A stretch of DNA of 64,000 nt from Salvator merianae (taxonomy: Eukaryota; Chordata; Lepidosauria; Squamata; Teiidae): positions 433,283 through 497,282 of the forward strand of contig QVOM02000023.1 of assembly GCA_003586115.2 (NCBI GenBank), written 5' to 3'. How positions within the stretch are numbered: position 1 is the first letter of the stretch; every line of letters starts with the position of its first letter. The position numbers and the translations under genes are program-made. This document shows positions 1 to 64,000 of this stretch, one piece after another. The notes below the pieces were generated by a model that was given only the letters and a program-made list of their open reading frames with translations, did no database searches and was not told the origin of the DNA.

Positions 1-1374
1 CATCTGTGGGCAGAGAAGAGTACTTTTTAACTGAAAGCTTTCCAAATGGATTCCCTCTCCATCTTTCCTATGAATGTAGGCCAGCCATGTGAAGAGAGCC
101 CTCAAATATAGAAATACCGCTTGTCTCTGGTTAAATGACCTCCAGAAGCAATTGCATAGACCACACCAGAACAGCAGGTGTGCATGAGATGAAGGGGGTG
201 CAAATGCTCCGGGGCACTGTGGCGGCGGCTGGTATAGAAATGGGAGAAACTAGATGATTGTGGGCAGTGGGGACCTGCCAGGAAAAGAGTGGCAGAGCTT
301 GGGTCTGCCATCGAAAATAATGGCAGACTGGTTTGTGAGGAAAGGTACAAGCCTTTGGGGACACAGTGTTCTGAAAACTAATCAGTAACACCATAGGAAC
401 GGTACTGAGTATCAGGCATGAATGCAGTCCTGGTGATGTTTAAGTGAACGTTTTTTCCTGTTGTCTGTTACTAGGTATCATATACACTCCCATTGCCATT
501 AAAAATCTGAATAATGTAAAGATGTAGCAAAGTATGCTACTGAGTTATCTTTAAATATTTTCAAGCATTCCCCTGCACATTTACAGTGAAAGCTTTGCCA
601 TTGTTTAGATATAACATTTCAGTGGCACTAAGAGCTCTTCCTAGATTTTTTCATATTTCAGAAAATACTTCAAGTGCCAACCATTTTTGGCTCCTGGAAA
701 AACTTTTAAGATACTTGCATACCACATAAGATTAGCATGGTGTCTCTTTCCAGTTTGATTCCCTAAATGTACTAAAACAGAAATGTGCTGGATTTCTGTC
801 CCTTTGGGGGCAGTGAATGATCAGGATCATTTGTGGTTTTGCTGAAAAGGCATCTTTGGATAAAGTGGCATCAAAGCATGCAAAGAGGTGTTAAGGGAGG
901 TCCTGCTCATGGCTGGACTTGTTGGAGTTGCAGCAAATCCTGCTTCTCAAGGCATAAAGTCATTCTGGGCTTGACGCAGAAGTAGGTGGCAGCTGCTCAG
1001 CAGCCTTGGTTTCATCCACGTTGGTTTGCTTTGGGAAGCCACAGAAATTCAGGTTGGAAGGGGCCCAGGAGGCCATCGCAGCATATCCAAAGATGGCTGT
1101 CATGTCATATTCTGGGGGCTTATCAGGGCTTGGGGGGAAGCCCAAGGCATATTGCTGCACAGCAGTGCTCAGCCCTTGATGTAGACTGCCAGATGGCCAG
1201 GAGGAGCCAAGAAGGAACAGATGAACCAAGGGAAGGCCTTTGTCTAGCTCCTAGGAGGAAGGGCGCTGGACTAACCTTGCTAATTCCCCCTCCTTTAGAA
1301 GTGTGAAGCTGTTTCAAATGTTTGAAACATCATTTTTCACACCCTTACTTTTTATTTTGTATTTTAAGTCCTAC

Positions 1375-2190
1375 TTGCCTTTGTATAAGGATCTATAAGG
1401 ATTGGGGTGATATATTTTTAGATAATATCTCAGACTTTCCAAAATTAAGGATCTGAAACTCCTGTAAACTTATATGATTCATATTTTAATATAATTCCTG
1501 CATTTATACAATCTTCATTGAGGATGATAATCAGCATAATTTTGTGCTTTAATTGATATTATTTAATGTGTATGGAGCAATGTTCAGATTTTCCCTTATA
1601 GATGTTAACAGTGGCTCCAATTTGAGATTAAATAATATGGGCAAAAGTGGACAGCCCTGTTTTGTATTTTTTGATAATTTAACGGTTGCAAAAAGTGAAT
1701 TTTTAACTTAAATTTTGACTTGACTACCTTTATAGATATTAGAAATAAATTTGTTAATTTCTCTCCAATGTCTCTCCAAATATCACCTTAATCATATGGC
1801 CATGTGATACAAAATCAAAGGCTTTTTCTCTATCAAGTGATATCAATGTCATATGCATCATACAAGACATGGAGTAAAGCCCAAATTGGATCTATCGTTA
1901 GTCTACCTTTAACAAACCCCTCCTGGTCCAGGGTGAATTATTTGAGCTGTGAACTGGAAGATTCTATTAGCTAATATTCCTGTGAATATTTTGAAGTTGT
2001 AGTTCAAACGTGCTATTGACCTATATGATGCTTGATTACTACAATCTTTCCCTGGTTTGAGTATAGGAGCTGGAACAGATTCCTGCAGATAGGTGGTATT
2101 TCAGCTGATTCCAATATGTAATTATATAATTTTAACTCAGTGGCTGACAAAGATCCTTCCACCCCTTTGGATTTGTGTGCTGGCTGTCAT
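1375..2190 (-). mobile_element. L1 LINE fragment (reverse transcriptase part)
   Basis: The - strand across about 1,648-1,665 reads KQGCPLLPILFNL and continues ..LEPLLTSIRENLNI, the L1 reverse-transcriptase block. A degenerate DQ-GF-KGR block lies near 1,900-1,930. Many stops and frame breaks show it is old. It sits in a ZNF618 intron, antisense to the gene. Confidence 0.65.
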
Positions 2191-2194
2191 TGGG

Positions 2195-2400
2195 GCTTTG
2201 GTTTTTTATTTTTAAATTTATTTTAAAACGTATAAAATTCATACACTAATGTTTTGTTGTTGACTTCCTCCTTCTTTCAAAATTTCTTCTATATTTCATA
2301 TTTCTCGCCCCTCCTAATCACTTTCCATTCTTTTCTTCCATCGATTGTCTTCTTTCCTTTGGTATTTTAGTATTGCATTAATTGTATCTAGAAAGGCAGT
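2195..2400 (-). mobile_element. L1 LINE 3' end fragment
   Basis: About 170 bp closely resemble 56,260-56,430 and, inverted, 63,740-63,950. They share ttgttgacttcctccttctt and following text. The T-rich start at about 2,205-2,225 is the poly(A) tail of a - strand element. It lies about 250 bp before a ZNF618 exon. Confidence 0.65.
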
Positions 2401-2645
2401 TGGGAAATGTAGTCATGATGTTGATAGGGGTGGTGATGCCCCCTGTATATTCGTTATCCTTTTTTTTTTAAGTTAGAGAGTCACAGATTTGCCAGACTCT
2501 TTCCAGGGCTATGAGATCCCCGTGCTTGAGGACATCAGTTTTCCCACAGCTCCTGAGTTGCTGGAGGCTTTAGATTTGAACTCAGAAGGCATCCCTAGTG
2601 TTCTGCCTGCCTGTGACCAGTCAAACACCTCTCTCTTTCTTTCAG

Positions 2646-2723
2646 GATCATATGAGTGTGGGATCTGCGGAAAGAAATATAAGTATTACAACTGTTTCCA
2701 GACCCACGTCCGAGCACATAGAG
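2646..2723 (+). CDS. ZNF618: ZNF618 exon, C2H2 finger 1
   Basis: The exon is 78 nt, phase 1-1, preceded by a pyrimidine-rich acceptor (ctctctttctttcag) and followed by donor GTATTC. It encodes SYECGICGKKYKYYNCFQ followed by THVRAHR, a complete C2H2 finger (C-X2-C-X12-H-X3-H). The open frame reading in from 2489 upstream is intronic read-through. The preceding coding exon must lie left of position 1. Confidence 0.95.
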
Positions 2724-5700
2724 GTATTCCTCACTCAGTTTGTGGTTCAGACTCTTCAAAGTCACTCTCTGCCCCAGGTCCCTTCATATTCTTGGCATTC
2801 AGAACTTGTGCTTAATACCAAGGACTCCCTCTAGCCTGCCATCCTGGCTCAACAGCAGCAGTCACAGTTTACTCTCAAAACTCACAAACTTTTAGGTTTG
2901 AATTTTGTGCTGCTTTGATTCCCTCTCTCATTGCTCACAATTTCAAATAATTTGCTTCTCTGGTGCTCTCCCACAGACCTTTTAGCCAAGGGCCTGCAGA
3001 AATGCCCAACTTCCTCAGTATTTGTGAATGTTGGGGCCTACAGAGAGATGGCAAACAGCGCCCTCATCACTACTGAGGAATTACTGTGTTTGGGACAAAA
3101 GGTTGCATGCAAGGTTTTGCGCTCTCCATAGTCCTGCTTCAGATTGGATGTGTTAATCCAAGCTATATAAGGTGCAGGGAAGTGAGGCTGAGCGTAACAG
3201 AGCATCATAGGAAACCCGTCTGTGGACCCAGGAGACAGACTCCTCTGCAGCTAAGACAGACAAACCTTCTCCTTCCAACCACACACACATATGAATCCTC
3301 CACCAAGAAAATTAACATGCACTTTTATATTGTCACATAATTTATTTGAGATTGCTACTAATGGGGAGGATGAATCTGCTGAAGTCCCACCCTCACTGAA
3401 ATGGAAGTCTCAGATACTTATTTGGTTTCTAGAGATGTCACCAAAACATGCATTTCTACTTGGCAACACTAAGGCCTTGGAAACTTACTTTAGAAGAGGA
3501 ACGCAGCTCCGCAGACGCATGGCCCAGAGACAGATTTGTTTGGGGCACCTAGCCTTTCCGGGGTTGCTAACAGGGCCTGTCTCAGGTGGGACAGGGAAGC
3601 AAGACGTTGCCTGGAGAGCTGCCCAATGGGACCTTGTAGGAGGACCCCAAGTGGGGGCTGTCCAGGAACACTGTAGGGTCTCCATGCAGCTTGACCCAGG
3701 GAAGGCGGCTTTTGCCAGTGGAAAAAATGAGAACGGCAAAGACTTGGGACATGTTGACATACTAAAGTGTTTCTGACGTTTTGTGTGCCCTTCCTAACGC
3801 AAATCTTTCTCTCTGCGTAGACACAGAAGCTGCATCCGGCGAGGGAGCCTCCCCAGGCAGTAAGTACCTGCAGCCTCCTTGCAAGCCCTGTAGCTCCGGG
3901 GCGGAGCCCCTGCCTTGCATGCAGAAGGTCCTGTTTCTTCTCCCGTGGCATCTCCATCAGTTTAAGAAGTTCTCAGGGAAAGTTCTGCATTGCTGCTGCC
4001 AGTCTGAGACAGCGCTGGGTCAGAGTCGCTGAGATAGCTCCTGGGGGGGGGGGGGGAATGGCACACTTGCTCCACACCTTTTCAGCACCTGTCCCCCTCT
4101 TTTAGATTATCTGTTTTACCTGTGGATAAGCTGCAGGCTGTTTTGATAGTGTGACCCACCCTGAGATCTTTGGATATAGGACGGGATAGAAATATAAATG
4201 AATAAATAAATGTTCCTGCGACGTGCCACGCGTGGCATAGAAACCCTAACAGCCGACTTGGCACCTGCAGTGCGTCTCTCCCGGGAGGGTTGCTGCGTGA
4301 CCTTCCCTTTTCTCTGCCCAGGCTGTTTTGAGCGGAAAATAATCTTTGGCCTTGGCGTCATTTCTTCCGTGGTTGTATTTGATTCCTTCAGTGAGCTGCT
4401 GTTTTTACTTGAACCGTTGTGATTTTGCACACAAGCAGCTGTATAGCTGGCGGGGGGGAGTGGGCAGGCAGGCAGGCAGGTGGCCTGCGCTGTGGCCTGC
4501 CGAGGAGCCATGGGAGCAGGACGTGGATGCCTACAGCTTGCAAGTTCGTTGCCCTTTCTTCTGTTGGAGGAATAAACTGGGTACAGGGATGAATTAGAAT
4601 TCTCTCCGCCTTATGCTGGACTGATTTCAAAACTCATCTGTGTGCCTTCCCACCATAATTGAGTTGAAAGTGGAAGAAGAGCAAAAAACAATGTACAAGC
4701 AGGCAAATTCACTTCAGCGTCACGGTTGCTTGTTATCCTAAAGTTGACTGTAATCCCCGCTTAGCCACAGAACTCACCAGGTGTCTTTCAGACTAAATTG
4801 CCTCAGAAGTTTTATTATAGTATAGATTTTGAAAGGCTCAGGTCGATTCAGGTGCCCAAAGCAGGAGCTTTAGCAGATAGGGTTGTGGATGCCTCTGCTT
4901 ATTTTGTGTTATTATCAAAAACATTTTATGCCACCTCTAATTTTACAAAATCCCAGGGCAGTTTGCATGGCCATCAGGAGAAGAAAAGGGCTCCTCTGGC
5001 CTTAGAGCCATGAAATGTTTGCATGCATGGAAATGGGGCTGGTGGCCGCTGTCTTCTTCCCTGGGTGCGTAAAATAAGATAAAATAATAGGCAGAGCGTA
5101 GATTCCAGCTGCGCAGGCATCTAGTGAAGCGGACTCCAGTTTCTGAAAGCTTCAACTGCCATGAGAAATGGAGGAACCCTTTCAGACCCTTTGTTGTTGT
5201 GCCACAGCAGTCTCCAGCTGTGGTGGGAGTGCAGGCTTTGAGCTCCTTGGGGAAAAAGTGAGGAAGATGTGCGCTCTTGCCCTTGTGCCAGACGCCTCAT
5301 GAGGTGAAGAAACAAATGAGAACTAGGCATGTTAGCAGTGCTGGGTGTCTGTGAAGACCGTGGCGATGCAGCGGTGGACCTGCTGGTGATCTGCCCCACT
5401 GTGCCTCCTGGGAGCGAGACAAGGCTGCCTGGGCAGCACAGATTCATGGAAGACCTGTGGCAGGAGAGGAACTCGGTTCTTCAGTGGAGTTTCTTAAATG
5501 TTGCGCTCTCTCTCCTCCTTACAGACAACTTTAGATACACGTGTGACATTTGTGGGAAGAAATACAAATATTACAGTTGTTTCCAAGAGCACAGAGATCT
5601 ACATGCTGTGGACGGTGAGTACTGTCATCTTGGGCCACTTGGTAGGAGCAGGACGGAGGTGGAGGCCCGGTTCAGATGTAGCCCTAAACCATAGTTTGGC

Positions 5701-8700
5701 CTTTCACAAATGAGCCGGGCAAGCCTTGGCCTTCCGCTCCCCTCCTCCTCCGGGGTGGCTGCAAGGAGGCAGGTGGACGGAGCTGGAAGCTGTGAGGTGC
5801 TGAAAGGAGCCAAGCCTGGAACGCTGCTCTGGCCTTGGTTTCCTTCAGTAACTTCTTCTCCAAACACAGTTTGAGCGCAGTGATGGTAAGCCAGAAGTGG
5901 GTGCCTCCAGTCTCCTTCTGACTCACCAGAGGCTGTGCAAACCCATGAGAGCAGGCCTCGTTCATGTTGCCCTAAAGTGTAGTTTGGCAGTTCCTTTGGA
6001 CCAGGCTAGCATTCGCCAGAATCAAAGCAGGCTGTGGCGTGGGGATGTGTCCGTGAGGGTTTCCAAGCATTGGTAGAAGACCATACAGATGGAACTCAAG
6101 GCAGCGATGCACAGAGTGGGATCTGTGTGCCCATTTTGAGGGTCTTCAAAGTAGCAAATTGAAGAGGACAGAAGGAGTCTGAGCATAGCAACGCCAGCAC
6201 TGGCCTTTGGGGGATTCCTGTAGGGTTAGCTCCACTTGGCATGCAAGACTGGCCACTTGGGAACCCTTCTATGCAAGGTTTGGGAAGCACCTGGCAACGT
6301 ATGAGTCAAAGATGTAGAAAATATGAGTTTGTCGCATAGATTTTTCCCCCAGTGCTAATTTTAGTAAAACACAGATGCTTTGGGATGAGCCAGTGTTACC
6401 TTTGCCTAAAACCTGCAGCTATTATTGCTTTTGCTTGCTGCCCTAAACATACGCACTCTTCTTGGTGGCAGAACGTATGGCAGCCTGCAGAGGAGGCAAG
6501 TGAGGCACACTTAAGGGCATCAGCTGGCCAGGGCAAGGCCTGGCGCATCTCTCGGGGCTTTTCAGTTGTCTTGGCAGGACACGTACGTGTGGCAGTCTGG
6601 AGCTGGGGGTCGATGCTGTGTTGGTCGGCCCTGGCATAGAGGGCAGCAGTGAAAGGCTCTCTAACCTTGCCAGCCCTTCAGCTGTGGTGCCAAGAGGTGG
6701 CTGTGGTTGTTACTTGGAGCCGAGGATGGCTACACAGCGAACCTCCAGTTCTGGACCACGTCAGCGGTTGCTGCATGGCGTTGGGGTGCTCTTATGCAGC
6801 CTGGCGCTTGCTGGAGGGGGTTGGCTCTGGCTCTTCTCGCCCCTCATGCTAGCCAGGATGGTGGCTGGGCAGTGGGACCTTCGTCCAAGGCAGATTATGC
6901 CTGTTCTGCTTGTTTGCCACGTTTCACTTCCTTTGAACTCCGAACCCTTGAGTTGCACACGCAGGGAGCCGGCCCAGGGGCCATAAGGAGTGAAGTGTGG
7001 ATGCACCTGAGCCCTGGGTCCCTCTGGGGCAGGTGCCTGCCCTTGCTCCCTCCTGGGTGAACGCGGCTTGTCGTCAGCTCTCTTCTCTCCTCTTGCAGAC
7101 CCTTACGACCAGGCAATGGTCGCCAAGGAAGAAGTGAAGGAAGAGGAGCCCGAGCCCTTTCAGAAGATTGGTCCAAGTATGACTTACCAAGTTTGCAACT
7201 TAAGTAATTAACCCGCTTTCGACATCTACAGGGTGGGGTCTCAGGCCCAGCTCCCCTGCCAAAGCTAACCTACTGGCGTTTAGTGAGGGAGTCCAGGCAC
7301 TCTCCTGGAGCAAGGGACTGGCGTGTCTGTCCCCTCCGTGCCAACGGGTTGCAAGGGTGGACAGGAAAGAGGCCATGTTTGGCCTGCTTGAAGGCCCACC
7401 TGCGACCCCAGCATCTCTACGACCCTGCTGGGGGCAGCTGGGGGAAAGGGACCCCAAGGCCCAACTCAGGTTCATGTAGCTGCACAGCCTGGCTGCTGAT
7501 TTTTTAAAAAAGTTTATTTTTTAAAGATCAGAGGGATAGAAATTTTAGAGGTAAAATTAAAAAGTAGCATCTGTGGATTCCCAAGGACTCCCTTTTTTTT
7601 CTGATTAAATGAGACCATGCTAGGCATGGGCAGCAGCCATTTCCCTGCTCCCTGAAACACGGGAAGGGGCTGAGAAGGCACCATCGTGCCCCCCTCTCCT
7701 CAGGAAACCCACTGCCACAGCTTCCCTGCTCAGGGGCTTCTCATGACTCCTGCACCACAGTTTTTGGACCTCCTCGACAGCCTCCCCCCCCCCCCGGATA
7801 CCCGTCAACCCTGACCATTGGGTATGCTGGTGAGCTGGTGGGCATTGGAGCCCCCTTTCTGGAGGATCCCCAGGAGGATCGGCTGAAGAGTAGGCTGAAT
7901 GGCAGTATCCTGGCCCCTGCTCCCTCTAGCTCAGTCTTCTCTGGCCATGCCTGGCAGCAGCTGTGCAGGGGGTTGGCGGGGGGCTCTGGAGATGCCCACG
8001 GGGAACCCAGTCTGGGGCCTTCTGCAGGCAAGGCAGGAGCTGTGCTGATGGGGCTGCCACACTCCATCTGCCAAATGGATCGTCTGAGGTTAAAATGAAG
8101 GGGGGGTCCCCAAGGAGGGGACACCAAGTGTCCGAAGGGGAAAACTCTCAAGAGGCCCCAAACCATTTGCTTCTACTTGGGCACATTGGTCTAATTGGCC
8201 AAACTTTTTAAAAAGTATGCAGTCTTGATTTTACTTCCTTACATAAAGAGCTCTTTTTTCCATTTGGAGTGAAATGTCTGACAAGAGGAGTAGGGAGCAG
8301 GCACACTGCACAGGGCTCTACCTTGGAAATCCTTTTTATTGGGTTGCTGACACATATTTTAAGGCCTTGTGGTTTGGGGTCTTTGGCTTCCCTCTATGGG
8401 CGACCAGAGATAGGTGTACTGCCCCTCCCCTCAGCCCTTCCCAGTAGGGCCAGGGCTCAGGGAGGATGATGGGAGTTGTAGTTCAGCAGGATGTAGAAGG
8501 AGGTCCTTTGTTTTTGAACCATGTCTTGCACAAATACTCACCTGTTACAAAACTGTTGATAGCATTTCCAGTGAGAGAGCACATAAGCATCATTACTGAA
8601 TTTGGGGGTGCGGGAGAGAAAAGTACAATTTTGTGATCCCTAATTTGATGACTGTTTACTAAATTTCTCCCTTTTTTCTTACGGCGTAGAAGGAAATTTC

Positions 8701-11700
8701 TTTCCTTCCTGATTTTCTCTTTTGACAAACCTCTCTGCTTTTCATCACTGCTCCACCTGAGCGCCGGTTTTCCCAGGAAGCCCCTTATTCTGTCCCCACA
8801 GTCCTGCTTGGAAATCAGTCTCAGCCCTTGGAGGATTTCCCTGCTGCTTCTGCCCCAGAGTTCCCGTGCCTTTAGCCTTGGGCCCCTCAAAAGAGCCCCC
8901 CGTGAAAGATTGGAAACAGCTGGGGGCACTACAGAAATGAAAGGGCTCTCTGGATGGGTCCTTCCATCGTGACTTTATAGCTCTGCAGGTGCCAGCAGCA
9001 ATGCCAGTGTAGGTGACCCCACTGGCCTTGTCAGCCAACGGGCCCTTTTGTTAGTTCCACGAAGCTGGAAGAACTTTGAACCCCACATCTCTGCAGATAA
9101 GCTGTGGGAAGCCGGGAAGCCCTTCCTTCACCCTCTTCTTCCTTTTTCTTTGCAGAAACTGGCAACTACACTTGTGAGTTCTGTGGCAAGCAGTACAAGT
9201 ACTACACTCCCTACCAGGAGCACGTGGCTCTCCATGCCCCAATCAGTGAGTATTCGGGAGGCCCTGGGTTCCTGCGCCCTTGGCAAGATGGGGGGCAAAG
9301 ATGGGGAGCCTGCAGGAATTGGCCAGGGGGCTCCAGAAGAGGCAGGGCTGGCGAGGCCAAAGGGCGCATTTCTGTTTTGGCTCTACAGTTTGTAAGAGTC
9401 AGAGGTCGGTGGCTATGCCTTTGAGTGCCTTTGACTTGGGTGTTGGGTACCGTTGAGTTCCAGCTGCTGGTGGGCGACAGGAGTGTCTCCGTGGGCACTT
9501 CGTGCAGGCTTCTTGGCAAGGAAGAAGAGGTGGTTTGCCCTTGCCTGCTTCCAGGGAGGGGCTGGAGAGAGAAGCGTAACCCACTGCTTCCCAGGCACTT
9601 CGCTCCAGTGCTCAGCTGCATCCGGTCCTCAGCTCTCACCCTGCAGCCCTTAGATGGCCTAGAGGTGAACACTGTCAACATCACTGGCCGCAGTGGCAGT
9701 TTTCAGGTTCCTTGGCAATGGCAGGGCTGGGATTTAGCACAATCGGTTTTCCAGGTATGGTTCAGTAGAAGGTAAGGTTCCTGCAAATGCAGTAGAAACA
9801 AAGTAGGGTGTCCGGAGAGCAGCACCAAACGTTGCAGGTGCAAGAAATGGCCCTTTGTCACCCTTGGGGAATTAGTCTGCAGAGGGCCCCTCCACAGTGA
9901 CCTTCCTCTTCCAAGCCTGTTGCTCCCCATCCCTTACCCTCTGCCTGATTTACAGCAGGGCTTTGACAGGAGCTCGGACGCTTGCAGGGGGCCTGCCCCC
10001 CCCCAGCCACAGCCCCTTGGCTTTGCCCTGTGGCTGCCCAGTGCTCTAGTCCAGAGGGTGGGACAGATGAGGCTGATGCACAGGGCCCTGGCAGAGGAGC
10101 TCTGGGACAAGCTCACTTACAGTCCCCGAGGGGCCCCTGCCCACTTTTGCCAGGCCAGCCTCTGTCCCTCCCCTAGGGCTGGTGGTGCAGCACAGCTGGC
10201 AGCACAGTGTAGGAGGGAGGGAAGGATGGTCCCTTTGAAATGGGCTGCTACACTCTCTCTTTTCCTTCCTGCGTGCCAGTCAGCCGACAGCGTGAGGCTG
10301 TTGCATGAAAGGACTGGAAGTGATTCACTCCCAGTTGCCTCCTTGTGTGCGTCAGGGGGCAGCTGTTGCTCTGGGAAGGCCAACAGGGAGCCCTGGCTGT
10401 GGTTTCTGGGCTTCCCAGTCTGGCTCCTCGGACATCGGTCCCTTGGAAGGGCCTTAGGAGGGAGCAGCTGCTCCGGCCACAGCAGCAGATGCCGCTTCAG
10501 AAGGGCTCTTGGCAAGCAGCCCGAGACTGAGAGTGGTCAAGGGCCACTCTAAAGAGAGGTAGAATCATAGAATCATCGAGTTGGAAGGGACCTCCAGGGT
10601 CATCGAGTCCAACCCCCTGCTCAATGCAGGATTCACTAAAGCATCCCAGACAGATATCTGTCCAGCCTTTCCTTGAAGATCTCCAGCGAAGGAGAGCCCA
10701 CCACCTCCTGTGGCAACCTGTTCCAGTGACTGATTGCCCTTACGGTCAGGAAGTTTTTCCTAATATCTAGCCTGTATCTACTCCTTTGAATTTTCATCCC
10801 ATTGTTTCTAGTCCTTCCTTCTTGCACAACTGAGAATAGGGCCAATCCTTCTGCACTGTGACAGCCCTTCAGATACTTGAAAACAGCTATCAAGTCTCCT
10901 CTCAGTCTTCTCTTCTGCAGGTTACACATTCCTAGATCCTTTAACCGTTCCTCATAGAACATGGTTTGCAGACCACTCACCATTTTGGTCGCCCTTCTCT
11001 GAACTTGCTCCAGTTTGTCAATGTCCCTTTTAAACTGGGGCGCCCAGAACTGGACACAATACTCCAGATGAGGTCTGACCAAGGAAGAGTAAAGAGGGAT
11101 AATTACTTCTCGTGATCTAGACTCTATGCTCCTCTTGATACACCCCAGGATGGTGTTTGCCTTTTTTGCAGCTGCATCACACTGTTGACTCAACAGGTCT
11201 CTTTCAGAAGTCTTTGCAGCAGAGAGCATGGGGCCACAGTCCCGTCCTGCAAGGTCCTTGACCTTTGGCCAGGGGTGGCTGCTAAACCTGCTGAGAACTG
11301 GAGTCGAACCGCACCTGGAGGGCAGTGGACAGGCAGCAGTGGGGAGGAGCCTAGTCTGGAAAAGCCCTCTGGTGGTGGATGGGTGCTACTCCTGGGCAGC
11401 CGGAGCCAGCCCTGATGGCTGTGCCCTGGGTGAACCAGAACAGTGGTGACTTTGGGGGTTTTTCTGCGGGTTTGCTTGAGCGGCAGCGAAGGAAAGTTAC
11501 AAAAGTAACTGTTGGTGGCTGAGGGATGCCCTGGTTCTCTGGGTGGGAGGGTGGCCTCTCTAGTCCGCATCAGCTTCTCTGCAGCTGCTCTCTCCCGCTC
11601 CGAGAGGGTTGCCCCTTTAGCAGCAAATCCCGTCTGGTGAATTCTCTTTCTACTGCGTCCAGCTTCTGCCCCTTGGGGGGACACACGCAGGGGAGGTGGC

Positions 11701-14700
11701 TCTGCTCCTGTGAGTTGCCCTGAAGTCGCTCCTCCTTCCCATCCTGCTCCCTGTACGGCCACTGCAGCAGTTTGGCTCCGAGTATCTCCACAGAGATGGG
11801 AGAAAAGTGGACGCTGGAGAAGGAGGAGCCGGCTGTGCTGCTCAGTGCTGGGTGGGAGCTTGAAGGCCCAGGTGCTCTGGGCTCAAGGGGCTGCCTTGGC
11901 GGTCATCCCTTGGGTGTGCCTGGAAAAAGAGGCCGCGGGTGGGCAAAGAAAGAGTGCCAGCTGACTGTGAAGCACAGCTTTTTGCTGTATTGGTGAAGTT
12001 TTGACTCATTTCTTTGGTTCATTTATATGCTGCCCTTCAGCCTAGAAGGACTTCCAGGGCCGCTCACAGGACGTGATCTCAGCCAAGTCCCTCTCCTGGG
12101 CTCACAGGCGAGGAAAAGGGGGCTGGGAATGAAGGGGGGAGCGACACAGTGAGGGTTGCGGAGAGCGGCTGGTTGGCCTGGGGCCCAGTCCTGCGCCCTC
12201 TCAGAAGCAGCAGCTGTAGGGAGCAGGATCCTGGAGCGGGAGGATGCTCCTTCACGGGTGTTTCTGTTCCTACGTGAAAATGTTACAGCCAGGAGCCTGA
12301 GTACCACAGTAATCTTGCGGGCACCTTTTCCCCCATTTGCCCCCCCTCCCCCGGTTAGTGTCTCTCAGACATAGAGCAGCTACACATCTCCACAGTGAGA
12401 TGACGGGGTCTTCTGTCTGAGAGCAGAAAGCCAAACCCTTTCCTCTCCCTCTGCTTTCTTTGCATCTCACCTGGCTCGTGGTTCGGCTGTCCTCCCAGGG
12501 CAGAGGCTGCGTCGATCACATTTGCGTCAAGGTGAGGGGCTAATCGGCGCAGCCTCTTTGGACCCTCACAGGCGTGACCTCCTTGATGGGGTTGCGCCCC
12601 CCCCCCGCGCTTTTGGGGTGGGGCCAGGGAGAGGCAGCTTCTGGCCGATCTCCGTGTGGCCTTGGGCGCTGAAAGGGCTTCAGCCAGTATCCCTTCGGAG
12701 TCAGTCTCTTGACTGATCATTTAACTGATTATGGCTTTTTACATGCTGTATTGCACTTAGGTTTTATGCTTTTAGTCTGTACACCACCAAGGGATTATGG
12801 TGGCAGACGGTATATAAAACTCTAAGCAAGCAAATCAAATAGCGAACGCATTTGGGCTGCTGCGGCTGGTGACGGGGAAAGCAGAAGGTGACAGATGTGG
12901 TGCCGGTCCCAGGCCCCCTCGCCTCCTGTCCTGGAGGCACAGGTAGAGCCTTCGCTCAAGCTCGACTCTCGCAGGGGAGGGAGAGGCTGCTGGGCTTTGC
13001 CCTGCGCAGCGAAAGTGCCGGGGGGTACCGGGGGGCACAGGTAGCGAGATGCCCCGGGGCGGGGTAGGGTTTGGGTATTGCCTTGTCTATCCCAGCACTA
13101 GTTCTGAGTGTTCACCCGTCCAGAGTATTCTCGATCTCCACTGTTCGTGGCCGTGAAGACGCAGGCGAGCCAGTCGGGGAAAAAGCCACCAGCAGCCTCC
13201 ATAATTCGCTGCTCCGCCCTCCTCCACCGCACTCCCTCCAGCGTTCCGCCGGCCTCCCAAGCACAGATGTTCCGCACTCCCAATTCTGGATCCCCAGGAA
13301 GCAAGGCCACCACAGGTACGAGCTGCTCTTTTGCCTGCCTCCTTTGAATGGCAGCGACTGCCGTTAACGCACATAAGTGCCCAGAAGGGTTGGCGCCTGG
13401 TGTTCCCAAGTGGCTCTTTCTCCGGGGCTCTGCTGTCCCTTGGTGGGAGTGTGTGTGGAGGGACCCCTTGGCAGGAAGAGCTGATACCCCCCCCCCCCGC
13501 GCACACACAAAGAGGCCAGAGGCGAAATCAGCAGCCACGCAGAATCCCAGAATCTCCCAGTGCGTAGGAGAAAGAAAGGCAAACTAGTTAGGGCTGCATG
13601 TGAAAGGACCAACTTCAGGAATCAGGTGTCCAGAGAAGGCGGCGATTTCAGAGAAGCTGAATGTAGGCCAGGAAACCCATGACCTTGATTTTATTTTCAG
13701 GGAAGGGAAACACCAGACATTACTTGCTTTCCCTTTGGGTCTCAGTTTTGCAGCTGCTCAGTCTCCAAGATTATCTTTATGTACTGACATACATAACATT
13801 TTAAATTTGAAGGTTCTAGGAAGAAGCATATTGACAAGAACCTATTCCGGAAAGAAACATAATGCATTATATTGATTTGTTCCATATGCTGAACTATTCT
13901 TTTATTTCCTTTTTATAAAAAGGGATTTTAAGTTTCTCCCATTCTCCGTCATTATCTGGCCAAAGGAATTAGCAGGCCTTAAGAAGCTTCACTCTTCCCC
14001 TTTATCCACATCTTAACAGTTCCAGAAAATGATCATAGCAAAAATCTGTATAATGAGAGCAGTGATTCCATTAATGTCAGTGGGGAAAATTCGAGATTAA
14101 GATTCTGACACCTGCAGACGAGGCCAGATGCCTTCCACATTTTATTGCCCAATCCAAAATTTTAAGTTACAGTGTAGAATATGGTGTTTGATCCAGGAGA
14201 AGGAGAAGGAGATCCCATTTCCCAGATGGCAAGACTTATATCTGAAAATGTGGGTTTGTGTAGCAAAATGCAATTAATAATAGACACAGACCTTAGAAGT
14301 GAAAGTCACAGCATGAGACTGTAGCTAAAGAGGATTTATGTGCAGTGTGGAGCTTGGGAGCAGAACTGGTGAAGGGAAAAGAACCAGGGCTTGGCAGAAA
14401 GCAGGAAAGGCAAGGGCAGAAAAGGAAACTGGACAGGGGAAAAGTGTTGTAACTGGAGTGAGAGGGAGCGAGTTGGATAGGGGAGCTGGGGTTCTGCTTT
14501 TGCCTCTTAAGGGCTCAGTCAGCAGCTGTAGTTTGTTTGGGTTCCGAAATGCTGTCAGTTCTGTAGTACAAGTAAAACCTGCAGTGTTTTAAGTACTGAA
14601 AGAATTTCTGCTTGCTTCAGTGAAGTTAATCACTATGCTTTAAAGCTCTGTATATTCACAGAGACCCAGCAAAGTTCTGTTTGGCTTTTCAAAAGAAGCA

Positions 14701-17700
14701 AAGCCTCAGAGTTGTCCAGTGCAGGCCAGCTGAGCTCTTACCAGGTCAGCACACCAAGACTTGCAGGTGACATTTACCTTACATAGGTAGAAAGCTTTTG
14801 GAAACAAAAGAAACATTAGAAAGTTCTTAATGCCTGTTGTCCAGCTGGTCCTAAAAGAGCTCAGTGCCTTCAGCTGAATATTGAAGGACACTGAGGAGCC
14901 AGTCGAAGGAAGACCCTTTATCCCAAGACACCCTGAGGTTAGTAGTCATTCCTGAGGCTTAGAAGCTATAGTGCCGAAGGTGAAAACTCTGCATGTGTAG
15001 AAACCAAAGTTAAAGGGTAACCTGTGTTAATCTTACGTACTGCAGAAGTATCTGCTTCCTGCCAAGTCCAGCAGTTTCACAGGAATACTTCATTAGGAGA
15101 GGGAAAAAAACTACTAAAATGCCCTTTTTCAGCTTTGCTTTCAACAGTGTTTAAATTGGGTGACAGCTCTTTGCAGACAAAAGGTTACGTCTTTAATCCT
15201 TCTGGTCAGGTGGGGCTGGGGGATTACAGGCGGAAAGGGAGGAGAAGGTGGAAAGGAAGCTGGTGCCCTTTAAAGGCCTGGCTGGAATCAGGCTCAGGTG
15301 CTGCAAGGCTGCTCTCAGTGGGAGAGAGGGATCCCCTTCTGCTCTCCCAGCAGATGGAGACCAGAATGCTGCAGTGTGGACTGTCCTAGGTCTTGATCAG
15401 TTTCTTCACCATCCCCTTGTAGCCTCTGGGGCAGCAGGTGCCTCCTTGTTGGCTGCCAGCATTGGCATTTGTGGGGGCTGGGAGTCACGAGGTGTAAATG
15501 CCGGAATGTAACAGAAGCCAGATCGGGCGGCATGGCACTTATTCAGGCATTGGCGATTCACTCGGTTATGTTTAACTTTGGGGCTTCCGGGATAGTTGCA
15601 CTGGGGGCGATGGGTTGTTTTTGTTTTTATACTTCCATCACGCCAGATTTGTCAGGGAATGGCTGGCAACCCCTCCCTGGAAGGCGAGTGGCTTATAAAG
15701 AAGCACAACTGGTACTTTTCCCCTGAGCACCTGATGGTGGTGGGCAGTGAGAGAGTGAGGTGAAGGGAAATTCCAGGAGGGTTCCTGCACCTTGGGGCAC
15801 GTTCAGTGGGGCGACCCTGTAAAGGAGGTCAGGGCAACACAGAGTCCAGCAAAAGGCTCCTTTCTGCTAATCAAGGAGGCTCATTGGGAGAAGGGGAGAG
15901 GGTGGCTGATCCTTGAGGTAGGATTTCCGCTTTCTGCACCTTCCCAGCCCACCTAGATAGGGTGGCCAAGCAGTCCTTTGCCTGCAAGGTTGGACTTGCT
16001 TCTGCAGCAGGTGCAGTGACAAAGGTCTGCCACTGGCAGGGAGAACCTGTGAAAGCACAAGTGATGTCATGGCTAAAGGCTCAGTGTAAGAAGTAGCCAG
16101 AAGGGGATTTCCAGGCAGTTAAAACTGCAATGCCTCTCCTGCTGGAAAGCAGAACACTCTGGGGTTGAAAAAACTAAATTTTAGCTGAATGATACATTGC
16201 ATTCTCTTAAAAACCCTAACCTGAAGTCTGGTGCTAAGTCGGGGCAGATGTTTCCAGGCGTCGTGATCTCTCAGCTTCCCTTGGCAGGGACGAGGAGACC
16301 GTCTGCAGGGCCCTTGCCCGTCTCCCTGTAAGGTGCTCCCTCGGGATGCTCTGCCTCAGCTGTTCTGCTTCGGCCTCGCACGAGGGCTGGTGGTGGGGTC
16401 CCACCAGTCTCCAGCAGCAGCAGCTGGAAAGCAGCCCTGACTGCCTTTTGGCAAGGGCTACAGCAGAGGGTAGCTAGTGGCCAGGAGGGCTGCAGAGACC
16501 GAGCTTAAAGAACAAGGGGGGCTGTTAAAGCTGCAGTTCTGCACAATCCCATTCCCCACATGAAAAGGGATCCCAGAGACGGAGAGGATTTTGCTCCCAG
16601 TAGCCAGACCTGGATTGAAGCCCATGTGGAGAAGAAGGGGGAAGAGCTCCTGGGGGGCAGCTGCCCCATCCCACCCCCAGAGAATTTGTCCTGGATCATT
16701 TCTCATTACTCCCTCTGTGTCTTTGCTTCTTCTCCCACCCAGCAGAAAGCGCTTTCAGTCGGAGAGTGGAAAGCAAAATGCAGAACAATTTGGAAGAAAC
16801 AAACAGCAGCTCCCAGAACTCCAGCGGTACGTACCGGTGCATTTCTGCATTTTTGCCAGCGACTGCTTCTCTGTGCAGAACCTGTGCTTCAGCGGGGCTC
16901 GGAGGAGTTGCCTGTTGGGGCAGGGTGAACAGGGAGGGTTTTCCCCCGTTTTTCCTTTGTTTTGCTGCTTTCCACCCCGGATTCAGCACGTAGGCAGGAG
17001 AGACTGGGAGTTCCGTTTGTGTTGGAGCGTGGGAACGCCAAGGTGATTCCTCCTGACATGCAGGTTCTTCATGGGCAGAAGCCTCGGAGCTCATGGCAGG
17101 CCCAGGGAGCCTGCCCAGTGGGTTAGACCATTCTCTCCCGACAGCGTCTCCACCAGCCTTTCTGACCATGCTGGAGTTGCTGGGAAGGAGCTGTGTCTGT
17201 GTGGGGACAGGGCAGACGGGTGCACTGGGCAGAGAGACTGGTTGGTTGGCAGGAGGTGCCCAGTGGCTTGGGTTCACATTGTGTCCAGTTTGCAGGCGCA
17301 CAGCTTCCGCTGCTGTCACAGGCCAGCTGCCTGTCCTGAACAGGAGACAGAGTGTGAATCATCCCTACAGCACGACAACGTATACCTGCTTCTTCCGTGC
17401 TCATTATTAGCATACAGAAGGCTTAGAAAACTGGCCAGGAATAAGTGACCACCATCCCCTTCTTCCCGCACTCTGGCCCATAAGCGTTTGACGGGTGGCA
17501 GGAGGAAGGATTCGGGTGCCCTTCCCGGCTGCAATGGCTGGGCCAGGCAGGCAAGGCAGCCCCTACTGTCCGCAGCCTGCTGTGAGCAGTCAACACGTTT
17601 TTTCCTCTTTGGCGTTTCTAGTGACATGTTGCCTCGTCCAGGAAAAAGGGATCAATAGATCCAGCAGCTCTGTCGGAGTCCCGAGCCCTAAGCAGGAAGA

Positions 17701-20700
17701 AAGCTTCTTTTTTCTGTCCCTTGTGCCTTTCCTTTATTGTCAGCGTGGCCCTGGGTGAATCCGAGGGAGCCGGGAAGCCTTTAAACAAAACCTGCCTCGG
17801 GTCAGTGGCCACCCAGCCTTAGCCAACCCGCCCACTTAGCAGCTTTGCCCTTCGGTGGCGGAGCTCAACATCCTTGGCATCCCTTTTGGATGCCAGGATG
17901 TCTGCGGCTGCCCCTCGCAGTCCCAGCGATGATGCTGCACCCAAAGGAGGAGGGAGGAGGGTCAGGGTTGGCCTTGGAAGGGCCAAACCACGTCACATTT
18001 TTCTTCACATGCTCCTGCTGGGATCTTCATCCCGGTTGCCTGGCCTGGTGCCCGTCGGGGGGCAAGAGCTCCTGAAGGGCGGCAGCATTTGCAGTTGGGA
18101 ACTATTCTGCTTCTCCTCCTTGGCCCACGGCAAGCCGCCTGAAAGCAACAGAATTTGTGTCCTTCCTTTGCAATTCAAAGAGAGGCCAGAAGAGAGGAAA
18201 CAAGTGCCTGGTGGAACGGCCAGAAGGCGTTCTGGGTGGTGGCGCCCTTCTTAGGGCGCCCTGTTCCCTTGGGGGTGCACACTTATTCTCTCCCGGGGCC
18301 AGATGAAAACACAGTTCTTCACTGTGTGCAGGCAAGAGATTCAGTCTGCCCAGCTCTAAATGAGAAAGTCTGTGGTTCTCCTGTGTTCAAATGAGGTCTT
18401 AGTTCTTTCATTACTAAAGCCTGTTGGGTGTCTTCTTTTCATTAGGTCTTTTGGAGACTGCTTATGATAGTGGACCAGATCCAAATGAGGCTGATAAATC
18501 ATGTAGGTTGCAGGCTGGAGTAGGAGGGGGCCTCCAAAGGGCCCATAAGCTTCCACAGAAGTCATTCTTCTTCGCACTTTCTTAGCGGTCAGAAAGTCGA
18601 GAAGATGGTAATGCAGGTGGTGGGGGAGACCCCTTCCTTGGGACCCCAAGGCCTCTCCTCTTGCATGTGGTGGGGTGAGGTGGCTCATGCCTTGCCCAAG
18701 TTCCAGGTTCAGCTGGGGCGCTAGGAAGGCGGCTGGAGTCAGAGCCGGCTGAGTGGCTCCCACCCCCCACCCCCCCGGCCTGCTTCTGTGTCATGGTTGT
18801 GCCTTGAAGCTCTCTAGCTGAGAAATGTCTTTCTTCCAGGGATCGAGGAAGCTTACATGATCCTAGGATGTAACACACACACCCAGTTTCCACGGAGAAG
18901 ACATTTGGTGGCTCGTGGGCCTTCCTTTCATGCAGCCACTTTAGAGGTTGTTTTAGAAAGCCAGGTTAATAAGCGGTCAAGTGAAAGGAGGCTGTTGTGC
19001 ACACATAATTTTGACGGGCTGGCATGGATGGCTTTAGAAACGGAGGAGGCCAATTCAGGCAAGGAGGAGCTGTCTATACTTAGTGCCAGGGCCAGGGCCA
19101 GACCGAGGGCAATGCAGGGACTTCAGTGGGCATCTCATTCAGCAGGAGGTAAGGCTGCTTCTGCTCCGAGGAGATTGAGAAGGCCTGTCCCGCTCCCTTT
19201 CGGAGGCCACTTTTCTGGTGAAAGCGGCTTTTTGCATCCCCTTGGAGAAGGACTTCAAGGCAAAGACTCTTGGCAGAAGGACCAGGGTGGAAATTCAGTG
19301 CAAAGGGAACAGAGAGCCCCTGGTGTGTGCAAAATTGCAATTTGGGAAGCCCAACACGTTGAGCAGCAAAACAAACAGATGCATGTGCTGGAATCCCAGA
19401 AAGGTCAATTAAACTTTTCTGCCCCTTTTGTGGCTCTTCCTTCCTTATGGCAGCGGCAGCAGCATTTCCTTTGCAAGTGCACGTGCACATGCGCCTCTCT
19501 ACCTTTTCCCCGAGTCCTGCAGGGGAGTTTATAATAAAAGCAGACAAGCCCAGTGGTTAGAGGATAGCAGTGGCAAACTAGCAGGCAGAGCTGTTGCATC
19601 CTTCACCTGCTCCTCTGCGCATGAGCCACACAGGTGCTTGAGAATCGTCTTGTGGGTCTCTATGCTTCCTGCAGCTTCTGTGACTCTGCACCCACATCTC
19701 CTCCAAGACCCTTGGGGATAGCGTAGGTTCTCTCCTGCCTCTCAATGTCTGAATCTCTCTCTTTCTTTGCAGAAACCGCCAGTCCTCTGGTTTCAAATCC
19801 TTTACCGCTTTTGCAAAGTAAGTGTGATGGAAATCTGTGGAGCCACCGCTAGGGGGCTGCTTGTGTCCAGCCACTCTTCAGTTCCACCCAGCTGGACTTT
19901 GCCTTGCCAGGCCACTTTTTCACAACCGCACCTCTTAGGTCTGATGTTCTGTTAGCAGCAGCGGTACGAGGAGGGCGGGCGGTGTCAGACGTGTGTAGCA
20001 TTTCTCCTCCGCTTGCTCATCTCACATGCACGCCTCTTTTTGCTAAAGAAAGGCAGAAGGAAGATAGATTATTGGAATGGATGAGAAGGAGCACTTGTAC
20101 AGTTTTTCAGGTTCAAAGTAATTCCACATTTGCAACGCTGTTACGGTCCTTGTAAGTCAGTTGCAGTTCCTGTGAAGCCAAACATTTGTCCGGCTTAGCT
20201 TGCTTGCAAACGAGAATTTACAGATTTCACACAAGTGTAAAAGTACTGTATTTCTTGACTTTAAAAACACATGGCCACGAAAGGTGCGTTTATTATTTGG
20301 CTAGGAAAAATACATTTAAAAATAGGGTACAGGGTGCTTTTAAGTGAATAAGTTTTCAGTTGGGTCTTACATAGCAAAAATACAATACATATTCAGAAAG
20401 TGACATTTTAAGGAAAGAAGTGCCACAAAAATCACATTGCACTGAGGAAAAGTTTTTTAAAAACGTGTATGTTACACAACTTTGTATACAAAAAATGCAA
20501 GTACAAAATCTTCTAAAGATCAGGTAAGCTTTTTAAAACCGAGTGCAAACTGATGTGGAATTAGGGCAAATCAGACTTTAAACTGGAAATATTTATCTCT
20601 GTTTTTCCTTAGAAGAGCTCAAGGCAGTAAAGGCTCTTCTCCTCCTGTTTGTTTTGTGCTTGCAACTACCCTGTGAGGCAGGCCAGGGTACAGGCAGGTC

Positions 20701-23700
20701 TGGCCTAGGATCACCCAGTAAGATTCTGTTCCTGAGGGGATATTTGGAGCCAGTCTGGCTCTCCAGCCATGCTGGCTGTCCTGATGGCAGAACTGCAGGG
20801 GAAGTGGGTAGCCAGGCGAGGGAGGATTCATTTTGGGGCCCAGTTGGAAGAGCCATGGTGCCGATCTCAGGATAATCAGTTGGCTTGCAAGTAGATATGC
20901 TTAAGTATCCTTTCTTCCAAAACCAGCTCACGTGCGCTGCTGCTTTTTCTCTGGTCATTCCTTGAGTTTGTCTTCTTACCAGGAACGTGCAAGTGAAAAC
21001 CAGAGATGTGCAAAGTGCTGCCTCAGATGCTTTGCTGTGCGTGTGGCATGGCATTGCCTCTCTGCTGGAAGCGCAGGCAGCAAGGAGACCCCTGCCTTAG
21101 CTTGCCTTGCTCCCGTGCTGCCTGGTGCTCTCGGAGCCTGGGCACAGGGCCACCCTCCACAGTGTCGTCATGAAGCAACTTACTATTTGGGGCTTGCGGG
21201 GGATTTTCTGGCCCAGGCCAGGCCAGGAGGGACAGGGCTGGAGTGTTTCAGAAAGCGTTGGAGGCACAACCCCGGTTTTTACTTCTGAGCTTCCACTAAA
21301 GAAAGCCTGCCCTTGCTGGCTGGTGACCAATATGACTTGGAATCAGTCTTGGTGAGCCAGCCGGGCTTGTGGCAATAAACCCGCTCCTGCCCTTGTCAGT
21401 GTCCAGGGTGCATTTGTGCAGCCATCAACACACGAGCTGCAGGAGTGCTCCTCTTTTGACTGCCTCCAGGCTTGAACCTCTTTACCAGGGCGTTGTCTGT
21501 CCACGCTGACAGCAGCCTTCAGCTTTTGCCTCCGTGCTGCAGAAAAGTTGCTGTATAAAAGAAATCCTGTTGGGTTGGGTCAGTGGTCCATCAGGTTCAG
21601 CAGCCTGTTTCCCTCGCCCCTCTTTGCTGGAAGCCCACAGCACCAGGGTCTCCAAGACATTCGCTTCCAGCTCTGGAAATACCAGGACAGCGCCTCCAGA
21701 TTGGGCAACTGGCCTGTTAGGACAGGGTGGGCAGTGCCCTCCAGCTGCCCTGACCTCCCTTTCTGACCTTGAAGCTTCTCTGCCTGCTTGTCCCAGAGCC
21801 TTCTGGGAGAAAATCCATGGCTCTCTTCTTTCCCTTGACACTAACTACCCAATCTTAATAAAGGCCTTTTTTTAGAAAGGAAAAAAGAGACGGAGACACA
21901 ATAGACAGACTGACCTGCCCTTTTCCCCTTAGTGTCTCACTGAAGGAAAAACGTGGTGCTTTGCAGAGGCTGTGGGTCTGCAACGTTGCTTGTAGAAGGC
22001 GGCTGTCTTAAAAGGGCTGCGAGTCAGAAGGCAAGCTGAATTTTTCTGGAGCTGAGTTGTCCACCCAGAAAAGAAAGCCCTGGGTAGGATTATTTAAGTT
22101 GACTGGCTTTTTGCTGCATCAGCCAACAGTGCAGTGCTGTTTGTGCTCAGTAGCACTTATGCCTAAGCGAGATTAAGACTACTGTTCAGTTAGAAGGAAA
22201 AAAATGGGGTGGAAATGTAAATCCTCCTGAGATGATATCATCACTTGTTTTTTTTAAAACACAATTATGCCTAAATGCGTAATTAAGCTTGGACAGCACA
22301 GCAATTTACAACACAGTTGTAAATTGCCCTTCCCCAAGCTGCAGTATTATTTAATAGGATTCTCACATAAAGCTGCCTGCACTTGTTCCCATGTCCAGGA
22401 AGCAAAACCCTTTGATGCGATTCAAACACAGGATTACGTGGACGATGTCTGCTTGTGGACCTGCATCGTGTCTTTCTTCCAAAATGTTCCAGGCAGCCAC
22501 CCATTTCCTATTGCTGTCTGTTTTGTCCCCACAGCAACCCTATGTCATCCGTCTTGCTTTCTTAGCCATGGCAAACTCCATGAAAACCATGAATTTGATA
22601 TTGTTGAAACACATCTGCCATATTGTAATAAGAAATGCAGTGCAATTTGCAAAGAAGTCTTTTTTCAGGGGAAAAAGGAAAACCCCACAAACCACGGCTG
22701 TTGAACAGGAGTGTTTTGTTGCAAAGCTCCACTGTAGAAGATGCAGTGGATGGCCACTGACCTGCTCTGCTTCCAGAGCAGGTGGAGCCAATCTGCACAG
22801 GGGGTTCAGGTGTCCAGAGGTAGGCTGTGGAACTGGGTGGGGTCTGGGCAGCACCTCCTGCCAATGGGGCAAGGGCTGCTGAGTGTATCTGGATGTGTTA
22901 CATTTTCAAAAGCAATGTCTTTTTTCTTGTAGATTGAATCTCCCCCCACAGTCTTTTGAGGCTAATATTTCGCAATATAATTCTCTTTCTCCAAGCCGTG
23001 CATTATTTTATAAATCTCTTGCTTGCCTTTTTTTTTTCTTGCTAAACCACAGTCTGACCCAGAGGAGTCACTCTGGTCCTTTGACTGTTTCTGCATTTTG
23101 GGTGCCAAGACTAAAACGCACAACAGCATCGTTCAGTATTTTAAGCAAGCTCCTGATTTCTGGGTGCGACGTACCTGCCTCCCCTCTAAACGTGACCAGT
23201 GGGCTCAGCATGACCTCACAGGGACTCTGTGCCTTCAAGGAGAGCTGCTAGCAGTGCAGTGGGGTTAACAAAATCAGCAGGACGTTTCTTGAGACCTACG
23301 GGGACTGAGTAGGTTTTAGCATCTTGACTTGTAGGAACCGTTGCTAGAACATTAATGAAGAGGTGCCTGCTTCTACTGGAACCCAGTTTATTTGTCCTGA
23401 ATTTCAGCTGATCATCTTTGAAGCAGTCTGTTGCCCTCCAAGTTGCTCTTGGTCTCAGGGTCCAGGTGTGTAGTTTTGGGGGGTTGTGGCTTCTAGAACT
23501 CTTCACCTTGGCATTTTTTGGCCTTAAGCACCAGGAGTTTTATTTCTGACACCTCTTGTTATATGTGCTGCTATGAAATATGAGCTGCGCTGCATAGAAA
23601 TCCAAATCTGGAATTTAGAAAGCTGAGGAGAGTTCTGAAGGCTCCTGTCATCTGTGATAGACCAAAATGTAGATACTGGTTTGTTTTAGTTTGATTTCTG

Positions 23701-26700
23701 TCTCTGGCTTTTGATGATGGGGAACTATTTGTTTTCAACACCTTCCTTGTTTTGAAATTATGGTTTACTGCTATATTCATAAATTGCAGCATAACAAAGT
23801 AAGAATTTAACGACAGTGGGAATTAATTTAAACTGTGTTTCCCTTTCTGTTTCCCTTGCTTTGAAGTTATCTCCATGTCAGTCACTTTCTTCATCACCTT
23901 GCTTCTGGCACGAATATTTATTTAAAAAAATGGCTTCTTGCTATTCCATGGGAGTCGCACGCCTGGCCCAGAACCTAAAGGTTGTCCAGGTGGGGCAGCA
24001 ACAGTCCACGGTGGCTAGGAATGTCTCTCTGTGTCTTGGAGGGTTTGGTGCAGCATCACAGGCCAAAGGTGGCCACGAGAGGACGCCAGCTGGGGCAGAG
24101 CCTTCCTCTCCGGAGGCCCTCTGCCTTTTCTTTGCTGGCTGAAGGCCTCGGCTTCTGCTCATGCACCCATGAGATTGCCAGAGCCTCTCTCTGAGTGGTC
24201 CTGCAAGCCAAAAGCTCCAGGCCAGGACCGGCTCTCAGGCTGCCTACTGGGCCGCTCTAGCACTTCCTGGGGCTCACAAGCACGTCTCTTCTGGGAGAAG
24301 AGGGAGAGCGATGTCAGGGGGGATGGGAGCTGGAGGTGGCATGAAGGAGCAAAATATTTGGGGGCCTCCATGTCAGATGAATGGGGAACAAGGGAGGAAG
24401 AGGGCTTGAGGCTTCCATTGCCACCACGCTAGAGGGCCAGAGGCCATGCAGCCTCCCTTCCGCCCTCCACATCCTTGCACAGATCTTTATCCCTTGCAAT
24501 CTGTCCTCCTGAGAGTCTCTCAGTTCCTCTGTGAAGCTCACAAAGGCTCATATTTGTCTGTGGCTCCGGATAGGCAGTGAGGCTTTTGAAGTATGATTGT
24601 ATTTCTCGCAGCCTAGCGCCCAGATCTGCCCTGTGAGGCCCCCCTTTTCCACATGTAACGTCAGGGGTGCTGCTTTGGGGCTGTGGCAAACGTGCTCTCG
24701 CCTTTCCTCTTTCAGAGCCCTACACCTGCGGGGCCTGCGGGATCCAGTTCCAGTTCTACAACAACCTTCTGGAGCACATGCAGTCCCACGCGGGTGAGTT
24801 GGCCCGTTGCCCTTCCGCCCGGTGACTCAGGTTGTCTTCCAAGGGTTTAAAAATGCATAAGCCCACGCAGAACGATAAATTGCAAATGCATGCCTCTGAA
24901 AGATGGCCGCAAATACTCTTGAGCCAAAGGTGCAGAGTGGTAGTGTGTGACATGCCTCTTGAGGAAGGTGTTCCACACCAGGTTCCACCCCTGAACTGCC
25001 GAGGGACTCTGAGCAGGACTTCCTGACCTGGCCTGCAATGAGGGAAGCAAGCCATTGCGGACATTAATAGACCAACAGCTGCAGGTCTTCGAAGACCAGC
25101 ATATCTGGGTCTGGCCATCAGTAACCTGACAGCCACGTGGTGCCCAGTTGCTGCTCCCAGGTGGTCTTCCAGGGTGGCCCCAGGTAGAACGTACTGCCGT
25201 CGTCATTTCTGGAGGCCAGCAGAGCACAAGCCATTGTATCTGTGTGTTTATTTTTGTATTTCATTAAATTTGCATCCCACCCTTCACCTGAAAGTCCCAG
25301 GGCAGGTCACAACATTCAGTAAAAATGGAGCAAAAATTAATTAAAACATGACCCCCCTCCCCTGGCAGGATTACGCTCGAAGCTGTTCTTGCCAAATCCT
25401 TCTCTGCAGCTGCTGGACTGCTGGGGAGGAACCAGCTGGCATGTTTCAGGGGGCGCAAGATGTTCAAGACACGCCAGGCTGCCTTAGGCAGGAGCCACCA
25501 CATGGCCATGCGGGGGGGATCTTCCGCCTAACAGCCGTGAGGGCACCTACTGAAGCAACTCGCAGGCCCTTGAAGACTGGCAGCAGAGGGGAGCTGCAGT
25601 GCCTATTCGGAAGGGACACCAACCTGGGATGCACTTACAGCCTCATCCAGCGGCCCTCTTTGCGGAGCAGCCCCAAATGACCTTTAAATGACGTACATTT
25701 TGGTGGCATTTTTCTCCTAGAAGATAGACGTTTGGATGCTTTTCAGTGAATATACATTATGTATGTGTATTTCCTGCAAAATACACCTTTTGTGCACATC
25801 TTAAGCTAGAAAGGGAAGCCCGAGTCTGTTTGCTTTAAAAGGGAGGTGGAGAGAAATTCCCTTTCCTGTATCTGACTTAAGACACAGCAGGCCCCAGTGC
25901 CTCTTCCGCGCTGGTTGTAGGGCGCCCTGACAGAATCCAGCTTCACCAGGTTTAAAGTCAGCTTTGCCAGATTTCTGCCCTAACAGATGTGTTTACTGGA
26001 GCGGAGCTTGAATTATCCCCTTAGGCCAGGCAAGGGATAGGATCAGTCCCCGCTCCTTTCCCCTCTCTGCGGGCATGAGCATCAGGACTAAGTTCGGTGT
26101 CTCTCTTGTGCTCCGCAGCGGACAATGAGAACAGCCTTGCCTCCAACCAGCCCAGGTCGCCTCCATCCCTGGTGGAGGAGAAGTGGAAGCCACAGCCACA
26201 AAGGAACAACACCAACAACAGTGAGTCTCTGCCACTATTTAAGTCCTCCGGCGTGAGGACGGCGTCTTGATCCCGTCCAGCTGGGCACTCCACGGGCTGC
26301 CCGCTGGGCCTGTGGATGTGGGCATGCAAGAGGCACGCGCAGCCTTCCTGGGCCAGAAGTGCTTGCAGAGGAGTTCCAGCTGGTGGTTTTAGCTTCATTT
26401 CTCGGGGAGTGAAATCCACGCGGTGAGGCCTCCGGCCTGTGCTCCAAAGGCAGCTCTGCTGGGTGCTTTCAGCGCCAGTCTTTGCCACCTACCGCAGGCT
26501 TAGTGCCCAAACCAGAATGGTCAGTCTATGCAGGGGAGGCTGACGAAGATAAGCAGCAATACTGATACTTATTTCTTGAATTTCTAATCAACTTGTCAGG
26601 TAAAGGCCTCAGAGCAGGTACCAGCTAAATACCAGGTAATTTAAAGCAGTATAGGAACACAGGAGAACAAGAAAATCTGAATGATCAAAGGTGATGCCAA

Positions 26701-28906
26701 AATGCCTGACACACCTCGGGGGGGGGGCATTTAATAAACCAGGGGCCACCCCTGGGGAGGACCTTTCCTGTGCTGTCACGCCTCGTGCCTCAGGGGATGA
26801 AGCACCACTAGCAGAGCATCTTCTGGTGCCTTTAGAATCCAGCCAGTTCTGCTTCCGATGTTTGGCTCCTGGGCCGTGAGTCATGTCTGGTGAGAGGTGC
26901 CCATCGGTGATTCTGCTGCACGCAGCCTCAGAACAGCCTTCAAGAGCAGCCCCAGAAGTCACGTGCCAGACGCAAACGCCGCAGGGTTAGGATTTGGGTG
27001 TGTTAAACATAAGTGGCCCATCCAATGACCGGTGTGTCAATAAAGACCCAGGGAAATCAGGACTGCCAGCGGTACCAGCAGGGCCATCCCTATGGGTCTG
27101 GGCCTGGAAGTGGGGGCTGCCTGGCCTCTCTTCTTCTTCCCTTTCATGTGCTGGAGGGACTTTCTCCTCCTCCAAGAAGCTTTGGATGTGCGCAGAACAG
27201 CTGGGACCAGCTGGTGGTTTCTGGAAGCAGGGGCCAACGGTCTCTAGCAGCTGCTTCTGTGACTGCACGGTGGAAGTAGTTGCTTCTGGCTAAAAGTAAT
27301 GCTCTTGAATCACAGGCAAATAATATATTTTTAAAAGAGTTTTAAAGCTGGTTATGCCTTCTTCCTTCTCTCCTCCTCCTGCTTTGCTGCAGCCTCAGCC
27401 AGCAGTTCCTTGTCCAACAGTACCATTCCAGAGAAGGAGCGGCAGAACATCGCGGAGCGGCTGCTGCGGGTCATGTGTGCCGACCTGGGAACGCTAAGCG
27501 TGGTGAGCGGGAAGGAGTTCATCAAGCTGGCCCAGACGCTCGTGGACAGCGGTGCCCGCTATGGTGCCTTCTCGGTTACTGAGATCCTGGGCAACTTCAA
27601 CACGCTGGCCCTCAAGCATTTGCCCCGCATGTACAACCAGGTGAAAGTGAAGGTCACTTGTGCCCTTGGCAGCAACGCCTGCCTGGGCATTGGCGTGACC
27701 TGCCATTCCCAAAGCATTGGCTCCGACTCTTGCTACATCCTGACAGCGTACCAGGCTGAAGGCAGCAGCATCAAGAATTATGTGCTGGGCATCAAGGGTG
27801 TGGACACTCGGGACAACGGAGACTTGGTCCACCACTGGGTACAGAACGTCTTGTCTGAGTTTGTGATGTCAGAGATCCGGACAGTTTACGTCACAGACTG
27901 CAGAGTGACCTCCTCGGCGTTCTCGAAGGCAGGCATGTGCTTGCGCTGCTCTGCGTGCGCATTGAACTCCGTTGTGCAGAGTGTGTTGAGCAGGCGGACT
28001 CTCCAGGCACGCAACATGCACGAGGTCATTGAACTGCTGAACGTCTGTGAGGACCTGGCCGGCTCGGCGGGCATTGCCAAGGAGACCTTTGGCTCCCTAG
28101 AGGAGACTTCACCCCCGCCCTGCTGGAACTCAGTCACGGAGTCCCTGCTGCTTGTTCACGAACGCTATGAGCAGATCTGTGAGTTCTACAGTCGTGCAAA
28201 GAAAATGAACCTCATCCAGAACCTCAACAAGCATCTGCTCAGCAACCTGGCAGCCATCTTGGCTCCTGTGAAGCAAGCCGTCATCGAGCTGAGCAGCGAG
28301 AGCCGGCCGACCTTGCAGCTGGTGCTGCCGACCTACGTGAAGCTGGAGAAACTGTTCACATCCAAGGCCAATGACGCGGGCATTGTCAGCAAGCTGTGCC
28401 ATCTCTTCTTGGAAGCGCTGAAGGAGAACTTCAAGGTCCACTCAGCACACAAAGTGGCCATGATCCTGGATCCTCAGCAGAAGCTGCGCCCGGTCCCACC
28501 GTACCAGCACGAGGAGATCATCGGCAAAGTGTGTGAGCTGATCAACGAGGTGAAGGAGTCTTGGGCTGAGGAGGCAGAGTTCGAGCCTTCCACCAAAAAG
28601 TCACGGACATCGAGTGAGAGCTCACCAACTCACGAGGAAGACCGGCTGGGCAAAAATGAAGTTTATGACTACTTGCAGGAGCCCGTCTTTCCCACAGCGC
28701 CCGACCTCTTTCAGTACTGGTCCTGCGTGACTCAGAAGCATACAAAACTTGCTAAGCTGGCATTCTGGCTCCTGGCGGTGCCTGCTGTGGGGGCCAGAAG
28801 CAATTGTGTAAATATGTGTGAACAAGCCCTCTTGATCAAGAGGCGTCGGCTCCTGAGTCCCGAGGATATGAACAAGCTCATGTTCTTGAAGTCCAACATG
28901 CTTTAA
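2646..28906 (+). CDS. ZNF618: ZNF618, zinc finger protein 618 (3' part; 11 exons in the window)
   Basis: This is a spliced CDS that begins upstream of the window. The exons are 2646-2723, 3821-3859, 5525-5614, 7099-7176, 9156-9245, 13124-13315, 16743-16826, 19773-19817 (probable cassette), 24716-24793, 26119-26220 and 27393-28906. Together they give about 795 residues and a TAA stop. Four C2H2 fingers of an unusual type (cores GKKYKYY, GKKYKYY, GKQYKYY, GIQFQFY) are followed by a long hAT-transposase-like domain ending LMFLKSNML. That combination is characteristic of ZNF618. The family protein is nuclear and has been reported to bind the 5-hydroxymethylcytosine reader UHRF2 and help it recognise DNA; this role is known from mammals, not read here. 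Every internal exon starts and ends in phase 1. The start codon and N-terminal exons are not in the window. I am confident of the gene; exon 8 inclusion and the exact isoform are less certain. Confidence 0.95.
3821..3859 (+). CDS. ZNF618: ZNF618 exon, short linker between fingers 1 and 2
   Basis: This 39-nt exon has acceptor ctctgcgtag and an ideal donor GTAAGT at 3860. It is phase 1-1 and encodes DTEAASGEGASPG. It joins finger 1 to finger 2 without a frame change. Its small size and symmetric phase make it potentially skippable. The Ser/Gly/acidic composition suggests a flexible spacer. Confidence 0.9.
3860..5524 (+). other. ZNF618 intron
   Basis: It holds a poly(G) run at about 4,044-4,057, the L2 fragment at 4,075-4,215 and a short (GGCA)n run near 4,467-4,480. 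Nothing else was recognised. The 2,724-3,820 intron just before it is likewise empty of recognisable features. Confidence 0.6.
4075..4215 (+). mobile_element. L2-type 3' end fragment
   Basis: The text gtgacccaccctgagatctt followed by ggatataggacgggatagaa and a (AAAT)n-like tail is the usual shape of reptile L2 3' ends. The element is intronic, in ZNF618. Confidence 0.5.
5525..5614 (+). CDS. ZNF618: ZNF618 exon, C2H2 finger 2
   Basis: The exon is 90 nt, phase 1-1, with acceptor ctctctcctccttacag and donor GTGAGT. It encodes NNFRYTCDICGKKYKYYSC and then FQEHRDLHAVD, a complete C2H2 finger with the same KYKYY core as finger 1. The two exons look like products of an ancient exon duplication. Confidence 0.95.
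5615..7098 (+). other. ZNF618 intron
   Basis: No exon was recognised. Two similar phrases in the same orientation, gtagccctaaaccatagttt (near 5,680) and gttgccctaaagtgtagttt (near 5,970), may be remnants of a DNA-element end. This is too weak to name. Confidence 0.4.
7099..7176 (+). CDS. ZNF618: ZNF618 exon, acidic linker between fingers 2 and 3
   Basis: The exon is 78 nt, phase 1-1, with acceptor ctcctcttgcag and donor GTATGA. It encodes DPYDQAMVAKEEVKEEEPEP then FQKIGP. The stretch is strongly acidic, and its VKEEEPEP core resembles a SUMO-consensus context (psi-K-x-E: VKEE). The SUMO idea is inference. From memory, the mammalian protein has a few extra residues just before this point that I could not find here. 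Confidence 0.9.
7177..9155 (+). other. ZNF618 intron
   Basis: GC-rich, with a poly(C) run at about 7,787-7,796. No repeat family or exon was recognised. Confidence 0.5.
9156..9245 (+). CDS. ZNF618: ZNF618 exon, C2H2 finger 3
   Basis: The exon is 90 nt, phase 1-1, with acceptor cctttttctttgcag and donor GTGAGT. It encodes TGNYTCEFCGKQYKYYTPYQ and EHVALHAPI, a full C2H2 finger (C-X2-C-X12-H-X3-H) of the same subtype as fingers 1 and 2. Confidence 0.95.
10560..11191 (-). mobile_element. CR1 LINE, 5'-truncated 3' end
   Basis: A - strand open frame at 10,636-11,191 encodes the CR1 ORF2 C-terminus ([20 protein letters not shown] ... [20 protein letters not shown] ... [16 protein letters not shown]). 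The element ends at 10,560 in the typical CR1 tail, agaatcatagaatcatcgag read from the + strand. It is nearly identical in content to the copy at 42,710-43,342. It keeps CGA where the other copy has TGA. It is intronic, in ZNF618. Confidence 0.93.
12005..12085 (-). mobile_element. L2-type 3' end fragment (weak)
   Basis: The text gttcatttatatgctgccct followed by a cagggccgctcaca-like stretch is the inverted L2 3' end pattern. Short and degenerate. Confidence 0.35.
12715..12840 (+). mobile_element. L2-type 3' end fragment
   Basis: It ends in gacggtatataaaactctaa and an A-rich tail after a T-rich lead-in, like other L2 3' ends in this window. It lies in the long ZNF618 intron before the 13,124 exon. 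Confidence 0.4.
13124..13315 (+). CDS. ZNF618: ZNF618 exon, Ser/Pro/Arg-rich linker
   Basis: The exon is 192 nt (64 codons), phase 1-1. The acceptor is CAG at 13121-13123 and the donor GTACGA at 13316. It encodes YSRSPLFVAVKTQASQSGKK, a stretch with IIRCSALLHRTP, and MFRTPNSGSPGSKATT. It is basic and Ser/Pro-rich and probably disordered, with several SP/TP sites. It matches the region between fingers 3 and 4 of mammalian ZNF618. An acceptor 28 nt upstream (CAG at 13093-13095) would put TAG in frame at once, so the downstream acceptor is used. Confidence 0.88.
13316..16742 (+). other. ZNF618 intron
   Basis: A GC-rich start with a poly(C) run near 13,488-13,498, then unremarkable sequence. No repeat family was confidently recognised. 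Confidence 0.5.
16743..16826 (+). CDS. ZNF618: ZNF618 exon with NAGNAG acceptor
   Basis: This 84-nt exon is phase 1-1 with donor GTACGT. It encodes AESAFSRRVESKMQNNLEET and NSSSQNSS. The acceptor is the tandem CAGCAG at 16740-16745. Splicing at the first AG gives the Ala-Glu reading; splicing at the second removes one codon. Both keep the frame. The sequence is Ser/Asn-rich and probably unstructured. Confidence 0.9.
16827..19772 (+). other. ZNF618 intron
   Basis: No feature recognised. The 225-codon ORF at 18,857-19,534 and the antisense ORF at 16,696-17,319 have no family resemblance and no splice support. Confidence 0.5.
19773..19817 (+). CDS. ZNF618: ZNF618 probable 45-nt cassette exon
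   Basis: This exon is proposed from the splice signals. There is a long pyrimidine tract ending ctctctttctttgcag, then 45 nt open in the expected frame, then a perfect AAA|GTAAGT donor. It is phase 1-1 like its neighbours and encodes ETASPLVSNPLPLLQ, a short Pro/Leu-rich insert just before finger 4. Skipping it joins the upstream exon directly to finger 4 in frame (..NSSEPYTC). I do not firmly recall this peptide from a described isoform, so it may be a lineage- or tissue-specific cassette. Confidence 0.6.
19818..24715 (+). other. ZNF618 intron
   Basis: AT-rich at 20,200-20,600. The stretch near 21,545-21,640 (gggtcagtggtccatcaggt) vaguely resembles a CR1/L3 3' end. Nothing else was recognised in nearly 5 kb. 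Confidence 0.5.
24716..24793 (+). CDS. ZNF618: ZNF618 exon, C2H2 finger 4
   Basis: The exon is 78 nt, phase 1-1, with acceptor cctttcctctttcag and donor GTGAGT. It encodes PYTCGACGIQFQFYNNLLEH and MQSHA. This is a C2H2 finger with the divergent core IQFQFY, matching the fourth finger of ZNF618. Confidence 0.95.
25228..25345 (-). mobile_element. L2-type 3' end fragment
   Basis: The text atttcattaaatttgcatcc followed by cacccttcacctg..cccagggcaggtcacaac is the inverted L2 3' end signature. It is intronic, in ZNF618. Confidence 0.45.
26119..26220 (+). CDS. ZNF618: ZNF618 exon, linker before the transposase-like domain
   Basis: The exon is 102 nt (34 codons), phase 1-1, with acceptor tgctccgcag and donor GTGAGT at 26221. 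It encodes DNENSLASNQPRSPPSLVEE followed by KWKPQPQRNNTNN, an Asn/Gln-rich low-complexity spacer between finger 4 and the C-terminal domain. Confidence 0.92.
27393..28906 (+). CDS. ZNF618: ZNF618 terminal exon, hAT-transposase-like C-terminal domain
   Basis: The exon is 1,514 nt and encodes about 503 residues to the TAA at 28904-28906, with no intron. It opens with an Ser-rich stretch and IPEKERQNIAERLLRVMCAD. It continues through VTDCRV and CLRCSACALNSVVQSVLS, then CWNSVTESLLLVHERYEQIC, a hAT-type helical segment with the conserved Trp. A helical region with MILDPQQKLRPVPPYQ follows, then an acidic basic-rich hinge (KKSRTSSESSPTHEEDR). The end is the hAT dimerisation-like block (VYDYLQEPVF to SPEDMNKLMFLKSNML) with FQYWSC and WLLAVPAVGARS. 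ZNF618 is known as a domesticated hAT relative. The single long exon fits capture of an intronless transposase gene. The domain is expected to serve protein contacts, not transposition. Confidence 0.96.
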
Positions 28907-29183
28907 AACTCAGTGGTGGGAGGGGGGAGAGGGAGGGGAGGGGGGAACAGCCCCCTTCCAGAAGGCATCCCATCCTCCACACACAAAACACTGTTTCAAA
29001 CCAAGAACCCCATTTAAGTTCTAAACACTGTGGACCTCATTTTGAATGCCCTGGGAAGCAACAAAAAAGTGCTTTTTATAGATATATAGATATATATTAA
29101 TATGTATATAAAAAGCTACCTTTGAAAGGCACCCTGGGTGAGTGCTGGAGGGGCCCCTTGGCTAGCAGACCTCCTTCCCTTAG

Positions 29184-29185
<2 letters not shown>

Positions 29186-29217
<32 letters not shown>
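29186..29217 (+). repeat. (GT)16 microsatellite
   Basis: Uninterrupted GT dinucleotide run in the ZNF618 3' UTR. It is likely length-polymorphic. Confidence 0.95.
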
Positions 29218-29219
<2 letters not shown>

Positions 29220-32200
29220 ACGAACGTGGCAACAAATCCGCGTATTCTCCAAGAAGGCAGCAGACCAAAGGGCTGCTCCACTCGGATGTCTTCAGGCAGC
29301 TGTGTTTCTAAATCAACTTGAAGGGTTATTTTGTGCTTTTCCTTTAGATCTCCTCCCGTTGTCCCCGGCCCTCCTGCCAAGGACAGTCACGCCCCAATCC
29401 ACACTGGGCGTTGCTCCTGGGGTCCCGAGGGCCCTTCCCCTCTCAGCCTGCCAGTCTGCAGGGACTCTGGTGGCCCTTAGACTTCAGGAAGGGAGCGCTG
29501 GAGGAAAGGGCATTACCGGTGCATTTGTTTTCTGCGAGGGCAAAAGCTCTTTCTGATTTGCCTGTCTTTGAGTTGGGTAGACTTTAGCTTTTTTTTTTTC
29601 TACAAAGAAGTTTGATTACAGCAAAGAATGTCAGTAATAATTTGGCTTTAGACAGAAATGCCCTCCTCACGTTAAAGGCCCGTGGGACACTCCGCTCCCT
29701 GGCATGTGGCACCATGGTTTCGGCAGTGTGGAAGCCAGCACCCAGACAAAAGTTCCTGGGGCGATGACAGGACGGGGGCCTTGGGTAGAAATGCTGCTGC
29801 GTTTTGTGACCTCTCGACAGCCACGCTGCGGCCTAGGAATGCTTTTGCTCCTGAACGCCCGCACCGTGTCCACCTCCAGAGCCATAGGGGAGCTCTTCGG
29901 GCAGTTGCTCTTCAAGCAAGAAGCGATTCCTGGCATCACTCTGCGTAGGGACGGCGCAAAAGGTAAGCAGAGCAGCTTGGCCTGAGAGCCCTCCGCGGGG
30001 ACGCACCTGGGGTGGGCTGCTGCGCCTGCTCCCTCGAGGCGTCTTTTCCTTTCCCCCAGAGTGGTAAGTGGCAAATGTCTAGCTGCACAGCCCCAAGTAA
30101 CAGCGGTGGCTGCCCTGAAGAGGGTTTTGGCAGGGAGTGGGAAGTGGATTGCGGGGGGCTTGGCAAGTCGGCTTCCCTCCTGACTGCCGCTACCACTGGG
30201 TTGAGCAAGAGGAGGAGGAAGCAGTCCAGAGCCCGTGCTTTCCTCCTCTCTTGCTCCCCCCCTGAAACTTTATGAGGTCTCAGGCCTGGCCTGGGCGCCT
30301 GGGTACTTGTGCCCCTCCTACCTCTGGGATTGAGTGCCTCCAGGGTTTTCTTTTGTGCCAGTCGCAGCAGGCCACAGCTAGTAAACCACAGGGACGACCA
30401 CGGCATCTTGATGTTGGCGGGTTAAGGAGGGAGGGAGGGAGGCAGGGAGGGGCCCAGTGAAGCGCCAGGCTGCTTTGTAACTCTTGAGTGGCTCCAGCAC
30501 TTCATGGACAAAGCCGCTTCCCTAGGAGGGCTGCCCCTCGCCAGGCTGACCTGGCACTTTAAGGCCTCATGGCTCTTTCCTTCCTTGCCACAGAGATTTT
30601 AGGGAAAGCTGTCCTCCTTGACGGCCAAAGGGGAGGTTTTCCGAAAGTGCCCGCCGTCGCCCGTGGCTTTAGCTGTGGAGGCTGAGGAAGGCAACCTTGA
30701 CCTTTGCTGCTTCTCCAGCTCATCTCTGTTGAGTTTTGTGCCACCAACCCACCCCGTCCTCTGTTCAAGCAGCTTTGTCGAAGCCCAAACTGAAGTTTGA
30801 ACACCACAGGCCATACAACCTCTTTGCCTCCAAGAAACCCTTTCTCCTTCCGTCACAGGCCTCGGGCAGCATGAGAGAAGGCGCTCCTGGGTACAACCCT
30901 GCTGTGGCCTTTGGGCAGTGGGGGGGGGGGTCACTTCTTTGCCTGGGAGTGCCAGGGGCACTTTCCAAGGGAAAGTGATGCTGAGCGGCCTTGTCCTAAA
31001 GGGGCAGGGTCTGGCACCCCGTGAGATTGTGGGGGATGGGGCAGTGTGTGTAAAGAACCAAGTTCACATGCCATTCCAAACAGAAGGCCCAGGCAACCTT
31101 CAGAGGGTTTTGCTAGTTTGTTCCCAGTGCTGCTAGAGATAGCTGTGCTCAATGCTGTCTGCATTGCAGTTATTCCTGATGGTTGTGCAGTCCAAATTCA
31201 AATCCTAACCCAGGATTTAGGGATCAACAAGATCTCTTTGGGGAACAGGGCAAATTCCATGGGATGCTGCTTTAGCAGTTCTGGAATCTTGCCTATTCTG
31301 ATGTCTTCCAAATACTTATTGAGTTTCTTGCACACCTATGACTAGTGGAGCGTCTGTGGTTTTTCTTGCCAGATTACCATACATAGATCTTGCTCTTGTG
31401 TGATTTTTCTCCAGTTCTTTCTCAGTTCTACTTTCCCCTGGGACAACCACATGTATTACTGTAAGTACTAATATTAAATCACCTTTTTTGGGGAACTCAA
31501 GGTGATTGACAGAAGTGTACAAAAGAACCCTTTTTAATAAACACCCCCCAGCATTGTCGGCCTCGTTCAGATGGGCTCTCCAAGCACCATTATGTGCCTC
31601 AGAAAAGAGCAGCGATCTTTGCACCTGGAGGGGGGTGGGGCATGCTGAGGGCACAGCTGCTTTAGGGATGCAGGCACTGACGGAGCAAACTGGGGAAATG
31701 CGTTTGAAGGAAACCGGGTGTCACTGGTCTTTTGTTTGAAAGCATGTTTTTAAAATTCCCCAAAGTCCTTCAAACTCCCCTGCGGCGTGCAGGTGGAGGG
31801 CAGGGTCTTTACGCACTCCCAGAGGAGCCTGCTGCTGGAAAGGGAATTTGGCTGCAGATGGCGCTGCTTCCCCACGTGGAGAAGAAGGGAAGCTGCTTTG
31901 GGGCATTTCCGCCAGAGATCTGACTGTTCCCCAACTCAGAGGCGACCAGCTAGAACGGAGGACCCCCCCCATCCTCTCAGGTGCACCCAGGGCTTCTCCG
32001 GGTGGCTAGGTTCTCTTCCCAGGAGAAGGCCTCCTCTTGCCCCCCCCCCAGCAGCTGATGAGGTGCTGAAAAGCTGTCGGCCAGCATTTGTCATGGTGGG
32101 GACTGGGGATGCAGGAGCTGGGAGGTTGCTGGGAGGGGGCTGCTAGAAATGTCTTCAGGGGAGGTCTCTCTTCTCCTGGCAGTGCATGCCCTACTTCCGT

Positions 32201-32609
32201 GTTCCAGGCAATACCAAGAGACGCAGCGTCGGTTTGCATCTCGTTCTACCTGAGAAGGTTTCAGAAATCTAACATCATCTTTCAAGGAAGAAAAAGATGA
32301 CAGAAAAAAAGTTTTAAAAATATATACAAAAATATTTTTTAGGGCAGAGTTTTCTACAGGTATTAATGAATATTTTTCTTAATCCTTATAAGTTTTACTG
32401 TGTTTAATATTTCTTAATACCGGTAGCATTAATTTATACTTTTGTAGCAACACACTATTTTTATAATAACGCCACCACTGGCTTGTCTTCATGATTGGAA
32501 GGGATGGGGTGGGTGGGAAATGTTAAATGGGGGCCTCGGACCCTCCTGCTGAACCATGTACTGTATTTAAAAAGAGAAAAGTTATCTACTGTCACGCTTG
32601 CTGTGTGTT

Positions 32610-32615
32610 AATAAA
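32610..32615 (+). promoter_or_regulatory. poly(A) signal AATAAA, ZNF618 proximal
   Basis: Perfect AATAAA on the + strand near the end of an AT-rich 3' UTR. Cleavage would be expected 10-30 nt downstream. Confidence 0.6.
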
Positions 32616-32660
32616 CAAGGAAAAAAACCCTCTTCTGCCAAGACTTCCCTGTTGGTGTGG

Positions 32661-32666
32661 AATAAA
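32661..32666 (+). promoter_or_regulatory. poly(A) signal AATAAA, ZNF618 distal
   Basis: Second perfect AATAAA, 51 nt after the first. A TGTTCTG stretch and a GT-rich/G-rich run (gggggtgggggg) follow within about 60 nt, which resembles a downstream processing element. Confidence 0.6.
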
Positions 32667-32880
32667 GGACTTCAAATGCGCACATGTTCTGAAGCAGGCA
32701 GCGTTGTCCTTCCGGGGGTGGGGGGGCACTGTGGGGATTGGTCCTCTGCCACACTTTTAACAGTCATGCCTAGATCGGTGTAGATGTACCTTGACCCTTG
32801 CGCTTAAGGGGAGGGCTCTAGCTGCCCAGTGTGGGTAGATGTTGTCATAAAACTGTGCCTGGCACACTTGCATTCAGACC

Positions 32881-32919
32881 CTGCCCTGCCCTGCCCTGCC
32901 CTGCCCTGCCCTGCCCTGC
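32881..32919 (+). repeat. (CTGCC)n short tandem repeat
   Basis: Almost eight perfect CTGCC units lie in the short interval between the convergent ZNF618 and nvd 3' ends. Confidence 0.95.
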
Positions 32920-33008
32920 AGAGGTCTTTGCCAAGGCTCAGCAGCTGCTGCACTGCTTTCCTTTTGCCAAGAGTGGCAAAGGTAGTGGCACTAAAAATGC
33001 TTTGGAGA

Positions 33009-33014
33009 TTTATT
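33009..33014 (-). promoter_or_regulatory. candidate nvd poly(A) signal
   Basis: TTTATT on the + strand is AATAAA on the - strand, about 700 nt past the nvd stop codon. It is the only perfect hexamer I noticed in that stretch. This makes the nvd 3' UTR about 0.7 kb and leaves roughly 320 bp between the two convergent genes. Confidence 0.45.
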
Positions 33015-33711
33015 TGTAGAGCTATACAAAATAGGAGATGTGTGTTGTTCTGGCTAAGGTCCTGTGTGATCTCCTTTCAGTGCAGCACAGAACTTCTTCA
33101 GCACAGCTGCCAAGAAAACTGCGCCAGGGTGCCCGCTGGGTGCCTGCAGTCAGTGTTGCTTGTGGCCTTGTGATGCCTTGTGAGTCCCTGCAGAACTCAC
33201 CATACTGTGGAACTCTGCAGAACTGGGAGGGGAGTACTTTTAACAGCCCAACAGGTCACTGTTGCTTGGTTGTATAGAGCCCAAGGGAACTGGTGTGAAT
33301 TTTCAAGAAATGAGGAGTTGTGCAAGGTAAAGTCAGTTGCAGGTTTCAAACAATTGCCCAGTGAAGTGCTGCAGTCCCTTGCTAGTGCCCCTGGCCTCAC
33401 ACTCCTGCTCTGCTTGCAAGATACCTGGCCGTCTGAGGGGGGCTTAGCCCATCAGGGTCTACTGCCCTGTGGCTCTTTGGATGGCTCTCCACCCCAAGGC
33501 TCCTGGAAGCAGGCAAAGTCACAGACAAGACCCTCCCACCCAACAGACTGTGTGCAGGTCCGTACAGGATGCCGAAGGAGGAAACGTTTGCTTGCGTTTG
33601 CCTAGGTGGCTGACGGACACGTTCTGCCCAGGTGGTTCTGCAGGGTGCAAACTCCTGTCCTGATAGCCATGGCATGCTTGAACTCTGGATGAGGGCAGGT
33701 GAGGGGATCAG

Positions 33712-33873
33712 TCACCACTCCAAAGTCTCCCTGTGTCTTTGGAAAGTCACGCTGTTCTTGCTGTAGAACTGTGAATACCACCGGCGATGCCTCTGGATGG
33801 CAGCGTCTTCTTTCACCAGCAGCGGTTTGGAGAGGTATTGCTTGTTATTCCAGATCATGATATCCCGCTCGAT
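33712..33873 (-). CDS. nvd: nvd exon 7 (C-terminus)
   Basis: The exon is 162 nt including TGA at 33714-33712, with acceptor aatgccacttgcag. It encodes residues 395-447, starting [20 protein letters not shown] and ending RHRETLEW. The [10 protein letters not shown] block matches the (E)D-I-x-I-W-x-x-K signature of sterol and KshA-like Rieske oxygenases. D398 is the expected third iron ligand. Confidence 0.92.
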
Positions 33874-36800
33874 CTGCAAGTGGCATTGGGGAGAAAGGCA
33901 GAGCAAATGACATCCTACTGGTCGCAGAAGCAGAATTAAAGTTGGGCTGGGCCCTGGGGGGAGGGGGAGCTGCAGGGCACCCCCCAGTTTCTGGCACTAA
34001 GAAACTTCACTTCTTAATTACTGGGGCCAGGCAAGAAGGTGGATGATGTCTTATGGGCTGCCCTGAGTCCTAGTATGCACAGTCCCGTGAAGAAATTCAA
34101 AACCATTGGCATTGCCCCAAACTTCCACGGGTCTCCTGAGCCCCTCCCCCTCCCCGCTGCTTCCAGGCCTTTCATCAAGCTCCGCTCCGCTGTTGGCTCC
34201 TCAGGGCATGGCTGTCCCCGCTCCTCCCCGGCCCTGAACCCCATGCAGAAGAGCCACCAAGGCGAGGGCTGGCTGCTTTCCCTCCCTTGGAAGGGTTCAG
34301 TCTGCCCAGCTCCCCCACCTGGACACTCTCCGCCCAGAGGATGAACTTGGGAATGAAGGCTGGGATGTTGTGCTGGTAGTAGACGCGATGAACCACGTGC
34401 TGCAGAAGCGGCTCCAGCGGCGTCACACTCTGCACGATGACGCCCCTGCCCAGGAACGGGTGCTTCAGCAGCAGGAAGACTAAGCCAGGCCCCACCTGCA
34501 TCACGGAACACGGGGATTCAGTTGGCACGACTGGGGTCCTGCCGCACGCTCCTTGACCGCGCACCATCGGATCTCCGCCACAGAGACATTTCCGTTGGGA
34601 GATGCCAGGCAGCAACCAAGGGCCTTCCAGCATGCGCTGTGCATATCTGCAAACCCCACCTGGGACAGTGAGGGATAGCAGCCTGCCTCCCCTTGCACGT
34701 TCCACAGTGATTCATACCTGCCTGGCTGAAACGGTCAGATCCAGCAAGGGAAAGTGCCTGCCGCAGAGCATGACTTTGTGCTTCACAAGCATCTGGGAGC
34801 AGTGAGTGTTTGGCTCCGGCTCAGGGTGCCACTCTGCCTGGGAAGGAGAGGAGGTTGGGTGGCTTCCTGGTCATGCACTGGCACGCATAAGTTGCTCCGC
34901 CTCCCCGCCTGATATGTTTCCTGCTGTTCCTCTGGCATCCTCAGGTGAAGGGAGCATTAAAATTCCAGGAATTCCTGCCTGACTGACTGCAGGTCATGTG
35001 AAGCCAGGTGGGCTGCTCCAGTCCTATTCCTCAGCTGACATCCTGGGGGCTCAGGCCTTATGCTCCGAGAACCTCTGCCTATTCCTCAGCTGACATTCTG
35101 GGGGCTGACAGGCTCTTCGCACAAGCGTGTCTTTTTGTTGCCCCACCTCAGCCAGCCGTTTCCCCCAGGGACTCCACTCTTGCCCTCGGCCTGCCCTGCG
35201 CATTAGCAGCCCAAAGCGGAAAATGCTGCCCAGTGAAATCCAGGCCAGGAGGTTGTAGAAAGGCCCAGAGTTCCTGGCCAGGCAGCCTGGAGCCATCTGG
35301 AGCAGGCACCAATCTTTGCCCAAACTGCCTCCTTACCTGCCAGTGGTGCTGGAAGAAGGTCCAGAAGGCCGAGCGTGTGAACCGCAGATCCACTCCACTC
35401 ATCAGCGAGGGGCCGTGGAGGAAAGAGAGGTGGGCAACATCAGCAGCATTTTCAGGGATCTCCTGGGAAGGCAAGAGGAGGAAGAGAGCGGTCACCCGCT
35501 GCCAGACTGAGGCCCAGTGCTCCTCCAGGAGTGCTGAGTAGTCCGGTGTCCCAAGGACTCAGGATAAGCAGGATAGGGCCACCAGCTTACAACAAGAAGG
35601 CTGTTGCGTGCCTGCTGGATTCCCCTGCCTCACCTGACGGCCCCTTCTCAGAAGCAGAATAGCACCAAATCTTCCCAGCTCCTGGAGGGATTTGGCAAAA
35701 GGAACCAGGACTGATGGTGCAAGAAGCCAGTAGAGGCCTGGTGTACGTGAACAGCTTCTTCTTCCCAAATCATCCTCCAAGCCAGCAGCCAGACTTGAGA
35801 GGCACTGCAAGTACCCCCACCTTTGCCAACCCTGCTGTCTGGATGCTGGTGAAAAATCCCTGCCCAAGCAAACTGTTTCCTGCAGCAAAGCGCCCGGGAA
35901 GGAAGACGCAGTACTGTACCTGGATATGCGCGTTGACAAAGTGTTCAGTTGTGCCACGGAGCACCCACTGGCAGGAGCGCAGCTCCTCCTGCTCTGGGAC
36001 ACACCAGGTGGGTTCGATGCTATCGCAGTGGTACCAGACGATTATCATACCGCCAGCCTCACACGATGGCCAGACTTTGATCTTCGCAAACTCCGGCACT
36101 GGTAAACGGAGGCAAAACAGGTCAGAAGCGGAATGGCCAGCCATGATCTTGGGCTGCCATAGGGAGCAGTGAACAAATGCATAATAGTGCAGCTTTTCTG
36201 TGACACTGGGGAGGAATTCCCCTGGCATCCTATAGCTTGGAAATGTCTTGTTAGCCTCCTGCAGGATCAGCCCCCAGAGGGATTTCCCTCCAAACAATGG
36301 TGGCCCTTAGCCATTCTGCAAAGCGCTCTCAGGAAATGGCAAGTTAGTTCCTGCCATGAATTAAAACTCTGTTTTGTCTTCTTTTTTCTTTTCACAAAAT
36401 GTTGTTTTAGGAATAGAAACAATGTTTAAACTGGACAATTACTTTTATAACTGTATTTTGTAAATTTGTTACATTCTCCATTAAAAAGAATTTGGGCTGC
36501 CACTAGGTTTGAAGTGCCAGCAATGATCCACCACTGTTAAGCCGAAAATGACTGGCAGTCTGCAAGCTCCGGCATCAAGCTGTCAACCAACGAAACAGTT
36601 CTCAGCCAGGCAGCGAGGTAAGGATCTGCCATGTTTCTTGTTTCCTGTAGTTTTGAGAACTTCGGTTAATTAAGGACCTCTAGTGACCAGAAGCATCTTG
36701 AACACAACTTCTTCTGCTCCAGGGAGGTGCGGGGGGCATGCCTTTGCCTCTCAAAGCCAAGGAACAGATGTGTTTCACATCCAAAGGGAAATGCAGATTG

Positions 36801-39800
36801 AAGTAACCGACTACGACTTCAGTCAAGTGGTAGACTATGTTCAGGGGAAGGGGAAAGCCAAAACAAGTCACCTTTTTCAGCATACGGGATCTTGAAGCAC
36901 TTGCCACTCTCTCCGTGGAACTGCCAGCCATGGAAAGGACATTCTATGCAGCTGTCCACCACACGGCCCCCAACTGCCAGGTTGGCACCAAGGTGTGGGC
37001 AGTAAGCGTCCACGACATGCACTTTCCCATCCAGGTCCCGAAAGACAGCAAACTGCTCACCTGGAGGTGAAGAGGAAAGCAGGAGGGTCTGAGCAGCCAA
37101 GGGGCTCAAGGGAGGATGCAGGCAGACCTCCTGTCATAAGAACCCAGAACGTAAGAGGAGCCCCGCTGGACAGGCCACAACAGATCTAGCTGGACATCCT
37201 GTCTCACACAGTGGCCCACAATGGATTCTGGATGTTCTCAAACAGAAGACAAAGGCAAAACTTTCCCCTGCTTTAAAGTCCCTTCAGATGGCCTCTGGAG
37301 GCCTCCTGCCTGTCTTTCCAACCTGGAGGCAGTACCTGGGCATCCATTCTAGTAGCCATTGATACACCTGACCTCCATGAATCTGTCGAATCCCTTCTTA
37401 AAGCTGTCCAGGCTGATGGCTGACACCACCTCTTCCAGTAGTGAATTCTATAGACGGATGACCCTGGGTGAAATTTCCTTCTCCTTGTCGGTCCTCACTC
37501 TCCCACCCATCACCTTCATAAAATGCCCCCTGGTCCTAGTGTTGTGTGATAGAGAAATAATTTTTCTCTATCCACCTTATCCATACCGTGCATGATCTTA
37601 AATGCATCAATCAGGTTCCCTCTTAAACACCATCTTTCAAGGCCGAAGAGGCCAAGCATCCTGCTCCAACAGGGTTCCTGCAGGTAACAGGTTGGGTCGC
37701 GGCCTCTCCGCTCCATGCCGAGGGGAAGCCAAGAGGAAGCCTGCAAGGGAGAAGGGATGTCACTGGCTTCATGAGGTTCCCATCAAGAGATTTGTTGTGA
37801 AAAGCTGCTGCCACCAAAGCAAGTACAGCACCTCAGGGGCAGTATAGCTCACAATGCCAAATGCTTTCCTAAGGAGGGCAGCTTTTGAGGAGATCCTTTT
37901 GTGAAGGCTCAGCTTGAAGGCACTACCTGGAAACCAAGGTGATCTTGGCTCTGGTCCATCAGGCAGGCTGCCAGGAGAGCCCTGGATGCTGCTTTCTTCT
38001 CTTGGACAGCTTCTTGTTGCCCATCCCCTAAGCAGAGGCCTTACGCATTCAAAGCAGGGGTCTCCTTAAGTACTGCTGGCCCTGCTGCTTCTGTACTCCA
38101 TGGCAGATGGGAACTGGGAAGGAGAATGTTAAACATGCCCGTGGGCAGTGCCAAGCAAGCAGCTGCCTCATTCTGGAGGACTAGCAGCCACTAGGTGGCA
38201 GCCCTGTCCCAGCCTAGTTGCTGGCAGGAGGCAGTTAGTTTCACTTGTAAGGATGGAGCAGGACAAAGTTTCCTTTTCTGCTGGGGTAGGAGAATGCTGC
38301 AACCTCAGCATCTCCCTAAGAACAAAAAACAGGGAGAAAGGAAACCCAAGACACAGAACCTTGAGAAAAAAGACATCTAAGGTGCCAATGCCCACCGTGA
38401 GCCAATCCTTTATCCCAGTGCAGGCTGCCTCTCGGTACAGCGCCAAAGCACCATGCCAGAGAAATCAAAAGGCAAAAGAGAGATGGAAGCAGACAGGCTA
38501 GACCACAAAGGGCTTTACAGCAGGTCCTGGCCCGGCCCATCAGTTTGTGCAGCTCCAATTGCAGCCTGGCCACGTGTGCTCAGCCTGCCAGCCCCTCTGG
38601 CACCATTCACGGCCCTCGTTAGCTGAGGTGAACGAAGCCATTCACTGAGAGCACCTGGCACAAGTTCTCTGGGGCATTTACAAGCAGGGCAGCAGCCACA
38701 GGCGCCCTCCCGTGGGATTCTCTCCATTGCCTTTCCAAGAGGATCTCTGGGTGTGATACACTGTGTAAATCATCAGGTGCTGTACTGCCCTGCAGCTAGG
38801 GTGGAAGGATGCCAGGTATGTTCTTGGTGCTCAGAGATGAGTACTGGAGGTGCCTGTGGGTACAGCTGGCACTGCTAAAGTTCTGGGTTAGGAGACTTGG
38901 TGGGCAGATTCTTTGGGGTGGCAACATCCACCCTGGACTACAGCAGGCAAAGGGCAGGATCACTGCTTTGGGGAAAACAGGAACACTTGCGCTTTCTTCC
39001 AGGGGTCGAAGATGGGCAGCTCCTTCTGTGAGTCCCAGGATGACACCAAAGACATGAGCTTTTAAGCCATGCTGTCCAAGGAGCCTGGGCTCTCACGCTC
39101 GTTTGCCTGTTTCAGAATCATAGGTACACTCCTGAGCCAGGCATTGCCATTTCATGACCACCTAAAAGAAACTGTGCCGTGCCAAGGGCATTTGGATATT
39201 TTTACATCACACTGTGAAACCTTGCTTGGGGCAAATGGGTTTACATGCAGAAAAGAACAAGCAGTCTACCTCAGATCTGGCAGAAAGGGGCGGTCTTCAG
39301 AAGCAAAGGGGCCATGCTTGCAGAACACGCATGGTAACTATGCGGGCACCTCCACGAGGACTGCCCACTAAGCCAGGCTGAGCATCAACACTTTTCTTAA
39401 CCGGTATTGTCCAGGGATAGCTCAGCCACCGTCCCCACTCTTCCTGGCCATCTCCAAGCAAGCAATCTAGCAAGAATGCACATTTTGGCTTGTCTTCATC
39501 AGCAGAAGCAAGAAGCAGGAAAGAAGCCAGAGGCTTCTCACTGAAGATTGATATCATGCCTTCCCACCAAATTCCAAGATTCATGTTAGGGCAACACCTT
39601 AATTAGGCAAATCAAAATTCATCAGTAGAGCATGACAGCTGAAGTCCTACATTCTCTCCCACGTTTTTTGAAAAGGCAGATTTTTGTTCGCTCTTCCCGG
39701 CAAAGTAGTTTTTTTGAAATGACGGCTGTGTGGTACCTGGAGAAGGCAGGTTAATGCCCTCCATTCTGGCACCAAGACCAAATCTTGCCTGGGGAAAGCC

Positions 39801-42800
39801 GCTCTGACCCCTCGTTTTGTGCCCTCAGGACCAGGGACTCAAAAACCAACAAACAGGCCAAACTTCACAAGCACCACAACAAGCCAGTGCCCATTAAGAT
39901 GATGGCACAGGTCACCCTGAGAGCAGTGGTCCCATCCCTGGGGGAAGAGAATGCAGATGAGTGGGATGCCTTTGGAGGGCGGAAGGAAGCACCGCAAAAA
40001 AGCGAGACTCCTCGGCTGGAGGCAGCATCATTTTTATCTGTTTTCATTCTGCTTTTACGCATTTTAATTACTGCCACCTTTAGAGCTCAGGGTACTGGAT
40101 GGGATATAAAAGCAATAAATTTGCTTCCTTTTGTGTAGCCCAGAGTGCCACCTCACTTCTGGAGAGAGGGGATGCACTTCACGCAGTGCAAGGGAGAAAG
40201 AGATTATCATTGATCATTCTGCAGGGAGAAAATGTTTAAATAAAGAAACAGCTCATAGTGAGCTTCTGGTAAGGTTGCATTCGCACTTACCTGCATGGCG
40301 GCAGCCATCTTGCATGCGATGTGCCCATTGTGCATGCATGATCACGTAATCACACATGCATGATGGGGCAATCTGGCCTGACTGGGCCCACATGATCACC
40401 CAATTGAACCTGTGACACCCAGATCAGGCCTGCAATGCCGGATGGAACTGCACAATGCCCAATCCGGCATTCTGGTCCAGATTGGGCACACACCCAATGG
40501 TCACCGCGGCAGTGGCCAGCAAGCAGCTGGCTGCTGCCATGGAGACTGGGAGACCCACACAGTGCGCAGGCATGATGGGCTGATTGCACCTGCACGATGG
40601 GCCGATCATTGTAGTGCCATTGGGCATACAGATTGGGGCACTGCGCGGCCTCATCATGTAGGCCCAATGGTGCTGCTGCAATCAGCCCAGCATACGTGCA
40701 CACTACATGGGCCTACCGGTTGCCATGGCAGCAGCCAGCAGCTGCAGTGGCAAGGACTGGGCACGGCTACTGGCATTCGTACGTGCAAACACCAGTAACT
40801 GGCTTCAGGTAGGTTTGTAGGCCCTGTAGTGCAGACATTGTCTGTACATTGGGGTCTATTCCACCTTAGAATTATCCCATTCTTAGGTGGAAAGTGCAAA
40901 CAGGCCCTTGGTGACTGACTTGGGAGATTTTAACTATCCGGACATTTGTTGGGAATCTCTCTCTGGCAAAAGTCACGGGTCCAATAAATTCTTATCCTCT
41001 CTGGTAGATAACTTCATTTTCCAAAGGATGGAGAAAAAAACAAGGGGGTCTGCTATCTTGGACCTAATTCTTACCAACAGGGAGGAAATGGTTGAGGAAG
41101 TAAGGGTGACTGGGACCCTGTTTGGCAGTGACCATGCTATCATTGAGTTTTGGATAACAAAAAGAGGAAGATCTGAGAGGACTCAGACTTCAAGGTTAGA
41201 CTTCAGAGGAGCAGATTTTGATGGACTCAGAAGGAGGGTAGGAAGGATCCATTGGCTGGATGTCTTAAAGGACAGAAATGTCCAGGAAGGATGGGAAATT
41301 TTGAGAAAGGAGATTCTAGAGGCACAATCTTTAACAATTCCTAAAAGAATGGCAAGCATCTAAAGAGACCAGGGTGGATGAACCCTGAACTTAATAACTT
41401 GCTAAAAAGAAAAAAAGAAATGTTTAAAAAATTCAAAGAGGGGGACATATCAAAAGAAGAATATAATGCAATCTGCAGAAACTGCAGGATAAGTGTCAGA
41501 AAGGCTAAAGCTAAAAATGAATTGAGGATTGCAAGAGAGGCCAAAAACAATAAAAAAGGGTTTGGGGGATATGTCAGAAGCAAAAGAAAAGTCAAAGAAG
41601 CTATAGGACCTTTACAGAATGAGAAGGGTGATTTAGTCAAAAACGACATTCAGAAGGCAGAACTTCTGAACTCCTATTTTACATCTGTTTTCTCTCAGAA
41701 AGGAAATGAAACATCAGTTGGCCTTCACTGTGCTGTTGAGGGAATAAGAGAATCAAGGCTCTGTATGGACAAGGAGAAGGTGAGGGAACACTTAGCAAAC
41801 TTAAATGTATTCAAGTCTCCAGGCCCAGATGAATTACATCCTAGGGTGCTGAAGGAATTAGCTGATATAATTGCTGAACCACTCTCTGTGATATTTGAGA
41901 ACTCATGGAAAACAGGAGAAGTCCCAGAAGACTGGAGAAGGGCAAATGTTGTACCTATCTTTAAAAAAGAAAAGAAGGCTGACCCAGGTAACTACAGGCC
42001 TGTGAGCCTGACTTCAATACCAGGCAAGATACTTGAACAAATCATTAAACAGCATATATGGGAGCACTTGGATGGGAATGCAGTAATTAACCAAAGCCAA
42101 CATGGATTTGTAACAAGCAAGTCATGCCAGACTAATCTCATTTCCTTTATGACAAAATTACTGGATGGATTGATCAAGGAAAGGCTGTGGACATAGTATA
42201 TCTTGACTTTAGCAAAGCATTTGACAAGGTGTCTCATACTATACTTATTGAAAAAATGATCAAATATGGGATTGACAGGACAACTGTTAGGTGGATTCAT
42301 AACTGGCTTGGTGATCGTACTCAAAGAGTGGTCATAAATGGCTTCACATCCGATTGGAAGACTGTCTCGAGTGGGGTACCGCAAGGCTCTGTCTTGGGCC
42401 CATTGCTGTTCAACATTTTTATAAACGATCTGGATGAAGGAGTCGAGGGGACGCTGATCAGATTTGCAGATGACACAAAGCTAGGAGGGGTTGCTAACAC
42501 TAGGGAGGAGAAGGAGAGGATTCAAAAGGATTTGGACAAGCTTGAACAGTGGGCTGAAACTAATAGAATGACATTTAACAGGGAGAAATGCAAAGTTTTA
42601 CATCTGGGTAAGAAAAATGACAATATCCAATACAGAATGGGAGGAATCTCGCTGAGCAGCAGCACATGTGAAAAGGATCTGGGTGTACTAGTAGATCACA
42701 GATTAAACATGAGTCAACAGTGTGATGCAGCTGCAAAAAAGGCAAACACCATCCTGGGGTGTATCAAGAGGAGCATAGAGTCTAGATCATGAGAAGTAAT

Positions 42801-45800
42801 TATCCCTCTTTACTCTTCCTTGGTCAGACCTCATCTGGAGTATTGTGTCCAGTTCTGGGCACCCCAGTTTAAAAAAGACATTGACAAACTGGAACAAGTT
42901 CAGAGAAGGGCGACCAAAATGGTGAGTGGTCTGCAAACCATGTCCTACAAGGAACGATTAAAGGACCTAGGAATGTTTAGCCTGCAGAAGAGAAGACTGA
43001 GAGGAGACATGATAGCTGTTTTCAAGTATCTGAAGGGCCGTCACAGTGCAGAAGGATTGGCCCTATTCTCACTTGCACAAGAAGGAAGGACTAGAAACAA
43101 TGGGATGAAACTTCAAGGGAGGAGATACAGGCTAGATATTAGGAAAAACTTTCTGACCGTAAGGGCAATCAGTCATTGGAACAGGTTGCCACAGGAGGTG
43201 GTAGGCTCTCCTTCCCTGGAGGTCTTCAAGGAGAGGCTGGACAGTTATCTGTCTGGGATGCTTTAGTGAATCCTGCATTGAGCAGGGGCTTGGACTCGAT
43301 GACCCTGGAGGTCCCTTCCAACTCTATGATTCTATGATTCTAAATTTAATTTTTAAATTTAAACCTAAAAATGCCTTCTCGACTCCAGTTCCGTATCTGG
43401 GAAGTGGTGAGAAGGGACAATACTGCACAGTCTCTGTCTCCGTGGTGCCATTTGGCATTTTGGGAACAGGGGCCCTTGTGGGTCATGAGGCTACAAGGGG
43501 CAGGCGAACCATACGCACCACTCTGTGCATGATTCTCCCTGGTGTAAAGGAGAGGTAAGTCTCTTTAAATTAATAAAGAATCTCTGCTACCCTTGTATCC
43601 ACTTCCCTGGGGAAGGGGGAGGCTCCAGGCACCAAGACCTTCTGCAAGAACTGAAACACTGCAACCCTGCATCAAGGTGACACGGATGCCGCTCCCTGTG
43701 CATAGTTTCAGGGCTCTTCTAAGGTGAACAGCAAAACCTGCAGCTAAGCAGAAGCCCAAGGAGGAGGGAATCATCGCCAGTGTTTGGCTTGGCTAAGCCA
43801 AGGCAACTCCTCCTTTGCTCACGGCTGTGCCTGGCTAGGCGCCACCTGGGAGGGCTCTTCACACCTGCACCCCACTGGAAGTAAAAGAGCCAAGCAGCTC
43901 CTCAGGGCCCAGCAAGGCCCATGGCTCGCCAGCATCACTGTTCCAGCCTAGCTCTGCCCGGCACTTTCAAGAGGCCTTGGGCTGCAATTCAGGCCAGTTT
44001 TGCTTATGCCCCTTTTCTCTACTAGCCGTGCACAAAGGAAGAAATGAAACAAAGGAATTCCACAGAATCCCCAAAGATGTGAAAATATAAAATGAGCAAA
44101 AAAGTCTTTAAGGGAGCAAGAAGGATTCTGAAGCAAACTCAGCTGATCTGATGCCACTTCAATACTCCCTCAGAGTAAAATATATACTTATGTTTATTTA
44201 TGAATCACCTTTCTTTAACAGGAAAAAACAAGGAGATATGCAAAATAACAATAAACCCTAAGCAGCCATATTTAAAGCAAAGTATTAAACACATTAGACA
44301 AAATGCTAAAATCATCACTAAAACATCATTCAAATAATTAAAATAGCCAGTGCAGTGCCATGTAAGGAGTACAGGCATACCCTCCCTCTGCCTTACACTC
44401 AAGGTAAATGTCAGGGAGAACAGCCACGTTTTTACTTGGTGCCTAAAGGAAGTCAAATGAGGCATCAGATGAGCCTTCCTGGGAAGTTACTGCATAATCC
44501 AGAAGCCACTACCAAAACATCCATATGGCAGCAGAGGAGGGACACTGAGAAGGACCTCAGAACTCCATCACAAGGTCTGGACTTCTTTGTATGGGAAGAG
44601 ACGTTTGGACAGGGACCAAGTCCCAAGCAATATAGAGCCAAATTCCTATGATGACAGTGGACCTCCGCAGGAAAGGGTCGGAGCCTTGGTGCTGTTGCTG
44701 AGAAGAAGTGTCCAAGCAGCTTTTAGAAAAAGGGACCATGATGAATCCTCCTGGCATGACCTCTGCTGATGTTCTGTGCAAGAGTGTTGCCGCCCTTCCT
44801 CCCTGGCGTTTGGAGGGGAGGCAGAAGAAGAGCACAGTCATCCCCTGCCCTGAATGGCTTCATACCTGTGAGGAACTGCCTCAGCACAAAAGGACCAAAT
44901 TATCACCCCATTTATGTGACGATTAATGTGAAAACCATTTAGAGATGCTTTCTCCTCATCCCTCTGTCTCTGAAGACATGCCAAAGTTATCAAACAATAA
45001 TGCACTGAAAATGGCATTGACATCTTCCTCGCTGGTGAGTTAAAGCACAAAGCACAATTTCAGTCATTGTGGACTGAGTCCTTTGGAGAAGAGATTCCAA
45101 TCAATTGATCAGGCCCAAAGCAAACCTGCCCAAGCTCCAGATCCCTCTGCCAGCTTCTCAGTGGCTCAGGATGGAAACGCCTGGGGGCATTTTGCTCTCA
45201 CCCAAGCACTGCACCAGCAGGGGGACCATCAAGGGCATGCGTGGGAAGAGTTTTCTGGTTTCCCCCACGCAGACCCTTGCTTCTCCCCCAGCACACCTGA
45301 GCAGCACACCTGAGCATGCAGGCTGCTGCCGAGCAGGCGGGAAAGAAAAGCACCTCCCTCCACACTCACGCCTGGCAAGGTGCTAGGAGACGAGAGCATC
45401 CCCTTTGGCAGCGCCACCCTGGGCAGGAGATCAAGCTTTGGAGCGACTTGTATGAACAGGGCCGAGCATAACTGTTACCCCCCTCCCCCACCTGCAATTT
45501 TCAAGACAACTTCCTTCTTCGCTTGGGCTACAGATGACTAAACGTGGTTTGGGGGGAAGAGGGAGGCTAGTAAGGATTTGTAGCTTGTCCAGGATCTGGC
45601 TGCAGCTTGTCCAGGATCTGGCTGCTGCTTCCAATCAATTTATGGCCCAAAGCAGACCCCAGCTCCCATTAGATGAAGTCCTTTCCTAACTTTGCAAACC
45701 TTCAGCCCTAAAAAGAACCCAAATCCTGAAATGTTATCTGAAAAGGCGGTTTAAGGAGAAGCCCCATGGAAGGCAAACCATCCTCTGGCTATTTGTCCTT

Positions 45801-48800
45801 CCAAAAAGGAGAAACTGTTGCAAATAAAGGCTGTACAAGCAGCCTGGAAAGCAGAGCGTTGCTGGTTTGATCCCCAGCCTCTCCTTGGAAGTAGGTAACG
45901 GCAAACCACCTCCATATCTCTGCCAAGAAAACTGCACAGAGGTACTCATTCAGTCATGACTCAGTGGTACCCAGCACCACCAACAGGGAAGATCTTATGC
46001 CGGCTGTTTGCCTGTGATGCCAGTACATGATAAGCTACGCCTTAAGGGTTTGGCAGCAGGCATCCTCTGACGGAACACAGAACACAGAAGGGCTGCATTC
46101 GCACCATTTTGGAAACAAACCTCGGGGAGAAGCAGGTCATTTTGATATGCTCCCACCTTACAGGAAAGGCCAGCTGCTTTAGGTGTGGCTTGTCAGATAC
46201 GGCACGCAGTTCTGCTAGCTCTGAGAAAGAGCAGCTGGCACAGACCTCAGCCTGCCTGGGCTTCAGTTTCTCCCCTTTGTTTCCTTACTAGAAAGCGTTG
46301 CCATACATGGCAAGCGAAGTCTCAGGATGCAGCCCCAGGGAAGCGCTGCAGGTCTCTGTGTTCCCTAGAAAGAGGCAAAAGGCACCCGGGCCACTTAGCG
46401 TTTCTCAGCCATCTCTTTGGCTCCTGCTGAAAGGGGCTTCTCCTTCAGTATCAGCTGAAGAGGCTTCAGTGTGGGCTGAAACGGGCCGTCACAGTCCTGC
46501 TCAGCACTTACAAATGCTTGCGGGGGGCCGACTTTAAAGCTTGCCCGGCAGAAAGGAACACTGCTTATTGTCAAACCCGGCGCTGGAGGTCCCATTTTGA
46601 CTCCCAGGCCCTGCAGCTGGCGCTCTCCTTCCTGATCTCAATTTTTTGAGGCAGCAGGGCCAGAAGAAACTTGGAAGAGCACCTTATGGCAGGGCTGCAT
46701 GAAGCCTGGAGAGGAGACGGTGTCAAGCAAGTGGGAAAAGCCTGAGGAATGTGGTGCCCTTATGACCTCCCTGGCCAGATTTACTAGCTGGGGGAGCAGA
46801 GGAAGCTCATCTTGCCCAACTGGACTTCAAGAAGCTCCCTGCAAGCCAAGCAGGTTTTCCACTTAAAAGCTGCTCAGCCACCCACGCCCAGTCCAGGCAC
46901 TTTCCATTGGAAAATAAAAGCAGTGAGGGCCTCTCTCCATTGCACTCAGACTGTTTGGCATGTGGTGTTTCTAAGTGAAATGCCTCAGCATCCTGCAACA
47001 GATGTGGGTGATGCTTGAGAAATGGCAGCTGACGGGGTGCTCCAAACTTGGTTTTAACATGTATTGGTCAAAGCAAGGTTCGAAGAAGAGCCTGGAAGGA
47101 GCCAGGGGCTCTTTAGATCCGACTGAACCCATTACCGGATTCAAACAAACAGATCCTCTGTGTGGCAGGAACAGGGCTTGGGCCTCCTCCCCAGGAATGA
47201 CCACAGCCACCCCCAGTCTCTCTCCGGGAGCATCAAAGTGCTGACCATCATCTGACCCAGTTTGCAACAGAAAGAAAGACCGCTTCGTCTTAACAGGGCA
47301 CAAAAGTGATGGTTCTCTCTCCCTTCATATCCATTCAAAATCGAATTACCTGGTGCTGTGTTGTAGCAAAGCTTTCTGAAGATATAAGGGAATTTGGTTA
47401 AAATTCTTTCCTTGCCCCATTGTTCCCTTAATGTTTATTTTACATCCTTTTGTAGGTGGGAAGCAGTTTATGTTGTGTACTGATGGTGGAATTTCCCCCA
47501 ATAAAGTTAAGAAAGAAAATGGTGGAAGAAAAAGGAATTTCAGGAGACAGGAGCAATACCTTTTCTGTACAAAATCAGTTATGGGATGGAAAAGGGCTCG
47601 CAAGAAGGCATTGTGGGACACCTGAAGTATTCTGTTTGTCAGACACAGTTGACGGCAGCAACACTTGATGTGCAAAAAGGCAAAGGCACTCCCAAGTCAC
47701 AGCCATGGAAAAATCTTCTCCAGATTTTGGGAAGCACCTGGCACTCTGCTAGAATCCTGCACCCAGTTCTGGTGCCTCACTTTGGGAAGGGGTTGGGCAA
47801 GCTGGGGGGATGCTCAAAGCAAAAGGTGGTGGAAACCAAGCCCTGGGAGGAGAGATGAAGAGAAAGAGACTGAGGAGGGAGCTGAGGTACTTTCTTCAAG
47901 GAGGCCACAGAGAAGAGAGACAAGACCTTTTCTTCCCTATGGTCCTAGAACGCAGGATGAGGCTCGGGGAGCAAGAGGGCATATCTGGGTTGAATGTCAG
48001 AAAAATCCCCTTGCAGGAAGAGCAGCTCAGCCATGGAAGTGATTCCCTAGAGAGGAGGGGGCATTGTGTTCCTTGGATGTGCTGAGGCCGGATGGTCACC
48101 CAGTGGCCTCCGGGGTCCCTTCTGAAATGGGCGGGGACTCTGACTTATACCCAGGGTGGAGGTAAGAAGCATCTGAACTCTGGCTAAGCTGAGTTATCCC
48201 AGAAACACACAGCTACACAAAAGCCACTACTGCCCCCAAACTAATAGAAACCAGGCGAGAATTGAAGGGGAAGTTCTAGAGGAGAAAGCAGCTGTGCCCC
48301 TCTTGTGCCCTGAGGACTTGCCCAGGTGGCACCAAAGGGCATGCTGGGAGTTCCTGGCCTTTCCTGAATCCCAGGGAAAGATCCAGGACCTGCTGCTTGG
48401 CTCAGCTGAGACCCTCATGGCGCACGGTTTAAGTGTTGCAGCTTCCCTCGGCCCCCATCCCTTCCCATTTGGCCCCACACTCACTTCCGCTGCAGGGATC
48501 CTGAGCCTTAGAAGACCTGCCCTGCCCCACTGGCCCTGCACCCTCCTTCTGCAGCAGTCCAGGTGGCCCACTCACCCCTCCCTTTTAGTAGCCCATCGAG
48601 CCACAGCAGTGTGAGCAACACCAAGAACGCCCAGCTGAACGGCTGCTTCTCCACTCACACAGCTGCACTCTGCGGGGGGGGGGAGGTCATCCCCTGGAAA
48701 ATACAGCAACGCCCTTCCTGTCCCCCCTTCTGCTGCTTCAGTAGGTCAGAGGAGAATTTCATCCACTGCAGCAGAGACCAGAAACCTCCCTCTGGGCTGG

Positions 48801-51800
48801 TATCAAGGCATTCAGAACATTACCCCACACTGAAAGAGGCACAAGCCCCAGATCCCAGCATACGTGGTAGTGAAGAACTCTGGCTGCCTCCGAGGTAACT
48901 GACGGCTCCTCCCCTTCCCCCTGGCGACCCTTTCCCTAGCCAGGAGGGCCGAGCAGCACCCCGCGCACTGGAGGCTTTGCGCATCTCCTCTGGGCTCCCT
49001 GCCAGAGAGGCAAACGGAGAACAGGCCTGCAGAAGGGGGACAAAGGCCTCTGGCACCGGCTGCTCACCGCTGGCAGGCTGCTGCTCTCCCCAACCAGCTT
49101 TTCTTGCTCTGCCACGTGGGGCAAGAAGTAGAGAAAAAGTCACCGAAGCTGTGAATTCCTGCCCTCGGGAGCGGCAGCTGCCAGCCATGCGCTCCCAGAG
49201 GAGGCCAACACAAGGAAAGAGGCCACAAGGAGACAGGAAGGGAGCAGAACAGCTCTGCGCACCCTCCGGCTGCAGGGTGCATGGCTGGTGCCTAAAAGCG
49301 AGGCGACGCCAGGCCCGTAGCCCTGGGTAGGGGATTCCCCTGCGTCCGTCGGCCTCATCGACGCCCAGATGGGACGCGGCCGCACTAACTACTGCTCCCA
49401 AGCACTACATTAAGGAAGCAAAACACTTTTGCCCACGCCAACACACAGGGGCCCTTGCCAAGCAGCCCCACCCAACGCAGTGTGTCCAGCGTGTGGCGGA
49501 AGGAGACACGTGCCGGCCACAAAGCCCAGGTGTGTCTACCTGGGCTGCTGCAAGAGCTGTCAGGAAGCACATGCCGGATTGTGGACCAGGGTGGATTCTG
49601 CAGCGCACCAGAAGGGCAGAAGGGCAGGGACACCGTCAGTCCAGGCAGGAGATTGGGTGGTTGGCCAAGACACCCTATATGCAAGCTTCTCTGGAAGCCG
49701 CTTTCTGGCTTCAGGCAGCGTATAAATAAGTCACAGGAGGACAGAAAAGAGACGTACAACACCACAGGGCACAGCACCAGCCTGGGTCAGGTGGCTCCTA
49801 GAAGGGCCGCCTTCCATAGAAGAGGTGCCCCCATTGCCCGGAGGGGGTCCAGCAGCAACCCCAAGCAAAGCGACCCAGACCTACGCTGTCGCTGAACCAG
49901 TCTCATCCAGATCTTCTCTTAGGCTGATGGAGCTCTGAGAAGAAGCGGAAGGAAGCCTGCAGCAAACCCTTCGCATTGCCTCCCTTTCTTACACACGGGC
50001 TGATCATGCCAGACAGGCATTCTAGCCGCTCCCGCCGAGTGAAACCAAGTGATTCTGCCCGCTTTACTCTCCCAAGCCCCATCCACAGGATTTCAGTTCC
50101 CGAGCGACTCTGGCAGCCCTTATCCCTTCCCAAGGGGCTAGCCGCTGTTTGTCGCAGGCAACCCTTTTCTGGCTTGCCCAGTTAAGAGGAACAGCAGTGT
50201 GCAAACGCAAGCCAGCAAGACCAGAAACCCTTCCCAGACTCACACAGAAGAGGCGTGCTGTAGAGGGCACCTCTTTCCCTTGAGAGGAACCCACTTCTGG
50301 TCCTTCCCCATCCGGGCAAATGTCCCAAGGAGCAGCACAGCCCAAGAGCCAGCAGGCACCTTCTCTTGGGGTGTGGGCTTCTCCGTTTCTGCCCCAAGGA
50401 AGGACAGAATGGTCCCGTCCACCCGTTACAGGTTTCCACACTCCCACCGTACGCCAGAGGGGCCAGCACAGGGAGCAGCTGGCTCTCTACAAAGGAACAT
50501 GGTCTCGTAAGAGCTTCAGACAAGCTCTGGACAGAAATGTCTACCAAGGTGGCTTGGATTCAGTAACTCTATGCAAGCATTGAGTTCATACCCAAGAACT
50601 TTAAGGCTGCAGCCTTCACTCAAATGCACGGCCAACGATTGAGATTCCCTTAGTTCAGTTGGTCAGCTTTCACTGAATGCAAGACACTTACAATGCCACC
50701 CCATGGACCCCTGCAATTTTATTTATTCAGTTTTATATTCCACCTTAACACTTGGAACTCCCTTAGGCAAAGTGCCAGTTCTAATACACCTTCACCTTCC
50801 ATCCTGCTACCAGACGAAATAGGGATGCCAGCCAACACCAGCCTTTCTTCAAAATCATATGCCCAGGAGGGCGGACTCAAGACACAGCTGCACATTTGGG
50901 GCAACAATCGAAACTTCAGTGAACAGAATCATCTGCAAAGGCTGTTTGACTTAATTGTGGCTTCCTGGGATTGGGGCAGCAAAGCAGCTTCAGTCCTGGT
51001 CTAGGTCTGTGGGATGGATGTGGGACCTTCTACAGAACATGCCAGAGCTGACCTGAGGAAGCTTCCCACTTAAAAAATTGGCTGCTAAAGGGAAACCTTG
51101 ACTGCTTTCAAAGAGCTCCACTGTAAATGGGCAAGCTCAGATAAACTTTTAGCAAAACGCAAGTCCTACCGGTAACAGCAGGCCTTGTGTGACCTTGCAA
51201 AGGCATTTCCAAGACTACCGGAATCAAAAAGTGCTGAGCTGACTGCAGGCTGACTGCAGGCAGGACTGCCTGCCGTTCTCAGCTTGGAAGAATACACCGG
51301 ATGCCTCTGCCTAGGAGGAGGCAGCAGGGTGGTCTAAATCTTGAGGTTTCTTGTAGGCCCCAGAGCACCTGCCTCACCCCGGGGGGGTTAAAAATCTTGG
51401 CGCTTGGGCTGCCGCTGTGCAACGGACAACGTCATGCAAAGAGAAGCCGCCCGCCTGGAACAAGCGCCTGGGCTGGACCAAGAGGCCGCCTGTCGAGGCC
51501 GTGCCCTGTGGCAGGCAGAAAGGATCCAGCTAGCAGGCATCCGGGGCTCCTGCATTCAGCGCTCGTCATAAACTCAGCTCTGATAGAAAACCACAGAAGT
51601 GGCAAAATATAAATCTTTGAATGTTTGCTTGTTTGTTTCCCCCATCCTTGAGTTTAATTGTGTTGTTATATAACTGCTATGATTTTAGCTGTTCTTCTTC
51701 TCCATGTTTTGTAAAACGCTGTGAGATTATATTTTAATGGGAAGCAGTATATAAACACTTAATAAATAAAGGTTGCCCTACAGCACCCCCTAAACTGAAC

Positions 51801-53832
51801 AAACTTCTGATTTAATGGACAGATATGTGGTTCAGGCTGGACGTCCACTGGTAGAGCAAAAGCACTGCCGGTGGGTATAATGCCAGGCTGACTATCCCAC
51901 CCAGCGGTGTCTCCCAGTGGTGGCCCCAGGCCCCCTGAAAACCGTTGCCTTTCCCCTGGCCTTCAGGTCGACGGCTGCCCCCTCCAAGGTATTTGCACGT
52001 GGCCGGGAGCAACACTTATGCTAAGGGACAGCAGCAGCGAAGGACCCCCCCAAGTAGCCGTGGCACTGCTTTGTGGAGTTCCCACACTCTGAGGGGCCTC
52101 CTCTGGAGTCAGTGCCCTGGGATCTTCGCACCTGAGACTGCTTTCAGGTGCAAGGTTGGCAGTGGAGCAGAGCCTCTTGCTGATGACTGACGATGTGGCT
52201 CTGAAAGGGGCAACTTTTGTTCACTTGCTCACACACACACAAGGAGACACCTAATGAGGCAGGAAGGCAGCAGTCCAAGACAGAGCCGAAGGTCCATTTT
52301 GTGAAGGGAAAGGTGGCCTGTGACTCTCGCTCAGCAAGCGCCTGGCATGGCAGGAAACCCCACTCAGCCCAAGGCCTGCAGGATGCCAGCCGCAAGGGCT
52401 GTGGGCCAGCTGGAGAGACCCTCTGGCCCAGGCGGAAGCGCCCTGGGCACCTGGCAAGAGGGAGCCAAGGGATGGAGGTCAAGCTCCTCTGCCTTCCTGA
52501 CGCAGCTGGTTTAAAACGCCACAGGGGAGACTCCAAGTTCCCTGCCAGCGCTTCTCTGCCCTGCTTGCCAGAAAGAGGACCCTGGAAGGGGGGCGGGCTG
52601 CCCCCGCGTGGCCCAGGGCCCTTCTTCTCAGAGCCCTGCAAAGGAGGGCGGAAGCGTGAGGGCAGCGGTGATGAAGCGAACTAAAGGCTCCCACCACGAA
52701 CAGGCTCGGAGAATGTCTGCTTCGGGCCACGCGCAGGAATCCGAGAAACGGTTAGTACTAGGGCGGAGGCTGCTCCGGGCAACGGAAAGACCAGGAAGGC
52801 TGGCGGGGGAGGGCTGTGTTCCTCGTCGCCCCGAGAAAGGGAGAAGGGGGCGGATTTGAGCCTCGAAGAGGCAACTTTCCATTTGGCCACAAAGAGGATG
52901 ATCAGCAGCCGGCCGTGGGGTTAGGGGCTGCGTCCAGACCCTCTCGCGAGCAGCAGAACACGTTGGTGGACGCCACCCTGGAGACCCTTGGTTTAAAACA
53001 GCCCCCCCTGCACATGGCTGCTGCTCTTTTCCATGATGACAGAATCTGAGCATCCATTTCGGTGCCTTAACCCAGCAGCATCGCGACAGGAAAAGCCCAT
53101 GGCGCCGCGGCCACGTTTTATGCCGCTCGGCTGCGTTTCCGCCACACAGACTTCGTTGCCGCCGCTACGGGAAGAGTAGAAAAGCTGAAGGAAGAGAATT
53201 CAGGGCAGCCAGGTCTCGGCAGGAGTCGCTGCAGCGTCGAGGCGGCAAAGCAGGACTGAACACCCCGCAGCGGGAAACGTAACGCGTCCTCGACTGTAGA
53301 AAACTAGTGCTTCAGGGAGAGAGGCCCTCCGACGAAAGAATTTGAGCCCGAGAGGCACGAGGCTCTCCCCGCCGCGACTCACTGGCCTTCCGTGGGCGCT
53401 CTGCCCATGCCTAGGAGTCCCCTTCTCACTTTCTCACTCACCCAGTGCCGCCACGCCGCGTACCTCTCCGCGGGCCAGTTGAGCGGAGTCCAGCAGGCGA
53501 AACCAGCCGTTCGGGTAGACCGGGGGCATCTGGCCCTTTCGCCGGCTCCTGCGCACTCTATGTGCGGTCTGGGCGCGACTCCAGCCGGCCTCGGGCACGT
53601 AGCCCACCCGCTCGGGGGGACAGAATCGCCGCAGCGGCCGCTGCAGTAATACTAGCAGCAGCAGCAGCAGGGCCGCCAGGGTGGCGCCCGCGGGCCCCAG
53701 GGTGAAGGCCCCCGCGGCGGCAGCGGCGGCTCCACCGAGCAGCCCGGCCAGGGCCCAGCCGAGGAGATCCATCAAGCGACGCGTCCCAGGTCCCACCCGC
53801 CCGGGGGGGGGGCGCGTCGGCCGCGCGCTCAT
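33712..53832 (-). CDS. nvd: Cholesterol 7-desaturase nvd-like (Neverland/DAF-36 Rieske oxygenase), complete
   Basis: The exons in transcript order on the - strand are 53832-53442, 37060-36872, 36098-35920, 35462-35337, 34837-34718, 34495-34319 and 33873-33712. They total 1,344 nt, or 447 residues plus TGA, with every junction GT/AG and no frame error. Residues about 21-65 are hydrophobic (one or two membrane segments). The Rieske [2Fe-2S] motif is C151-P-H153 ... C171-P-F-H174. The mononuclear iron site is E257-X3-D261-X2-H264-X4-H269, with D398 in [10 protein letters not shown] as likely carboxylate ligand. The length and motif order are those of the Neverland/DAF-36 family, which oxidises cholesterol to 7-dehydrocholesterol and feeds ecdysteroid or dafachronic acid synthesis in arthropods and nematodes. 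Non-mammalian vertebrates are known to carry orthologues of unclear role. An alternative start is M21 at 53772. Function here is by family, not tested. Confidence 0.9.
34319..34495 (-). CDS. nvd: nvd exon 6
   Basis: The exon is 177 nt, phase 0-0, with acceptor ccgtgatgcag and donor GTGGGG (a permissible but G-rich donor). It encodes residues 336-394, [20 protein letters not shown], then [17 protein letters not shown] and [17 protein letters not shown]. The longer open frame through 34,705 is intron read-through. Confidence 0.9.
34718..34837 (-). CDS. nvd: nvd exon 5
   Basis: The exon is 120 nt, phase 0-0, with acceptor ctctccttcccag and donor GTATGA. It encodes residues 296-335, [20 protein letters not shown] then [20 protein letters not shown], part of the catalytic beta-sheet fold. 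Confidence 0.9.
35337..35462 (-). CDS. nvd: nvd exon 4 (mononuclear iron site)
   Basis: The exon is 126 nt, phase 0-0, with acceptor ctcttgccttcccag and donor GTAAGG. It encodes residues 254-295, starting [17 protein letters not shown]. The pattern E257-X3-D261-X2-H264-X4-H269 supplies the bridging Asp and the two iron-binding His residues. Confidence 0.93.
35920..36098 (-). CDS. nvd: nvd exon 3
   Basis: The exon is 179 nt, from phase 1 to phase 0, with acceptor cctccgtttaccag and donor GTACAG. It encodes residues 194-253: [20 protein letters not shown] then VWYHCD, ending in [13 protein letters not shown]. It links the Rieske domain to the catalytic domain. The KxWP ... VWYH pattern is typical of the Neverland family. 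Confidence 0.9.
36872..37060 (-). CDS. nvd: nvd exon 2 (Rieske [2Fe-2S] domain)
   Basis: This 189-nt exon is phase 1-1, with acceptor cttcacctccag and donor GTGACT on the - strand. It encodes residues 131-193. The cluster ligands are visible as [16 protein letters not shown] and [19 protein letters not shown], that is C-X-H-X17-C-X2-H. The whole iron-sulphur fold lies in one symmetric exon. Confidence 0.95.
37140..37700 (-). mobile_element. CR1/L3-type LINE 3' fragment
   Basis: The segment contains the widely shared amniote CR1/L3 3' text (aagaaccc ... agctggacatcctgtctcac ... tctgtcgaatcccttcttaa ... atgatcttaaatgcatcaat). The - strand reads [20 protein letters not shown], the degenerate ORF2 end. 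It sits in nvd intron 1, 80 bp from exon 2. Confidence 0.7.
40025..40135 (+). mobile_element. L2-type 3' end fragment
   Basis: A T-rich segment followed by tttagagctcagggtactgg and atgggatataaaagcaataa, the common L2 3' end arrangement. It lies in nvd intron 1. Confidence 0.5.
40275..40905. repeat. CATG-rich, GC-rich repeat segment, possible DNA element
   Basis: About 630 bp have a composition quite unlike the flanks. There are many CATG, TGCATGCA and GGGC words, and repeated phrases such as gcatgatgggg and gcatgatgggctgattgcac. There is an internal inverted pair at 40,523-40,542 and 40,722-40,745 (ctggctgctgccatgg against ccatggcagcagccag). The ends, ttgcattcgcacttacct on the left and aggtggaaagtgcaaacagg on the right, are partly inverse, which suggests degenerate terminal inverted repeats. 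No coding capacity was seen. The superfamily is unknown. Confidence 0.4.
40908..43342 (+). mobile_element. CR1 LINE, nearly complete ORF2 with few breaks
   Basis: The element starts inside the endonuclease ([20 protein letters not shown] ... [10 protein letters not shown]), continues through the reverse transcriptase and reaches the CR1 3' end with (ATTCTATG)n at 43,325-43,342. RT motifs are intact: [38 protein letters not shown]2 is broken by a frameshift near 41,365, another near 42,170-42,190, and TGA at 42,790-42,792, where the copy at 10.6 kb has CGA. The endonuclease N-terminus and ORF1 are missing (5' truncation). It lies in nvd intron 1, antisense to the gene. It appears relatively young. 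Confidence 0.93.
44180..44470 (-). mobile_element. L2-type 3' UTR fragment
   Basis: The text tttatttatgaatcaccttt, then A-rich text with aaaatagccagtgcagtgcc resembles the 60,765-60,990 3' UTR of the L2 copy in this window. It is degenerate and lies in nvd intron 1. Confidence 0.4.
45826..45975 (+). mobile_element. SINE-like element with tRNA B box
   Basis: The text gctggtttgatccccagcct resembles an RNA polymerase III B box (GGTTTGATCCCC). It is preceded by a degenerate gcagagcg and followed by ggcaaaccacctccatatct and tctgccaagaaaact, phrases common in reptile tRNA-derived SINEs. The head with box A is missing or diverged. It lies in nvd intron 1. Confidence 0.45.
47660..48135 (+). mobile_element. 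Divergent CR1/L3-type LINE 3' fragment
   Basis: Reading the + strand gives a degenerate CR1 ORF2 end: [17 protein letters not shown], then [28 protein letters not shown] in line with the [19 protein letters not shown] block of the intact copies. It ends in a cggatggtcacccagtggcc tail. It is older than the 40.9 kb CR1 and lies in nvd intron 1. Confidence 0.5.
51620..51775 (+). mobile_element. L2-type 3' end fragment
   Basis: A T-rich lead, then gtaaaacgctgtgagattat and gggaagcagtatataaacac with an aataaataaa tail, the typical L2 3' end. It lies in nvd intron 1. Confidence 0.55.
53442..53832 (-). CDS. nvd: nvd exon 1 (N-terminal membrane anchor)
   Basis: The exon runs from the ATG at 53832-53830 to donor GTGAGT (53441-53436) and is 391 nt, ending in phase 1. 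It encodes a basic, Pro-rich start, then [14 protein letters not shown] and a Leu/Ala-rich hydrophobic run (residues about 21-65). A basic segment and [20 protein letters not shown] follow, the typical lead-in to the Rieske domain. Two in-frame ATGs are possible: M1 has T at -3, and M21 (53772) has T at -3 but G at +4. Neither context is strong. M21 would place the anchor at the very N-terminus and give 427 residues. Confidence 0.85.
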
Positions 53833-53842
53833 ATAGCCTCCT

Positions 53843-53872
53843 GGGGCGGGGCGGGGCGGGGCGGGGCGGGGC
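53843..53872 (-). promoter_or_regulatory. (GGGGC)6 GC-box array upstream of nvd
   Basis: Six tandem GGGGC units make overlapping Sp1/KLF-type GC boxes, only 11 nt upstream of the first nvd ATG. With the array this close, transcription may start either upstream of it (placing it in the 5' UTR) or inside exon 1, in which case M21 would be the real start. Confidence 0.7.
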
Positions 53873-54724
53873 TGGACAGAGCGCGCAGGCAGGTAGCAGA
53901 GAGCGACTCAGAGGGCGAGCGAGGGCGCTTTGGAGCACGTGCAGAGAGCGTAGACAGGGTGCAGGCAGAGAGGCTGCGCTCCCGGACCGACAGGGCGGGC
54001 GGCGAAAGTCCGTCGGCAGAGGAGGGCGCGGCGGGGAGCAGCGCTGCAAAGGGCTGGGTGGGAGTTTGGGGGCCGGTCCTCCTGCCCACGCCGGGGGTCA
54101 GGCGGGAGATACCCCCCAAAGGCTTCCGGGAGCCCACCCTGTCTGTTCCGCGTGGCTGCTTCTCGTGGCAGGGACTTGCCTGCCGCTCCTGGTGCTCACT
54201 TTGCGAGTCCCCCCCCCCGCTCAGCTGAGGCGGCTCACGACCTGCCACGCGAATCTCTTTTTCGTCCCCTTTTCTCTTCCTCTCTTACACACGCACGCAC
54301 GGAATTACGAACATCTTGTACATGAAAATTAAACCACCAATAGTCCAACCGTAGAAGTTTTAATTATAATGAGAAGCATGCCCAGCTCCCACCTGCCAGG
54401 CCATTTATGAAGCCTCGCTTCCCTGTTGTAGTGGAGGCCTTGCGCAGTTCAACAAAACTGTCAGCTCTGCCCTGCAGGGACACCCAGGAGACACAGGCCA
54501 GACTGGAGAGCTCAGGGCAAAAGTGGCCCACTGCAGACCACTCCAACAGCCTTGCCAAGAAAAGTCCCTGGAGAAGCATCCAGGAAAGGCAACATGACGC
54601 AAGTTGAGCCCTGCCAGGTCAGAAGGTGCCCAGTACATTGCTGGGGGAGAGCGGGGGGCGAGAGGAAGCCATTCCAGAAAGAGTGATGTGCCTGGGCCAC
54701 AGCCAAAGGGATGCTCAGCTGTGG
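53873..54724. other. Upstream flank of nvd
   Basis: The CpG-rich part ends near 54,240 and ordinary sequence follows to the BovB start. No second gene was recognised on the opposite strand. The 89-codon + strand ORF at 53,959 is probably GC-driven. Confidence 0.5.
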
Positions 54725-54952
54725 ATGCGTCTGGGGGGAAAAGGAGAGTCTGATGTTGAAAAGAACAACATTGCAGAGGCACCTAGAATGCACAATCTAT
54801 GAACCAAGATCTATGAAGTTGGATGTGGTCACCAAAATCAGATGGATTATATACTTTGCAGCCAAAGATGGGGAAACTCTATACAGGAAGTGAAAAAAGG
54901 CCTGGAGCTGACTGTGGCCAAGATCATGAGATTCTTATTGCAAAATTCAGAC
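54725..54952 (+). mobile_element. BovB (RTE) LINE fragment, left part
   Basis: The text acctagaatgcacaatctat, gattatatactttgcagcca and aagatcatgagattcttatt matches the BovB/RTE LINE as I recall it in squamates and ruminants. The element is internally shortened and frame-broken. It continues after an inserted TTAA-flanked element, at 55,843. Confidence 0.7.
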
Positions 54953-55842
54953 TTAAGGTGTGTTCAGTCTAGCGAGTTTTAAAACCACCTGAATAAAATG
55001 TGTGACTAATTCCTAGGCGCACAGAAAAAAAGCCTTCCAAACATAGTTACCCATTTAGTCACTTCATAACTCACCCAGAGTGCAGCCTATTCACTTCAAC
55101 AGACAAGGTTCCAAGCCTGCAAAGGGTGCTGCTCACTGATTGACCAGTGGATATGAAATCCCCACCTCTTTGCTGAAGCAGTTTCCAACTCCTTAACTGC
55201 CAGGTTTTGTTTGTTTGGAAAGAAAATCATTTTGAAACTCAAGTCTGTCTCTCCTCATTATTATAAGAAGTCCAGTGTGCTTTTCTAATCTAAGGAAGGC
55301 AGGATAGGAGCTGTTTTTGCAGGTCTGTTTAGTTGAGTTCAAAAGCTCCTGATGCCGGCAAGCGCTCACAGGTGCCCCTCCGTCCTGTCTGATTTGCTTC
55401 AAGCCAAGACTCTGCAACAAAATCGTTCTGAAACTCAAGTCTCTCTCTTCCCACTCCTCATTGTGATACAAAATCTAGTGTGCTTTTTAAGTACATTTCT
55501 AAAAGAAGGCAGGATAGGAGGGTTTTTTATTTTAGTTGCACTTTCAGCTTCCTTCAATTTGTTTAATTGAGTTCAAAAGTTCCCAGTGCCGGCAACAGCT
55601 TGCTGGTGCCCCTCCCTCCCTGTCTGATGGTTCGATGGGTTCCTTCAGGGCTGTGATTGGTGGAGGCGCTCCCTGCTCAGTTCTGAGGCGACCCGGGAAC
55701 TCTTTTCTTCCAGCTGGTGAGGAGTAACTTCATTAAAGGCTTGGAGGCAGAGTAAGGTGAATTTTCGTATTTCCTGTTTGGCTCTCTTGGGTCAAATTCA
55801 CCAAGAAGGTGACTGAAATAGCTAGTCTGAACACACCCTTAA
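54953..55842. mobile_element. 890-bp TTAA-flanked non-autonomous DNA transposon
   Basis: TTAA lies at both ends (54,953-54,956 and 55,839-55,842). Imperfect terminal inverted repeats follow inside: GGTGTGTTCAGTCTAGC at the left and, inverted, GGGTGTGTTCAGACTAGC at the right. Removing it and one TTAA rejoins the BovB text cagacTTAAactgaag exactly. TTAA duplication is the hallmark of piggyBac and Kolobok/T2-like elements, and which of these applies is undecided. There is no transposase ORF. The inside holds a tandem duplication of about 200-235 bp. Confidence 0.75.
55205..55630. repeat. Internal tandem duplication inside the TTAA element
   Basis: There are two copies, at about 55,205-55,395 and 55,396-55,630. 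They share tgaaactcaagtct (offset 196), ggcaggataggag, ttgagttcaaaag (offset 234) and tgccggcaa..ggtgcccctcc. The offset grows because the second copy has small insertions. Confidence 0.75.
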
Positions 55843-56240
55843 ACTGAAGAGAGTAGGAAAAACTACTAGACCATACAAATATGACCTAAATAATATCCCT
55901 TATGAATATGCAATGGAGGAGATTAATAGATTTAATGGATTAAATCTAGTAGACAAAGTGCCTGAAGACTATGGACAGAGGTTTGTAACACTGTGAAGAG
56001 GCAGTAACAAAAAACAACCCAAAGCAAACGAAGAGCAAGAAAGCAAAATGACCGTCCGATGAGGCTTTGCAAATAGCTGAGGAAAGAAGGAAAGCTAAAG
56101 ACGTAGGAGAAAGGGAAAGATATACTCAACTAATGCAGATTTCCAGGGAATACCATGGAGAGAAAAGATGAGCAATGCAAAGAAACAAAAGAAAACAATA
56201 TGATAGGAAAGACAAAGGATCTTTTCAAAAAAACGAGATA
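55843..56240 (+). mobile_element. BovB (RTE) LINE fragment, right part
   Basis: It continues the BovB text after the TTAA insertion: actgaagagagtaggaaaaa, tacaaatatgacctaaataa, gcaatggaggagattaatag and aaagcaaaatgaccgtccga. In one frame it reads RPYKYDLNNIPYEYAMEEIN before breaking down. It is cut at about 56,240 by an L1 poly(T). Confidence 0.7.
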
Positions 56241-58190
56241 TCAAGGCAACATTTCTTTTTATTATTATTTTATTTTAAAATATGTAAAATTTACATTATG
56301 CTCAAACATTCATGCACTAATATTTCTATTGTTGACTTCCTCCTTCTTTCAAAGTTTCTTCTATGTTTCGTGTTTCTTGCCCCTCCTGGTCACTGTCAAT
56401 TCTTTTCTTCTACCGAATGTCTTCTTTCCTCATCATTCTTCAAATCTAGTAATCACAAGTCCACTTACCAATTCTTGCAGAAAGTCAATAAAGGGTTTCT
56501 AGTTTCTATAAAACCTTTCAATTGTCTTAGTTCTCAAGAAGTTAGTCAATTTATCCATCTCGGTAAGATCCATCATTTTGACCAACCAATCGTCCACCAC
56601 TGGTGTTTTGTCCCCTTTCCATTTCTGTGCATATACAGTTCTAGCTGCAGTTACCATATTTTGCAGTAACACATTGACAACCTCAAACTTACTTTCTATT
56701 ATCCCCAGTAAGAAAAAATCTGGTTTAAAAGTAATATTTATCTTTAAGATCTTCTGCATAAGTGTAAATATTTGCACCCAAAACCTTTTTGCTTTTACAC
56801 AAGTCTACCACATATGATAAAAAGTGCCTTCTTGCTTTTTACATTTCCAGCACTTACTTGACATACCCTGATACGCTTTTGAAATTCTATAAGGTCTTAA
56901 ATATCATCAGTACATATGTCCTTTTTTAACGTGTAACCTACAGTAAATTTCAAATCTTTGGTCCAAAGTTTTTCCCATTGTTCCATCAAGATATTATAAT
57001 TAATTTTTTTAGCTCATGTTATCATACATTCTTTTACTTGTTCTTGTTCTAATTCTATTTTCAGAAGTAGTTTATACAATGTCCCTATAGTACTCCCTCC
57101 TCCTTTCTCAAGATCTTCTCCTCATTTCTGTCTTTCTAATTCAAAGTTCATCCTTCTTTTCAGCCACATAGCTGACATTTTTGCCACTTGGGGCCACACG
57201 GCGGCAGAGGAGCACAAGCGAGGGCATCCTGCCCTGCAGCCTCCACTCGCGCTCGGGCGAAACTTTGCGCACCAGGCAGGCAGAGCCGCCTGGGACAACA
57301 TGCCACTCGGGGCGGCCCGCCCCCCACCCCACCCTTCCTATGCCACTGCTTCTTTCATCTTCTTTAAAAAATCCACCAATTGGACATACAGAAACCATTG
57401 TACCTCCAAACCCTCCTGATTTAACTGCTCTCCTGTTTTCAAAGAAAATTCATTTGTTTCATTGTTTTTACTCAGCACCTCTTCATATTTAATCCATCTA
57501 TCTCTACTCCCAGATTCTTTAAACCCTCATGTGGTGAAAGTGGACATCCTTGTCTTGTACCTTTTTGCATTGGAAATTCTTGTGAGACTTCACCATTAAT
57601 TGTAAGTTGAGCTTGACGGAGTTGAATATATTGCTTTAATCCATTTTATAAAGTTCTCTCCAAAGTTCATCTTATCTAAAACATTAAAATTCCCAGTTCA
57701 AATTGTAGAATACTTTTTCTGCATCTGGAAGAATTAACATTAACTTGTTATGAGTCTCTAAATATTCTATAACATCAATTATAGTTCTTGTGTTATCCTT
57801 CATTTGTCTCTTAGGAAGGAATCCAGCTTGATCTTGATGAATAAATTCTTGTAACACATATTTCAATGTTACTATTATACTTACAAAACTTTTATAATTG
57901 TTCAATAGTGATATTGGTCTATAATTTTTTGGTAGTGTCAAATCCTGACCCTCATTTGGAATTAAAGTTATAAATGGTTTCCCCCAACTTTCCGGTATTT
58001 CAATAGTGGTGTCTGAAGTTCTTTTCGAAACATTTTATAGTAAATTGCTGTTAATCCGTTTCGGCCTGGTGCCTTTCCGCTCTTCATTTTCTTAATAGGA
58101 TCAGAAAGTTCCCTTGGTGTTATTGGAGCATTCAGCATACTCCTGTGTTGTTGTGAAATCTGTGGTAAGTTTTGTTTTTCCAAGTAATTT
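56241..58190 (-). mobile_element. L1 LINE, 3' half, degenerate
   Basis: The element is oriented 3' to 5' along the + strand, starting at a poly(T)-like tail at 56,241. The - strand encodes pieces of L1 ORF2. RT pieces are IKKMKSGKAPGRNGLTAIYY at about 58,030-58,110, NYRPISLLN near 57,915 and GTRQGCPLSP near 57,550. The C-terminal block DDWLVKMMDLTEMDKLTNFL lies at about 56,530-56,600. Frames are broken throughout. A GC-rich 160-bp patch at about 57,180-57,345 does not look like L1. Confidence 0.8.
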
Positions 58191-58348
58191 TAATATCTTC
58201 CTCTAAACTTCATCCTTTTTGTAAAGTTATTTGTCTCCTTGCAGTCCAAAGGGCTCTCAAAAGTCTGAACAACAACAGCAACAACCAAAGATGGAGCTCT
58301 GGCAGAGCCCCTCGGTACTTAACCAGGACAAGGCAGAGCCGTTCATAA
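58191..58348. other. Unassigned repeat-like flank
   Basis: ctccttgcagtccaaagggctctcaaaagt resembles, in inverted sense, text I associate with BovB 3' regions, but the stretch is too short to call. The 59,081-59,734 interval has nothing recognised. Confidence 0.3.
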
Positions 58349-58530
58349 TGGCCCTTTCTGCACTGGGCTTTATTCAGGATTATATCTCAGAATAGGGACC
58401 TGCCATCTGCATGCTAGTGCAGACTAAGGTAGGCCCTGGGCAAGACCTTTCATAGCTTGCACTAGCACGTGGATGGTAGGTCCCTATCCTGGGATATAAT
58501 CCACAGTAAGGCCAAGTGCAGAAAGGGCCA
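58349..58530. mobile_element. 182-bp inverted-repeat MITE
   Basis: Two arms of about 75 bp are inverted complements with moderate mismatch. Left is TGGCCCTTTCTGCACT and GGATTATATCTCAGAATAGG. The inverted right is TGGCCCTTTCTGCACTTGGC with GGATTATATCCCAGGATAGG. ATAA flanks both ends (58,345-58,348 and 58,531-58,534) and may be the target duplication, but is short enough to be chance. A foldback with a loop of about 30 bp. Superfamily not assigned. Confidence 0.75.
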
Positions 58531-58972
58531 ATAATCCATTTGGGTGGGGTTGTTCCATCAATTGCAAATCCACCTCACCAAGACATCGACAGCCAGATAT
58601 TACCATCATGTCCTTAAGGACAACCTTAGTAATAATGAGTCCAACCACATTTATCTTAGTAGAAGCATTCTTTTTTAAAAAGTCCTTGTTTTAATCTTTT
58701 GCATTGAAATGATGCATCTGCAGTGCCATTAAAAGGAGGTCACCCTTTTTGCCACATCCTGCCTCAGTGCAAACTCCCTGTTGCCCAATCCTTGGCCCAT
58801 GCTCAGACGACCATTGCTAAGTTGGGATTGGCTCCTCTTCTTGTCCTCTCTGGGATGCAACTCCCAGTCTCACATGAAGGGTGAGCAAAACTTTTCAAAT
58901 TCTTGGAGAACAGAGTGCCAGTTAATGACAGGGGGAGGAAAAATGGTGGAAATTAGGGAAGCCATGCAGAGG

Positions 58973-59080
58973 GCAGCAAGCAGAGGCTAAAGGGAGGCAC
59001 CGGCTCTGTTGCTATTTGTGCTTATGCATAAGCACAAATGGCAACAGAGCTGTTGCCTCCCTTTAGCCTCTGTTTGCTTC
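58973..59080. repeat. 108-bp near-perfect palindrome
   Basis: The palindrome is centred between 59,026 and 59,027 (cttatg|cataag). The 54-nt arms pair at 49 of 54 positions with no spacer, for example cagaggctaaagggaggc on the left and gcctccctttagcctctg on the right. No flanking element family was recognised. Confidence 0.85.
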
Positions 59081-59734
59081 CTTCATCAGCAAGCACCCCC
59101 TGCTCCTGCCCTTGGAAGGAAATCTCTTCCTTGTAGCTTGGGGAGGGTTCTTTTGTGCCTAGGGCTCCTCATGGATGGCATTGAGGACTAGGGACACGGG
59201 AGCCTTGTCAAGGGCCACAGAGCACTGTGAGGTGGGAAGGAAGCCCCCTTGAAAGCAGCGACATTACAGTGCTCTGTGAGGTCTCCTGCCCTCAAGCCAA
59301 GCACCTGGGACGCTTGTGGGGCTCTCCTGCGAAGGGGAGAGCACAGATCAAAGAGAAAAAACAAATGAGCATGGGGAGCACCTCAGTGGCATCCCAGCAA
59401 AGAAGAATGAGAAATGGTCAATCCAAATATCTCTGGGTGGAATCAGAAGCTGCGGCCAGGTATATCATGGGTTCTCCAACAAGGTTTGCAAGTGGCAATT
59501 CTCTCCAGTATTCCAGTCTCATGTTTTTCAATTTTCTTCTACATTCCTCTGGTTTCTGCACACAGCCTCTTTTCCTCCTTCCCAGAGCAACCAGCTTGAG
59601 TTGATGTTCTGTGGCTTGTCCTGTACTTTCTGCTCACACCAGATATTCAGACGGTGAAGAATTTCTTCATGGGGCCATAAGCCCCCACATCCCCTGCTTG
59701 AAGCATCCTTGAAGATGAACAGAAGATATGGATG

Positions 59735-60750
59735 AATTTTTTCCTACATCAGATGGCCAAGCTCTCAGGAAAACAGGACATAGTGATTATGGGAGATTTT
59801 AACGACCTGGACATTTGGTGGGAATCTCTCTTAGGCAAAAGTCATAGGCCCAATAAATCCTTACCCTCTCTTGCAGATAACTTCATCTGCCAAAAGATGG
59901 AGGAAAAAACAAGGGGATCTGCCATCTTGGACCTAATTCTTACCAACAGGGAGGAAATGGTGGAGGAAGTACGGGTGACTGGGACCCCGGGAGGCAGTGA
60001 CCATGCTATCATTGAATTTTTGATAGCAAAGAGAGGAAGACCTGAGAGGACTCAGACTTCAAGGTGGGGGGGGACTTAAGAAGAGCAGATTTTGATGGAC
60101 TCAGAAGGAGGGTAGGGACAGAAATGTCTAAGAAGGGTGGGAAATTTTGCGAAAGGAGATTCTGGAGGCACAATCTTTAACAATTCCTAAAAGAAGAAAG
60201 AATGGGAAGCAGCTAAGAAGACCAGGGTGGATGAACCCAGAACTTAATAAGTTATTAAGCTAAAAAGAAAAAAAAAGAAAAATGTTTAAAAAATTGAAGG
60301 AGAAGGACATATCTAAAGAAGAATATAATGCAATCTGCAGGAACTGCAGGATAAGTGTCAGAAAGGCGAAAGCTAAAAATGAATTGAGGATTGCAAGAGA
60401 GGCCAAAATCAATAAAAAGGTATGTAAGAAGCAAAAGAAAAGTCAAAGAAGCTACAGGACCTTTACAGGACGAGAAGGGTGAAATGGTCAAAAGTGACAT
60501 TGAGAAGGCAGAATTTCTGAACTCCTATTTTGCATCTGTCTTCTCTCAGAAAGGAAATGAAACATCAGTTGGCCTTCACTGTGCTGTTGAGGGAATAAGA
60601 GAAACAAGGCTCTGTATGGACAAGGAGAAGGTGAGGGAACATTTAGCTAACTTAAATGAATTCAAGTCTCCAGGCCCAGATGAATTACATCCTAGGGTGC
60701 TGAAGGAATTAGCAGATATAATTGCTGAACCACTCTGTGGGATCTTTGAA
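59735..60750 (+). mobile_element. CR1 LINE, interrupted copy (left part)
   Basis: The element begins in the endonuclease ([28 protein letters not shown]) and follows the same text as the 40.9 kb copy through [20 protein letters not shown] and [15 protein letters not shown]. It then stops abruptly at an inserted L2 3' tail. There are frame breaks near 60,070 and 60,410. The text resumes only at 63,953, with about 850 bp of CR1 missing in between. Confidence 0.9.
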
Positions 60751-63952
<3,202 letters not shown>

Positions 63953-63955
<3 letters not shown>

Positions 63956-64000
63956 TAAACACCATCCCGAGATGTATCAAGAGGAGCATAGAGTCTAGAT
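63953..64000 (+). mobile_element. CR1 LINE resumes (cut by the window end)
   Basis: ggtaaacaccatcccgagat followed by gtatcaagaggagcatagag matches 42,740-42,787 of the other CR1 copy. It is probably the right part of the CR1 broken at 60,750, less a deletion of about 850 bp. Confidence 0.85.

Follow-up and report, generated by a model that had tools for sequence, protein, structure and literature searches.

An intact seven-exon Neverland/DAF-36 orthologue in the tegu Salvator merianae, probably encoding a cholesterol 7-desaturase

The window, a stretch of 64,000 nucleotides of the Salvator merianae genome, carries a Neverland gene on its minus strand, whose seven exons (33712-53772) splice without frame error into 427 codons (Table 1). 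All six introns are bounded by GT...AG; from the first to the sixth they measure 16381, 773, 457, 499, 222 and 445 bases, and the first contains a LINE. At the base composition of the gene, 426 open codons would arise by chance with P of about 2e-6, and in six of the seven exons stops interrupt both shifted frames, while in exon 6 they interrupt one. The frame is not a chance product, because the Pfam profiles KshA_C (E 3.1e-28) and Rieske (E 4.3e-23) both match above cut-off, in the order Rieske then KshA_C, and because the product is 100% identical over the aligned residues to UniRef A0A8D0AUF5, named 'cholesterol 7-desaturase' in the same species. The gene is real and intact. Neither Rfam at the gathering level nor ARAGORN detected RNA genes in the window.

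Table 1. Features of the tegu Neverland locus, in window coordinates
Feature	Position	Strand	Remarks
Exon 1	53442..53772	-	coding, conserved ATG (MDLLGW); N-terminal segment hydrophobic
Exon 2	36872..37060	-	holds most of the Rieske domain
Exon 3	35920..36098	-	coding join
Exon 4	35337..35462	-	carries the mononuclear-iron site
Exon 5	34718..34837	-	opens GCAGAG (AE); both residues missing from the public tegu model
Exon 6	34319..34495	-	coding join
Exon 7	33712..33873	-	includes the stop codon; sole KshA_C match found genome-wide
Extra in-frame codons (20) to upstream ATG (MSARP)	53773..53832	-	in the 447-codon and public models
Rieske [2Fe-2S] signature C131-X-H133-X17-C151-X2-H154	36930..37001	-	position computed from the exon table
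Non-haem Fe(II) signature E237-X3-D241-X2-H244-X4-H249	35415..35453	-	position computed from the exon table
Promoter-like CpG-rich stretch round exon 1	52501..54500	.	GC 0.60-0.74, CpG observed/expected 0.68-0.91
Nearest AATAAA 3' of the stop, candidate polyadenylation signal	33009..33014	-	697 bases past the stop
ZNF618 large C-terminal (hAT-transposase-derived) exon	27335..28903	+	neighbour, convergent

The initial annotation had joined the exons into 447 codons. This frame does exist from the in-frame ATG at 53832, but the ATG at 53772, which gives 427 residues, is the better-supported start, because none of the 15 other aligned rows (the public tegu model being set aside) has residues in the 20 extra N-terminal columns; one of these rows, P0082, is N-terminally odd and carries little weight on this question. 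The sequence context is weak at both ATGs. To judge from the alignment, the true start probably lies 20 codons inside the longer model. The public model (P0001), 445 residues long, begins at 53832 and lacks the two residues (AE) that open exon 5. Since two residues occupy this position in 15 of the 15 other rows, the exon 5 junction that includes AE is preferred.

Both metal-site signatures that had been ascribed to the protein as marks of the Neverland family were found as exact motifs. The Rieske ligands are invariant in all 51 aligned rows, as are the aspartate and the two histidines of the iron site, while the glutamate is present in 50 of the 51. The spacing of 17 residues in the tegu fits the family Rieske motif printed in PMC7609953 (C-X-H-X16-17-C-X2-H), and E237/D241/H244/H249 agrees with the family non-haem iron motif E/D-X3-D-X2-H-X4-H. 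At the N-terminus, helices are predicted at residues 17-45 and 47-64 of the structure model, in which the block pLDDT is 62-74 at residues 21-50 and at least 90 at residues 51-70. The nearest solved fold is that of KshA.

Annotated orthologues are found in lizards, snakes, tuatara, turtles, birds, amphibians, fishes, sharks and lamprey, and among the matches listed the other vertebrate orthologues (119 rows) are 58-78% identical to the tegu protein. A 2016 paper already credited vertebrates, mammals excepted, with the family, and passages in PMC4967820, PMC7425431 and PMC10608315 agree that mammals lack it; the initial annotation had said so of placental mammals. In a first tree, built from 62 rows, no single branch set the outgroup apart, and P0224, a eukaryotic row, grouped with the bacteria. 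In a second tree, from which this row was omitted, 44 Neverland rows separated from nine bacterial rows (100/99) and the vertebrates held together (100/100). Insects and the sea urchin fall within the Neverland clade of the second tree, and the nematode row was part of the first-tree clade only. By this sequence comparison, the tegu protein is nested among vertebrates within the Neverland clade, apart from the bacterial KshA-like proteins. The seven in-frame exons, this nesting and the conservation across vertebrates together bear out the description of the gene as a complete vertebrate Neverland/DAF-36 gene.

The orthologues also bear on whether the tegu copy could be decaying or silent. The tegu departs at four positions (R51C, D162S, G200S and F375I) from residues that 90% or more of the 19 vertebrate rows share, which could be read as decay at otherwise steady positions, although none of the four is a metal ligand. 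Against such decay, the seven exons are free of stops, frameshifts and broken splice sites, and in the second tree the tegu has an end branch of 0.23, similar to the 0.20 of Hemicordylus, its nearest row, whereas the end branches of Pogona, gecko, Podarcis, Anolis and snake are longer (0.28-0.42). In addition, at least six of the 120 matches listed are 1.4-4.7 kb contigs of 'lgn' source with orthologue frames spanning 88-99% of the query, and these contigs seem to be spliced transcripts from other vertebrates. That the tegu gene is decaying or silent is thus very improbable, and a pseudogene is rejected.

The gene lies between ZNF618 and GRIN1, one on each side, on a contig of 12.9 Mb. This setting, the six introns of spliceosomal type, the LINE in intron 1 and the low identity (at most 34%) of the retained bacterial relatives all speak against bacterial or other contamination of the assembly, for which nothing was found in favour and whose probability we regard as negligible. 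In searches of the tegu genome, made exon by exon with the best candidates alone scored, the KshA_C profile had a single match, in exon 7 of this gene, and the Rieske profile had three, one of them here; the other two are presumably the Rieske protein of mitochondrial complex III and an AIFM3-like exon. A second Neverland copy was rejected, as no further Neverland-like exon was among the genome matches found. The tegu genome also holds a gene that we take to be DHCR7-like.

The product is predicted to be a membrane-anchored Rieske oxygenase that probably converts cholesterol to 7-dehydrocholesterol (7-DHC), a reaction that is likely by analogy with the family. Following the family, the N-terminal hydrophobic helix would anchor the enzyme in the endoplasmic reticulum and a reductase would hand electrons to the [2Fe-2S] cluster, which would pass them to the mononuclear iron by way of D241, the route taken in other Rieske oxygenases. 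The iron would then activate O2 and abstract hydrogens from C7 and C8 of cholesterol. Deuterostome members reportedly carry out 7,8-dehydrogenation of cholesterol (Yoshiyama-Yanagawa, 2011), which argues against a different chemistry within the same clade, as does the fact that the vertebrate rows retain the metal ligands together with a large part of the catalytic domain. Such a chemistry could involve another sterol (lathosterol, an oxysterol, or a bile-acid or hormone precursor) or a hydroxylation instead of a desaturation. Clade membership leaves the substrate unfixed, because the Neverland of Drosophila pachea takes lathosterol, not cholesterol (PMC8863297). Two further points favour another chemistry: KshA is a C9 hydroxylase, and growth of melanoma cells was slowed by silkworm NVD and not by the zebrafish or Xenopus enzymes, according to the melanoma section of PMC7425431, which gives no 7-DHC yield for the latter two. 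On balance, another chemistry seems quite unlikely.

If cholesterol is indeed desaturated, the most likely vertebrate use is a local supply of 7-DHC. A cycle between cholesterol and 7-DHC is possible because the genome also holds the DHCR7-like gene: DHCR7 runs the opposite way, and tissues expressing both enzymes would set the local ratio of the two sterols. In arthropods and nematodes 7-DHC leads to ecdysteroids or dafachronic acids, neither of which vertebrates are known to make. Hypothetically, one candidate use of the supply is as vitamin D3 precursor in sun-exposed skin. A use other than vitamin D has nearly even chances: 7-DHC could act as an antioxidant or a membrane sterol, or could give rise to an unknown steroid signal comparable to the dafachronic acids of nematodes. 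In its favour, the gene is retained in sharks, lamprey, frogs and fishes, some of which live under little UV, and vertebrates already make 7-DHC en route to cholesterol. PMC10821554, a paper on rotifers, juxtaposes DAF-36, 7-DHC, vitamin D3 and killifish diapause, and describes a response of killifish embryos both to a dafachronic acid and to vitamin D3 analogues. On the other side, silkworm Neverland expressed in tobacco leaves accumulated 7-DHC and, with UV-B, gave vitamin D3 (PMC11606407). Among the matches listed in searches of open-licence titles and abstract openings, no paper was found on vertebrate Neverland supplying vitamin D, nor any for 'cholesterol 7-desaturase' with 'lizard'. A more specific proposal, speculative and on present evidence rather unlikely, is that in non-mammalian vertebrates Neverland acts as a shunt against DHCR7, refilling the vitamin D3 precursor of the skin from finished cholesterol, and that the enzyme was lost in mammals, where neighbours such as ZNF618 were retained; mammals would therefore have to rely on curbing DHCR7 or on their diet.

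The protein is not new, being present in UniRef as a cholesterol 7-desaturase, and squamate members of the family (Anolis, Podarcis and Pseudonaja) are named in PMC7609953. What is added is a clean gene model that corrects the public one at two points, a test of clade membership and the ZNF618-GRIN1 locus, an interval in which to look for a remnant in mammals. Should the vertebrate enzyme work like its relatives, birds, reptiles, amphibians and fishes would have a second route to the vitamin D3 precursor that is absent from mammals, with a bearing on the differing vitamin D supply among animal groups.

Among known systems, A0A8D0AUF5 represents the same gene and differs in its upstream start and in the absence of AE. 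The vertebrate Nvd or 'DAF36 desaturase' proteins of Xenopus laevis, Anolis, Podarcis and Pseudonaja are orthologous to the tegu protein, with like domains and ligands, but the N-terminal hydrophobic segment is divergent and the four substituted residues are specific to the tegu. Insect Neverland, the DAF-36 type of the nematode Plectus and the sea urchin NVD_HEMPU share the family and its signatures at 36-49% identity. Bacterial KshA, the oxygenase of 3-ketosteroid 9alpha-hydroxylase, has Rieske and KshA_C domains like the tegu protein and 23-28% identity to it in fold alignments, one set of which starts at model residue 98 or later, past the N-terminal helices; however, it catalyzes a different reaction, and the bacterial KshA-like rows stand on the opposite side of the second tree, where the tegu does not group with them.

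The tegu Neverland gene has an intact frame, its metal sites and a place in the Neverland clade, together with a predicted fold. Pfam finds a Rieske domain (E 4.3e-23) and a KshA_C domain (E 3.1e-28) in the product, both above cut-off, and the top database protein is UniRef A0A8D0AUF5, a cholesterol 7-desaturase of Salvator merianae (identity 100%). Searched for KshA_C, the tegu genome (2.05 Gb) yields one match, which is exon 7 of Neverland; the window sits in contig C592, of 12.9 Mb. Numbered from the ATG at 53772, residues C131, H133, C151, H154, D241, H244 and H249 are invariant in all 51 aligned proteins and E237 is kept in 50, bearing out the Rieske and mononuclear-iron signatures of the Neverland family claimed in the initial annotation. 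The ligand spacing agrees with the family Rieske and iron motifs printed in PMC7609953.

A quick tree of 62 rows (the 51 aligned proteins and 11 bacterial frames) placed the tegu among squamates, but no single branch separated its bacterial outgroup from the rest, and the eukaryotic row P0224 grouped with the bacteria. Nine long-branch or doubtful rows (P0214, P0218, P0219, P0223, P0224, P0230, L005, L009 and L012) were then removed, and the careful tree built from the remaining 53 split 44 Neverland rows from nine bacterial rows at 100/99, so that the proposed clade membership, apart from bacteria, holds. The sea urchin NVD_HEMPU (P0200) and Ciona (P0180) proteins fall inside the clade, vertebrates are grouped at 100/100 and squamates at 100/99, and the tegu pairs with Hemicordylus (99/92). 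Several deep invertebrate branches are poorly resolved, and lamprey with shark (83/95) is not starred. Among 80 bacterial relatives retained from 573 confirmed matches, identity to the tegu protein in the best segment does not exceed 34%.

All seven exons of the initial annotation were found, with GT...AG in six of six introns of the join, and they give 427 codons with a single, terminal stop; its 447-codon start fared less well. That start is an in-frame ATG at 53832, 60 bases upstream of the one at 53772, and the public tegu model shares it. The start at 53772 appears likelier, since the 15 other vertebrate rows of the alignment (one of which, P0082, is odd at its N-terminus) all lack residues upstream of it, and a strong start context was found at neither ATG. 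Exon 5 of the public model is also short of two residues at its beginning; as each of the 15 other rows has two residues at that place in the alignment, the junction used here is the better supported. Just upstream of the ATG at 53832 lies a perfect sixfold GGGGC array (53843-53872), likely within the 5' untranslated region; further 5-base arrays occur at 32879-32919 (CCCTG) and 60747-60776. Intron 1 (16.4 kb) holds LINE remains with reverse-transcriptase frames at 40887-43263 (+), where 41345-42193 matches Pfam RVT_1 (E 5e-8). As judged by eye, frames with a shared long peptide occur at 10639-11385 (-) and L084 1206-1640.

Features of the Neverland locus and of the sterol-reductase family in the tegu genome (window positions unless a contig, C, or a stretch right of the window on C592, L, is named; Neverland exons from anchors and resolved junctions)
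Feature	Position	Strand	Remark
Neverland exon 1	53442-53772	minus	
Neverland exon 2	36872-37060	minus	
Neverland exon 3	35920-36098	minus	
Neverland exon 4	35337-35462	minus	
Neverland exon 5	34718-34837	minus	
Neverland exon 6	34319-34495	minus	
Neverland exon 7	33712-33873	minus	
ZNF618 C2H2 finger	24727-24789	plus	
ZNF618 large C-terminal exon frame	27335-28903	plus	left side, convergent with Neverland
GRIN1 first exons	L084 6541-7140, L085 5155-5538	plus	match NMDA receptor subunit 1
PF01222 locus	C1682:35117624-35123521		C-terminal exon reads as DHCR7
PF01222 locus	C113:28095264-28109623		exon matches
PF01222 locus	C900:95898-99173		exon matches

Within the window, ZNF618 is recognised at 24727-28903 (+). 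Its large frame shows 91-95% identity with the best 120 of 906 matches, which include marsupials and of which the named ones are zinc finger protein 618; the exon is transposase-derived (Hermes transposase, PDB search E 3.7e-21). On the right, two plus-strand frames, the first about 6.7 kb past the window's edge, match NMDA receptor subunit 1; GRIN1 and Neverland therefore lie head-to-head at a distance of about 17 kb. Among the matches listed, Neverland and ZNF618 lie on equal-sized contigs, and thus probably on one contig, in four of five comparable species (Pseudonaja, Pogona, Tiliqua and Pituophis); in the fifth, Natator, the contigs differ in size. A carp gene model, P0220, fuses a partial Neverland to NMDA receptor domains, which suggests that the gene lies beside grin1 there too. 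Given the probable ZNF618 linkage in squamates and the suggested grin1 linkage in carp, the locus is probably old and not recently arrived. P0220, P0123, P0146, P0188 and P0203 are public models joining Neverland to neighbours or repeats (NMDA receptor; lipase and TFIIIC subunit; LRR protein; RING protein; reverse transcriptase); they are probably annotation errors, some of which yield linkage clues. A second non-LTR element, unlike that of intron 1, lies at 61230-63119 (-) (RVT_1 E 3.8e-33) and is perhaps relatively young, as its 630-codon frame is still open.

The first protein search gave 1433 proteins at E <= 1e-3, the best 120 of which include squamates, tuatara, turtles, birds, amphibians, coelacanth, lungfish, ray-finned fishes and sharks. 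Six of these 120 come solely from the 'lgn' source, on contigs of 1.4-4.7 kb whose open frames cover 88-99% of the query and which look like transcripts of other vertebrates. A second search, set to longer proteins, has among its best 120 of 126 lamprey, molluscs, annelids, echinoderms, tunicates, insects, crustaceans, chelicerates, a nematode, sponges, Capsaspora and a choanoflagellate. No row named as mammal occurs in either best 120, which is weak evidence of mammalian absence because the one set is the best 120 of 1433 and the other holds long proteins only. The absence from placental mammals noted initially agrees with PMC4967820, where the family is present in vertebrates except mammals, and with PMC7425431, where mammalian cells are without any cholesterol 7-desaturase.

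The sterol-reductase family (PF01222) has three loci with 15 exon matches in the tegu genome. We take the C1682 C-terminal exon to be DHCR7, and the C113 and C900 loci are presumably LBR and TM7SF2; a PDB search with the C1682 exon names delta(14)-sterol reductases only. Since Neverland and a DHCR7-like gene occur in the same genome, the tegu probably encodes both the conversion of cholesterol to 7-dehydrocholesterol (7-DHC) and its reverse. In Rieske oxygenases electrons pass from a reductase to the [2Fe-2S] cluster, the mononuclear iron is reduced and O2 is activated; in Neverland, O2 activation is followed by formation of the 7,8 double bond.

In Nicotiana benthamiana leaves the 7-DHC level rises with silkworm Neverland, and UV-B on these enriched leaves gives vitamin D3 (PMC11606407); as the leaves make cholesterol themselves, Neverland can presumably operate against a 7-reductase. 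Vertebrate Neverland feeding vitamin D was not found among the open-licence literature matches listed (titles and abstract openings). In melanoma cells, silkworm NVD was the one enzyme among five of the family to slow growth in both lines, and the zebrafish and Xenopus enzymes did not do likewise (PMC7425431); D. pachea Neverland takes lathosterol and not cholesterol (PMC8863297). Both results speak against an easy transfer of the silkworm findings to vertebrates. Vitamin D3 analogues elicit a response in killifish embryos, and so does a dafachronic acid (PMC10821554); this hints at a possible signalling use. The tegu gene is already known, and so is the kind of gene that it represents: its protein is in UniRef, and vertebrate members appear in PMC4967820, in PMC7609953 (Anolis, Podarcis, Pseudonaja and Xenopus) and in PMC7425431, which employs those of zebrafish and Xenopus.
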